A stretch of 64,000 nt of DNA. It comes from Taxillus chinensis (Eukaryota; Streptophyta; Magnoliopsida; Santalales; Loranthaceae). The translations under genes and the position numbers were made by a program. The stretch is taken from the NCBI GenBank assembly GCA_023512835.1, contig CM042088.1:12330078-12394077 (forward strand). Reading direction: 5' to 3'. Shown here one piece after another: positions 1 to 64,000 of this stretch; the stretch's first letter is position 1; every line of letters begins with the position of its first letter. The notes below the pieces were generated by a model, which did not search any database, was not told where the DNA came from, and saw only the letters and a list, made by a program, of their open reading frames with translations.

Positions 1-348
1 AAAATTTATTGGGGGCTACATTGCTCCCCTAGACTAACAAGACTACTCCATAATCATGACAAAAACAACAACAATCATAGGAAAGAACATGATTACGAGT
101 ACCGGGACAATAAAGGAAGACCCCAAGATGAACCAGGACTCCGGCCAAGGACTCCGGCGTCTGTTGCCCAAACTTCCTTGCCAAGGACAATCCGATCTTT
201 TAGCAATGGCTATAGCTCTTTTCAGAACTCAGATCAGATTTTCCCACTCAAGATGATTTACAATGCCTCCACAGACCCCTATTTATTGGTTTTAGTGGGC
301 CAAATTAGGGTTACAAAAGGTGTGCCCTAATTATAAATGTGGTCACAG

Positions 349-368
349 CCAAAACGACGTCGTTTTGG
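349..368. promoter_or_regulatory. Perfect 20-bp ACGT palindrome in the Athila LTR
   Basis: The core AAAACGACGTCGTTTT, extended by CC and GG, reads the same on both strands. The same palindrome is at 11960-11979 in the other LTR. ACGT-core palindromes are typical plant bZIP binding sites; binding here is inferred. Near-palindromic relatives occur in the Tekay-type LTRs. Confidence 0.5.
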
Positions 369-491
369 TTAGTGACACTAATCGATGTTCTAGGCGAAAT
401 AAAACTCAAACTACACCAAATTTGACCCCAGTTCTTTAGAGAAAAATGATTAAAACAACAAAATACATCATTTGGAGCGCAAACATGCTTG

Positions 492-640
492 CACGTGAGA
501 ATGCACGTGAGAAGACCCTTTTTCACGTGCAGCTCCAATTTGACTCAAATTTGCTCCAAAGCTTCCTTTTGAGTTGTAGAAGGCATCCATGCAATAAAAT
601 CCTTGTACGTGAGAATGCACGTGAGAAGGCTTTTCACGTG
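492..640. promoter_or_regulatory. G-box (CACGTG) cluster in the Athila LTR
   Basis: Five CACGTG hexamers (492, 504, 524, 618, 635) and one TACGTG (606) lie within 150 bp. The unit GCACGTGAGAATGCACGTGAGAAG occurs in two forms about 115 bp apart. The matching stretch of the 5' LTR is about 12103-12250. In element orientation the cluster lies upstream of the LTR TATA-like box, as expected for a U3 enhancer. Function is inferred from known bHLH/bZIP G-box binding. Confidence 0.5.
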
Positions 641-1001
641 CACCTTGATTTTGCCTTCATTTTGCTTCCATCTTCTTCCTATAGCTTCCTTGTGAGTTGA
701 TGGAGTGATTTAGCCAAAGTGTGTGGGAAAAGGTTGCTCCAAAACCTGCCAAAAACACTCAAAAAGTACCACTATACACCAAACAGGGTCTTCCTAGGGG
801 TTAGAGCAAATCTGTCGAAAATAACATCCAAGCTCTGCCCGTGAAAACACGCTTTTCACGTGCACACCTACCTTTGGCCAATCAGTCTGAAATTTCGGTG
901 GGCGCTAGCTGGCATCTTCTAGAGTCTTCTTTGGTCTGCACGTGAAAATGATGGAGCACTTTAAGAGGGTTAAATTCGTCTTTTCCCCTTGTGACGAATC
1001 A

Positions 1002-1011
1002 CTATAAATAG
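1002..1011 (+). promoter_or_regulatory. TATA box of the Athila extra ORF
   Basis: CTATAAATAG lies 82 bp before the ATG at 1093, followed by a pyrimidine-rich leader. Two G-boxes (857-862, 939-944) lie upstream. The start codon context (GTCATGG) is favourable. The copia copies of the homologous gene have a similar layout. Promoter activity is inferred. Confidence 0.5.
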
Positions 1012-1092
1012 GGATGAGTTCCAAGCTTCAAACTCACATCTCATACTTTCTTCTCCTTTCTTGCTGAACGCAAAATTCTTCTCTGATTAGTC

Positions 1093-3302
1093 ATGGTGCA
1101 CACAAGGAGAGCCCGCCAAGGAGAAGGCAGTCCTGAAGCCTCTGCCACCTCTATGCCTTCGGCATTGAGAGATGCCGACACCATCTTCGTGGGGAATGTG
1201 CTTGATTGGGAGATCCTGGAGTCCTCCACCCTTGACTCGGATCGAAGAAATTATGACCAAGCCGCAGGCGTTGGGATTGCGACGGTTAGTATGCGCCGTG
1301 CGATTTGTATTACCCTGCCATGTTAGAATTCTATAATTCGGTCTATGTCAATGAGGAAGATGATGAGATAATTGGGGAGGTTCAAGGTGTCTTAATTTCT
1401 ATTTCCCCGCTTTGTTGAGAGATTGCTTTGATCTGCCAAATCCCATGCATGCAAAGCCTGCATTGACCTTAGGAGAATATGGTAGAGCTTTACGGTATAA
1501 TAAGGAATTTGGGAAACGTCGGCAATTTACGAAAAACGGATTTCACGGGAAATACCGTTGCCTTGCCAATTTGGTAGGGAGGTGCTTATCGTTACAAACT
1601 AGTGGCGTAGACTCAGTCCCTAAATCCCATTTGGAGTTTATGTTTTGCATCGATCGCCGGTTACACATTGATTGGGCTGCGGAAATTTTTAAATTGTGGA
1701 AACGGGATATTCATAAATGCTTATATGGTCGACTACTTAGCATGCTTCGCAATATCAATATGGTCATCTTAGTGCTCAAGTAGTCCCCATTGTTTTCCTG
1801 GATAACTTGCGGTTACAAGTTCTCCACCCAGAGGGTGCTTTAGGAGTTAGCTACAAGGGCAAATGGGGAGATAGTATCCACGTTGCACCACGCCTTCACG
1901 TCATAGCGTGCATATGGAGCGACCCACGGAGCGCTTTCGGACACTTCCACTCCCATGAATGCCCGCCGACAAAGACATTTTCCAGTTGATCGCCATGTAC
2001 ATGCGTTCAATGTTCACAAGGAGGAAATCTACAATTTCTTCCAAGGCATCGATGGCCAAGTTATCGGTGAAGTTGACGTTCTTAATTGGGCTTTCACTAA
2101 TGGCCACATCACGAGACTTCACTGGATGAGATGCTCGAGTACATCACTCAAGCTCAACAAGCAACGTCTAATCCATCTGCCCGACCATGGGAAGCCCCGG
2201 AGCCAACTCCTGCTGCTTCTTATGAAGACTTACGGAAGCAACCGCTCAACTACAAGAGGCACAAGCGGAAACCGTTCGGAGATCGGGCTGCTGAAGAAAA
2301 ATCAAACTCTCATCCTCAAAGAGCAGAAGGAAGTCAAAGGGTGCTCGGTAAGATCCGGAAAGCCCTGGGGAAAAAGAAGAAGACAACTCCTACACCTCCT
2401 GTGGAGGATCCATTTGATGCACCGTCACCTCCAGATACGGAAGATGCTTGCGCATAGCGAAGAGACACTGGAGTATCCACGAGTATCCGCAAGAGGCGGA
2501 GCCCTACACCGCGTCACCCTTCCCTCCAGCAGTCCGGTTTATTTCCCACCACCAGCGGGGCCCGGCTCTTCACGGGCCCTAGTTCCCTTAATTCAGCCGT
2601 TGCAATGGTGGTCTGGCGCATCTTCCGAAGCTCCCCAGGAAGATGACCTAGGGGAGCCCGTTTATATTCATCTTCATCCGGCCCTCTCCACTGCTGATGC
2701 CACAGCTGCTTTTCAGCAATTTACTTATGGAGACACCTTGCAAGCCCGTTTTACACGTGATTTAGAAGTCTTCACGTCATCTTATTTACAGCGTATCCTA
2801 GCTGATAAGTATTTATCTTCCGATGACGTTGACTTATTCTGCCGTACGATGCGACATGTGGTGGAAGCCGAGCCCAACGACTACCCTATGACTCAGTACA
2901 CTTCTATCATGCTGTGTGAGATTTATGAGCAGCCGTTAGAGGAACATATCTTCCGCCGGCGGATGAATGGAGCTGCAGAAGGACATCGCTCTTGGCACCA
3001 GGTCCACGAGGTTCTTATACCGGTCCTCCTTGAACGACACTTTGTACTCTTGCGGTTGGACCTCGACCGTGGGCCATGCCGTCCTTTATGACCCGAGCCA
3101 AGCCCATGGGTTTTCCACACGAAAGAAGAAGCTGGTCCATGGTTTCTTGAAAAAAATCAAAACCGCACTTCGAAAAGAAGGGTCGTTGACATCCAAGTTG
3201 CCTCTGGTGCACTTCAATGAAATGGAGCTTCCCCAACAACCTGATCAATTCGGTTGTGGGATTTTTGTCTCGCTATTATTTGATAGCTCTATTACAGCAT
3301 AA
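1093..3302 (+). pseudogene. Athila extra 3' ORF: N-terminal YRC domain plus Ulp1-like protease
   Basis: A broken gene of about 2.2 kb in the env-like position. It starts at ATG 1093 (MVHTRRARQGEGS) and changes frame at least four times. Residues from 1412-1783 contain GKYRCLANLVGRCL and then IDWAAEIFKLW, matching the copia extra ORFs and resembling the N-terminal domain often annotated as a putative plant transposon protein. A basic, Pro-rich linker lies at 2131-2457. The C-terminal part (2460-3302) looks like a C48/Ulp1 cysteine protease: His in RHFVLLRLDLD (codon 3038-3040), Asp in LYDPSQ (3090-3092), Gln-Gln before Cys in QFGCGIFV (Cys codon 3255-3257). All catalytic residues are present, but the His and the Asp/Cys are in different frames. 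Its role in the element is unknown; SUMO-type deconjugation would be an extrapolation. Confidence 0.7.
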
Positions 3303-4751
3303 GGATACTTGGGCACTCACAGGAGAAACCTCGGCTGACTTTGTCGCACGTCTTCGACGAATGGTGGCCCATGTTATCTTCTACTATAGCCTTCCCACCA
3401 ACCGGTAACGCTCCTTTTCCTTTTTACTTTTTCCATGCTCTGAGGACATCGCTTCGTTTAAGTATGGGGGGGGGGATTTCCTTGAACCGGTTGCTTGTTT
3501 GGTTGCTGCATGCGTTACTTTTATTTTATGTTTTTGCTTCGTGGATTGTTTGTTTTGCCTGTGAGGTGCAATGGCTACCAAGGTATGACAATTCTGGTTG
3601 CCTATACTGACCACCTTAGTATCTTGTTGTGATAAAGATGTTTCACTTGTTAAGGTGTGTTATAAGTTAGTTGAGCATGTCTTTACTTGTTGAATGATAT
3701 CACCATGATTTTGGAGCTGACGTTTGAATAGTAAGCTGAGCATGTTATGTTAGGATGAGCTTTGTAAACCCTGAAGTTGAGTGCAGAATAGGCATATACT
3801 TTTTGAGAGCACCATTATCTTACCTTTGAGTGTATTTTATGGGTTATTGGGTTATCAATTCGCTCTTAATATTCATTACTCGCTATTTGATAGTTGGAGT
3901 TACTTAGGCATAAGAAGTACCTGTTTGTGCTCAGTGTTTGGTGTATGATGTTAGCGATTCCAGTATTCTCGCTCAGTTCTAGCTTGTTTAAAAAAAAAAC
4001 AAAAAAAAAAAGGGGCTTGTGTGAGGACAATAGCAGAGTGAATAATCCATCAAGGGAGAGCATAAAATGCAACCTTGTAAGGTTATTACTAAAAATAAGT
4101 GTGAAAAAAAAGAAATCAAAAAAAAAAAAAAAAAAACAAAAAAAAAAAATTGTTTGCCGAATAAAAGCCACAATGGCTTACTGTTTCATGTGTTTTTGTT
4201 TTCATGTTGCGGCCATAATGGCTAAGTTGTTTGTCTTGCAATTTGTTTCACAAGTGTGAGCTTCCATCTTTAGCTCCAAGTGTTGGTCCAAAAGTAGACT
4301 AGAGGGTGTGTTTCCCTTGACGAGCACAATGGGGATCTCTTATGTTTACGTGGCAAAACTTACTCAATAGTTAGTAGTGGGTGAAAGAGTAAATCCTTAG
4401 CTGCTAGGCATTGATAGTAGGGCCTGAAAGGAGAGAAAAGAAAGTGACATTTAAGTGAGGCTACTCTAACCTTGGTGCGGACTTTCAGGGGGAGCTAAGT
4501 TCAATTTATCCTGGCATGTTTGCTTCTATCTGGACTGTTAGTAACGATATTACATGGTTGTTGGACTTAATAGTAAGGGCATGTTTTGATTAACTTATGA
4601 TTCATTTTTAGCTATTGGAATGTCTACTTCATCATGATAGAAATGTATGCCTTGGGAAACCATGCCTCTCTTGTTTGTTAGTTTATTCATTCTTTTCCGT
4701 TTGATCGTGTGTTTATTTCTTTTTGCTTGAGGACAAGCAAAGGTTCAAGTA
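3303..4751 (+). other. Athila 3' noncoding region
   Basis: No coding sequence recognised. It contains A-rich runs at about 3989-4010 and 4106-4150, which create spurious Phe- or Lys-rich frames. Near its start is an oligopurine tract (3461-3476) that resembles the real one at 4752. The long noncoding stretch between the extra ORF and the LTR is normal for Athila elements. Confidence 0.6.
3461..3476 (+). other. Upstream polypurine-tract-like sequence
   Basis: AGTATGGGGGGGGGGA follows GCTCTGAGGACATCGC. The real tract at 4752 has the parallel context GCTTGAGGACAAGC then AGTATGGGGGGAA. The two are 1.29 kb apart. It could be a second plus-strand priming site or a relic of a duplication. Confidence 0.5.
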
Positions 4752-4762
4752 TGGGGGGAATT
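4752..4762 (+). other. Polypurine tract before the inverted Athila LTR end
   Basis: TGGGGGGAATT lies directly before TGATAACGTGC, which is the LTR start. The LTR at 12510 begins with the same bases on the minus strand. This is the site where plus-strand DNA synthesis would be primed. Confidence 0.75.
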
Positions 4763-4855
4763 TGATAACGTGCATTTATGCCGTTATCCTATACCTTATA
4801 TAGGGTGTTTTAGCGTAGGTTTTGTACCTATTTGCATGTTATTGTCGACAGATTT
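4763..4855 (+). repeat. Inverted fragment of the Athila LTR start (93 bp)
   Basis: Starts TGATAACGTGC and matches the reverse complement of 12418-12510 with about two substitutions. It stops after GACAGATTTG. Together with 1-827 it covers the LTR end, with about 20 bp represented twice. Confidence 0.85.
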
Positions 4856-5324
4856 GACAGGCTAATATAGGGTGTTTTATGCCGTTATCCTATACGTGAC
4901 ATGCCGATTCTCACGGCAAGCTGGTTGACACCCTGAATGAAGCCCAATGATGTTGAAATTTGACAGGCTAATATCCCATCTCACAAGGACAAAACGTGTC
5001 GGTTAGTGGGCCCAAAATACCATCATATAATCTAGAACTTCATCTCCATGGTTTGGCAAGAGATTGGAGTGGGCCCCCTCTGATTTAATTTAACCGAATT
5101 TGGTTGTGGGCCTGAGAAAATGTAGTTGTAGTTCCGATACACAGGCCCAAGTAAGCCCAAGCTTAAAGAAGCTCCATCAAGGAATTTGGGCCTAGGCCCC
5201 GGTTCAAATGTTGCTAATAAGAGTTAAAACAAAACAGATATGCACTCCCTACGGACTATGGGTTAAAACACACAATAACACTATCCCAATAAAATAAATA
5301 GCATAAAATAAAAAGGAAGAGAAA
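4856..5324. other. Breakpoint filler and Athila post-pol spacer
   Basis: The 16-mer TTTGACAGGCTAATAT occurs at 4853-4868 and again at 4959-4974. Between them are shuffled pieces of the LTR start (TAGGGTGTTTTA and ATGCCGTTATCCTATAC, 4867-4895). This looks like templated filler at a repaired break. From about 4975 to 5324 I see only noncoding spacer downstream of minus-strand pol. Confidence 0.5.
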
Positions 5325-8300
5325 TCACCATGGGTTGCCTCCCATGAAGCGCCGAGTTTTGGTCTTAGCTTGACCGTCCCCTCTGTCAAGTTGTGCTCGA
5401 GTGAAATGATCAACCTCCTTAACATGATCCTGCATGTAGTATGGCTTCACACGCTGACCGTTTACTTTGAAAATTTGTCCGGAGGTTGATTGGAGTTCAA
5501 CACTACCATATGGGAACACCTTTGTAACAGTGAAAGGCCCCATCCATTTAGATCGCAACTTCCCAGGAAAGAGTTTAAGTCTGGAATTAAAGAGGAGCAC
5601 CTTCTGCCTGGTTCAACAAGAGAGGGGCTGATCTTCTTATCATGTCCGAGCTTAGACCTCTCCTTGTACAGCCTTCGCACTCTCATAGGCATTGAAGCGA
5701 AATTCCTCCAACTCATTTAATTGGTGCAATCGTAGTTCAGCAGGCAACATTGGGATCCATGTTCAGCTTTTTAACCGCCCAAAATGCTTTGTGTTCCAAT
5801 TCAACAGGCAAGTGGCGGGCCTTTCCATACGAGAGACGATACGGAGACATTCCAATGGGCGTTTTGAATGTTGTGCGATAAGCCCACAACGCCTCATCGA
5901 GTTTTAAAGCCCAATCTTTTCGGTTGCCTCCCACTGTCTTTTCCAAGATGTGCTTGATCTCACGGTTGGAAACTTCAGCTTGACCGTTTGCTTGTGGATG
6001 ATAGGCTAAGGTGCGCCTATGTTGCACTCCATATTTGTTTAAGAGTTTGTCGAAAAGCTTATTGCGAAGTGACTCCCTTCATCACTAATAATTGCTCTAG
6101 GTGTTCCAAACCGGCTGAATATGTTGCGGCGAAGGAATTTGGTAACCACTTGAGCATCATTCTTCCTAGTGGGTATAGCTTCAACCCACTTCGAGAGGTA
6201 ATCAACAGCCAGAAGGATGTAAGAAAACCCATCCGATGGTGGGAAAGGTCCCATGAAATCGATTCCCCATACGTCAAAAAGTTCGACCGGCATAATGCCG
6301 GTTTGGGGCATCTCTTGCTTCCTTGTAATCCCTCCTGTTCGTTGACACCGATCACATGTCTTAACAAAGGTGTATGTGTCCGTGAACATGGTTGGCCAGG
6401 AAAACCCACTTTGTAGGATCTTTGCCACCGTCCTTTGTACTCCTAAATGGCCAGCATAGTCGGATGAATGATAATGCGTCGGATGCTGTCCACTTCCTCT
6501 TCTGGCACACATTTTCCGATGATCCGATCAGCACATAGCCGGTATAGAACAGGCTCATCCCAAATGTATCTTCTTGCATTAAAGAGGAACCTCTTCTTTT
6601 CCTGATAAGTGAACTCGCAGTACATAGTCACATGCATGGTAGTTCACTATATCAGCAAACCATGGCGTCTTTGCTTCGGCTACAAAGAGCTGCTCATCGG
6701 GGAAGGTGTCGAAATAGTAGCACCTTGAGTACTACCTTCCCCTAGCTCGAGCCTTGACAAATGGTCTGCCACAAGTGTTAGAAGTCCCCTTCAAGTCTTT
6801 AATCTCCAGATCAAACTCTTGGAGTAACAAAACCCATCCGATCAACCTGGGTTTTGCATCCTTCTTGCTGAACAAATATCTCAGGGGCAGCGTGGTCGGT
6901 GTAAACAATGACCTTAGTGCCTAGAAGATATGACCGAAACTTATCACAAGCAAACACCACAGCAAGTAACTCCTTCTCTAGTAGTGTAATTGAGCTGGGC
7001 CTCATTGAGTGTGCAACCGGCATAATATATTGCCCTGAAAATTTTGTCCCGTTTCTGCCCAAGCACCGCTCCGACTGCAAAGTCACTTGCATCACACATC
7101 AGCTCAAAGGGTTGTGACCAGTCGGGAGCCACTATCACCGGTGCTGAACTGAGCTTCTCTTTCAACATTGTAAAGGCCGGAAGGCAGTCTTCCGAAAATA
7201 TGAAAGGAACATCCTTCTCTAAAAGCATGCTTAGAGGCTTGGCAATTTTTGAGAAGTCTTTGATGAACCGCCGATAAAACCCTGCATGACCCAGAAAAGC
7301 TCCGGATGCCCTTCACATTAGTGGGAGGAGGTAGACTCTCAATGGTGGAGATCTTTGCTCTATTTACTTCCAACCCAGTCACGGACACTCTATGCCCAAG
7401 GACGACTCCTTCCTTGACCATGAAGTGACACTTCTCCCAGTTCAAGACCAGATCCTTTTCCTTGCATCGGACTAACATGGTTTCCAGATTTCGGAGGCAG
7501 ATGGAAAAAGTTGAACTGAATACCGAGAAGTCATCCGTAAAGACTTCCATAATGTCCTCCACTAACCCTTGAAAAATTGCCATCATACACCTTTGGAAGG
7601 TAGCAGGTGCGTTGCAAAGACCAAATGGCATACGCCGGAAAGCATACGTGCCAAAAGGGCACGTGAATGTAGTCTTCTCTTGATCTTCCGGGCAACCGCT
7701 ATCTGGTTGTATCCAGAATAACCGTCCGTAAAAACAATAATATGGGTAGCCGCCTAACCGATCTAGCATTTGATCAATGAAAGGTAACGGAAAGTGGTCC
7801 TTACGCGTGGCTTTATTCAGCTTGCGATAATCAATGCACACGCGCCACCCGGTCACTGTGCGGGATGGAATAAACTCGTTCTTCTCATTGCGTATCACCG
7901 TCATGCCACCCTTCTTGGGAACCACTTGCACTGGACTAACCCAGGAGCTATCTGAAATGGCATATATGATGCCTGCTTTCCTCCACTTCAGAATCTCCTT
8001 GCCAACGACTTCCTTCATTGCAGGATTGAGCCTGCGTTGGCGCTCTGACGGAGGAGTATAAGACTCCTCCATCGGATCTTGTGCATGCAGACCGCTGGAC
8101 TTATACCTTTTATATCATCCAGAGACCACCCCAGGGCCTGCTTATGCTCCCTTAAGACTTCGAGTAGCTGTTTGGTTTCTTCTACGTTAAGGACGCAGCT
8201 ACTATCACAGGATAACGCCCTTGTGTATCCAAGAACTTGTACCTCGGATGTTCGGGAGTTGCTTCGGAACCGGCAACGGTTCCGTGATTGCCGAGGATTC

Positions 8301-8885
8301 AGTTGAGGATTTCAAGACTTCATAAGTCTCTTTCGGTTCCACCTCCGCAAAATCCACCTGCCGCAATTCGTGATCCAAGCTTTCGGTGATCAAGCTCTCT
8401 TCAAAAAAACGTCCACGAATTCAGCAATCCGATCAATCCAATAACAGCTGGAATGATCATTCGCCTTGCGCATCGAACGCTCCATGTTGAACACCACTGC
8501 GTCTTCATCCACACGCAGCGTCAACTCCCCTGAGTTTACATCGATCAAGGCCCTTCCGGTACTCAGGAATGGCCTTCCAAGAATCAATTGGACTCCTTTA
8601 TCTTCTTCCATTTCCAATACAACAAAATCCACTGGGAAGATAAAGCGATCCACCTTGATTAAAACATCTTCAATAATGCCCGCCGGCTTTCCTATCGATC
8701 GGTCGCAAATTGTAAAGATATGGAAGTGGGCTTTATTCCTGTCAAGCCCGGCGCCGATAGATGGACATTGGCATCAGATTTATACTCGCCCCTAAGTCAC
8801 ATAGGGCTTGCTCCAATTGCGAGGTGCCAATGGTACAGGTCAGCGTGAAACTACCCGGATCTTTAAGCTTGGGTGGTAGCTTGTG
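5325..8885 (-). pseudogene. pol: Athila pol: protease, RT, RNase H, integrase
   Basis: Polyprotein region read from high to low coordinates, with several frameshifts. The protease has CDLGASINLMP (about 8800-8830) and LILGRPFLSTGRALID. RT (8072-7104) shows [28 protein letters not shown] and FTDDFSVF, with Thr where Met or Ile is usual before the Asp pair. RNase H has LMCDASDFAVGAVLG and VIVYTDHAA (7228-6811). Integrase (6637-5737) has the H-H-C-C zinc finger (CDRCQRTGG) and the D-D-E residues in [19 protein letters not shown] and [12 protein letters not shown]. The end near 5325 has [14 protein letters not shown], the usual Athila integrase tail. Product would be cytoplasmic and then nuclear replication enzymes. 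Nonfunctional as written. Confidence 0.85.
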
Positions 8886-10859
8886 CTAAACCACTGCACT
8901 AATGTCATTGGTGAGAGCTACTATCTCACAATCAGTGTAACTTCTCCTCTTGGACAGTAGATCCTTTAGAAATTTGACATATCCAGGCATCTGTTCCAAG
9001 GCTTCTATGAATGGGATGTTCACCTCCAGCTTCTTGAAGACATCTAAAAATTTCTGGAACCGAGCATCTAATTTCTGTTTCCTCGGCCTTTGAGGATACG
9101 GCATAGGAGGTTTATACGGAGCGGGAGAGCTAACTTCAGTGACGGATTGTCGGTTGACTACTCCCAACCTTTTCCGTCCGGTCCTTACGTTGCTCGAAGA
9201 TCCCCTTCTTTAGCTTCCTCCTGGGCAAGCCGTTCGGACTCCTCCTTGGTTGGCTTGATTTTCTTCTCTCCACTGGTAGTTCTTTCCCACTTCTAAGCAT
9301 TATAGCTTTGCATTGCTCCCTTGGGTTGACCTCCGTATTGGTTGGGAAAAGTGTTTGATGAAGATGGCCTAACCGCATTTGCTAACCGGCCAATCTGCTA
9401 CTCGATATTCTTCATGGCAGCCCCAAGATCCTGGGACGACGTGGTAAGGGACTCAATCCTTGTCTCCCCCCTTACTCATTCGTCGGTTGCTTGCTTAGCA
9501 AATTGATAAAAGAAGTTCCGCATCTCTTCATCCTTTGCCTTCTCTTTGTCTTCCTCCTTCGTTGAGGCATCTTTTGGAACCCAGGAGGAAGTTGTGACCG
9601 AGAATGTTCTCCATACTGTGTTGCTCCAGAGCAGAACCTTATTCTCGCCTTTGCCATAAGTAAGGCCGTTGTTGAAATTGGTGAGGTCCTCCTTGATTCT
9701 GAAAGTTGTTGGGCCGAGGAGGATTCTGCACTGGTTTGGATTCCGATATTGTCACTGAAATCCTCCACCTCGATTCCCAACATATTGGGCTTCTTCGTAT
9801 AGCTGGATCGTAGCAAAGATCTTCAAGAATCGCCTTAGGTGGTTCAGTTCTGCCCTCCATGCGAACAGCCATTACTGACATTTGCTCTGTCAATAACTCC
9901 ATCTTCCTTGTCAACTCATCGAACTTAGTTGAATTTGACGAATTTGATACTACAGCCACCGGCTCAGCTCTAGGGCGTCTGTCATTGGACCATTGGCAGT
10001 TTGACAACGCCATTCGCTCTATAAGCTCCACTGCTGCAGAAGGCTCCATCATCATGAACGCTCCTCCAGCCGGCCGCATCTATCATGCTCCTTGTATTTG
10101 CGTGCGGACACTGCAGAAAAAGATTCGACTTGTAACCATTCTTGGCCTGCCATGATTAGGACACCTCCTCACCAAGTCTTTAAACCGCTCCCAGGCCTCG
10201 TATAGCGACTCATCACCATGCTGGGTGAATTGATTTATCTGGCTCCTTAGATGAATAACTCTTGTTGGTGGAAAGTACTTGGAGAGAAATTTCTCCACCA
10301 TTTGGTCCCATGTGTGTATGCTGCCAGCAGGTAGGGACTGGAACCAACCAAGAGCTCGGTCCTTCAGGGAAAACGGGAAGAGTCGCAGCTTAATGGCGTT
10401 ATCCGAGACTCCATTAATTTTGATGGTGTCGCAAATTTGCAAGAATCGCGCTAGATGGTTGTGTGAATCATCTAGCGCCGAGCCTCGGAATGCATCTTGC
10501 CCAACCATTTGCAGTAGCGCAGGCTTCAGCTCGAAGTTGTTTGCTTGGACCGGCACCCTTCTAATGCCTGAATACTCATCCGATAGTACAGGTCTAGCAT
10601 AATCCATGAAGGCCCTTGGCTGATAACCTCCTTGGCCATTGTGTCCCTGATCTTCCCTTGCTCTGTTTTCAGCCATGATTTCTTCACACAAGGTATGTAA
10701 GCCTTCCAACTCGCTGTTCACCGCAGCTAATACCCTCTCGAGCTCTTCACTGCTCTCGCAATGTTCGTTCGATTTCGGGATCGTATGGTAATAGCTCACC
10801 CCTGGTGTGACGCATACACAGAGGAATTTTCTCAAACACCTAAGGTGCACTCCTGACAC
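8886..10859 (-). pseudogene. gag: Athila gag
   Basis: The best piece is 10859-10083, with QICDTIKINGVSDNAIKLRL, LKDRALGWFQSLPAGSI, TWDQMVEKFLSKYFPPT and GDESLYEAWERFKDLVRRCP, the standard plant retrotransposon gag domain. The reading frame then shifts; 10079-9639 holds ELTRKMELLTEQMSVMAVRM, a probable coiled coil. 9378-8886 has the linker EVNPREQCKAIMLRSGKEL and YPQRPRKQKLDARFQKFLDV, diagnostic of Athila. The true start may lie below 10859, because the first residues before MDYARP are not typical. Gag forms the particle that packages element RNA. Confidence 0.8.
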
Positions 10860-10983
10860 GTAGCAAAAACAAAAAAGATACCAGGTAACACCGTACTAGC
10901 AAAAGTACAAGAAAATAAAATTCCATACCACAAATAAACTTGAGCACCTAATGTCACTTAGTCCTAACAACGTTTGGCGTGCC

Positions 10984-11001
10984 TCCCCGGCAATGGCGCC
11001 A
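10984..11001 (-). other. Primer binding site, tRNA-Asp type
   Basis: On the minus strand TGGCGCCATTGCCGGGGA follows the 5' LTR after a 6-bp spacer. It is complementary to the 3' end of plant tRNA-Asp apart from one base (expected CGTTG, seen CATTG). Confidence 0.8.
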
Positions 11002-11007
11002 AAAACT

Positions 11008-12510
11008 TGACCCGCATAAATTATGTCTGAAGGTTTTGCAGTAAGTGCACTGGTCAAGTAATAAAATGGAGTATTAAGACTCCAGTTGTCGAACCCACAG
11101 GGAGGTAGCTAATGCTGTTAAGCAGCAAGCACTAAGCTAACAAGTTGATTTTATGTCCTGGACAATTTGATGTTTGTTGTGCAAATATTTTGAACAAAAA
11201 GATATTAAATCAGAATGTTGGCAAGCGGTTGGTATAGACATCTAGGGTCACAATGTTTACCACCCAATCGATTGTACTAATCTGGTTATGGCTCTTGTTC
11301 TTGATTTATGTTCTAGTTCAAGTTCATGTTGATTATCTCCTACCTATCTTACATTTGGTCCATGCTAAGATAGATTTAAGGCTTTTATCCCATTTGGTCC
11401 ATGTGAATAAAAGTGATCAAGGTAGATAAACAATCTAATAGTTGCAGACTTGGTCCATCATACAATATTAAATCTAATTCACTAGTGTTCCACCCTAGAC
11501 AAGGGCTAAGATTACCTAATTATGCATAAACTAGGCATTTCCATTCAAGCAAGTGAATTAAACAAGAACTAAATTCTATTTTATTGAACAACCATAACCA
11601 AACTGAATACAATTTATTGGGGGCTACATTACTCCCCTAGACTAACAAGACTACTCCATAATCATGACAAAAACAACAACAATCATAGGAAAGAACATGA
11701 TTACGGTGCCAGGACAATAAAGGAAGACCCCAAGATGAACCAGGACTCCGGCCTCCAAGGACTCCGGCGTCTGCGCCCAAACTCACTCCTTGCCAAGGAC
11801 AATCCGATCTTTTAGCAATGGCTATAGCTCTTTTCGAACTCAGATCAGATTCTCCCACTCAAGATGATTTACAATGCCTCCACAGACCCCTATTTATAGG
11901 TTTTAGTGGGCCAAATTAGGGTTACAAAAGGTGTGCCCTAATTATAAATGTGGTCGCAGCCAAAACGACGTCGTTTTGGTTAGTGACACTAATCGATGTT
12001 CTAGGTGAAATAAAACTCAAACTACACCAAATTTGACCCCAGTTCTTTAGAGGAAAATGATTAAAACAACAAAATACATCATTTGGAGCGCAAACATGCT
12101 TGCACGTGAGAATGCACGTGAGAAGACCCTTTTCACGTGCAGCTCCAATTTGACTCAAATTTGCTCCAAAGCTTCCTCTTGAGTTGTAGAAGGCATCCAT
12201 GCAATAAAATCCTTGTACGTGAGAATGCACGTGAGAAGGCTTTTCACGTGCACCTTGATTTTGCCTTCATTTTGCTTCCATCTTCTTCCTATAGCTTCCT
12301 TGTGAGTTGATGGAGTGATTAAGCCAAAGTGTGTGGGAAAAGGTTGCTCCAAAACCTGCCAAAAACACTCAAAAAGTACCACTATACACCAAACAGGGTC
12401 TTCCTAGGGGTTAGAGCAAATCTGTCGAAAATAACATGCAAATAGGTACAAAACCTATGCTAAAACACCCTATATAAGGTATAGGATAACGGCATAAATG
12501 CACGTTATCA
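11008..12510 (-). repeat. Athila 5' LTR (1503 bp)
   Basis: Bounded by TGACCCGC on the left and CACGTTATCA on the right, so it has TG/CA ends on the element strand. It carries the palindrome at 11960-11979, the G-box cluster at about 12103-12250 and a minus-strand TATA box at 11891-11898. The right edge abuts copia coding sequence. The primer site is at the left edge. Confidence 0.9.
11891..11898 (-). promoter_or_regulatory. LTR TATA box
   Basis: TATAAATA on the minus strand, flanked by CC and GGGG, downstream (in element orientation) of the G-box cluster and the ACGT palindrome. Transcription would start about 30 bp further on, near 11860. Confidence 0.45.
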
Positions 12511-14273
12511 ACCACCTAATCTGGAAGAGCTTCAAATTGTTCAAGATCATCCATCACATGCACAGAATTACAGATGGACTTGAAACCATCCCTCAGATGT
12601 GATTGGTGATCCTAATGTTGGTGTAAGAACAAGAGCAGCCACCTTCAACATGAGTCTTTACTCGTGTTTTCTATCTCAAATAGAACCAAAGGTGGTAGAT
12701 GAAGCTCTTCAGGATTCGAATTGGATAGAAGCCATGCAAGAAGAGTTGAATCAATCTAAGAGAAATAATGTGTGGACCTTAGTACCAAGGCCTAAGTCTC
12801 AGCAAGTCATTGGCATTAAATGGGTGTTCTGGAACAAGCTTGATACGGATGGAATAGTAATCCGGAACAAAGCCAGGCTGGTAGCCAAAGGATATCGTCA
12901 AGAAGAAGGAATAGATTATGATGAGACCTTTGCTCCGGTAGCAAGACTTGAGGCAATCCGAATGTTTCTGGCGTATACTTCATATGAAAACTACATAGTT
13001 TATCAAATGGACGTCAAGAGTGCATTCCTGAATGGAGATCTTCAAGAGGAGGTATACGTTGAACAACCTCCCGGCTTCATTGAACCTAAGGCAGGACATT
13101 TTGTCTACAAGCTTCTGAAAGCTTTATATGGTTTGAAGCAATCTCCAAGAGCCTGGTACGACACACTGTCAAAATTTCTACTTGCTCATAACTTCTAAAA
13201 AGGGAAGATAGACACCACCCTATTTCTACGAAAAGAGAAAGGACACACTCTGATTGTACAAATATACGTGGATGATATCATTTTCGGATCAACGAATCCG
13301 AAGCTTTGTGAAGAGTGTGCTAAGTTGATGACAGGCAAGTTTGAGATGAGCATGATGGGATAACTGTCCTACTTCCTTGGAATAGAAGTTAAACAATTAA
13401 AGGAAGGAATCTTCATTAATCAAGCTAAGTACACTCGCGATCTTATTAAGAAGTTTGGTATGGAAGGTTCATCTCCCGTCAAAACTCCCATGCCTGGCTG
13501 CCAAGTTAGATCCCGATGTCGACGGCATATCGGGAAATGTGACCGACTACGGAGGGATGATCGGATCCTTGCTTGTATCTTACAAAGAAGTCGCCCAGAC
13601 ATTATGTTTGCAACTTGCATCTCGTGCACGATACCAGGGAATCCCAAGGAGTCATATATGCTTCATGTTAAACGGATATTAAGGTATCTCAAGGGAACAA
13701 TGAATTTGGGACTCTGGTACCCAAAGGAGTCTAACTTCACCTTATCCGGATACTCTGATGCCGACTTCGCTGGATGTCGCATCGACAGGAAGAGCACAAG
13801 TGGTCCATGTCGGTTTCTTGGAAATAGATTAATTTCATGGTTCAGGAAGAAGCAATTCCGTATCAACCTCTCTTCTGAAGCGAAATATATAGCTGCTGGG
13901 AGTTGCTGCGCACGCCTACTCCTGGATGCAAAGTCAACTTACCGACTATGGTTTCAACATGTCATCTATTCCACTCTATTGCGACAACACTAGCGCTATT
14001 GCTATCAAGAACAATCCTGTCATGCATCCTAAGACGAAGCATATTGAAGTCCGGTATCACTTCATACGTGATCATGTTCTTAAAAGTCACATCTCACTGG
14101 AACATGTTGCTACCGAAGATCAACTGGCCAACATTTTTACAAACCCCCTACCTGATGCAAGATTCTCTCGAACTACTCTTCCGTTTAGGTATGCTCGACT
14201 TTTTCGCATAGTTTCGCATTTAATTTACCCAACAAGATACTTACTATCGAAACATGGATTGTGCTTTTATTGA
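12511..14273 (+). pseudogene. pol: Copia pol fragment C1: RT and RNase H
   Basis: Starts in the linker that in copy C3 reads RWTQNHPSEQVI. RT motifs: [72 protein letters not shown] and the catalytic YVDDIIFGS near 13267. In-frame stops occur after LLAHNF (about 13196) and MMG (about 13362), and there is a frameshift near 13500. RNase H shows YSDADFAGC, SSEAKYIAAG and, in another frame from 13926, LYCDNTSAIAI and KTKHIEVRYHFIRD. Protease and integrase are absent because the Athila element interrupts the gene. Nonfunctional. Confidence 0.85.
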
Positions 14274-15886
14274 AAGTGGAAGATACATACTGATTTTAAT
14301 GCTGATCATACTTACCGATTAACGGCTTCATGCTTCGATATTAATATCAACTTCATTGTGGGAGGATGCTTGCGTTTCCCGATCGAAGTCATTTAAGCTA
14401 ACATGATTAAAGTTTATATGATTTACCTCTTTCTGGTTTCATGATCTTAATTTCCACTAATCACCACATGACAACAAAGATGTTCATTTAGATTACTCTA
14501 TTAACATGTATAGTTGAAGAAATGAAATGGGTTAGCTCGGAATGCCTGGTGGATGAATACTCAATCGCAGTCTGGTCAGCTTCTGAAGTATAGTTTTCTA
14601 ATAAGATAGACAGTGCTGAATACAAACCAGAAATGTCAATCGAGAGGATTGCACAATCTACGGGGGAGAAAATGCTTTATATATTATTCAGTAATACCCC
14701 CCGTATATGTCTCATGACCTCTTTTCTGGCTGTCTATTTGAGGGGGAGCTTTTCATTGAGAGGATTAAATGATCTACGGGGGAGCAGTAATGAACCCCTA
14801 ATATGTCTCGAATACTCCCTCCTCTAAACTTTTACTTCCGGATCTGACTGGACATGCGTTGTTAAATCGGAATTGAGGCATGCTTGGATGTTTTTCCTTT
14901 CTTCAACCATGCATTTTAATCGGATAATCAATTGCTTGCATTTAACATGTGTCCGCTTGCTCATTTTTGACTCATGAATCCTAGTTTGATCAAATCATAT
15001 GATCTTTAATTAATCTTAGCTACGTTGTTCAGCAAGACGGTTTCGCTATGTTGACCTATATGAACTTGTGTATGGTTATCTGACATATGCCCTGATTCAG
15101 TGATATTGCTCATTCTCACGTATGTATCTATCTCTTACATGCTTTGCAATGCATAAGTTCTGTTTCTCATTAGTTCGGATTATGTCGTTTTTCACTGATT
15201 ATTTTCCCTAATCCGTACTAATCCTTGCCTGTTAAGCTTTTGTATTTTCGGTTCATCTCTTTTATTAGCTACAGGTTCAGATTCTCTTTGCAACCGTATC
15301 GATAAATCTAGTCCATAGTCTTGGATTTGAAGTGTTGTGGTACTTCTCTTCTCTTCGACTTATTGACTGCAAAGAAATCTACTTTACTCTCTCATCGAAC
15401 TCTGTCTACTACGGGCACGATCTACTTTTCATCCGGATACTCTTCCTCGACTATTATTTACTCCGGATGATTGTCGGTTCATTCCTCCGGACTTCTGACA
15501 CAGTCTAATTGCGACGATCCAAGTCTTCCTATATGTCGCGTGCTTTTGAGGAGGAATCATGATGATTCATTAAATGCAAATCTCGGGATACACACACACT
15601 TCTCTGGATGCCAACCAGCTGTTACACTTACTTAGTCATGCGGTCTCCACGACATCGTTTCATTCGGAGGCGCATCGATATCCAGAATAATGACATCAGC
15701 CTGTCAAGCGGGTCCCTATTTCACTCGCAAATCCCTAGGCCCGCTGACATTTGCGGATTCGGTCTTATATGTTCTGATCATTCATGCAAAGCACGAGTAT
15801 TGCTCATTTCAAATCCCTAAACCTCTCGTTGCTCCTTCCATTGCCAAGACCTCACCTTTCCTCTTGTCCTTCAAATTTCATTTGCA
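14274..15886 (+). other. C1 spacer between pol and the extra ORF
   Basis: Noncoding. It contains an imperfect duplication of about 120 bp, each copy with GAGAGGATT and CTACGGGGGAG (14641-14670 and 14757-14785); GAGGGGGAGC lies between them near 14741. Copies C2 (36640-36860) and C3 (43485-43690) keep the same arrangement on the minus strand. The G-runs resemble polypurine tracts. A weak TATA-like CTTATATG at 15764-15771 lies about 120 bp before the extra ORF. Confidence 0.5.
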
Positions 15887-16944
15887 ATGGCACCCAGAAT
15901 CTCTCTTTCCGGCGTTAATCCTGGCCATCTGGTTGATTGGAATGCTGTCTCTAATCATCCGGATTGGTTTTTCCAGCTTCGCCCTCTCCTTGAAGCCTCG
16001 CATATACTCAACCTGGTCTCCAATCCCGTCGATCTTCTTATCGACGACATCATTGAGAATTACCAACGGATTCGCTGCACCACCGATTCCATAACCTCTT
16101 ATGTCCGCGGTGAATCCATCATCATCACTCCGACCGTTCTCCGCGCTGCTCTCCACCTACCTCTTGGTGAACCACGGCGCCCAGGATGCTGATCCAATGG
16201 CGGCTTCTATGGGTTGCACACAAAAAGGCAAGGAATACAAGGTGAAATCCTTCCAAGGTCGCTATCGATGTATGGCGACCATCTTGAGTCGATGCTTACT
16301 GGCTCGCACATCCGCCCTCGACTCCGTTCTGTACGACCTTCTCCTGGCCATGTATGGCGTTTTTGAAGGTCTTCCGATGGATTGGGGGATGTTCTTGTTT
16401 CGATTCTTTGCAGAATGGTCCCAAGAACCATTCCTTCGGGTGCATCCTCGCATTGTCTTCCGGCATCTTAATCCGGACCATTTCGCCCGATATGATGCTG
16501 TTCCATTTCCTCCGGCTTATTACCTTCGTTATCTTACGCCGGATGGGAACATGACAGCCCGCCGACCATCTGCAGCTCTCCGCATACTCCCTGCCTCGGA
16601 ACAACAAGGCAGTTCAGTTGGTGACCCCTCCGACGCCCAAGCCCCCGACATCGCTTCGCACCCCGATCCTCCTGGATTCGGTCCGTTGCAAGACTCTCTC
16701 ATTCCCGGGCCTCCCGGCAGACGGCGTCCGTGCCGAACCGTCCGAGGTTGCGGGGCCATCTCGGCGCAGTGCTCCTAAAGCCGTTTCCTCGGCTCTCTCT
16801 GTCGCGATGTCCCCACTCCCTCCACCTCCGCTAGTGCTTGCCGCGGTTGATACCGGGTTGCGGCCGCCATCGCCGATGTCCCGGCCTCTTCTCCGGAAGC
16901 CCCTTTGCCTCCCCTACCTCAACCCCGAGATTACCTTGACCATC
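15887..16944 (+). pseudogene. SIRE extra ORF C1, 5' part (YRC domain)
   Basis: Start chosen at ATG 15887 (MAPRISLSGVNPGHLVDW), the same start as in C2. The first frame runs to 16192, then shifts into KGKEYKVKSFQGRYRCMATI, SRCLLARTSALDSV and FEGLPMDWGMFLFRFFAEW, and shifts again near 16700. The YRC segment aligns with that of the Athila extra ORF. After a Pro/Ser-rich region the frame reaches LPQPRDYLDHLS and is broken by the inserted element at 16945. The gene resumes at 19549. Function unknown. Confidence 0.75.
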
Positions 16945-17191
16945 TGTGAGGACCTTCCCTGAGGTATGAGTTATGTTTTATGCATTTGTTTTGCATATGT
17001 TGTTTGAGATATGGTTTAGCTCGTTATTGTTGGATTTTGTCAGCCCTTTGGCTTGTTGCGAGTTGCATTGCACATGTGTGATCGGTGATCATGTTTGATG
17101 TTTTGTTGTTGGGACATTGAGCTTGAATTTTGCTATGTCATTTGGGCATGTGTTTTATTTTCGAGGACGAAAAGTCCTAAGGTGGGGAGGA

Positions 17192-19548
17192 TGTAAAGAC
17201 TCATATTTGGGTAGTCTTGAGAGATAGTCATTCTATGGGAATGTAACTATATGGACGGTAGTGTAGCCGTCAATGTGAGCATTTTGACTGTACTTGGGCC
17301 CGATTCCGAGTCGGGGTCCCGTTTGACCCGATTGTTGACTTTTCGGGGTTTATTGGTTGACTTTGCGTTTAAGCGGTCATTTGAGTGTAATAATATCTGT
17401 TTAGTGTTGTGCTCGTCATTTCGAGCGTTTTGACAGTAATTGGGCTCAATTTGGAGTTCGTGACCTCGGGAGGTCAATTATTGCGTTCAGGTCAATTATT
17501 GCTGGAAGGCCAATGATTGGTAACAGTATATATATAATTAAGAACTGCCTTATCTCTTTAATTGCCAATTATTGGTGCGTGCATGTTTGAGCAAGAGAGA
17601 GAGAGAGAAGGTGAAGAGCGTGAAGAGCTTTCTTGGCGATTTTGGGGCGATTGGAGCTCGTGGATCGCAATAAACCTTTCCAGGTAGGTGTTCTTAACTA
17701 TCTTATCTCGATCCTATCTTTGAATATGTGATCTGTGGTTGTATGAGTGTGTATTTTATGAGGGTTGAGAAGTCAACCATGGAAGTCTAGATTTAGATCT
17801 AGATGAATATATGATTTGTGTGTATTTCTGCTGTTGTTGTGCGAATTAGAGGCGTTTAGGACGCGTTTTGAGGTAAATATCGCAGTTTATTGCGTAAAAC
17901 ATGTGTTTATGAGTGTCTGGGGGTCACTGGGTTGCTTCCAGACGGAGAACAGGCCAAAAAACGACGATGAACAGACTCCGGGCGAGTTTTAGAGTCGACG
18001 GACGATCAGCGTACTGTGGAGTCAGACTTAAGTAGTCAGCAGCTATGGAGTCAGCAGCTATGGAGTCAGCAGCTTCGTCGTCAGCAGCTATGGAGTCAGC
18101 AGCTGTGGAGTCAGCAGCTATGGAGGAGTTAGTCCGGATCAGTAGTCCGGAGTAGTTAGTCCGGATCAGTAGTCCGGAGTAGTTAGTCCCGATCAGTAGT
18201 CCGGAGGAGTTAGTCCGGATCAGTAGTCCGAAGCAGTTAGTCCGGATCAGTAGCATCAATCCGTAGCATCAGTCCGGAGCATCAAGTCCGTAGCATCAAT
18301 CCGTAGCATCAGTCCGGAGCATCAAGTCTGTAGCATCAATCCGTAGCATCAGTCTGGAGCATCAAGTCCGTAGCATCAAATCCGTAGTAGTGAAACAGTG
18401 TTCCGCACTTAAGTTACAATGTAAATAACGAAATACCCCCCATTTGGATTCAAAGAAAAATACTAGAAAAATTAATTCCCACTATTTCAAAATGTGAAAA
18501 TTGGGTTTTAGTGTAAAATCTCGGAAAAACCCAAAAGTTCGTAGTGGTGAATTTTTGAAAAGTGGGGTTAGACGTCTCAGAAAAATCCCCAAAAATCAGA
18601 TTATCTTAGTTATGCTATGGGAACCCAATGTCGGGACTTTTGATTTGAAGAAAATAGCTACTATGGGTACTTCCTTCATAAATCAAGGATTGAGGATTTA
18701 CTTGTGAAGACTGACTACAGTTCTAAAGGAAAGGTTGAGAATGACATGCCATACTCATGTTAGTATGTTGGTGTGAGGTATTGGGGCATGGACTCCGTGA
18801 CTTGTTTGGGTTCTCACTGTGATGCACCGATGGTGCTATGTGGGTGACGTGGCAGGCATATGCACCGATGGCAGGCCTGTGTGGCGACTGTGGCCGGGCA
18901 TATTGCGCTGTGGACAGGCTAAGGTTTGAGTTGAGCCGTTGAGCTCGTGGAGCTAGGGCTAAGTGCCCTGAGCTGGGATCCCATGGAGGATCGCGGACAA
19001 GTTGTCCTGTATAGGCAGGCTGAGTCCTGATGTTTGTTTGCAGGCTGAGTCCTGTTGATTGTGCACACTACACAGTGCACGAGTACACGAGCATGTAGTA
19101 TAGACTTGTATATCTTGCATGATGTGGAGTGTTGGGGTCACCTACTGTGCTTGTCGCTCACCCCTACTTGTTGTTTACCTTTTTCAGGTGTGACCCGAGA
19201 CTAGTGGAGGACTTTCTTCCAGGAGGACGCCCACTACTCTGATGTATGATACAGTTATATTCTGTATTATTTTATGTTTGTATCCCGGACATGGGTCCGT
19301 GGACAGTTGTATTTGCATACTGTTTGTGATGTGATGTCTGTATGACTGTTTGACTTATTGTATGCATGATGATGTATGGGAAAGTATAGGATTACCCTTG
19401 ATGTATGACTGTACAAGGTTGCATATTTGAGGCAGCACCCGCGGTGTAGTCTCCATTGGTGCTAGTCACCAACCCCTTGACCTTTCGGGTGCGGGCAAGG
19501 GGAAGTCATGTTCCCAGTTTCGGGTTCCCTGGAGTTGGGGGCGTGACA
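17192..19548 (+). repeat. Tekay-like LTR (about 2.36 kb)
   Basis: TGTAAAGACTC start and GGGGGCGTGACA end, shared with the LTRs at 26081-28302 and 29092-31152. It has a TATA-like run at 17527-17536, a GA microsatellite at about 17593-17609, the splice-donor-like CAGGTAGGTG at 17681-17690, and tandem arrays at 18030-18385. Confidence 0.85.
18030..18385 (+). repeat. Three adjoining tandem arrays in the LTR
   Basis: First, about six 15-bp units of the type GTCAGCAGCTATGGA. Second, about four 27-bp units built on GTTAGTCCGGATCAGTAGTC. Third, 13-14-bp units of the type GCATCAGTCCGTA and variants. The arrays merge into one another and share AGTCCG and CAG/CAT elements, which suggests serial expansion. 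They are absent or short in the related LTRs of this window. Confidence 0.8.
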
Positions 19549-21241
19549 CCATCTCTCCGCCGACACCTTAACGGACCTATGGCTCCGTTTTAGCCTTGCC
19601 CACACTGCCTCCATTCCTGACAACGATCTCCGGGTGTTTTACACACGCCATACCCAATCCCCGGAGACAATGATCATCTGGAACTTGGATCACGGCTTTC
19701 TTACGCCGGCCTCCATTCCAGATGTGGCGTTCACTACTCCCTCCAGCCCAGTACATTTTGCCAGGGGTCCTTCTCCTACTATGGCTGGCCCCTCTTCTCC
19801 TGCTGCCGCCATTCCCGTGGTTGACCTTTCTGGTCAAAGCGGGTCAGCTGCTCCGGATGCCTCTGATGCTCCGGATGCCCCTTCTGCCGCTGCTGCTGCT
19901 GATACTCCTGCGGACTCCTCTGCCCAGCGCACTCCCGCTCCTGTTCATGCGGGGGAGTCCTCCAAAGCTCCGGAGTTGGTCCTTGGGCGTGCCTCGTTTG
20001 GCACGGTTCACTCCGACACTGTGCTCTCCGCCCAGCTGGACCGACACGCCCAGGCTCAAAGCGCCCAAATTTCCGCCATCGCCGCCAAGGTTGATGCACT
20101 CGGCGCCCAACTTCTCTCCGCTCTCACTGACTCCTCCACTTCAATGGAGCAGAAAATGGATCTCGTCGCCTCGTCCGTCCATTCATTGTCCACCTCCTTC
20201 GCGGACCTAGCGCACACGATGGCTCGTCCTCCCGTTGCTTCCCGGCGATCTGCCAAACCGGGGGAGAAAGTGTCATCTGATCCGTCTGCCCCTTCTGCTC
20301 CTTCTGCACCACAACCATCTACTCGGACTGAGAAGCGGCCTGCCACTTCAGTGCTTCAGGGAGTTCAAATTCCCAAACGAAGCCGCTTCTCTCAACCAAG
20401 CTCCTATACTGCAGCTCCAGCTCCTCCTCCATCCTCCTCACCCACAGCCGACACCTTCCTCCCATCATATGCGGCGTTTGACCCTTCTGATGCGAATGGA
20501 AGTGTTCGCAAAGCAATGAAGTCCTATGCAGCGTCTTCTGCTGAGAGAAGATGTCTTTCTGAAATGTACCCTTTCTCCCCGGATGACATTAAGATTCTTT
20601 GTTCGGAGAAAGGACTCTTTACTACAGAAGACATTGACAACTTCTCGAGGGCTGCTAAAATAGAGATGAGGCTGTTTCCATCTCTATACAAGGATGGGCA
20701 CTTGTTTGAAGTTCTACCGTGTTGGAATGAAGGCTATCTTCCCAGTGTGGATCTAATTCAGTCCTTCATCGACGGAACTGCTGAGGATAGCAAGCCATGG
20801 AAAACTCTCTCAACTATCCTCATTCCATACCGGCTCATGTCGCCACACTTCATGATGGCTGTCTTCATGATTCAGTCCAAGCAAATGATTCTCATTGATT
20901 CTCATCAGATAGTGGAGCACTTTGTAAGAAAGAATCAATGGGAACCACTGTGTCTCAGGCTGACTGAAGCTGTGAAGAAAGCCGGTTTATATGAAGAGTT
21001 GGGCATCACACCCTTGGGTCCAACTGAGAAGCTGAAGGCGACATTCCGGGGCAAGAAGCAAGTGCCACAACAGCCGGATGGAGATAGCTACGGGGCCTTT
21101 GTCTGTTACTTCATCAAGTCATTTTTGACTGTGGACAAATCGTGGAGCCAACACACTACTTATACGATGAAGCAGACAATGGAGCTTAGAGAGAAAGCAG
21201 CAACTATGATCTTCAAGTATAGTAAGCCTTATGTTCCTTAG
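19549..21241 (+). pseudogene. SIRE extra ORF C1, 3' part (coiled coil and Ulp1-like domain)
   Basis: Continues the gene broken at 16944 and stays in one open frame to the stop at 21239-21241. Order: SADTLTDLWLRF, a Pro/Ser/Ala-rich linker, a coiled-coil-like stretch (AQSAQISAIAAKVDALGAQ), then a Ulp1-like domain from FLPSYAAFD (about 20457). The His motif is SPHFMMAVF, the Asp motif LILIDSHQ-like (ILIDSHQIV), and the Gln motif VPQQPDGD. The residue at the catalytic Cys position is Tyr (codon 21089-21091, in SYGAFVCYF). So the domain is intact in length but probably without protease activity. The family's usual pattern is H-D-Q-C. Confidence 0.75.
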
Positions 21242-21372
21242 TGAAAATCTTGTATTAAGGCAGATTTGTATTTTGTTGCTGATTAATGAAAATTGGTTGT
21301 GATGCGTATTCTGTATGTTATCTTTTTGCACTGCTTACCAGATCAGATTACAAAGGGTTTGGGCATATCCAT

Positions 21373-21385
21373 AATTGGGGGAGAT
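21373..21385 (+). other. C1 polypurine tract
   Basis: AATTGGGGGAGAT immediately before the LTR start TGTTGG, the standard SIRE arrangement. Confidence 0.8.
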
Positions 21386-22659
21386 TGTTGGATCAAGCCC
21401 AGAATTTGGATAATGCTAATAAAGCCTTATGTAATTTGATATGAGATCTTTTGTGTTTCTTTGATCGTTGCAGAAGATATGTTATTAATCCGGAGATACA
21501 CTTGTGAGAGCAAAGCTAAGGACAGGATACGTAATCCTGATCCGGACAAGAGTGAGTGTCGTCAAACACTTGGTAAATAACCAAGTCACCAATACATACG
21601 GAATAAGGAACATTCGTGCGGACTAAGTCAAATTGACACTAAGTAAGAGTCTTGGTCTACACGAAGTAAAAGAAGACACGGAGTAAGGCATCCGAGTCTT
21701 CCATACTGCGGAGTAAGGAAGTACTAATGCGGAATAAGGACCCGAGTCTTTATTAGACACGGAGTAAGGAAATTAGATGCGGAGTAAGGAATCCGGGCCA
21801 CTCACTTATACAGAGTAAGGAACTTACATACGGAGTAAGGAACTTACATACGGAGTAAGGAAATTAGATGCGGAGTAAGGAATCTGGGCCACTCACTTAT
21901 ACGGAGTAAGGAACTTACATACGGAGTAAGGAAGCGCTGACACGGACTAAGGATTCCAGTACCAAATAGATACGGAGTAAGCAATCACTGACACGGAGTA
22001 AGGTTCCGAGCCTCATTAGCTGCGGAGTAAGGAAAATTACACCGGACCAAGAAGATACTACTTCAACTCACCGCATTCAATGTTATCAGCTCGTGGCGTC
22101 CCGATGTAAGACAAACTTATTGAGATCCTGAAGAATCTTACACGTGGATCATCCGGATATGTGGACACAACCTCAAATGTACTTGGGAACTCACAAATGC
22201 ACTTATACTCTTCAAACCCAAGATCTTGAGCTCCACAAACCGCAGCAGTCAAGGCAGAGAGATTACCGAGGAATAGTTAGTGCTGAACGCATTCCGGAAC
22301 TACAAGTTCCAAGGTTGTCTCTTAGGAATGTTTATATAAATATTCATAATTGTATATTTGTAATATGAGCGCATGTGCATTTGAAAAAAAAGATTAACCC
22401 TGTGTATGCACAAGCGGCTTTAATTTTTGGGAGATAGAATTTGGCTAGTGTGTGAGTTCATTTGTAAACAGAGTGTAAGAGAGTCTTGCTTCTATTTTGT
22501 TGTATTTATCTTATGATAATAAAACAAAATACTTCCACTATCTGGTTATCTTCCGCAGTGATTCTATCACTTAACTAGATAAGTGTTTGTGTCTTAAGAG
22601 AAAGAAAAGAGTTTTGATAAGAGCCTATTCACCCCCCTCTAGGCTCCAAGGGACCATCA
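21386..22659 (+). repeat. C1 3' LTR (1274 bp)
   Basis: Starts TGTTGGATCAAGCCC and ends CTCCAAGGGACCATCA; other SIRE LTRs here end GGGACCAACA. It contains the GGAGTAAGG array. A poly-C stretch lies near the 3' end. Confidence 0.9.
21676..22035 (+). repeat. GGAGTAAGG array in the SIRE LTR
   Basis: Eleven exact GGAGTAAGG copies and several one-base variants (GGAATAAGG, GGACTAAGG) are spread over 360 bp. A segment of about 85 bp with ACTTACATACGGAGTAAGG is duplicated in tandem near 21770-21940. The other SIRE LTRs have the same array, on the minus strand as CCTTACTCC (32090-32500, 37620-38210) and on the plus strand at 41950-42310. It lies in U3, so a regulatory role is plausible but unproven. 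Confidence 0.7.
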
Positions 22660-24616
22660 AAAAGTAATTAAAAAAAAAACTTGACTCGAAGCCTCGAAGC
22701 CTCGAAGACTCGAAGCCTCGAAGCCTGTGAGTCTCCGACCCAATAAGCCTTCGGGTCTTCAAGGAGTGACGTTCGACCCTGCCGACACTCCGACCTACCG
22801 ACACTTCGACCCTTGACCTTCGAGGAGTGACCTTCGATCTTGTCAACACTCTGACCCGCCGACACTTCGACCCTTGACCTTCGAAAGTTGACTTTCGACC
22901 CTTGGACCTTCAACCCTTTGCCCTTTCGGCCTCCGACTCGTTGACCGTTGACCTTCGACCATGCTGACACTTTGACCTACCGACACTCCGACCCACCGAC
23001 CATCGATCCTGCCGACACTTCGACCTGCCGACACTCTGACCGTTGGACCTTTGACCTTCGCTATTTGGCCTCTCTCGTCGGCTCTCTCACTGATTGCTCA
23101 CGGGACATGTTTTATTAACTGGCCATTTTGTCAAAGATGCTTTTCAATGCTTGTCAGTCACATGTGTTAATAGCAAACCAAAAAAGGCAATCATAGGTCG
23201 ACAGTCCACCCGACAAAGCATAGAATCTGGAAATTAATAATACTGGGATTAATAATACACCTGACAAAGCATTAAATGAAGCAATTAATGAGATGGAACC
23301 AACCGCTTTAAATCCAGCCTACTGTCCACGCGATTAAAAGGGGAGAAGACCCAGATTATGCCCAGAAGGGACAGGACGTTTTGAAAAAAAAAAATGAAAA
23401 GCTCTTCTGCCATTTTCACATCAGCTCCCTAAACCTAAAAAAAGAGAACACCCGAATAGCTTTCTGACATTCTGAAAACCAAAATCGCCCATCCTTTCGA
23501 AGTCCTCTTTCCCTATTATTTCGTTTCAGCTCTCTTTTTCCCAGCAAAAGAAAAACACAAAAACACAACTCTAGTCTGCCCCTTTTTTTGTTACGTTTCC
23601 ATCACAAAAATAAAAAACAAAAACCCAATTCTTTTTCATTCCCCTATTTCTCACACCCACTTTGCTTGCTGCCAGCTCCAAAAAAAATCTTAACCCCAAA
23701 ACAAAATTATCACTCCAGCCTCCAAATACCAGGAAATCTTTTTCACAAGTCTTGCTTCTAGATTTGTTGGTTCTATTTGTGAAAAGGCAGCTATCGGCGC
23801 GGACGGAAGCCCCGTGCTGAAGCCTTATCCAAGCCAAAGTCGGTGTATTTGTTTCTTTATTACTTTTTAGCTTATTTCTATTTCTATAATTCTTAGTATT
23901 TTCCTGTATTGTTTTTCCTTTTTCTATTGTTGGTATGTGTTGTATTTTTCTTGTATTTACCTTTTTATGTTGTTTGTATCTGTTATATTTTTTTTGTATC
24001 TCCTTTTGTATATGTTATCTGTTGTAATATGTAAAGAATAGTAAAAAAAAAGAGCAAAGAGAGACAAAAAAAGGAGAGATATGAAAAAAAGAAAAAGAAA
24101 AAGAAAAAAAAAGAGTGGTTTTAATTTTTGTCATTTTTTTTGTGAATGCTACATGCACACATTTCACATTTATTTTGGTATGTGTACCATAGTCAAAAAC
24201 CCAAATATGCATGTGTAGATTTAGTTTCAATTCTGTCAAAAAATATGTTTTCCAAAAACAAAACAAAACAAAAAAAAAACAAAAACAAAAAAAAGCCAAA
24301 AAGATTTCATTTTTCAGTTCAAGCAAAAAACCAAAACTTTTAGGATTCCCTTTAGAAATTTAGGATAAATCAATTTTAACCATAACTTCAACAAATAACT
24401 TGCTAACTAAAAAGCATAGACTTTCTAGGAAACTCAACCCAATCACAACAATAGAAACAAATAGAAAACCTCCTCTTCCAAAATAAATACCGAAAGGGCA
24501 CTGTAGGGGTGCTAATCCTTCCCTACACGTAACCAACTCCCGAATCCTTCTTTGATAACGCAGACCACACTTTAAACTACTCAAAGTAGAGGATACCCAA
24601 TTGAACCCCAAAAACA
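22660..24616 (+). repeat. Tat/Ogre-like LTR, start uncertain
   Basis: Noncoding and A/T-rich. The segment GTAGGGAAGGATTAGCACCCC-like (minus strand, about 24501-24525) and the primer site after 24616 are typical of Tat/Ogre LTR junctions. The left end is not defined; TGACTCGAAGCC at 22682 is a candidate. 22682-23060 holds degenerate repeats of GACTCGAAGCCTC and of GACCTTCGACC/CCGACACTTCGACC. A-rich runs occur at about 24040-24120 and 24255-24300. Confidence 0.45.
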
Positions 24617-24621
24617 CTTGG

Positions 24622-24640
24622 TGGCGACTCTAAATTTGTC
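24622..24640 (+). other. Primer binding site, Tat/Ogre type
   Basis: TGGCGACTCTAAATTTGTC follows an LTR end in AAAACA after the spacer CTTGG. TGGCGACTC is the usual start of primer sites in Tat/Ogre elements. The downstream internal region is missing; sequence passes into a minus-strand gag-protease gene within about 40 bp. Confidence 0.5.
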
Positions 24641-24659
24641 ACCATTGGTTTAAGTTTGA

Positions 24660-26080
24660 GCCCACCCCAAATAGGTCGGGACGAAAACCAGTGATTACAC
24701 CACTCACCCACAAAGACACCCCGCGTGCCCTCTGGTGTGAGAAACGTCATACGCCGTCGAAAACAATCAATCTTGGCCTCTACGGAAATCAACCAATCCA
24801 TACCCAGGATAACATCAAAATCATCTAACTCCATAATATACAAATCACATAACAGGTTAACACCCCCAAGTGTTACCCGACAAGCACGACAGATACTCTT
24901 AAGTATCACAATTCCACCCAAAGGTTAAGCAACCATCAGAGACTGACTAACTGTCTCCTGGTCTAACTCCAATCCAACCACTATAGCATACAAAATAAAA
25001 GAATAGCACCAGTATCAATCAAAACTGAACAAATAGTATGAGAAATGATGATGGTACCTCTCACCACTGAAGGTCCTGGTCCTGCCTCATCCACTGGTGT
25101 AACCTTTACCTCTCTGCTAGTAAGGGAAAAAGTCCTCCCTTGTGGCACACTGCCACTAGCCTGGCCCATTGGGGCCTTGCCCCACTGATCAACATGACCC
25201 TGTGCCTCCTGCTGACGCTGCTGCACCGCAGGTCGTGTCTGCGTGCTTTCTATTGGCTGCACTGACCTCTGAGACGGAGCCCCACTCCTCTATCCCTGCT
25301 CTCTCGGACGAGGACCTACATTGCTGGTCGAGCTAAGGGTAACACATTCCCTAGCTCCATGTCCCACCTTCCCGCATCGGAAGCATGTCATTTTTTTTCT
25401 CAAGCAGTCTCTCGACAAGTGTCTGGTCAAACCACAACTCCAACAAGTACCTGACCTCCGGCTGGCTGAACTCTCACGGGGTCCCACTGCCTGGCTTGAA
25501 ACCCTCTGCACCTGCCTCCTCTCAAGCTGAGCGGCACTGCTCTCCCTACTCTGCCTCTTCTTGCTCGGACCTACCGAACCTCCCGGTCTCTGGGTTCTCA
25601 CCTGATCCTGACCTCGCTCAATAATGAGTGCCTTATCACTGCCTTCATGTAGTTGGTCAACTGCATCGGTTCTAGCTTGTTTTTCAAAGATGGCCCCAAG
25701 CCCTGAATAAAATCCTACATCTTACGGGTTTCCTTCTCCCAAGCCTCAAGCGCAGAACGCCCTAAATCTGTGAAGTCTTGCACATACTCACCCACCGTCT
25801 GGCTACCCTACTGAAGCTCATGATACTCTCTCCGTCGGGCATACTATACCGACCTAGGAAAATACTCCCCAAAGAAGCGCTCCACAAACTCTCTCCAGCC
25901 CATCTGACTGCCATGGACAGCTCTAGTGGACTCCCACCACCTACGTGCGATACCCAACAGATAGTGCGTCGCCACTCGCACCCGCTCCTCATCTGGCAGC
26001 CCAATCAACTTAAAGATGTCCTCTGTCCACCTAATCCAGTCCTCGGCTGCCTCTAGCTGTGAACCATCCTCAAAAGTCCT
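24660..26080 (-). pseudogene. gag-pro: T1 gag C-terminal part and protease
   Basis: Gag continues as TFEDGSQLEAAEDWIRWTED, IFKLIGLPDEERVRVATHYL and ARRWWESTRAV, followed by REFVERFFGEYFP, the plant chromovirus gag core. Two CCHC knuckles follow near 25390-25460 (CWSCGLTRHLSRDC and CFRCGKVGHGAREC). The protease has SVLIDTGA near 25000-25020 and LDDFDVILGMDWL (about 24790-24830). Several stops and shifts, including around 25750 and 24935. It ends in sequence without recognisable chromovirus similarity near 24660. Confidence 0.8.
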
Positions 26081-28302
26081 GTCACGCCCCCAAATTCCAG
26101 GGCACCCAGAACTAGGAACATGACTTCCCCTTGCCCGCACCCGAAAGGTCAAGGGGTTTGTCACTAGCACCAATTGAGAGTTCACCGCGGGTGCTTTCTC
26201 AATCATGCAACCATGTACAGTCATACATCAAGGGTAATCTTGTACTTTCCCATATATCATCATGCATATAATAAGTCGAACAGTCATACAGACATCACAT
26301 CATAAATAATATGCAAATACAACTGTCCACGGACCCATGTCCGGGATACAAGACACAACAATACAGAATACAACATTGTATCATACATCAGAGTAGTGGG
26401 CACGTCCTCCTGGAAGAAAGTCCTCCACTAGTCTCGGGTCACACCTGAAAAAGGTAAACAACAAGTAGGGGTGAGCTATAAGCTCAGTAGGTGACCCCAA
26501 AACTCCACATCATGCAAACGTACAAGTCTATACTATATGTTCAGTGTACTCGTGCAATGTGTAGTGTGCACAATCATCAAGACACAACTTGAAAACAAAC
26601 ATGAGGACCCAGCCTGCCCACATAGGACAGCTTGTCCACGATCCTCCATGGGATCCCAGCTCCAGGCACTAGCTCCACGAGCTCAATGGCTCAACACAAT
26701 CCTCAACGGGATTTCAGCTCAGGGCACTCAGCCCTACCACAGCGCTATATGCCCAGACACAGTGCCACACAGGCCTGCCATCGGCGCATATGCGTACCAC
26801 GGCCACAGCGCAATATACCCAGCCACAGTGCCACACAGGCCTACCATCGGCGCATATGCCTGCCCCGTCAACCACATAGCATCATCTGTGCTTCACGGTG
26901 AGAACCCAACAAGTCAAAAAGCCCAAGCCCCAATTCCTCAAACTAACATACCAACACCAATATGGCATTAAGGTTCACCATACTCCCTTTATAACTGAAG
27001 CCAGTTTTCACAAATCGATCATCATTCCTTGACCAAGGAAGAAGATACCCATAGGAGTTGTTTTCTTGAAATAAAAAGTCTCGGCATTGGGTCTCCATAT
27101 CATAACTATGATAATCTGATTTTTGGGGATTTTTCTGATATGTCTAACCCTACTTTCCAAAAATTCACCTCTAGGAAAAATTGGATTTTTCTAAAATTTT
27201 GCACTAAATCCCAATTTTCACATTTTGAAGGAGTGAGAATTTATTTTTCTAGTATTTTTCTTTGAATCCAAATGGGGGGTATTTCATTATTTACATTGTA
27301 ACTTAAGTAAAATCCTTAAATGTGCAGAGGCATAATGGTTACAATGTAAATGGGTCCAGGCACCCTGGTAACATACACTGGCAACTGCACTGTCTAACTA
27401 CTCGAGACACCTTGCTCGACGCTCTGCTCGAGGCTACTCGACACTCTAGGCTTGAGCATCATGCTCAAGGCTCCCTGCTCGAGGCTCCTACTCGAGGCTC
27501 TTACTCGAGGCTCTGCTTGAGGCTAGCCTCGAGCAGTTCCCTAGTCCCAAACTGCCGACTGTGTTCTTCTCGATTTCATCCCAAAACCCAATTATACTCA
27601 TTAAATCTCCATTTTTAAGCAATAATTCATCCCTATTAAGGGTTTCTAACATCATCTAGCCATATTAGGCTACCAAACAACCTAAATCATCTAGGTTTCA
27701 TGCTCAATTTCTATTTTCCCCAATTCCTAGGGTTCATCATGAATTTGCATGATTTCATCTAATTCTTACATGTTAATCCAAGAAAACAAAGAAGAAAAAG
27801 GTGAAGAATCAATGGAACACCTACCTGGAATGATTCTTGATGCTTGAACGAGCTCAAAACGCCCCAAATCGAAGGCTCCAAGCTTCCTTCTCTCTTTCTC
27901 TCTCTCTCTCTCTAAGCTCTCCAACACACGATCGCTGAAACGTAACGTGAAGGCTATCTTTCCCCCTATTTATATTTCTGTATTTTTCTTTCATTTATAA
28001 ATCCCAAAAATATTAATTGACCTCCCGAGGTCACGATCTCCAAATTGAGCCCAAGTATAGTCAAAACGCTCAAAATGACGAGTACATCACTATCCAGATA
28101 TTTTCCAACCCAATTGACCGCTCAAACGCAAGGTCAACCAATAAACCTCGAAAAGTCAACAATCGAGCCACTCGGGGCCCCGACCCGGAATTGGACCCAA
28201 TTACAGTCAAAATACTCTCATTAACGAACACAATATTGTCCAGATATTTTTAGCAACAGAGAAAGACTATCTCTTAGCCCTACCCAAATACGGGTTTTTA
28301 CA
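26081..28302 (-). mobile_element. Solo Tekay-like LTR in T1 gag
   Basis: TGTCACGCCCCC on the left and TTTTTACA on the right, 2222 bp. Flanked by AGTCC at 26076-26080 and 28303-28307, a perfect 5-bp duplication, so it is a solo LTR left by LTR-LTR recombination. It contains a minus-strand TATA-like ATATAAATAG (27966-27975), a CT run near 27895-27914, the donor-like CCAGGTAGGTG (about 27817-27827), and a cluster of GCTCGAGGCT-type repeats at 27410-27535. Confidence 0.9.
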
Positions 28303-28665
28303 AGTCCTGGGTGCATGTTTCAAAAACTGTGCAGCCCAGTCCACTCCTCGTCATGCTGGCTCTATCATGACCTCCTACTGGTGCATCTCCTGCACCACCC
28401 TCACCTTCTGCTGCTGAGGCTGCGGTGGCTACTGAGGCTGCTGCTGCCTCTTCAGCTCAACCACCTCCCTAGTCATCTCCCTCATCGAGCCCTGCATACC
28501 CTACATGGCCTCCTGTAACTGAAGCAACACCAGAGCCAAGTCAGGTCCCACAACGGGAGACGGCGAACTTTGCGGCGGACTCTACTGCCACTGGTGCCCC
28601 AACTCTATCATGGGCTCCTCTGCCGGGCCCTAGCCTTGGACAACTCTCCTCGGTGGTGCCATCAT
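28303..28665 (-). pseudogene. gag: T1 gag N-terminal part
   Basis: Begins at ATG 28662 or 28665 (MAPPRRVVQG) and runs to WAAQFLKHAPRT, where the solo LTR interrupts it; the next residues (FEDGSQ) are at 26075 and below. In about 120 codons there are five TAG and one TGA stop; the TAGs lie mostly in Gln-rich stretches, so CAG-to-TAG change is the simplest explanation. The middle is Gln/Glu-rich (LQLQEAM, ELKRQQQPQ), a likely coiled coil. Confidence 0.75.
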
Positions 28666-29076
28666 ACTGGCCACAACAAACGATCAAGACTAGCACTGCT
28701 AGCATAAACAACCATCAAAGGCACAAATCAACTTGTAGGTTCTCACCACACGACCCGTAGGTCCACAACCATGCTTATAGCATCGTGTCACCCCTCAGGG
28801 CACACAAAACTCAAGTTCTGGCTCTCACGGCCACGTACCATTCAGGCACCAAATGCAATTGCATCACACACAAAGACAATTTAGTGCCCTATATGCACAC
28901 AATCATACCACTAGAGATGCATCCATTCCTACATATGCTCCTAGGACGATCTAACTGACACCAACATAAACTCGAATACATGTAAGCACTACGTTGATTA
29001 GGCACCCTCCCTATAGTTTTTCAAGTCACATGGAATCAATTAACCACCCCTCACTAACCTAGGTCTGCTAGACCAT
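28666..29076 (-). other. T1 5' untranslated leader
   Basis: Between the primer site and gag. No open frame or known motif recognised. Confidence 0.6.
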
Positions 29077-29088
29077 GCTCTGATACCA
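29077..29088 (-). other. Primer binding site, tRNA-iMet
   Basis: TGGTATCAGAGC on the minus strand, 3 bp after the LTR end. It is the standard initiator-tRNA-Met primer site of plant chromoviruses and copia elements. Confidence 0.85.
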
Positions 29089-29091
29089 ACT

Positions 29092-31152
29092 TGTCACGCC
29101 CCCGAATTCCAGGGTACCCGGAACCAGGAACATGACCTCCCCCTGCCCACACCCGAAAGGTCAAGGGGTAGGTGACTAGCACCAATAGAGACTACACCGC
29201 GGGTGCTGTCTCAAATATACAACCCTGTACAGTCATACATCAAGGGTAATCCTATACTTTCCCTTACATCAACATGCATATAGTATGTCAAACAGCCATA
29301 CAAACATCATATGATAAATAGTGTATAATATAACTATCCATGGACCCCTGTCTGGGATATCACACAACACAATACATAATACAATACTGTATCATACATT
29401 AGAGTAGTGGGCATGTCCTCTTGGAAGAAAGTCCTCCACTAGTCTCGGGTCACACCTGAAAAAGGTAAACAACAAGTGGGAGTGAGCGACAAGCTCAGTA
29501 GGTGACCCCAAAACTCCACATCATGCAAACATATAAGTCTATACTATATGCTAAGTATACTCGTGCACCATGTAGTGTGTACAATCATCAGGACACAGCC
29601 TGCAAACAAAACATCAGGACCCCAGCATGCCCACACAAGATAGCTTGTCCATGATCCTCCACGGGATCCCAGCTCAGGGCACTCAGCCCTAGCTCCACGA
29701 GCACAACGGCTCAACACAATCCTCAACGGGATCTCAGCTCAAGGCACTCAGCCCTAGCTCCAAGAGCTCAATGGCTCACGAGCTCAACAGCTCAACACAG
29801 GCCTTAGCCTCACGGTGAGAACCCAACAAGTCATATAGCCCAAGCCCCAATTCCACAAACCAACATACCAACACCAATATGACATTAAGGTTCACCATAC
29901 TCCCTTTATAACTGAAGCCAGTTTTCACAAATCGGTCCTCATTCCTTGACCAAGGAAGGAGATACCTATAGAGTTGTTTTCTTAAAATAAAAAGTCCTGG
30001 CATTGGGTCTCCATATCATAACTAAGATAATATGATTTTTGGGGATTTTTCTAAGATGTCTAACCCCACTTTCTAAAAATTTACCTCTACGAAAAACTGG
30101 ATTTTTCTGAGATTTTACGCTAAATCTCAATTTTCACATTTTGAAGGAGTGGGAATTTAATTTTCTAGTATTTTTCTTTGAATCGAAAGGGGGGTATTTT
30201 GCTATTTACATTGTAATTCAAGTATAAGGTTATAACGTAAATAGTGTAGTTCAGGTGCAGGTGTAGTTACACCGCTGGGAACACTGCTACGGATTGAAGT
30301 CGCGGAAACACCGTTGTAGAGTGATGCTGGAAACACTGTTGCGGAGCGATGCTACGGTGAATGCAGTGGACTGCGAAGCTGCTGACTACGAAGCTGCTGA
30401 CTACACAGCTGATGACTACGAACTTCAACCCTAAAGCTCACCTAAGGTATTGTTCATCGTTGTTTTTGTCTGTTCTTTTTCTAAAATCAACCCAACGACC
30501 CCCAGGCACTCACAAATACATGTTTTGCTCAACAGACTACAAAATTACGTACCCAAACTGATATAAATTAGGTCTTACCCACAGATATTATGCTAAACCA
30601 TTAGATCTAACCCAAAGTTAGGTTTCTCTCAAAACCTAGGGTTCATACTCAAGGTTATATACCATGATAAATTCGTGTATATTCAAAAAACAGGATCAAG
30701 ATAAGATCTTCAAGGACACCTACCTAGAAAGATTATTTGCGATCCACGAACTCCAATCGCCCTAAATCACCAAAGGAAGTTCTTTACCTTCTCTCTCTCT
30801 TTCTCTTGCTCAAACACGCACGCACCAAGCAATTAAAGGGATAAGGCGGTTTCTTAATTATTTATATCTCGTTGCCAATAATTGGCCTCCCAAAGCAATA
30901 ATTCTTAATTATTTATATACTACTACCAATAATTGACCTCCCAAAGAATAATTGACCTCCCAAGGTCACGAACTCCAAATTGAGCCCAATTACTATCAAA
31001 ACGCTCGAAATGATGAGCCACTCGGGGCCCCAACCCGGAATCAGGCCCAAGTACTGTCAAAATGCTCACATCGACGACTATACTACCATCCAGATAGTTG
31101 CATTCCCATAGAATGGCTATCTCTCAACATTACCCAAATACAAGTCTTTACT
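29092..31152 (-). repeat. T1 5' LTR (about 2.06 kb)
   Basis: TGTCACGCCCCCGAATTCC on the left matches the other Tekay-like LTRs. The right end reads AGTCTTTACT where TTTACA is expected, so the terminal A is mutated. It carries the donor-like motif near 30717-30726 and a CT-rich run near 30790-30806. Confidence 0.85.
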
Positions 31153-31847
31153 GAGTCTACTTCCCAAGACTGCTACAATTGTGGGAAACCGGGTGATTGG
31201 GCCTAGGATTGTAAATCTAAATCAAAGACGGCCGCTAAAAGTGACAATGTTAAACCCCGATGCTCCACCATAGAAAACAATAAGAACAAGACGAATGCGT
31301 TCGTCTCGAAGTACATCAGTGGCTTGGAAGAAGAGGAGGAATCCTTTGATGATGAGCCAACTGAGAAGCCGAGTCTGCCTCATGGCAAACATTGAGGTAC
31401 TTTCTATCTCTGAGCTTATGAGTAGATTAGAATCTCTTACTGTTGAACGTGATCATGAAAAGAATGAGAGATTAATAATTACTCAAATGTACAAAGACAT
31501 GAGTGGTCAGGCTAAGCATCTTGAATACACTGTTTCTAAGCTTGAAAAAGACATAACTGACTTTAGGAGTAAAGGGGCTTGGTATCACGATCTCGAAGCT
31601 AACCTATGAAAATTTATTTGCTAAATACCAACCTAAATAGCCTAACTATTAATCTTAAAAGACTCGAGAACGAACTTGAAAGGGAAAAGGAAATAATTCA
31701 TAAGTGACTAAAATCGGGGGGAAATAGCTTCTACATTTAGGAATGCTCCGAACGATATTCGAGTTAAACCTAGCCTTGGCTCCAAACAATCAACTTCCAC
31801 ACAAGCTACCGAGTGTCCCTCGGACTACATTCGAGTAACATGCGGCA
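31153..31847 (+). pseudogene. gag: Copia (SIRE) gag C-terminal fragment
   Basis: Contains a zinc knuckle in which the His is Asp and the following Lys codon is a stop (CYNCGKPGDWA then stop then DC). It continues with KNKNKTNAFVSKYISGLEEE-type sequence, then in other frames SISELMSRLESLTVERDHEK and SKLEKDITDFRSKGAWYHDL, a coiled coil typical of SIRE gag. Stops at 31205 and 31395 and several frameshifts. Upstream gag is replaced by the T1 LTR; downstream it runs into an LTR of opposite orientation at 31848. Confidence 0.7.
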
Positions 31848-32701
31848 TTGATTGTTCCTCGGAAATCTCTCTGCCTTAATTGCTGCAGATGTGGAGCTCA
31901 AGATCTTGGGTCTGTAAAACATAAGTGTCTTCATGAGTTTCCAAGTGTAGTTAACGTTATGTCCATATATCCGTGTGATCCACATGTAAGATAATTTAGG
32001 TTTTCAATGAGTTTGTCTTACATCGAGACAAAACGAGCTGACGACTTTAAATGCGAAGCTGATAAGTTGAAGTAGCATCTTCTTAATCTGTCGTAAAGTT
32101 CCTTACTTTGTGTTAATGAGGTCCAGATGGCTTACTCCGTATCAGCGCATCCTTACTCTATATGAGTAAAAGGTTCGGATTGCTTGCTCCGCATCTCTTT
32201 TCCTTACTCTGTGTGAATAAAGGACTTGAGTCCTTATTCCACACAAGTTGTTCCTTACTCCGCATGTATGAAAGACTCGGATTCCTTACTCCGTGTCTTC
32301 TTGTCCTTAGTCCGCTTGAGTGGAAGACTTAGCTTTTTATTCTGTGATAACTTTCTCTTACTCCGTGCGAGATGTAGACTAGGATTCTTATTCCGCATCT
32401 ATTTAACTTAGTCCATTTTAAAGTATAAGATGCAGAATCCTTAGTCCATAGCTTTAAGCTTTTTGGTCCGCACGAGTGATCCTTATTCCATATGAAGACT
32501 TGGTTATTTGCCAAGTGTTTGACAACACTCACAATGATCTGGATCATGATTATGTATCTTGTCCTTAGCTATTCTCTCAATAGTAAAGGTCCGGATTAAG
32601 ATCTTACCTTCTATAACAACTTAAGAATAAACACGCAATGTATCAAATCAAATTACATAGGGTTTTATCCGCATCATCCAAATTTTGGGCTTAATCCAAC
32701 A
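31848..32701 (-). repeat. SIRE C2 3' LTR, partial
   Basis: Matches the right-hand 0.85 kb of the C3 LTR, including the CCTTACTCC array, and ends TTAATCCAACA followed by the tract complement ATCTCCCCC. About 0.37 kb at the distal end is missing, replaced by the plus-strand gag fragment. Confidence 0.85.
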
Positions 32702-32710
32702 ATCTCCCCC
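32702..32710 (-). other. C2 polypurine tract
   Basis: GGGGGAGAT on the minus strand, directly before the LTR start TGTTGG. Confidence 0.75.
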
Positions 32711-32850
32711 AATATGGATATGCCAAAACCCTTTGTAATCTGATCTGGTAAGTGAAGCAAAAAGATAACATAAAGAAATAAAGAATAACTTCCATATTCC
32801 ATTAAGTTAGCAACAAAAGTATAATTCAGCCTTGATACAAGAATTTTACA

Positions 32851-35579
32851 TTAAGGTACATAAGGCTTACTATACTTGAAGATCATTGTTGCTTGCCTTC
32901 TTTCGAAGCTTCATTGTCCGCTCCATCGTATAGTCATGGATGTTGTTCCAATCTTTACCCACCCTTATGAAAGACTTGATGAAAAAAGCAGGACAAAGGC
33001 TCCGTAGCTATCTCCATCAGCTGTTGAGGCATTTGCTTCTTGCTCCGGATCACCGCCTTTAACTTTTCAATTGGAGCCAAAGAAATTTGACCCATGTCTT
33101 CATAAAGCCTGGATTGCTTAACTGCTTATGTCAGTCGAAGATGCTGTGGTTCTAGTTGATTCTTTCTGACTTTGTTATCCACAACTTGGTGAGAATCAAT
33201 CAGGAGCATCTGCTTTGATGGAATCAGAAAGACAATCGGCATGAAGTGCGATGTCATGACCGGTATGAAATGAGGACCGAGGAAAGATTTTTCCATGGCT
33301 TGCTATCCTCAGCCAGTCCATCAATGAAGGTCCGGATGTGGGCTACGTCTTGAAGATAGCCCTCAAACCAACATGGCAAGACATTAAACAAGTGTCTGTC
33401 CTTATACAGAGACGGAAACTGCCTCATCTCCATTTTTACTGCACGAGAGAAGTTGTCAATATCATCTATGATAAAAAGGCCCTTCTCAGAACGTAGAGTC
33501 TAAATATCTCCAGGGGAGAAGGGATACATATCAGAAAGACATCTTCGCCCGGCAAGAATGCAAGATACTTAGTCATTTTATTGAAAACACTTCCATCTGC
33601 ATCATGTGGATCACGTTCCGTGTATGATGGGAGGAAGGTGATAGCCACGGATGGAGAGGTTTAAGGGGAGCTGCACTGGAGGAGCTGGGCTGAGAGAAGC
33701 AGCTGTGTTTGGGGATAAAAACTCCCGGAACCAATGTAGATGTAGGCTACTTACCAGCAGGGGTGGAGGAAGTTGTAGGAGGATCAGATGGCACTCTCTC
33801 CCCCATTTTGGAAAATCGTCGAGGAGCAGTAGGAGGATGAGCCATCGTGTGTGCCAAGTCCATGAATAAGCTTGACAAGGAATGCACGGACGAGGCTACA
33901 AGATCTATCTTCGCTCGATAGAAGTGGAAGAGTCGGCTAGGGCGGAGAGGAGTTGGGCACCGTGAGTATCAACCTTGGCGGCGATGGCGGCAATTTAGGT
34001 GCTCTGGGCTTGGGTGTGTCGGTCCAGCTGTGTAAAGATCACAGCGTCGCAGTGAACCGTGCCAAAGGAGGCACGTCCAAGCGCAAACTCCAGGGCTTTG
34101 GAGGACTCCCCCACATGAAGAGGTGCAAGAGTGCGTTGGGCAGAGGAGTCCGCAACTGGAGAGAGGGGTTGGTCAGCAGCAGCAGTAGAAGGACCAGCCG
34201 GAGCATCAGAGGCATCTAGGGTAGCAGATCCGCTTTGACCAGAGAAATCAACAATGGGGATTGCTGTAGCAGGAGTAAAAGGCCCGACCTCAGCAGGGGA
34301 AGGAACCCGTGCGTCATGGGATGGTCTGGAGGTAACAGTGAACGGGACGTCGGGAATGGAGGCCGGCATAAGGAAGTCGTGGTCCAGGTTCCAGACGATC
34401 ATTTCCTCTGGGGTTTTGGTGTGGCTAGTGTAATACACCCGGAGGTCGTTGTCGGGGATGGTAGCTGTGCAGGCGAAGCTGAAACGGAACCAGAGGTTCA
34501 TTATGGTGTCGGCGGGGAGATGGTCTAGATAGTCTCGAGGTTAAGGAAGCGGGGGCAAAGGTGCTTCTAAAGGAGAGGTAGGGACATCATCCATTGCCGC
34601 AAAGAACACGGCATCAACAACAAGAATAACAACAACTGGAGAATCGGGTGCGGGGACATCAGCAACAGAAGGCGCTAGAGAATCAGCCGGAGGAAAACTT
34701 GGCTGAGATGGCCTTGCAACCTTGGATGGGTCGGTGCGAATGCTGTGCTGGGAGCCTCGGGAGATGGGAGGAGCAGGTACGGATCGAATCCGTGAGGACC
34801 GGTGGGCAGAGCTGACCTCGGGGGGCAGAGCTGTCGGCTGGGTCACCAACTGAGCTACCCTGTTGTTCCGAAGCAGGGAGGAGGCGGATAGCAGTAGAGG
34901 GCCGGTGGACAGTCAGATTCCCATCAGGCGTAAGATGGCGAAGGTAGAAGGCTTGGGGAAAGGGGATAACGCCATGTCCGTTGTAGTGTGACGGACGAAG
35001 ATGCCAAAAGACGATGCTGAGTATCCACCCAAAAGATTGATTCTTTAGGTTGTTTCCGAGCAGTCGGAACAAGAAAGTCCCTCAGTCCATTGGGAGACCC
35101 TCAAAGACTCTGTACATGGCAAGAAGCAGGTCGTATGGGATAAAGTCTAGGGCTGTTGTGTGAGCCAAGAGACACCGGCTCAGGATGGTCGCCATACATC
35201 GGTAGCGACCCTGGAAGGACTTCACCTTATATTCCTTCCCTTTGTAAGTGCAGCCCATGGAAGCTGCCATTTGCTCTGGGTCTAAGCACTGATGAGGATC
35301 GGAAGGAAGATGGAGAGCGATACGAAGGACGTTTGGGGTGATGACGATGGATTCACCCTTAATGGTGGAACGATTGGAGTTGGTGGTGCAGTGAATGGTC
35401 CAGTAGAACTCAACAAAATCATTGATGAGAAGATCGACGAGATCAGAGACCAGTTTCAGGATGTGACTTGCTTCCAATATGGGGCAAAGCTCGAGAAACC
35501 ATGCCAGAGGATTGGAAACAGCGTACCAATCGACCAGATGGCCGGGACTAACGCCAAAGAGAGAGGTCCTGGGTGCCAT
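32851..35579 (-). pseudogene. SIRE extra ORF C2
   Basis: Starts at 35579 with MAPRTSLFGVSPGHLVDWY and ends with SKPYV-type sequence and stop at 32851-32853. The first frame (35579-35082) has the YRC domain (QGRYRCMATILSRCLLAHTT). It is followed by frame-shifted segments 35072-34683, 34849-34541 and 34501-33995 (linker and coiled coil), then FLPSYTERDPHDADGSVF (from 33642) opening the Ulp1-like domain. That domain is badly shifted; the catalytic Cys codon position (33004-33006) reads TAC, Tyr, as in C1, and one base is missing just before it. A TATA-like CATATAAATC (minus, 35682-35691) lies about 105 bp upstream of the start. Confidence 0.75.
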
Positions 35580-37004
35580 TGGAAATGAATGAAGAGAGGG
35601 GAAAGGAAATTTAGGGTTTGAGAAGATGAAGAGAAACTAAGAGATATGAGAGTGATAAGGCGCTCTTGTATGATGGCTTAGGATTTATATGGCGGATCAT
35701 TGGATGCCGGCAGGTCTAGGGTTTAAGTGAAATGAACAGTGAACCGCCTGACAATCTGATGTCATTAGACTTGATAGTCAGTTCCCCTAAGTAAAGAGAT
35801 GACGTGGAGGCAACATAACCAAGCATTTATGACAGCTGTTTGCCTTCTTTCGGAAAATGAAATGAATAATTTCCTGTCTCGAGACGTACATTTAGTGGAC
35901 TATCATTATCCCTCCTCAAAAATACGCGATGTAAGATAATACATTGTTTATCGCAATTTGAGAGTTCCAAGAGTCAGGAGGAATTAAACCGACTTTCATT
36001 TGGGGTAAAGATAATCCGTAGAAGAATATCCAGATGAAAAACAAACCGAGTCCGTAGAAATAGGGTGCTATAAGAGAGAGTATATTCCTTTGCTATCTTG
36101 AAGTCGAAGAGAAAAGAAGTACCACAACAGTTCAAATCCGAGAAATCAGACAAGATATTTATCGGTAAAAATGCAAAAAGAATATGAACCTGTAGCTTTA
36201 CAAAGATAAACTAAACGAATAGAAGACTTAACAGGTTGAGATTAGTACGGATATAAAACAAATACAGAAAGTTAGTATAATCTGAACTAAAATAAACAGA
36301 ACTTATGCATTAAAATTGAAGCGAGACACATACATACGAGTTAAGGATCATTTTTACTGAAATCAAAGCATATGTCAGATAAGAAACACATAAGTTCATA
36401 TTGGTCAACATAGCGAGACTTTCATGCTAAACGACGTAGCTAAGATGAATTAAATCTATATGATTTGCCTAACTTAAGATTCATGAGAGAGAATGGATTA
36501 AAGAACACATGCTAGAAACAATCAATTGATTATTATATTAAAATGCACAGTTGAAGAAACAAAACATTCAATCATGACCCAATTCCGATTCAACAATGCA
36601 TGCCCAGTTAGATCCAAAAGTGAGATTTATAGGCTAGAGCATCCGAGACATATCAGGGAGTTATTACGGAAGTAATAGACGAAGCTTTTCCTCCCCCTTA
36701 GATCGTGCGATCCTCTCGAGAAAGACTCCCCCACAGATAGATAGCCAAGAAAGAGGTCACGAGACCTATAAGGGGGGTATTACTTAAGTAATTGATAAAG
36801 CATTTTCCCCCTTAGACCATGCGATCCTCTCGATGGACATTTCCTGCTTAATATTTAGATCTTGAGAAATTGCTGTCTATCGTTGAGGAAACTCCACTTC
36901 GAAGTTGATCGATCGCAACCGTGATTTTATCCACTAGGCATTCCGAGCTAACCCATTTTATTTCTTCAACCAGGCATGTTAATATTGCAATCAATATGAA
37001 AAAG
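35580..37004 (-). other. C2 spacer between extra ORF and pol
   Basis: Noncoding and homologous to 14274-15886 of C1. It has the paired G-run repeats (complement at 36690-36830). C3 is inserted at its right end; pol of C2 is not in the window. Confidence 0.65.
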
Positions 37005-38406
37005 TGTTGGTCCCTTGGGGCCTAGAGGGGGGGGGGGGTGAACTCTTATCGAAACTCCTTTTTCTAACTCCTTGGCACAACACCTATCTGGTTAAGAGAT
37101 GGAATCAATGCGGAAAATAACCAGATAGTGGAAGTATTTTGTTTTATTATCAAAATGATAAGTACAACAAAATGGAAGCAGATTAAAGCTTAAGGAGCTT
37201 TTAGATCTACTAACAACTCTCTAACACTCTCTTTACAATGCACTCACACGCTAGCCTCTATAACCTTCTTGAGCTCTCTATTTCCTTTTTTTAATGTACA
37301 ATGTTTACATAATATATATAGCACATCATCGAGAGACAATCTTGGAACTTGTTGTTCTGGACTATGTGCACAATTACTGTTCCTCAAAAACCTCTCTGTC
37401 TGAAGTGCTGCGGATGTGGAGCTCAATGTCTTGGGTTTGCAAAACACAAATGCGTTTGTGAGTTCCCAAGTTCGGTCTAAGTTGTGTCCACATATCCGGA
37501 TGATCCACGTGTAAGATGCTTTAGGTTCTTAACGAGTTTGTCTTACATCGGGAAGCAAGAGCCGGTGACTTTGAATACGAAGAGATAAGTTGAAGCAGCG
37601 TCATCTTAAATCCGGTGTAAGGTTCCTTACTCCACGTTAAACTCAGCTCGGATCCTTACTCCGTAGCAATGATTGCTTACTCCGTATCAATTTAGAACTG
37701 GAATCCTTATTCCGAGTAAGCGCTTCCTTACTCCATATGAATGAGAAGGTCGGAGTGCTTACTCTGTATCAGCGCCTCCTTAATCTGCATCTAGTTTCCT
37801 TACTCCGTATGAGTTAAAGGAACGGATGGCTTACTCCATATCAGCACATCCTTACTCCACAAGAGTAACAGGTTCGGATTCCTTACTCCGTACCAAATTT
37901 CCTTACTCCGTGCGAGATAAGGACTCGGGTCCTTATTCTGCATAAGTCGTTCCTTACTCCGCATGAATAGAATGCTCCGGATTTCTTACTCCGTGATTCT
38001 TTTCCTTAGTCCGCTTGAGTGGAAGACTTAGCCTTTTTACTCCGTCATAACTTTGACTTTCTCCGTGCGACTTATAGACTAGGATTCTTACTTCACATCT
38101 ATTGACTTAGTCCATGTTAAAGTATTTAGATGTAGACTCCTTAGTCCGTAGCTTTAACCCATTAGTCCGCAGATATGATCATTATTCCGTATGAAGTGAA
38201 GACTTGGTTATGTACCAAGTTTTTGACGACGCACACTCTCATCCGGATCAGGATTATGTATCCTGTCCTTACCTTTCCTCTCACGAGTGTAGGTCCAGAT
38301 TAAGTTCATATCTTCTGTAATTACTTAACATGAAAACAAGAAAAGTCTTAGATCAAGTTGCATAGGGTTCTGTTCGCATCATCCAAATTCTGGGCTTGAT
38401 GCAACA
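37005..38406 (-). repeat. C3 3' LTR (1402 bp)
   Basis: TGTTGGTCCC on the left and TTGATGCAACA on the right. A run of 12 G at 37027-37038 and a long CCTTACTCC array (37620-38210) lie inside it. Confidence 0.9.
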
Positions 38407-38415
38407 ATCTCCTCC
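38407..38415 (-). other. C3 polypurine tract
   Basis: GGAGGAGAT on the minus strand before TGTTGC; one G has become A relative to the GGGGGAGAT of C1. Confidence 0.65.
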
Positions 38416-38548
38416 AATTATGGATATGCCAAAACCATTTGTAATCTGATCTGGTAAGTACAGTAAAAAGACAGCATATAGAATAGAAACCACATCCATT
38501 TTTATTAAGTAGCAACATAGTACAATTTAGCCTTTATACAAAATTTCT

Positions 38549-41250
38549 TTAAGGTACATAAGGCTTACTATACTTGAAGATCATAGTTGCTGCTTTCTCC
38601 CTTAGCTCCATTGTCTGCTCCATTGTGTAGGCTTGGATGCTGTTCTAGCTTTTATCCACCTTGATAATAGATTTGATGAAGAAACAGACAAAGGCTCCAC
38701 AGCTCTCTCCATCGGGCTGTTGTGGCACTAGCTTCTTGCCCCGGACCGTCGCCTTCAGCTTTTCAATTGGACCCAACGAAGTTAGGCCCCTATCTTCATA
38801 AAGCCTAGATTGCTTTACTGCTTCCGTCAGACGAATACGTAGTGGCTCCCATTGATTCCTTCTAATATTGTGCTCCACGACTTGATGAGAATCAATTAGG
38901 ATCAGCTGCTTGGACGAAATTATAAAGACAACCAGCATGAAGTGCGGTGTCATTATCCGGTATGGAATGAGAACAGATTGGAGAGTTTTCCAGGGAGTGC
39001 TATCCTCAGCAGTTCCGTTAATGAAGGTCTGAATGTGGGCTATATCCGGAAGATACCCTTCGTTCCAACATGGCAAGACATCAAACATGTGTCTGTCCTT
39101 GTATAGGGACGGAAACAACCTAATTTCCATCTTAATTGCCCGAGAGAAGTTATCTATGTCTTTTGTGGTGAGCAGACCCGTCTGAGAACGAATAGTCTTA
39201 ATGCCTTCAGGAGAGAAGCGGTACAACTCAGATAGACATCTTCGCTCGGCATTCAACGTGGCATACTTGGTCATAGCATTAAAAACACTTCCATCCTCAT
39301 CAAGAGGATCAAGATCCGCGTATGATGGGAGGAAGGTGTCAGCCACTGTAGATGGAGAGGTCGAAGGAGGAGCTGCATTGGAAGAGCTGGGCTGAGAGAA
39401 GCGGCTGCGTTTGGGGATGGTAACTCCCGGAAGCAGTGAGGATGCAGACTGCTTTTCAGCACGAGCTGGGGAAGGTGTAGGAGGATCAGATGACACTTTC
39501 TCCACCGGTTTGGCATGTCGCTGAGGTGTGATAGGAGGACGAGCCATCGTGTGTGCCAAGTCCGCAAAAGAGGTGGACAAGGAATGGACGGACAAGGCGA
39601 CAAGATCCATCTTTTGCTCGATGGAGGTAGAAGAGTCGGTTAAGGCAGAGAGGTGTTGGGCGTCGAGGGCATCAACCTTAGCGGCGATGGCAGAAATTTC
39701 GGTGCTTTGGGCTTAGGCGTGACGGTCCAGCTGGGCGGAGAGCACAACATCGGAATGAACTGTGCCAAAAGAGGCACGTCCAAGCGCCAACTCCAGGGCT
39801 TTGGAGGACTGCCCCGCAGGAATGGTTGTAGAAGTGCGCTAGGCGCAGGAGTCGCGGGGAGTAGAAGGAGCATCAGCAGCAGCAGTAGGGGCATCCAGAG
39901 CAGTAGAGACATCCAAAGCATCAGAGCCACTTTGACCAGAGAGGTCAACGGCAGGGACATCGGCGGTAGGAGAGGACACGCGTTCGCCCGGGGCCGGTCC
40001 GGAGGTAACAACAAAAGGAATGTCTGGAATGGGGGCCAACATGAGGAAACCATGGTCCAGGCTCCAGATGATCATAGCCTTCGGGGTGTGGGTGTGTTTG
40101 GCATAAAATACCCAGATGTCGTTATCAGGGATGGAGGTAGTGCAAGCAAGGCTAAAACGGAACCAGAGGTCCATTAAGGTGTCGGTAGAGAGATGGTCAA
40201 GATAGTCACGAGGTTGAGGTAAAGGAGGCAACGGTGCTTCTGGAGAAGAAGGACGTATATCTGCCACTGTCGTAGCAATGGCAGCACCAACAGCAGCACC
40301 AATAGCGGGTGAATTAGGTGTAGGGACATCAGTAGCAAAAGGCGCTGGAGAGTCAGCCGGATGAGGACTGGACTAAGAGGGCCCCGCAACCTCAGACGGT
40401 TCAGGGTGGACGCTGTGCTGAGAGGCTCGAGAGATGGATGGGGCAGCAACGGACCGAATCCGAGAGGACCGGTGAGCCGAGCTGACTTCGGGGGCATGGC
40501 TGTCGGCTCGGTCACCAACCGAACTGGCTTGTTGTTCCGAGGCTGGAAGAAGGTGGAGAGCAGCAGAAGGATGGTGGGCTATCATGCTTCCATCAGGCGT
40601 AAGATGCCAGATATAGTAGGCCTGAGGGAAGGGGATAGCATCATATCTGGCGAAATGAGCCGGATACTAATGCCGGAAGACAATGCTGAGAATCTGCCCA
40701 AAAGATTTGTTCTTGGGGCCGTTCTTCAGCAGTCAGAATAGAAATGTCCCCAAGTCCATCGGGAGACCTTCGATGACTCCGTACGTGGCCAGCAGAAGGT
40801 CATATGAAACGGAGACGAGAGTGGAGGTGCGAGCCAGAAGACATCGGCTGAGGATGATCGCCATACAACGATATCGACCGTGGAAGGACTTCACCTTGTA
40901 TTCCTTCCCTTTGTATGTGCAACCCATAGAGGAGGCCATCGTTTCTGGTTCCGGACGTTGAGGTTCACCGGTGGATAGGTTGAGAGCAGCACGAAGGACG
41001 GTGGGGGTGATGACGATAGATTCACCCCGAACATGGGAAAGGATGGAGTCGGTGGTGCAGCGGATGCGCTGGTAGTACTCGGCGATGTCGTCGATGAGAA
41101 GATCAACAGGGTTGGAAACCAGATTCAGAATTTGGGAGGCTTCCAGAAGGGGATGTAGGTCCAGGAACCAAGCCGGAGGATCGACAACTACAGGCCGATC
41201 GACCAGATGGTCAGGATTTACGCCAGAGAGAGAGAGAGCTTGGGTGCCAT
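38549..41250 (-). pseudogene. SIRE extra ORF C3, catalytic Cys retained
   Basis: The ATG homologous to C1 and C2 is at 41250-41248, but a CT run right after it shifts the frame (the N-terminal domain is open in another frame, 41299-40733). YRC domain: HGRYRCMAIILSRCLLARTS, then IEGLPMDLGTFLF. The linker is in shifted frames (40585-39640). The last 321 codons (39610-38645) are open: coiled coil, FLPSYADLDPLDEDGS, ENLIRRNQ-type region, His in TPHFMLVVF, Asp in LILIDSHQV, Gln in VPQQPDGES and Cys in SCGAFVC (codon 38699-38701). A TAG near 38645 replaces a Trp codon found in C1 and removes about 31 residues. TATA-like CTTATATATC (minus, 41351-41360) lies about 100 bp upstream. Confidence 0.78.
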
Positions 41251-44104
41251 TCTGATTTAGAGGAGGAAAGAAGGTAGGTCTTAGTGAGTGGAAGAGCAAC
41301 GAGAGTTTAGGGATTTGGAAATGTAAACTCGTGCTGCATGAAGATCCAAAGATATATAAGACGAAGTCCGTGGTTGCCAGCAGATCTTGGGATAAAGCGA
41401 GAAGAATAGTGATCTACTTGACAAGTTGATGCCATTTATCTTGAGATATGAGCACCTCCGAATGTAAACATGACGTGGAGGCCGTAGAATCAAGTAAATA
41501 GGACAGTTGTATGCCTTCTTCCGGAAAATGCTTGTCTCGAGACTTACAATTAAAATAGCCCATCATTATGCCTCCTCAGAAACACGCGATAAGACTTGAG
41601 TATTTCAAGAGTCCGTAGGAGATGAACCGACGATCATCCGGATAAATAGATAATCCGTAAAAGTATATTCGGATGTGCAACAGAGTGTGAGGGAGAGAGA
41701 GTGATTCCTTTTGTTGGATCAAACCCATGATTTGGATGATGTTGTTAAAAACCCTATGTAATTCGATTTGAGATGTTTCATGTTTATTCTAAGCTTGCAA
41801 AAGATAAAACCCTAAACTGGACTTACACTCAGAGAGCAAAGTGAAGGATAGGATATATAATCCTGATCTGGATTATCATGAGTGTCATCAAACACTTGGT
41901 AAATAACCAAAAGTCTTCATCCGGAGCAAGGACCCTTCGTGCGGACTAATCACTTGACAAAACGACTAAGGAATCCGCGTGTTTATTCTTAATTGGACTA
42001 AGTCAATTTATGCGGACTAAGGAATCCGAGTCTTTCATTCGAGCGGAGTCAGAAATGACTGGTGCGGAATAAGGACAACTAATGTGGAGTAAGGAATCCG
42101 AACCATTACTTAGGCGGAGTAAGGATGCGCTAATACTGAGTAAGCCATCTGGACCTTTCACTCAAACGAAGGAACTTATACGGAGTAAGGAAGCGCTGAC
42201 ACGGAGTAAGGATTTCAGGACTTCATTTACACGGAGTAAGCAACAACTGACATGGAGTAAGGATCCGAGCTTCGTTGATACGGAGTAAGGAAATTTACAC
42301 CGGACTAAGAAGACACTACTTTAACCTATCCATACCGCATTTATGTTTTCAGCTCGCTGTGTCCTGATGTAAGACAAATTCATTAAAGACCTAAACTATC
42401 CTACACGTGGAACACTCAGAGATGTGGATGCAGTCCCAAATGCAATTGGAATCAAGCGAAGTAATTCAATACACTTATGCTTCCAATATTTCGAGCTCCA
42501 CATCCGTAGTAATTATAGCAGAAGAGTTTTTCGAGAAGAACTTAATGTTTACACAGTGCTCGGAAAATACAGTTCCAAGATAGATTCCTAGGATGTCTAT
42601 ATATATAAAGTGTTGTATATCTCTAAAATAAGTAAGCGTGCAATACATTGTAAGAATATATACGCGCGAGTACATGTGCAAAATAGAGATAATCTAGCCA
42701 GTGTGTGTGTAACTTGTAAAAGAGAGTACTGTTGCAATCAGCTATAATTGCTTTGTTTTCGTTATAATTTTCTTTAGATAATAAAACAAAATACTTCCAC
42801 TATCTGGTTATCTTCCGCACTGAATATTTCTTTTAACCAGAATTAGTGTTATGCCTGAGTGAGAAAAGAATTTTAATAAGAGCCTATTCACCTCCCTCTA
42901 GGCTCCCAGGGACCAACACCTTTGCTGGCTTAAAGTCAAAGAAAGATGAAGTACCACAACACTTCGAAGTCGAGACTTCAAGCAAGATATGTCAGTGAAA
43001 ATGCAAAGTGAATCGGAACCTGTAGCTGCGTGAAGGTAAACTAAAAAGAACATAGAGCTTTTACAGGTTGACATTAGTACGGATTTAAACAAATATGAAA
43101 AAATCAGCACAAACCAAACTAATGAATAAGGTGGAACGCATACATTGAAAATGAATGCTAGACACATACAAACGAATAACTGAATCAGTAGTCCTGAAAA
43201 ATAAGTATGTGCCTGATTAGAAACCCATACGTTCTCATTGGTCAACATAGTGAAACCGTCATGCTGAACATTGTAGGCAAGATAAATTAACAACATGTGA
43301 GTTACTCTAAATAAGATTCATGGGTGAGAATGGAAGAAAGAACACATGCCAGATGCTATCAATTGATTATCCGATTAAGATGCCCAGTTGAAGAAGGAAA
43401 AACATCCAAACATGCCACAAAGCTGATTCGACAATTTATGTCCACTCAGATCCGGAAGTGAGAAGTAAGAGGAAGGAGCATCCAAGACATATTAGGGGTT
43501 ATTATTGAAATAATAAATAAAGAGTTGGCTCCCCCGTAGATCGTGCAATCCTCTCAGTCATGAACTCCCCTTCAGATAGACAGTCGGAAAAGAGGTCATG
43601 AGACATATAAGGGAGGTATTACTTGAGTATTCATAAGCATTTTTCTCCCTCTTAGATCTTGCAACCCTCTCAATGACATTTCCAGCTAAAAGATTTAGAT
43701 TGTGAGAAGAATACTGTCTATCCTTTGGGAACTTCACTTCAGAAGCTGAACAGACTTTCACAGTGATTTCATCCATAAGCATTCCGATCCAACCCATTTC
43801 ATTTCTTCAATTAGACATGTTAATAGGGAAATCAATATGAAAAAACATTGAACATGAGGTGATACATGAAAAATTGAATCATGAAATCCAAAGAAGAGAG
43901 AACTCATATAGTGTTAATTATGTTGTCTTAACAACTTCAGTTGAAACACAAGCATCATCCCAATGGAAGGTATGGGAAGATAATCAGAACAAATGCATAT
44001 GGCCAGCAAGCATGATTAGCATGAGGTATAGTAGGTGTCCAACTCTCATTAAGAACCACGATGCATGTCCTGAAGAAAATACTAGTGGAGTGAAAATTTA
44101 GAAA
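41251..44104 (-). other. C3 spacer with inserted solo LTR
   Basis: Noncoding sequence homologous to the C1 spacer at 41251-41711 and 42919 to about 43850, split by a solo LTR. The paired G-run repeats are at 43485-43690. 43850-44104 shows nothing I recognise; a short frame there (43859-44101) has no family features. Confidence 0.6.
41712..42918 (+). mobile_element. Solo SIRE LTR (1207 bp)
   Basis: TGTTGGATCAAACCC to GGGACCAACA in plus orientation, opposite to C3. Flanked by CCTTT at 41707-41711 and 42919-42923, a perfect target duplication. It carries the GGAGTAAGG array at 41950-42310. Confidence 0.92.
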
Positions 44105-47100
44105 CTATGCAGACAAGTCAAGCATACCTAATTTGAGGAGTAGGTCAGAAAATCTTGCATCTAGTAGGGGCTTGGTGAGACTATCCACAAGTTGATCATC
44201 CATAGCAACATGTTCAAGATATATATGCTGTTTAAGAACATGATCTCGGATGAAGTGATACCTGACTTCAATGTGCTTAGTCTTTGGGTGCATAACTAGA
44301 TTATTGTTGATGGCAATTGCACTGGTATTGTCACAGTATAGTGGAACAGATGTCATATTGAACCCGTAGTCAGTAAGTTGACTTTGCATCTAAAGTAACT
44401 GTGCACAGCAACTTCCAGCAGCTATATATTTCGCCTCAGCAGTAAAAGTTGATACGGAATTCTACTTCTTACTGAACCATGATATCAATTTGCTTTCGAG
44501 AAACTGACAAGTACCGCTAGTGCTCTTCCTGTCAATGCGACACCCAGTAAAATCAGCATCTGGATATCCGAATAAGGAAAAGTTGGACTCCTTTGGGTAC
44601 CAAAGTCCCAAATTCACTGTCCCTTTTAAATACCGCAATATCCGTTTCACATGTAGCATGTGTGACTCTTTGGGATTCGCCTGATATCTTGCGCAAATGC
44701 AAGTTACAAACATTATGTCCGGGCGACTTGGTGTGAGATACAGCAATGAACCAATCATCCCTCTATATTCAGTCAAATTTACTGATTCGCCATTAAGATC
44801 AGAGTCAAGTTTGGCACTGACTGGCATGGGAGTTTTCACGGGAGTAGAGTTTTGCATTCCAAACTTCTTGATTAAATCCTGTGTGTGCTTTGCTTGATTG
44901 ATGAAGATTCCATCCTTCATTTATTTAAATTTTATCCCAAGAAAATACATTAATTCTCCCATCATGGTCATTTCAAATTTGCCAGTCATCAACTTCGCAA
45001 ATTCTTCACAAAGCTTCGGATTTGATAATCCGAAAATGATGTCATCCACATAGATTTGTACGATCAGAGTGTGATCTTTCTCTTTCCGTAGAAATAGAGT
45101 GGTGTCTATCTTTCCTTTTCTGAAATTTTATTCGAGCAAGAATTCTGACAGTGTGTCGTACCAGGCCCTTGGAGCTTGCTTTAGTCCGTACAAAGCTTTC
45201 CGTAGTTTATAAACCATATGTTCAGCCTTGTGTTCAACGAAGCCCGGAGGTTGTTCTACATAAACCTCCTCTTGAAGATCTTCATTCAGAAATGCGCTTT
45301 TGACGTCCATTTGATAAACTCTAAAGTTTTCATATGAAGCATATGCTAAGAACATGCGGATCGCCTCAAGTCGAGCTACAGGAGCAAAGGTCTCATCATA
45401 GTCAATGCCTTCTCTTCTTGACGGTATCCTTTGGCTACCAGTCCGGCTTTGTTTCGGATTATTATTCCATCGGATCTAATTTGTTCCAGAACACCCATTT
45501 AACTCTAATGATTTGTTGCAACCTAGGCCTTGGTACTAAAGTCCACACTTCGTTCCTCTTGAACTGATTAAGCTCTTCTTGCATAGCATCTATCCAGTTT
45601 GAGTCTTGGAGAGCTTCATCCACGACCTTTGGCTCTATCTGTGATAAGAAACATGAGTAGAGGCATAGATTGGAAGTGGCTACCCTCGTCCTTACACCAA
45701 CAGTAGGATCACTGATCACTTGCTCTGATGGGTGGTTCTGAGTCCACCTATAGTTCTGCGCAAGTAGTGGTGAGTAGTGAATGATTTGAAGCTCGCGCAT
45801 TGGGTGGATCTTGTACATCGGTTGGTTGAGCTTCTTTCGGACCGTTACATCCGTATGATGAATAGTTTCATAAGCACTTGGAATCGTTTCAAGACTTTGT
45901 TACTTTCACTATGTATAGGTCCGAACGAACTAGAAGGGTCTCCTGGAGTTATGGATTTCCATAACAAGTTCTCCGGAGTTAAGTGGAAGTCTTGAGTCCG
46001 AGTCTTCTGAAGCATCATCGGTAACATTTCTTGCCTCACCTGGTCTTGAGCGATTCATCAGGTATTGCAAGACATACATGTCGGAACCGAGAATAGTCAA
46101 TTGAGTCCGTGTGATCCTGGCACAATTTGATTTGAAGATCCTACACTTGACCAGTCAAGGTTAGATTCATCAAAATTAACATGGATAGATTCTTCAACCG
46201 TTAAATGTTTTCTATTGAAAATACAATAAGCCCTGTTGTGCAACGAGTATCTGACAAAGATCCAATCATCGGATTTTGGCTCAAATTTACTCCGGACCTC
46301 TTTACCTTTGTTTAACACATAGCAAGCACACCCAAAGGCTTTGAAAGGAGAGATTGATGCCTTCCTGCCTCTCCACATCTCATAGGGTGTTTTCATGGTA
46401 ATCTTATTAATAAGAATTCTGTTTTGAACATAGCATGCAGTAGACATAGCTTCAGCCCATAGACTGAGAGGAAGCTTTGCCCCTACTAACATTGATCTAC
46501 CAGCTTCGACTAACGTGCGATTCTTACGCTCAGCAACTCCATTTTTTTGAGGAGTCCTGGGTGCAAAGAAGTCGTGTTGAATGCCCTTTTCAAAACAATA
46601 GGACCTCATATCTGAAAAATCAAACTCAGTACCATGATCACTCCTGATGCACTTAATGCTCAGTCCTTGTGAATTGCTTATCCAGTTGAAGAGATCAATG
46701 AGATGTTCAAAGGTTTGATCTTTTGATTTAAGGAACATTACCCATATATACCTGGTGAAATCATCGATAACCACGAGGGTATATCTCGCACCTGCCAGAG
46801 CAGCAATTGAAATGGGACCACAAAGGTCCATGTGAAGAAGTTGCAGCGGAGCAGTTATTGAATTAACTGATTTGCTCTTAAAGTTGTGTTTGGTCTGCTT
46901 GCCGAGTTGGCATTCTCTACAGATGGAGTCTCTGGAGAATTTATGTTTGGGCAAACCATTTACTAAGTCAAGTGACGCTAATTTAGACAAGGTCTTAAAA
47001 TTTAAATGTGCGCAACACTTGTGCCATAGCCAACTTTCTTCATCTGATGCTTTAGTGAGGAAGTATACAGGGTCAGAAGAATTATTTCTTAAGACCACTG

Positions 47101-47425
47101 AGTATATGTCCCCATCTCTTAATCCGGATAACTTAACATCTCCGGATAAGTTTTCTCTAACTGTGCAGGTGTTGGACATAAAGGAAACAGTAAATCCTTT
47201 GTCATATAAATTACTGACACTTAGCAGATTATGCTTCAAACCTTCGACTAGTGCAACTTTAGTGATTGATACACAGCCGTTGGTTAAAGTGTCATACCCC
47301 ACAGTCTTACCTTTGCTGTTGTCCCCATATGATACGGATGGGCCGCGTTTGTCAATAATATCAATGAGCAGAGACTGATCACCCGTCATTTGTCCAGAGC
47401 ATCCACTATCAAGGATCCACTTGCT
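44105..47425 (-). pseudogene. pol: SIRE C3 pol: protease end, integrase, RT, RNase H
   Basis: Begins in the protease active site (KWILDSGCSGQMTGD, from 47423). The first 430 codons (47389-46097) are open: GAG-pre-integrase zinc site with WHKCCAHLNF and CRECQLGKQ, integrase D-D-E in LHMDLCGPIS, IRSDHGTEFD and TPQKNGVAERKNRTL, all present. RT follows in shifted frames (45818-45462, 45355-45128): [38 protein letters not shown] near 45055. RNase H: YPDADFTGC (44920-44462) and LYCDNTSAIAI, KTKHIEVRYHFIRD (44389-44105). The integrase would look competent; the polyprotein as a whole is not. Confidence 0.87.
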
Positions 47426-47517
47426 TTAATTGATCTTTAACTTTAATTGACTGGTTTACTGTACATGCATGTAACCCCTAGAGGAGACTTCTCGAGTCAC
47501 CTTTGCGTCTCTTTGCG

Positions 47518-49313
47518 ATGGTGTATATTGAAGAAGTTGTGGAGAAAATCGCTGAGACCTATCTCCCAGTCGACTCTACACCAGAGGAGGCTCAACCAAG
47601 TGAGATGCCCCGTGATACTGCAGAGATCAGAGAGCCTGCAGCTGGAGGGCAGACCCCAGAACAGGAAGCCCCAAAGGTTGGGGCAAAGGAGCCTGTTCTG
47701 TTGAGCTCTCTCGGAGAGTCTGAGCTTGAAGACTTTTATATTGAGTATGCTAAGGCTCACATGAGCCCTGAAGTATTTGGGAAGGCATGGATTGCCTTCA
47801 GGAAGCAAATGGTAAATAGGGACCATCTGATCAGCTGGTTGGTTGAGTCGGGTCTTGTGAAGAAAGACCCTGTTGAAGTTGTGTCCGTGGTGGCACCATC
47901 CCCCATTGTAGCCGAAGCTCCTGCTCCATCTCATCACCATGATGCTGGGATGGCTACAACCATAGAGGAAGGACTTGCTGCAAGTGAAGCAAGTAAAGCT
48001 AATGAGGAGGGTTTACCTGAAGTAGTTGCCATACCTGCACCGGACACTCAGCACGTGGCTACTCAGGTGAGTGAGGACTCTGCAGCTCACATTCCCATGG
48101 GTATTCCACTAGCTACAGAGTCCCACTCCCGTTCCCTGATGGTTGAAGAACAGGAACTCATTGCAGACAAGGTGGTGGAGAAATTGATCGCCTCTGGGCG
48201 TCTGGATTTTACACCTTCCATGCAGGTAGTTCAAGAATAGTTCACCCCTCTGGCAAGTGGGGTGGAAGGAGTGAGGTTAGAGTTGGAGCTGATGGGACTT
48301 GATTTGGAAAAGGTCAAAGGAGAAATGGAAGCTCTTACTAGGACGAGCTCCACTGGATTCCATCGGATGGAGGAAGATTGTGAGGAAATCAAGGCTACTT
48401 ATAAACTTCACGACAAAGGTCTCAACAAGACGATGGGTACTTTTCTCATGGAATGTCATCATCTGGCTCATGGTGAGAACAATCTGATAGTAAAGCCTCC
48501 TCATAAGTTCTCCGAGGATAGACCTGAGCCCATACCTATTGAAGAACCAGCTGCAAAACCCAGGCCTGCTCGCGGTTGCAACAACACCTTCAGCTCCTCA
48601 ACCTCCACCTGAGGCAACATATACACATGGGCGGAAGCGCGCCTACGGGGCCCTAGTCCCTGCGGACCGTGATGATGAAAATGTGCCCATAGGCATGCGC
48701 ATGAAGAAGTGACCCGCTGCTCATCCAACTTCCTCATCCTTTCCACCCGCCTCAGGACCCTCCTCTTATCCAGGAACTCAACACTCCTCTCGGCTTGAGC
48801 CCTCTATTCCTCCTATTACTCGGATCGAATCATCCATGCTGCCTTCACCAACCAAACCCAAACCTGGCTTTACTTCTCATCCACCTCCACCGCGCCGGAT
48901 CACCAGGTGGTGCCACTCTATCCATGCTTAACGACTTCAATGAATACGTTGCCGGCAACACAACCGGGCAGATGTGTGGCTATAAACTATCGTTTGACGG
49001 TCTAGATCTCTGTCGTTTACTTCATGACGGTCGAGAGCTAGATAATGTGGAGATGACTCAATTCATTTTTGTTCAAAAGTCCTTCTTGAGGCATCTCCCC
49101 ATTAATGCCCGTCAGGATCTACAGATGGAGCTATGTTCACCCATTATGCAAGGTTTCCTCCTTGATGATGATACCTGGCTAGAGATCATCCAGGGCCGCA
49201 AGTACGCTCTAGGGTTTCAAGCATGGACCGCAATCAATCAGGTTCTCATTCCCTTTTTAACCACATCACCTCATATCTTGACGACCACCGGTATGTCCGC
49301 TCCCGACCGCTAA
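47518..49313 (+). pseudogene. Third extra-ORF-type gene, copy A1
   Basis: ATG at 47518 (MVYIEEVVEKIAETYL). One frame runs through ESELEDFYIEYAKAHMSPEV and WIAFRKQMVNRDHLISWLVE to a TAG at 48238, and on in the same frame with a coiled coil (LELELMGLDLEKVKGEMEAL) to about 48580, then shifts. From 48795 to 49313 it shows LSFDGLDLCRLLHDGREL, FLLDDDTWLEIIQGRKY and WTAINQVLIPFLTTSPH. The last motif matches WKTLSTILIPYRLMSPH of the SIRE Ulp1-like domain, but the gene ends before Asp, Gln and Cys positions. No YRC domain is present. Probably an N-terminally replaced and C-terminally truncated relative; function unknown. Confidence 0.6.
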
Positions 49314-49790
49314 ATTTGTGCATCCGTGCAACCGTGCCGCCTCTCTCAATCTGACACTTGCACAACTTCTTTGCAATTAGGTTGCACTGTTTCTTTACAT
49401 TCACGTTGTACCTTATGCTAACTACTTTAAGTAGCCTTCTTGTGCCCTTTACTTTCCATTTGAACACCTATTTGAACTTCACTTCTTACTTATGAGTACA
49501 TTCTTTTATTTCATACATCTTTACATGTCTGTCTTATTTTTGTTTTCTACATATTGCTCCTGTGTGGTTCTGGTGCTTGTTCCTCACCCCAGAATAGGGA
49601 GTGATCTCAGGAGGAGCAAGATCATAGAGGGAGCTAATCCTCGAGGGGAGGCCGGACGAATGTATGACTACGGGGGAGGGTACAATTTCCTCTTATGCAT
49701 GTAATTCCCCTAATTTTTCAAACGCAAAGACTTTCAATGCATTGTTTTTAATACCCAAACCATACTAGACAAACTTAGAGTTACGAGACT
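49314..49790 (+). other. 3' noncoding region after the third gene
   Basis: No coding similarity. TACGGGGGAGGG at 49670-49681 resembles a polypurine tract, so an LTR could start just after it, but no TG...CA boundary could be fixed. Confidence 0.4.
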
Positions 49791-50894
49791 TCATTGCTCA
49801 AAACCGCTGTCAACTTACATTAAATAAGGGGAGACTAATGGGAATCATAGAATTTGGTGAAGCTACCAATTATAGTCTAAGTCTAGAGACTCGAAGATCC
49901 GAAGGTATTAGGGTTGTAGAGTCAAAGTTCGAAGAAAAGAAAACTATCACTGAGCATAATAGCTAACGACTTGAAGAGTCGAAGTCGTAGACAGAAAGTG
50001 ATAGAACGTCAATTAACTTGAAGACCTGTAGAATGCAAAACTAAAGAGTCCCCAAAAATGCCCTAACAGATCTGACAGAACATTGGTTAATATGTAGAGT
50101 CATAGACTCGTAGGGTTGAAGAGTCAAAGTCACATACGAATCTGTTAGCTACAAAACGTATGAAGACCCGGCACTCGAATTTCGAAGGTCGAAGAGTCTA
50201 AGTCTCACAACATAGATTGACAAAAGAAATTATGACTGAGACTCAAAGAGTCATAGGCAGTAAATCAAAAGCAATTGTCAACCCATAAATAAGACCAAGA
50301 CCGGTAGACTGTTTAGGTAGAGTCGTAGCTGAAGAGTTGGAGAGTCGTAGACTCGAAGAAACAGAGACTCTGCTTGCAAGAACCTAGTGACGATAGGCTA
50401 AGTAGTAAACATTGAGAGTTTGAGACTCATAAAGTTGAAGACTCACAAGGTCGGTTACCCAACACATGTTCGCAGACCAAAGTAATAGAAAGGTCAATGA
50501 ACAACTTAGCCCACCAATGCAAACTAAGCAACTCGAAGAAATAGAGTCGAACTCATAGCTATGACAAAAGGCATTGGCTATGTATGCTTTCCATAAGAGT
50601 TACTCGAAGATTTGTAACGAGTGTCAGAGACTCAAAGGGAGAAAGACTCACTTAACATAGAGTGACCCATTAGACTTAAGCCAAACTGCAATCTGCCATC
50701 CTTGAAGACTAAAGAAAAAGAGTCAAAGAATCGCAACTAGTAGTAGCTCAATATGCTCATTGAGAAACCACTCTAAGCACCTCGGAAAGGTCGCAGACTC
50801 ATATAGTCGAAGACCACACTACGATTGAGCTTGTCTTCATCCGAGAACTACTAAACTCGAAAACTCATAGGAGCTACAAGTGCTAACGCTGTCG
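49791..50894. repeat. Degenerate GAGTCGAAG-type repeat region
   Basis: Dozens of short variants of AGACTCGAAG, GAGTCGTAG and GAGTCAAAG at irregular spacing, no long frame. Similar words occur at 22682-22730 in the Tat/Ogre-like LTR, so this may be U3 sequence of a related LTR. It ends abruptly at 50895 where the T2 leader begins. Confidence 0.55.
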
Positions 50895-51110
50895 AACTAG
50901 TGCCCTAATGCCAACGCATGTATGCACCCTCAACCCAAATGCAAGTGCCCTACTCCTTGGTCTAACTACCCCCGAGTACACCCCCGAAAAACCAGATAGG
51001 ACCACGTTGATCGGGCGTGTCCTATACCGCCTCCTAAGAGTCTCGAAGTAGCCAGGCCTCCCCACTATCCTAGGTCCACTAGACCATGAACTATCGCTCT
51101 GATACCATAT
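50895..51110 (-). repeat. Leader and primer site of a truncated tandem T2 copy
   Basis: Near-identical to 58325-58539. The primer site TGGTATCAGAGC is at 51096-51107 on the minus strand. This sequence should lie inside an element, not outside its 3' LTR. Confidence 0.85.
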
Positions 51111-52475
51111 TGTCACGCCCCAATTTCCTTCCACTTGGAAATGGGTAGTGACTGCCCATGCCCGCACCCGAAGGGACAAGGGGTTGGTGCAAGCACCTTA
51201 AAAGGACTTCTAGCACGGGTGCTGTCCCAAACCCGCACAATCAGTGCTAACATGCCAAGGGGCATGCTCCTGCTCCCAAACCATGCATACAAACACAAAT
51301 TGAATAACAACATCTCATTTTATTTCATTTCAAAGACTAAATGTTTATTACAACCCGTCGGGGAAAAACCCCTATGAAGCCATTAATAAAACCAAACCAA
51401 AATCCAAACACATAAAACCAAAGTACAACAAGGGAAATAATATAAAACTTTCAGCCTCGGGGGCCTAGCTCCTCGGCCTTCACCTACCGCCCGCTAAACC
51501 CTGCAAAAGAACAGTTTATAGGAGGGGTGAGCAAACCATAGCTCGGTAGGGATCCAGTCTCCCCCGGACCCGTCCCGCTCTACAACATGCATGATATGTG
51601 TATGCTTGTGCTCGTGTCGTGCCTAAGGCTAAAGCGGCAAACATCACCCGGTAAACACTCTTTACCTGAACCCGCACCGGAGGGCGAGAGGACACCCCGC
51701 CACCACGGCGACATGACATACCACATCCAGGCGAATGTTGCATGGACACCAATGCAACATTTTCCACCCGAGTCGAGATATGGTCAACCACCTCCTCGGG
51801 CGCCATACCTACCCTCAGGAATGGGTGTAGACTTAGCCCACCGTCGTGAGTGCTTACACCGAGACTCGGGACCACGTCCTGGTCAAATCTCAAAGGGGTC
51901 CAGCTATTGTGCCTGGCCCATATCTCACTCAATCTCAAACAGATCAACGAACAAAGATAACATTACATCTCAACATGTAAACTCGGCACATCATTTACAC
52001 TTTATCTCAGAAGGACCAACATGGTCGATCCAAGCCACACACATCAGCCTCATAGGCTTAAAATCAAATACAAATCAAACACAAGACACACCAGTCACAC
52101 AGGTATATCATCAAACACCCATATACAAGGTCTCACAGGCCTCATATTGAATACATGGCATGCGGGCCCTCACAGACATTTTATCAAACACATAGTGTGC
52201 AGACCTCTTAGACATTTCATCAAACACATGGTGGGCATAAACAAACCCAGAAAATCCTCAGGCCAAATTAACATCGAATCAACAAAACATGCCACCGAAG
52301 GCCAACATCCATATAGGAGATCACACCTATATGGATTTACATATATATATATATAGGTGAACATCCTAAAACAGAGGAGAGTTAGGAGAACATGAATCCC
52401 TACCTCAGGCTTTTGTCCTAATCTCCACGCTAGACAGCTCCCCACGACGCGAACCACCACGGCAACAGCCCGGAG

Positions 52476-52520
<45 letters not shown>

Positions 52521-53094
52521 CGGCGAACTGCAACGAAGGAAGAACACAAGAACCCTAAACTCAAACTCAAGCCCTCCTTATATAGACACTACCCACATCA
52601 AAACGACGTAGTTTTGATTAAGTAAACCCGGGATCAAAACGACGTAGTTTTGATCACACAAGTTAGCACCTTTCCGCACCCATATAGGCCAAAATACTCG
52701 GAATTTCAACATGGTCCTTTGGAGAAAGATCATTAGAATGTCAAAACCAAGGGAACCATGCAAAAATATGGCTGCACGCCAATTTGCACGTGAATTCCCA
52801 ATTCACGTGCAACTCCAAATGGACTCCAAATGCTTTCAAACTTCACCCCTAGCCTCCTTGCATCATTTAGAAGACAATCACACTTGCACGTGAATTGGAC
52901 CCATATCACGTGCACCTCACATACACGTCCGTTTGGCCTGAAACTTCGTGGTAGATAGAGGACATCATTCTAAGCATCTTTCCTTTTGCACGTGAATTCA
53001 TTTGAGCCCATTCACTAGGTCAAAATCTAGAAAAACTCTACTCGAAGGCAAAACCGTGACTAACCGTGACTAACTTAAGGTACGGGTCCTTACA
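51111..53094 (-). repeat. T2 left LTR, L1 (1984 bp)
   Basis: TGTCACGCCCC to GGTCCTTACA. It contains a minus-strand TATA (CTATATAAGG, 52576-52585), a 40-bp CT microsatellite (52479-52518), two near-palindromic ACGT sites (about 52598-52617 and 52633-52652), and five G-boxes (52787, 52804, 52887, 52907, 52989). Confidence 0.9.
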
Positions 53095-53112
53095 TCCTCT
53101 CCCCCTTAAGAC
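53095..53112 (-). other. T2 polypurine tract
   Basis: The plus strand reads TCCTCTCCCCCTTAAGAC, so the element strand has GTCTTAAGGGGGAGAGGA before TGTAAGGACC. This matches the tract of the deleted element at 17181-17191 and the chromovirus pattern. Confidence 0.8.
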
Positions 53113-53252
53113 TTTTCGTCCTCGAAAAGAAAAGGTGGAATGAAAGAAAACAATCACAACCAAAGCATAGGCCTCTAACACCCTCTAGCACAAATTAATA
53201 CACAACAAATCACAAAGTATTTCACACATTTATACACTCTACATGGTCATAA

Positions 53253-56200
53253 CTAGTTGGGCAAGTACCTGATTATGTTGAAGTTTGATGCTTGCCCTCC
53301 TCCCCTCCTTCGAGTTGTTCGGTCCTCGAACGGATCAGGATAATGAGCACGCATCTCGGTCTCACGCTCCCAGGTCTCTTCCTCCGGCCCTCGGTGTTGC
53401 CACAACACCCGAACCAACGGAATAGTCTTACCTCGCAGCCGCTTCTCGCGCCTATCTACAATACGGATGGGTGTCTCGACAATGGACACATCCTCTCCAA
53501 GATCCAGGGTACCCCAATCTAGCACGTGGGTGGGATCTGGATGATATTTCCGCAACCGGGATACATGGAAAACATTATGAACTCTGCTCAAACGAGGTGG
53601 TAACGCCAACCTATAAGCAACAGGTCCAACTCTGCTCAAAATCTCGAACGGTCCAATGTACCGAGGGGACAACTTGGACCCGGTCCCAAATCTCTTATGC
53701 CCTCTTCGTGGAGAAACACGAAGGAATACGTGGTCTCCCACCAAAAACTCCAACGGTCGGCGTCGGCGATCTGCATAAGACTTCGTCCGCTCCGAGTCGT
53801 AAGAAGGCGTTGCCGAATCACTGAACTTTTGCCGTAGCCTCCTGGACCAATTGGGGTCCTAACATAGCTGCCTCTCCAGCTCGCCCAACATAATGGAGAC
53901 CGACACGGTCGGCCATACAATGCCTCAAACGGGGCCATCCCAATCGAAGACCGGTAACCGTTATTATAGGCAAACTCCACCCAGAGGAAGGTGGGAAGCC
54001 CATGATCCTCCAAAATCGAGTACACAAGCCCTCAACAAGTCTTCCAATGTTTGAATGGTCCTCTCGGACTGACCATCGGTCTCAGGGATGGAATGCGGTA
54101 CTCAAATTAAGTCGGGTTCCCAATGCTTCCTGCAGACCTCCCCAAAACCGGGATGTAAACCGCGCATCCCCGTGCCGAAACAATAGACAAGGGTACTCCG
54201 TGCAAGCGGACAATTTCATCAACATACAACCGGCTTAACGTGCCGATAGAGTCGCGCTCTCGAATTGCCAAGAAATGGGCTGACTTAGTCAAGCGGTCCA
54301 CTATGACTCAAATCATGTCCTTCCTCCCGAAGTGGTAGGAAGCCCTGTCACGAAGTCCATGGTAATATGCTCCCACTTCCACTCGCCTACGGGTAAAGGC
54401 CGCAATTGACCGGCGGGTCGTTGGTGTTCCGCTTCACTTGCCGACGGGTAAGGCACCTGGAAACAAACTCGCTTACACTCCGTTTCGGTCCCGGGCCACC
54501 AGAACGTGCGCGAACGGCATGATACATCTTAGTTCCTCCTGGATGTACAGCCAAACGGGAATGATGAAACTCCCTCAAGACATCCTCACACAAGGGAGGT
54601 GGTACTATCGACGCCCCCGAAATTTCAGCTCATGCTCAACTCCTTCTGTCCGGTCCTCGACAGCTCCCCGGCCTCTATCTTGGGCCCGGATCACCTCACG
54701 GTCCACGTCGCCTAATCGTCCCTCACGGACACGCTCGATACAACTCTGGTATCACGGTGAGAGGACACAGGATAGCTCCCTCATCGCTGAAAGCAGTTGC
54801 ACCTGAAGCACCGCCAACCGCTCCATCATTTTCCATTCTCTCATGGAAACCTCGGCTTTCCCTTTCCTACTTAGCGCGTCGGCTACTAAATTTCCCTTCC
54901 CAGGCGTGTAGGAGAGTGTGAAGTCAAACATTTGCAGGTACTCGACCCACCTCCGTTGGCGCAAATTTAGGTCCCTCTGGGTGAAGATATATCGTAGGCT
55001 TTTGTGGTCGGTATATACCACAAACTTCTCTCCCAACAGGTAATGTCGCCAAGACTTCAGGGCAAAAATAATTGCCGCTAACTCCAGGTCGTGTGTTGGG
55101 TAGTTTTGCTCATGGGACTTCAATTGTCGCGAGCCATATGCTATGACTTGGCGTTCTTGCATCGAACACACCCCAGTCCAACGCGAGACGCATCACAATA
55201 CACCTCGAATGGCACTCCCTCCTGCGGTAGACTCAACACCGGTGCGGTAGTTAGGCGAGTCTTCAACTCCTCGAATGCTCGCCGGCACTTGTCCGTCCAC
55301 TCGAATTTGGCTCCCTTCCGTGTAAGAGCTGTCATAGGTGCCGCCAACCGAGAAAACCCTTCCACAAAACGCCGGTAATACCTGCCTGGACCCAAGAAAC
55401 TCCGGATCTCAAAAACATTTGTGGGCCTCTTCCAAGATGCTACGGACTCAATCTTGGTTGGGTCCACTCTAACTCCTTCCGGCAGATACTACATGCCCAA
55501 GAAAATGCACCTCTCGCATCCGAAGTCACACTTGCTAAATTTAGCATACAAGTGATGATCTCGTAGTGCCTGTAGCACCACGGCCAAGTGCTCCTCATGC
55601 TCGGCTTGGGTTTTGGAGTACACAAGGATGTCGTCAATGAATACCACCACGAAGGAATCCAGGTATGGGGCAAATACCCGATTCATTAGATGCATGAACA
55701 CAAGAAGTGCGTTCGTGAGCCCAAAAGGCATCACTAACCACTCATAGTGTCCGTACCCGCACCCGAACGCCGTCTTAGGGATGTCCTCGCTCCCGACCCT
55801 CAATTGGTGATATCCCGAACGCAGATCGATTTTTGAGAACCATCGTGCTCCACTCAACTGGTCGAATAAGTCATCAATCCGCGGCAAAGGGTACTTGTTC
55901 TTTACCGTTACTTGATTCAACTTCCGATAATCAATGCAAAGTCGCAACGAACCATCTGCCTTCTTAGCAAACAAGACCGGTGCACCCCAAGGTGAGGTAC
56001 TAGGACGGATAAAACCTTTATCTCCCAAGTTCCTTTATCTGCTCGAAGCTCCCGCAACTCACGAGGTCCCATCCGGTATGCTACTTGTGAGATGGGTCCC
56101 ACCTCCTGGCAACAGCTCAATCGTGAACTCGATACTTCGTGTGGAGGCAACTCCAACAACTCCCCGGGAAAGACATCCTGGAAATTCTCGACTACATCCG

Positions 56201-56789
56201 GCCACACCCTTTTCTCTAAGTTACCTTCCTCCTCAAAGGTTAGGGTGGCAAGCCTATGGGTAATATTGCCCCATAGCTCCCTCGTCGGTCCAGCTCTCCC
56301 CCAAAGATCCCTATCCCATTCACCCACTAGGGTACAGGAAGATCCTGTGGGTGTAGTAAACGATACTGCCGCCTATAACGATCAATCTTAGCCTGAAAGG
56401 CCATCAACCATCCATCCCCAAATCAAACTAAAGGTCCTCATGGGCATTACATACAAATCAAATGAGAGGTCAACCTCTCCTATCGTAAGCGCACACTCTC
56501 GACACATTTGGTGGATCAACTCCACTCCTCCCATTGGGGACTCGACCCTCGAGGTCTATCGGCCTCCACACAATCAAGTCCAAGGCTCTCCACCAAGGAC
56601 TTAGCAATCGGGAGCACGAAGCTCCGGTATCAAACAATGCGGCAACAACGGTGCGGGATATTAAAATAGTACCTCGAACCACCGAAGGTCCAGCTCCACC
56701 TTCCTCGGAGGGTGATGGTAATTCCTCCATTTCAGCTGGTGCCGAGGTAAGCGCAACACCCCGCCTTGGCCTGCCCCACCACTAGCCTC
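53253..56789 (-). pseudogene. pol: T2 pol: protease, RT, RNase H, integrase, chromo-like tail
   Basis: Protease has VVAALFDTGASCS (56730-56470). RT (56028-55489) has [44 protein letters not shown] and [11 protein letters not shown], all core residues present. RNase H (55171-54752) has [29 protein letters not shown] and [12 protein letters not shown]. Integrase is in pieces (54593-53636) with LREFHHSRLAVHPGGTKMY, MDRLTKSAHFLAI, and [20 protein letters not shown]. The tail (53753-53253) has KLSPRYIGPFEILSRVG and ends in a chromo-like region, RIVDRREKRLRGKTIPLV and EETWERETEMRAHYPDPF, typical of the Tekay lineage. Frameshifts are frequent, many at CAG/CTG sites. Confidence 0.87.
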
Positions 56790-58094
56790 ACTTGCCTTCC
56801 CTTTTGCTCCTGCTGCGGGCCCACCGGGACGCCCCTCCGATCCTCCTTGTGGTTGCCTCTCCCCCTGTGGCCTAGTGTGACCGGAACCAGCTGACCGGGC
56901 CTGCCACGAATGTGCCGGCTTAGGGGGCGGGGCCTGAAATTGGGTTCCACCCCGCTCCCTTGTGCTAAGCTTCCAGCTCCCCTGGTTCCCCCTTGCTTGA
57001 AACACACCTTGCTGATGTGTCCCACCTTCCCACGCCTATGACACGTCAAGTGCCGCTTGGGGCACTCACGTTTGACGTGCCCTAACATGCCACAACAGTA
57101 CACCCGCTTGGGAAGTTCCCGGCCAAAGACTCCCTCTGTCCTCCAAAGTAACGGGATCCGGGCGGAGCCATTGAAGCTTGGCCCCCATCCTTGGGAAAAG
57201 TCCCACTCCCGGACTCAACCTTCGCCTCTTGGTATCACCGTGCTTGTCGCGCGCGCCTGCCCCATCCGCTCCTGGTGAGCCTGTCTTCCCTCCTCTAATC
57301 CTCTCTCAACAATCTTGGCGGTGTCCACGACTTCACAGATAGGTCTTCGGGCGGCAAGATCTCCACCCTTTGCTTCAGGGCAGGTTTGAGACCCATGGTA
57401 AACTTATGGGCCTTCGGTCCTCCCTTGATATTGCTTCGGAGCAAACCGACTCAGCCCCCGAAAATCTCGCTCATACTCGCTGCCGAGCGCGATCCCTGCT
57501 TCAAGCCGCCGAACTCCTCCCGCTTCGCCACCGCAATGACTCGGGAAAGAACTCCTCATGGAACAGCTGGAGGAACTCATTCCAGGCCATGGTCTCCATA
57601 TCCCGGCTTCCTGAGATGCTAAGCCACCATTCCAAGGCTTCCTCCTCCAACCGCCGGACTGCTAGTCTCACTTTGTCTTCCTCCCGGGGTCGAAGAAAGG
57701 AGAACACATGCTCGATCCGCCGCAGCCAGGTGCTCTGCTCCTAGAGGTTCGGCTCCTCCCTTGAACCTTGGTGGATGTTCCTTTCGGAACTGCGTCCAAC
57801 ACGTCTCCCTCTTCCCGCCTCACCGGCACTTCCTGCCTACACGGAGGTTCCGCCTCACGGGGTGGAGAGGGTGGCACCGCCTGTCGTGCCATCATCTCCT
57901 GACGCACCTCGTTTAGGATCTCTCCCCCGAGGTCCTCACGCATGCTCTGCACGTTCTCACTTAGGGCCCGGACTTGGGCCATGATCCGCTCCAGGGGATC
58001 ATCGCCCTCTACACGCTGTCCTCTTCCCTCTCCAGGACGGGCGAAGATTCATCTTCTACACTGGAGTAGCTCGGGTTACTTTCCTAGGAGGCAT
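56790..58094 (-). pseudogene. gag: T2 gag
   Basis: Start at ATG 58094 (MPPRKVTRATPV, then a TAG). The frame from 57982 has a coiled-coil-like MAQVRALSENVQSMREDLGG. The core (57707-57501) shows EEDKVRLAVRRLEEEALEWW and NEFLQLFHEEFFPESL. A CCHC knuckle pair is near 57100-57010: CCGMLGHVKREC, and CHRRGKVGHISKVC in which the second Cys is Arg. Broken by several frameshifts. Confidence 0.8.
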
Positions 58095-58539
58095 CGTCTA
58101 CATAATTTAAACCAAACTAGGATCGGCTTCTCTCAAGCTCTACACACCCTCATCCCCATGGGCCATGAGGTACTCAAGCAACATCTTACATTTAAACACA
58201 CAGGAAAGTCACGAAGTACACAAGCAGCTATTCATAGCAACAAGTCTCACAAAAATCACCGAATTTCACAAGAACAAGTTTCAAGAACATAGCATGTCCA
58301 ATCACAATACTCATACGGAAATTAAACTAGTGCCCTAATGCCAACGCATGTATGCACCCTCAACCCAAATGCAAGTGCCCTACTCCTTGGTCTAACTACC
58401 CCCGAGTACACCCCAGAAAACCAGATAGGACCACGTTGATCGGGCGTGTCCTATACCGCCTCCTAAGAGTCTCGAAGTAGCCAGGCCTCCCCACTATCCT
58501 AGGTCCACTAGACCATGAACTATCGCTCCGATACCATAT
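58095..58539 (-). other. T2 leader and primer site
   Basis: The primer site is TGGTATCGGAGC (58525-58536, minus), one base different from the iMet consensus and from the copy at 51096-51107; the change is CAG to CGG. The rest of the leader is noncoding. Confidence 0.75.
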
Positions 58540-59905
58540 TGTCACGCCCCCAATTTCCTTCCACTTGGAAATGGGTAGTGGCTGCCCATGCCCGCACCCG
58601 AAGGGACAAGGGGTTGGTGCAAGCACCTTAAAAGGACTTCTAGCACGGGTGCTGTCCCAAACCTGCACAATCAAGCAACATGCCAAGGGGCATGCTCCTT
58701 GCTCCCAAACCATGCATACAAACACAAATTGAATAACAACATCTCATTTTATTTCATTTCAAAGACTAAATGTTTATTACAACCCAATGGGGGAAAAACC
58801 CCTATGAAGCCATTAATAAAACCAAACCAAAATCCAAACACATAAAACCAAAGTACAACAAGGGAAATAATATAAAACTTTCAGCCTCGGGGGCCTAGCT
58901 CCTCGGCCTTCACCTACCGCCTGCTAAACCCTGGCAAAAGAACGGTTTATAGGAGGGGTGAGCAAACCATAGCTCGGTAGGGATCCGGTCTCCCCGGACC
59001 CGTCCCGCTCTACAACATGCATGATATGTGTATGCTTGTGCTCGTGTCGTGCCTAAGGCTAAAGCAACAAACATCACCCAGGAAACACTCTTTACCTGAA
59101 CCCGCACTGGAGGGCAGAGGACACCCCGCCACCACGGCGACATGACATACCACATCCAGGCGAATGTTGCATGGACACCAATGCAACATTTTCCACCCGA
59201 GTCGGATATGGTCAACCACCTCCTCGGGCGCCATACCTACCCTCAGGAATGGGTGTAGACTTAGCCCACCGTCGTGAGTGCTACACCGAGACTCGGGACC
59301 ACGTCCTGGTCAAATCTCAAAGGGGTCCAGCTATTGTGCCTGGCCCATATCTCACTTCAATCTCAAACAGATCAACGAACAACGATAACATTACATCTCA
59401 ACATGTAAACTCAAGACATCATTTACACTTTATCTCGAAGGACCAACATGGTCGATCCAAGCCACACACATCAGCCTCATAGGCTTAAAATCAAATACAA
59501 ATCAAACACAAGACACACCACGTCACACAGGTATATCATCAAACACCCATATACAAGGTCTCACAGGCCTCATATTGAATACATGGCATGCAGGCCTCAC
59601 AGACATTTTATCAAACACATAGTGTGCAGACCTCTTAGACATTTCATCAAACACATGGTGGGCATAAACAAACCCAGGAAAATCCTCAGGCCAAATTAAC
59701 ATCGAATCAACAAAACATGCCACTGAAGGCCAACATCCATATAGAGATCACACCTATATGGATTTACATATATATATATATAGGTGAACATCCTAAAACA
59801 GAGAGGAGAGTTAGGAGAACATGAACCCCTACCTCAGGCTTTTGTCCTAACCTCCACGCTAGACGGCTCCCCACGACGCGAACCACCACGGCAACGGCCT
59901 GGGAG

Positions 59906-59953
<48 letters not shown>

Positions 59954-60526
59954 GTCAGCATGCAAGCAAGGAAGAACACAAGAACCCTAAACTCAAACTC
60001 AAGCCCTCCTTATATAGACACTACCCACATCAAAACGACGTAGTTTTGATTAAGTAAACCCGGGATCAAAACGACGTAGTTTTGATCACACAAGTTAGCA
60101 CCTTTCCGCACCCATATAGGCCAAAATACTTGGAATTTCAACATGGTCCTTTGGAGAAAGATCATTAGAATGTCAAAACCAAGGGAACCATGCAAAAATA
60201 TGGTCGCACGCCAATTTGCACGTGAATTCCCAATTCACGTGCAACTCCAAATGGACTCCAAATGCTCTCAAACTTCACCCCTAGCCTCCTTGCATCATTT
60301 AGAAGACAATCACACTTGCACGTGAATTGGACCCATATCACGTGCACCTCACATACACGTCCGTTTGGCCTGAAACTTCGTGGTAGATAGAGGACATCAT
60401 TCTAAGCATCTTTCCTTTTGCACGTGAATTCATTTGAGCCCATTCACTAGGTCAAAATCTAGAAAAACTCTACTCGGAAAGGCAAACCGTGACTAACGTG
60501 ACTAACTTAAGGTACGGGTCCTTACA
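58540..60526 (-). repeat. T2 right LTR, L2 (1987 bp)
   Basis: Same ends and motifs as L1: TATA at 60008-60017, CT microsatellite at 59909-59950, and the G-box cluster. Differences from L1 are mostly small and many lie in CAG/CTG words. The right edge joins copia integrase sequence at 60527 (CCTGGGTGC). Confidence 0.9.
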
Positions 60527-61390
60527 CCTGGGTGCAAAGAAGTCGTGTTGAATGCCCTTTTCAAAACAATAGGACCTCATATCTGAAAAATCAAACTCGT
60601 ACCATGATCACTCCTGATGCACTTAATGCTCGGTCCTTGTGAATTGCTTATCCAGTTGAAGAGATCAATGAGATGTTCAAAGGTTTGATCTTTTGATTTA
60701 AGGAACATTACCCATATATACCTGGTGAAATCATCGATAACCACGAGGGTATATCTCGCACCGCCAGGCAAAGAATTGAAATGGGACCACAAAGGTCCAT
60801 GTGAAGAAGTTGCGACTGAGCGATTATTGAATTAACTCGATTTGCTCTTAAAGTTGTGTTTGGTCTGCTTGCCGAGTTGGCATTCTCTAAGATGGAGTCT
60901 CTGGAGAATTTATGTTTGGGCAAACCATTTACTAAGTCAAGTGACGCTAATTTAGACAAGGTCTTAAAATTTAAATGTGCGCAACACTTGTGCCATAGCC
61001 AACTTTCTTCATCCGATGCTTTAGTGAGGAAGTATACAGGTCGAAGAATTATTTCTTAAGACCACCGAGTATATGTCCCCATCTCTTAATCCGGATAACT
61101 TAACATCTCCTGGATAAGTTTTCTCTAACGTGCGGTGTTGGACATAAAGGAAACAAGAAAATCCTTTGTCATATAAATTACCGACACTTAGCAGATTATG
61201 CTTCCAACCTTCGACTAGTGCAACTTTAGTGATTGATACACGGCCGTTGGTTAAAGTGTCATACCCCAGGTCTTACCTTTGCCGTTGTCCCCATATGATA
61301 CGGATGGGCCGCGTTTGTCAATAATATCAATGAGCAGAGACCGATCACCCGTCATTTGTCCAGAGCATCCACTATCAAGGATCCACTTGC
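60527..61390 (-). pseudogene. pol: Copia integrase and protease-end fragment, copy A2
   Basis: Matches 46556 to about 47423. YTLVVIDDFTRYIWVMFLKS, IKCIRSDHGT and LVNGLPKHKFSRDSI are readable, with frameshifts absent from A1. The CRECQLGKQ zinc site of A1 is altered, and the fragment is cut off before the third catalytic residue of integrase by the T2 LTR. Confidence 0.8.
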
Positions 61391-61482
61391 TTTAATTGAT
61401 CTTTAACTTTAATTGACTGGTTTATCGTACATGCATGTAACCCCTAGAGGAGACTTCTCGAGTCACCTTTGCGTCTCACGCG

Positions 61483-63339
61483 ATGGTGTATATTGAAGAA
61501 GTTGTGGAGAAAATCGCCGAGACCTATCTCCCGCTCGACTCTACACCGGAGGAGGCTCAACCAAGTGAGATGCCCCGTGATACTGCAGAGATCGAGAGCC
61601 TGCAGGCTGGAGGGCGGACCCCGAACAGGAGCCCCAAAGGTTGGGGCAAAGGAGCCTGTTCGTTGAGCTCTCTCGGAGAGTCCGAGCTTGAAGACTTTTA
61701 TATTGAGTATGCTAAGGCTCACATGAGCCCTGAAGTATTTGGGAAGGCATGGATTGCCTTCAGGAAGCAAATGGTAAATAGGGACCATCCGATCACTTGG
61801 TTGGTTGAGTCGGGTCTTGTGAAGAAAGACCCTGTTGAAGTTGTGTCCGTGGTGGCACCATCCCCCCATTGTAGCCGAAGCTCCTGCTCCATCTCATCAC
61901 CATGATGCTGGGATGGCTACAACCATAGAGGAAGGACTTGCTGCAAGTGAAGCAAGTAAAGCTAATGAGGAGGGTTTACCTGAAGTAGTTGCCATACCTG
62001 CACCTGGACACTCGCACGTGGCTACTCAGGTGAGTGAGGACTCGCGGCTCACATTCCCATGGGTATTCCACTAGCTACGAGTCCCACTCCCGTTCCCCGA
62101 TGGTTGAAGAACAGGAACTCATTGCGAGACAAGGTGGTGGAGAAATTGATCGCCTCTGGGCGTCTGGATTTTACACCTTCCATGCAGGTAGTTCAAGAAT
62201 AGTTCACCCCTCTGGCAAGTGGGGTGGAAGGAGTGAGGTTAGAGTTGGAGCTGATGGGACTTGATTTGGAAAAGGTCAAAGGAGAAATGGAAGCTCTTAC
62301 TAGGACGAGCTCCACTGGATTCCATCGGATGGAGGAAGATTGTGAGGAAATCAAGGCTACTTATAAACTTCACGACAAAGGTCTCAACAAGACGATGGGT
62401 ACTTTTCTCATGGAATGTCATCATCTGGCTCATGGTGAGAACAATCTGATAGTAAAGCCTCCTCATAAGTTCTCCGAGGATAGACCTGAGCCCATACCTA
62501 TTGAAGAACCAGCTGCAAAACCCAGGCCTGCTCGCTGTGCAACAACACCTTCAGCTCCTCAACCTCCACCTGAGGCAACATATACACATGGGCGGAAGCG
62601 CGCCTACAGGGCCCTAGTCCCTGCGGACTGTGATGATGAAAATGTGCCCATAGGCATGCGCATGAAGAAGTGACCCGCTGCTCATCCAACTTCCTCATCC
62701 TTTCCACCTGCCTCAGGACCCTCCTCTTATCCAGCAACTCAACACTCCTCTCAGCTTGAGCCCTCTATTCCTCCTATTACTCAGACTGAATCATCCATGC
62801 TGCCTTCACCAACCAAACCCAAACCTGGCTTTACTTCTCATCCACCTCCACCGCGCCGGATCACCAGTGGTGCCACTCTATCCATGCTTAACGACTTCAA
62901 TGAATACGTTGCTGGCAACACAACTGGGCAGATGTGTGGCTATAAACTATCGTTTGACGGTCTAGATCTCTGTCGTTTACTTCATGACGGTCGAGAGCTA
63001 GATAATGTGGAGATGACTCAATTCATTTTTGTTCAAAAGTCCTTCTTGAGGCATCTCCCCATTAATGCCCGTCAGGATCTACAGATGGAGCTATGTTCAC
63101 CCATTATGCAAGGTTTCCTCCTTGATGATGATACCTGGCTAGAGATCATCCAGGGCCGCAAGTACGCTCTAGGGTTTCAAGCATGGACCGCAATCAATCA
63201 GGTTCTCATTCCCTTTTTAACCACATCACCTCATATCTTGACGACCACCGGTATGTCTGCTCTGACCGCTAAATTTGTGCATCTGTGCAACCGTGCCGCC
63301 TCTCTCAATCTGACACTTGCACAACTTCTTTGCAATTAG
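61483..63339 (+). pseudogene. Third extra-ORF-type gene, copy A2
   Basis: ATG at 61483. The first part has shifts near 61610 and 61865-62100 that A1 lacks. From 62224 the frame is open through the coiled coil to a TGA at 62671 (VPIGMRMKK), and further on 62797-63339 is open: DFNEYVAGNTTGQMCGYKLS, then WTAINQVLIPFLTTSPH, ending LTLAQLLCN. Comparing A1 and A2 shows the gene once ran through the TAG and TGA positions in one frame, about 600 codons. It resembles the middle and the start of the Ulp1-like part of the SIRE extra ORF. Confidence 0.6.
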
Positions 63340-64000
63340 GTTGCACTGTTTCTTTACATTCACGTTGTACCTTATGCTAACTACTTTAAGTAGCCTTCTT
63401 GTGCCCTTTACTTTCCATTTGAACACCTATTTGAACTTCACTTCTTACTTATGAGTACATTCTTTTATTTCATACATCTTTACATGTCTGTCTTATTTTT
63501 GTTTTCTACATATTGCTCCTGTGTGGTTCTGGTGCTTGTTCCTCACCCCAGAATAGGGAGTGATCTCAGGAGGAGCAAGATCATAGAGGGAGCTAATCCT
63601 CGAGGGGAGGCTGGACGAATGTATGACTACGGGGGAGGGTACAATTTCCTCTTATGCATGTAATTCCCCTAATTTTTCAAACGCAAAGACTTTCAATGCA
63701 TTGTTTTTAATACCCAAACCATACTAGACAAACTTAGAGTTACAGACTTCATTGCTCAAAACCGCTGTCAACTTACATTAAATAAGGGGAGACTAATGGG
63801 AATCATAGAATTTGGTGAAGCTACCAATTATAGTCTAAGTCTAGAGACTCGAAGATCCGAAGGTATTAGGGTTGTAGAGTCAAAGTTCGAAGAAAAGAAA
63901 ACTATCACTGAGCATAATAGCTAACGACTTGAAGAGTCGAAGTCGTAGACAGAAAGTGATAGAACGTCAATTAACTTGAAGACCTGTAGAATGCAAAACT
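63340..64000. other. 3' noncoding region, copy A2
   Basis: Homologous to 49314-50042, including the G-run near 63630-63640 and the start of the GAGTC-rich repeats. No coding sequence seen. Confidence 0.6.

Follow-up and report, generated by a model that had tools for sequence, protein, structure and literature searches.

The extra genes that occupy the envelope-like slot of Athila (gypsy) and SIRE (copia) retrotransposons in Taxillus chinensis are, as judged from their sequences, homologous in both of their domains. This ancient gene probably encodes an accessory protease for SUMO or a SUMO-like protein, and not an envelope. The function of envelope-like genes in plant retrotransposons has been a matter of debate over several decades, and an extensive survey ascribed them to many unrelated sources. 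In this one genome, the slot is occupied many times over, in gypsy as well as copia elements, by a single homologous gene whose enzyme domain can be recognised. An open question is made testable, namely whether the protein cleaves SUMO (or a relative of it) and helps the element to escape silencing. Retrotransposons are linked in this way to the Ulp1-bearing DNA transposons of plants, whose carrier genes reportedly act against silencing. The slot, the N-terminal domain in Athila and the presence of Ulp1 in plant transposons are already known; the two-domain gene common to gypsy and copia elements appears to be undescribed in the literature that was searched.

Homology and genome-wide distribution of the extra gene

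The window, which designates the whole stretch of 64,000 nucleotides that was analysed (C5:12330078-12394077), belongs to a genome of 521 Mb in 264 contigs. Its initial annotation had proposed that the extra ORFs of the Athila and SIRE elements share an N-terminal block, and had put forward a profile-profile comparison as one way to refute it. This comparison, of Athila-1 and Athila-2 rows with SIRE-A rows, bears the proposal out, with an E-value of 7e-24 for the N-terminal domain and of 2.6e-15 for the C-terminal domain, against 0.39 for a mismatched control pair of profiles (N versus C). The relationship can also be observed with single sequences. Since the Athila copy of the window is broken, the N and C domains of another Athila locus, L048, were used as tblastn queries against the window and the collected loci. 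Among the matches listed, the N domain retrieved SIRE copy B at 35543-34908 (27.9%, E 1.2e-17), copy C at 41170-40583 (26.8%, E 1.9e-14) and copy A at 16224-16553 (28.2%, E 9e-10), and the C domain retrieved copy A at 20591-21229 (25.5%, E 2.3e-14) and copy C at 39172-38561 (26.1%, E 1.0e-12). In copy B, the C domain (32.9-33.6 kb) is so damaged that the Athila query fails to match it (best E 0.94), and its link to the Athila version runs only via its SIRE relatives. The identity between the Athila and SIRE versions is about 25-30%.

The position and the strand of the gene were followed throughout the genome by scoring, for each search, at most the best 150 of 869 to 12189 candidates (6094, 4273, 10106 and 1700 in the first-look searches), with distances given to the nearest kilobase. 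The Athila and SIRE-A pairings rest on the best 150, 150, 150, 150 and 114 candidates and those of SIRE-B on the best 150 for each component; they count paired candidates, 85 of the 150 integrase (INT) matches having stayed unpaired in the first pairing. Among these best 150, Athila INT and N domain found within 16 kb of each other lie on the same strand in 62 of 65 pairs, and the N domain is located 2-3 kb downstream of INT in 58 of these 62; the three opposite-strand pairs include the copy of the window itself. Similar figures are obtained on the same scale for Athila INT and the C domain (63/66 on the same strand), for SIRE-A reverse transcriptase (RT) and the C domain (13/13, from at most the best 150) and, in SIRE-B, for RT with the middle module (21/22) or with the PF02902 domain (22/25), from the best 150 of each. 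The initial claim that a gypsy and a copia lineage both have a two-domain gene between their pol and 3' LTR is sustained by homology, slot and strand.

The four copies listed at the outset are indeed homologous, and the occurrence of the gene is wider than this list: it is found in three sublineages of Athila, in two of SIRE and also in a few low-copy genes. In the Athila sublineages represented by L074 and L076, whose INT is 56-58% identical to that of the window, the extra gene is in sense orientation downstream of INT. In SIRE-B (L079), the gene is a single uninterrupted frame (1059 aa) situated downstream of an RT of SIRE type (RT 74% identical). The low-copy genes L077, L080 with L003, and L081 possess the N domain and the middle module, the C domain being found in L003. 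The surrounding 2.0-7.0 kb showed no gag-pol of Athila, SIRE or chromovirus type, and it is possible that they represent host ancestors of the gene or domesticated element genes.

Domains of the encoded protein

The frames of 772 aa at the Athila-1 loci L047 and L048 comprise an N domain, a basic proline-rich middle and a C domain. The C-terminal part of the Athila protein is C48/Ulp1-like by profile score and by residue pattern. Indeed, the profile PF02902, whose curated cut-off is 20.7 bits, detects it with 34.9 bits (E 1.8e-8) in both L047 and L048, with 46.2 bits in Athila-2 (L076) and with 52.9 bits in Athila-3 (L074). The same profile reaches 53.2 bits at the SIRE-B gene C2:19029697, where the gene and RT lie on one strand. 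The scores of SIRE-A are distributed around the cut-off, L072 (21.4 bits) being above it and L069 (20.5 bits) and L070 (17.8 bits) below, and those of the pieces present in the window are all below it (E 0.0005-0.02). The Ulp1-like protease read by the initial annotation at the C-terminus can thus be retained for the three Athila sublineages, at 34.9-52.9 bits, and is less secure for SIRE-A, which stays near the cut-off at 17.8-21.4 bits.

Comparison with solved structures leads to SENP1 (E 1.9e-4) and Ulp1 (0.009) with an Athila-only profile, and to the same two proteins (5e-15 and 3.6e-12, respectively) with a mixed profile of 14 rows that includes the canonical Ulp1-like row L001; a single Athila sequence reaches SENP1 at an E-value of 0.014 only. 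A C profile restricted to SIRE-A gave nothing significant among the solved structures, the best match being a bacterial thiol protease at 0.23, and the SIRE-A assignment consequently leans on the near-cut-off Pfam scores and on homology to Athila, SIRE-B and L003. The sequence L001, used as outgroup, comes from a small unplaced contig and consists of a long open frame in which the canonical Ulp1 domain is complete.

Of the 48 Athila loci that cover the four catalytic positions, 43 have the canonical His, Asp, Gln and Cys. The 48 belong to a set of 60 loci, or 57 distinct copies because three pairs overlap the same copy, and this set is biased to intact copies since its members were chosen as best matches. 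In SIRE-A, the four residues are canonical in 4 of 6 sources; the catalytic Cys is replaced by Tyr in L073 and in copy A of the window, and the catalytic Asp by Tyr in L070. The homology of the catalytic domain and the His-Asp-Gln-Cys pattern are common to the extra gene and to the C48 proteases SENP1 and yeast Ulp1, which differ in being cellular genes devoid of a Transposase_32-like N-terminal domain. For the SIRE C piece, the 7995 best candidates of a large protein database contained no match at E <= 0.001, and the Athila piece had a single one (P0001, E 4.2e-4), with 90% identity over 16% of the query. P0001 is a protein of 300 aa predicted from a metagenome contig of 1005 bp and is probably plant DNA in the metagenome.

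The N domain may be described as Transposase_32-like only, in the sense of a distant likeness. The profile PF20167 (Transposase_32) has a curated cut-off of 45 bits, and the Ulp1-bearing genes score 13.7-33 bits and L077 38 bits, all below it, with E-values of 1e-3 to 7e-8 for the Ulp1-bearing Athila genes and weaker scores in SIRE-A (best 21.5 and 21.1 bits). The sole locus that passes the cut-off, with 103 bits, is L075, an Athila relative without PF02902. A search of the N domain against solved structures produced no match up to E 10. In the KIU/VANC proteins of VANDAL elements, the N domain is DUF1985. This domain (PF09331) had no match in the genome, control genomes being equally silent, and is not among the Pfam matches of the extra genes. 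Athila-1, L076b, L077 and L081 contain basic clusters, possible nuclear signals; there are none in the SIRE proteins examined.

Function and origin of the extra gene

These sequence features agree best with a targeted protease that acts on SUMO or one of its relatives, which is the most likely role, and a target, a location and an effect may be proposed for it. The extra gene is transcribed in sense to gag-pol from between the integrase and the 3' LTR, and its product joins the Transposase_32-like N domain and the middle module, through a low-complexity linker, to a C48 cysteine protease (Ulp1/SENP type) at the C-terminus. The predicted protease would remove SUMO or a SUMO-like modifier from proteins of the host or of the element, the N-terminal domain presumably choosing the partner. 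Such deSUMOylation could help the expression of the element or the early steps of its replication, and might have an anti-silencing role. In yeast, transcription of Ty1 is kept down by Ulp1, a SUMO protease anchored at the nuclear pores, according to the available text of PMC8585004, and the SUMO state can therefore matter to LTR retrotransposons. The Ulp1-bearing VANC-type genes of VANDAL elements in plants are reported to counter silencing (PMC13317346, available text). An old deSUMOylase module exchanged between the two superfamilies, countering SUMO-dependent silencing as the retroelement counterpart of VANC/KIU, is a more specific scenario and an unlikely one at present; if it held, what many plant Sireviruses and Athila elements carry as an envelope-like gene would be this module and not an envelope.

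Several known systems are comparable to the present gene, as far as the accessible text of the cited papers goes. The KIU/VANC proteins of the VANDAL Mutator-like elements are alike in associating an N-terminal domain with a transduplicated Ulp1 and in the idea of an accessory factor (PMC13317346, PMC10398659), and differ in their carriers, which are DNA transposons. Ginger1 is also a mobile-element protein with a C-terminal Ulp1 or OTU domain, but it belongs to animal DNA transposons and its domain is fused to a gypsy-type transposase (PMC2836005). The 3' additional ORF of sunflower Athila elements, assigned to Transposase_32 (PF20167) and predicted to be nuclear, is alike in lineage, slot, sense orientation and broad N-domain family; no Ulp1 domain is mentioned for it in the accessible text, and L075 resembles this classical type (PMC11728184). 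The sense envelope-like ORFs of SIRE1, ToRTL1, Athila4 and Calypso share slot and orientation with the present gene and are described by membrane and coiled-coil features; neither a copia-gypsy homology of these ORFs nor a Ulp1 domain is stated in the accessible parts of the two sources (PMC4093653, PMC7264820). The former links SIRE-type envelope-like ORFs among legumes, the latter reports extra ORFs, some sense and some antisense, for which no relatives are known, and antisense Retand ORFs are treated in PMC11963269. A survey of plant LTR retrotransposons distinguished 45 groups of extra ORFs in copia and 314 in gypsy elements, including 3' forward ORFs of SIRE and Athila as found here, and suggests independent acquisition (PMC6317226); the term 'Ulp' is absent from its main text. 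On the whole, a Ulp1 domain in these elements or an Athila-SIRE homology is not reported in the accessible text of PMC7264820, PMC6317226, PMC4093653 and PMC11963269.

Other functions can be weighed against a SUMO-type protease. A true envelope-like membrane glycoprotein for cell-to-cell transfer, long proposed for Athila and SIRE1, would agree with the equal genomic slot and the sense orientation; such ORFs are called env-like in the accessible text of PMC7264820 and PMC4093653, and the classical ORF of L075, which lacks Ulp1, possesses a strong hydrophobic stretch (hydropathy maximum of 2.34, 31 windows at or above 1.6). The Ulp1-bearing proteins are nevertheless without a clear membrane segment: in those examined, and by hydropathy alone, no peak of 1.6 or more is found outside the C48 core. 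The maximum is 1.37 in Athila-1 and 1.50 in SIRE-B, and the higher peaks of SIRE-A and L074 (1.64-1.96) are inside the protease core, on the strand around the catalytic His, which makes an envelope highly improbable. These protease-core peaks might explain earlier readings of such ORFs as membrane proteins. Many copies are broken, including all those of the window, and this would suit a passive passenger, that is, a captured coding sequence with no function for the element. The dN/dS ratios, calculated for the extra gene alone, speak against it: they amount to 0.22, 0.18, 0.19, 0.16 and 0.35 in five SIRE-A comparisons and to 0.27 in one SIRE-B comparison, and such low values indicate that the gene has been kept as a protein. 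The linker yielded 0.14 at a dS of 2.9; between Athila-1 and Athila-2, dN is 0.41 (N) and 0.23 (C) and dS is saturated in both domains, hence the absence of a ratio. Together with the catalytic residues kept in 43 of 48 loci, with the long open frames (772 aa in L047 and L048, 1059 aa in L079) and with the presence of the gene in five element sublineages, these values leave the passenger quite improbable. Proteases of the C48-like clan process the own proteins of the virus in adenovirus. A second processing protease of this kind, acting on the element's own proteins as adenain does, would agree with the presence of adenain among the weak matches of the mixed profile (0.006), but the best structure matches are deSUMOylases and an aspartic protease already exists within the pol of Athila- and SIRE-type lineages; this function is improbable.

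The history of the gene is less readily deduced. In the N-domain tree, the Athila rows are grouped on one side of a branch supported at 72/79 (79/78 without the longest row), the other side containing SIRE-A, SIRE-B and the low-copy genes, and SIRE-B adjoins the low-copy genes with weak support (62/29 and 58/18). In the C-domain tree, Athila and SIRE are separated at 65/79 with very long branches. Neither the grouping of SIRE as one clade (AU p 0.21) nor a clade uniting Athila-1, Athila-2 and SIRE-A (p 0.30) is rejected, and the direction and number of transfers are not resolved by the trees of the two domains. A tentative possibility, short of probable, is that the ancestors of Athila and SIRE each captured a gene from a host family that already joined the N and Ulp1 domains. 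The low-copy genes L077, L080/L003 and L081 share the modules with no gag-pol within 2.0-7.0 kb and are placed on the SIRE side of the N-domain tree, beside SIRE-B, at the supports just given; independent acquisition of such extra ORFs is also argued in the accessible part of PMC6317226. These low-copy genes may, however, be stranded element genes, and an equal slot and orientation in two superfamilies would need a repeated coincidence. Another history would be a single capture in one superfamily, after which the other received the entire gene through template switching between co-packaged RNAs; the whole module order and the slot are common to both, and an exchange of env between Athila families by recombination is documented in the accessible text of PMC2410132. 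With both clades unrejected and low tree supports, such a transfer is rather doubtful, and any transfer would be old because the identity between Athila and SIRE is about 25-30%. The single captured gene, moved from one lineage to the other, that the initial annotation envisaged as one of two options is upheld as to homology; with the low identity, the several carriers and the low tree support, the move itself is a possibility only.

Copies of the extra gene in the window

The gypsy element at the left end of the window, which we take to belong to the Athila lineage, presents the gypsy order gag (10083-10859, Retrotrans_gag), RT (7104-8072, RVT_1) and INT (6039-6512, Integrase_H2C2 and rve), all on the minus strand. 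Its right (5') LTR occupies 11611-12510 on the same strand, its end having been located at 12510 and its extent by the repeat match to the left LTR, the remainder of which (1-831, minus strand, LTR from position 3) is 97.4% identical to 11611-12441. The two LTRs differ by a K2P distance of 0.016 over 827 sites, which at assumed substitution rates corresponds to about 0.6-1.1 million years. The extra gene (1093 to about 3405) is situated on the plus strand, antisense to gag, RT and INT of its own element. It is frameshifted and 94% collinear with L047 and L048, each open for 772 aa. With the domains of L048 as tblastn queries, the N-terminal domain was located at 1232-1869 and the C48/Ulp1-like domain at 2648-3405, in three frame pieces; PF02902 gives an E-value of 0.012 for the piece 2967-3299 alone.

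This antisense position is due to an inversion of that particular copy. The plus strand carries a polypurine tract at 4753 and the TG of an LTR start at 4763, and the 95 bp at 4762-4856 are the reverse complement of 12417-12511 (97.9% identity), from which it is deduced that 832-4856 has been flipped. On this sequence evidence, the Athila copy is rearranged by an internal inversion of about 4 kb (832-4856, now plus strand) that takes in the extra gene, the polypurine tract and the initial 95 bp of the 3' LTR; its two breaks fall within this LTR and between pol and the extra gene. About 24 bp are repeated at the inversion joint, around 807-831 and 4832-4856. The flip may also be an assembly error. 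The initial annotation, which placed this ORF in the envelope-like slot, had missed the antisense orientation of the window copy. An antisense gene comparable to those of Retand or Grande (accessible text of PMC7264820) was also considered for the Athila ORF, but the sense orientation of most other copies led to its rejection.

The remaining copies belong to SIRE. In SIRE-A copy A, on the plus strand, RT (12599-13198, RVT_2) is followed by an N-terminal domain in pieces (15887-16553, tblastn) and by a C48-like domain (20525-21235, tblastn and catalytic-residue alignment), in which the catalytic Cys is the Tyr mentioned above. Its extra gene is interrupted at about 16946-19547 by a 2.6-kb insertion, 82-91% identical to repeats found in opposite orientation at 26080-31151. 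Copy B, on the minus strand, consists of an N-terminal domain at 34908-35579 (tblastn) and a frameshifted C48-like domain at 32857-33553, with 54-68% to pieces of L072. Copy C, also on the minus strand, shows the copia order, with INT (46097-47389) upstream of RT/RNase H (45.4-44.5 kb), the whole at 44462-47389 being delimited by domain match, repeats and ORFs; its N-terminal domain (40583-41242, tblastn; PF20167 E 2.4e-4, below the cut-off) and its C48-like domain (38555-39265, sequence comparison including tblastn) follow. Several AGGGGGAG polypurine octamers mark SIRE elements, mostly near the 3' LTR, according to the accessible text of PMC2829016. The window contains 6 matches to this octamer for 2.1 expected; those at 14741 (plus) and 36691 (minus) are located between SIRE pol and the extra gene, and none was placed at a SIRE 3' LTR.

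A remnant of a SIRE-B-type extra gene at 47482-49310 (plus strand) comprises the middle module and the start of the C48-like domain, with 52% and 59% to the frame of L079; no N domain was found in it. A second copy of this remnant, at about 61498-63336 (plus strand), is contained in a 3.5-kb repeat of the same orientation (46556-50042 and 60527-64000, 97.8% identity), which may be a segmental duplication, a product of recombination or an assembly artefact. Another gypsy element, with RT at 55489-56028 (minus strand) and 2.2-kb LTRs that are 97.1% identical, extends over 50895-60526, and the second copy of the repeat starts exactly at the end of its right LTR.
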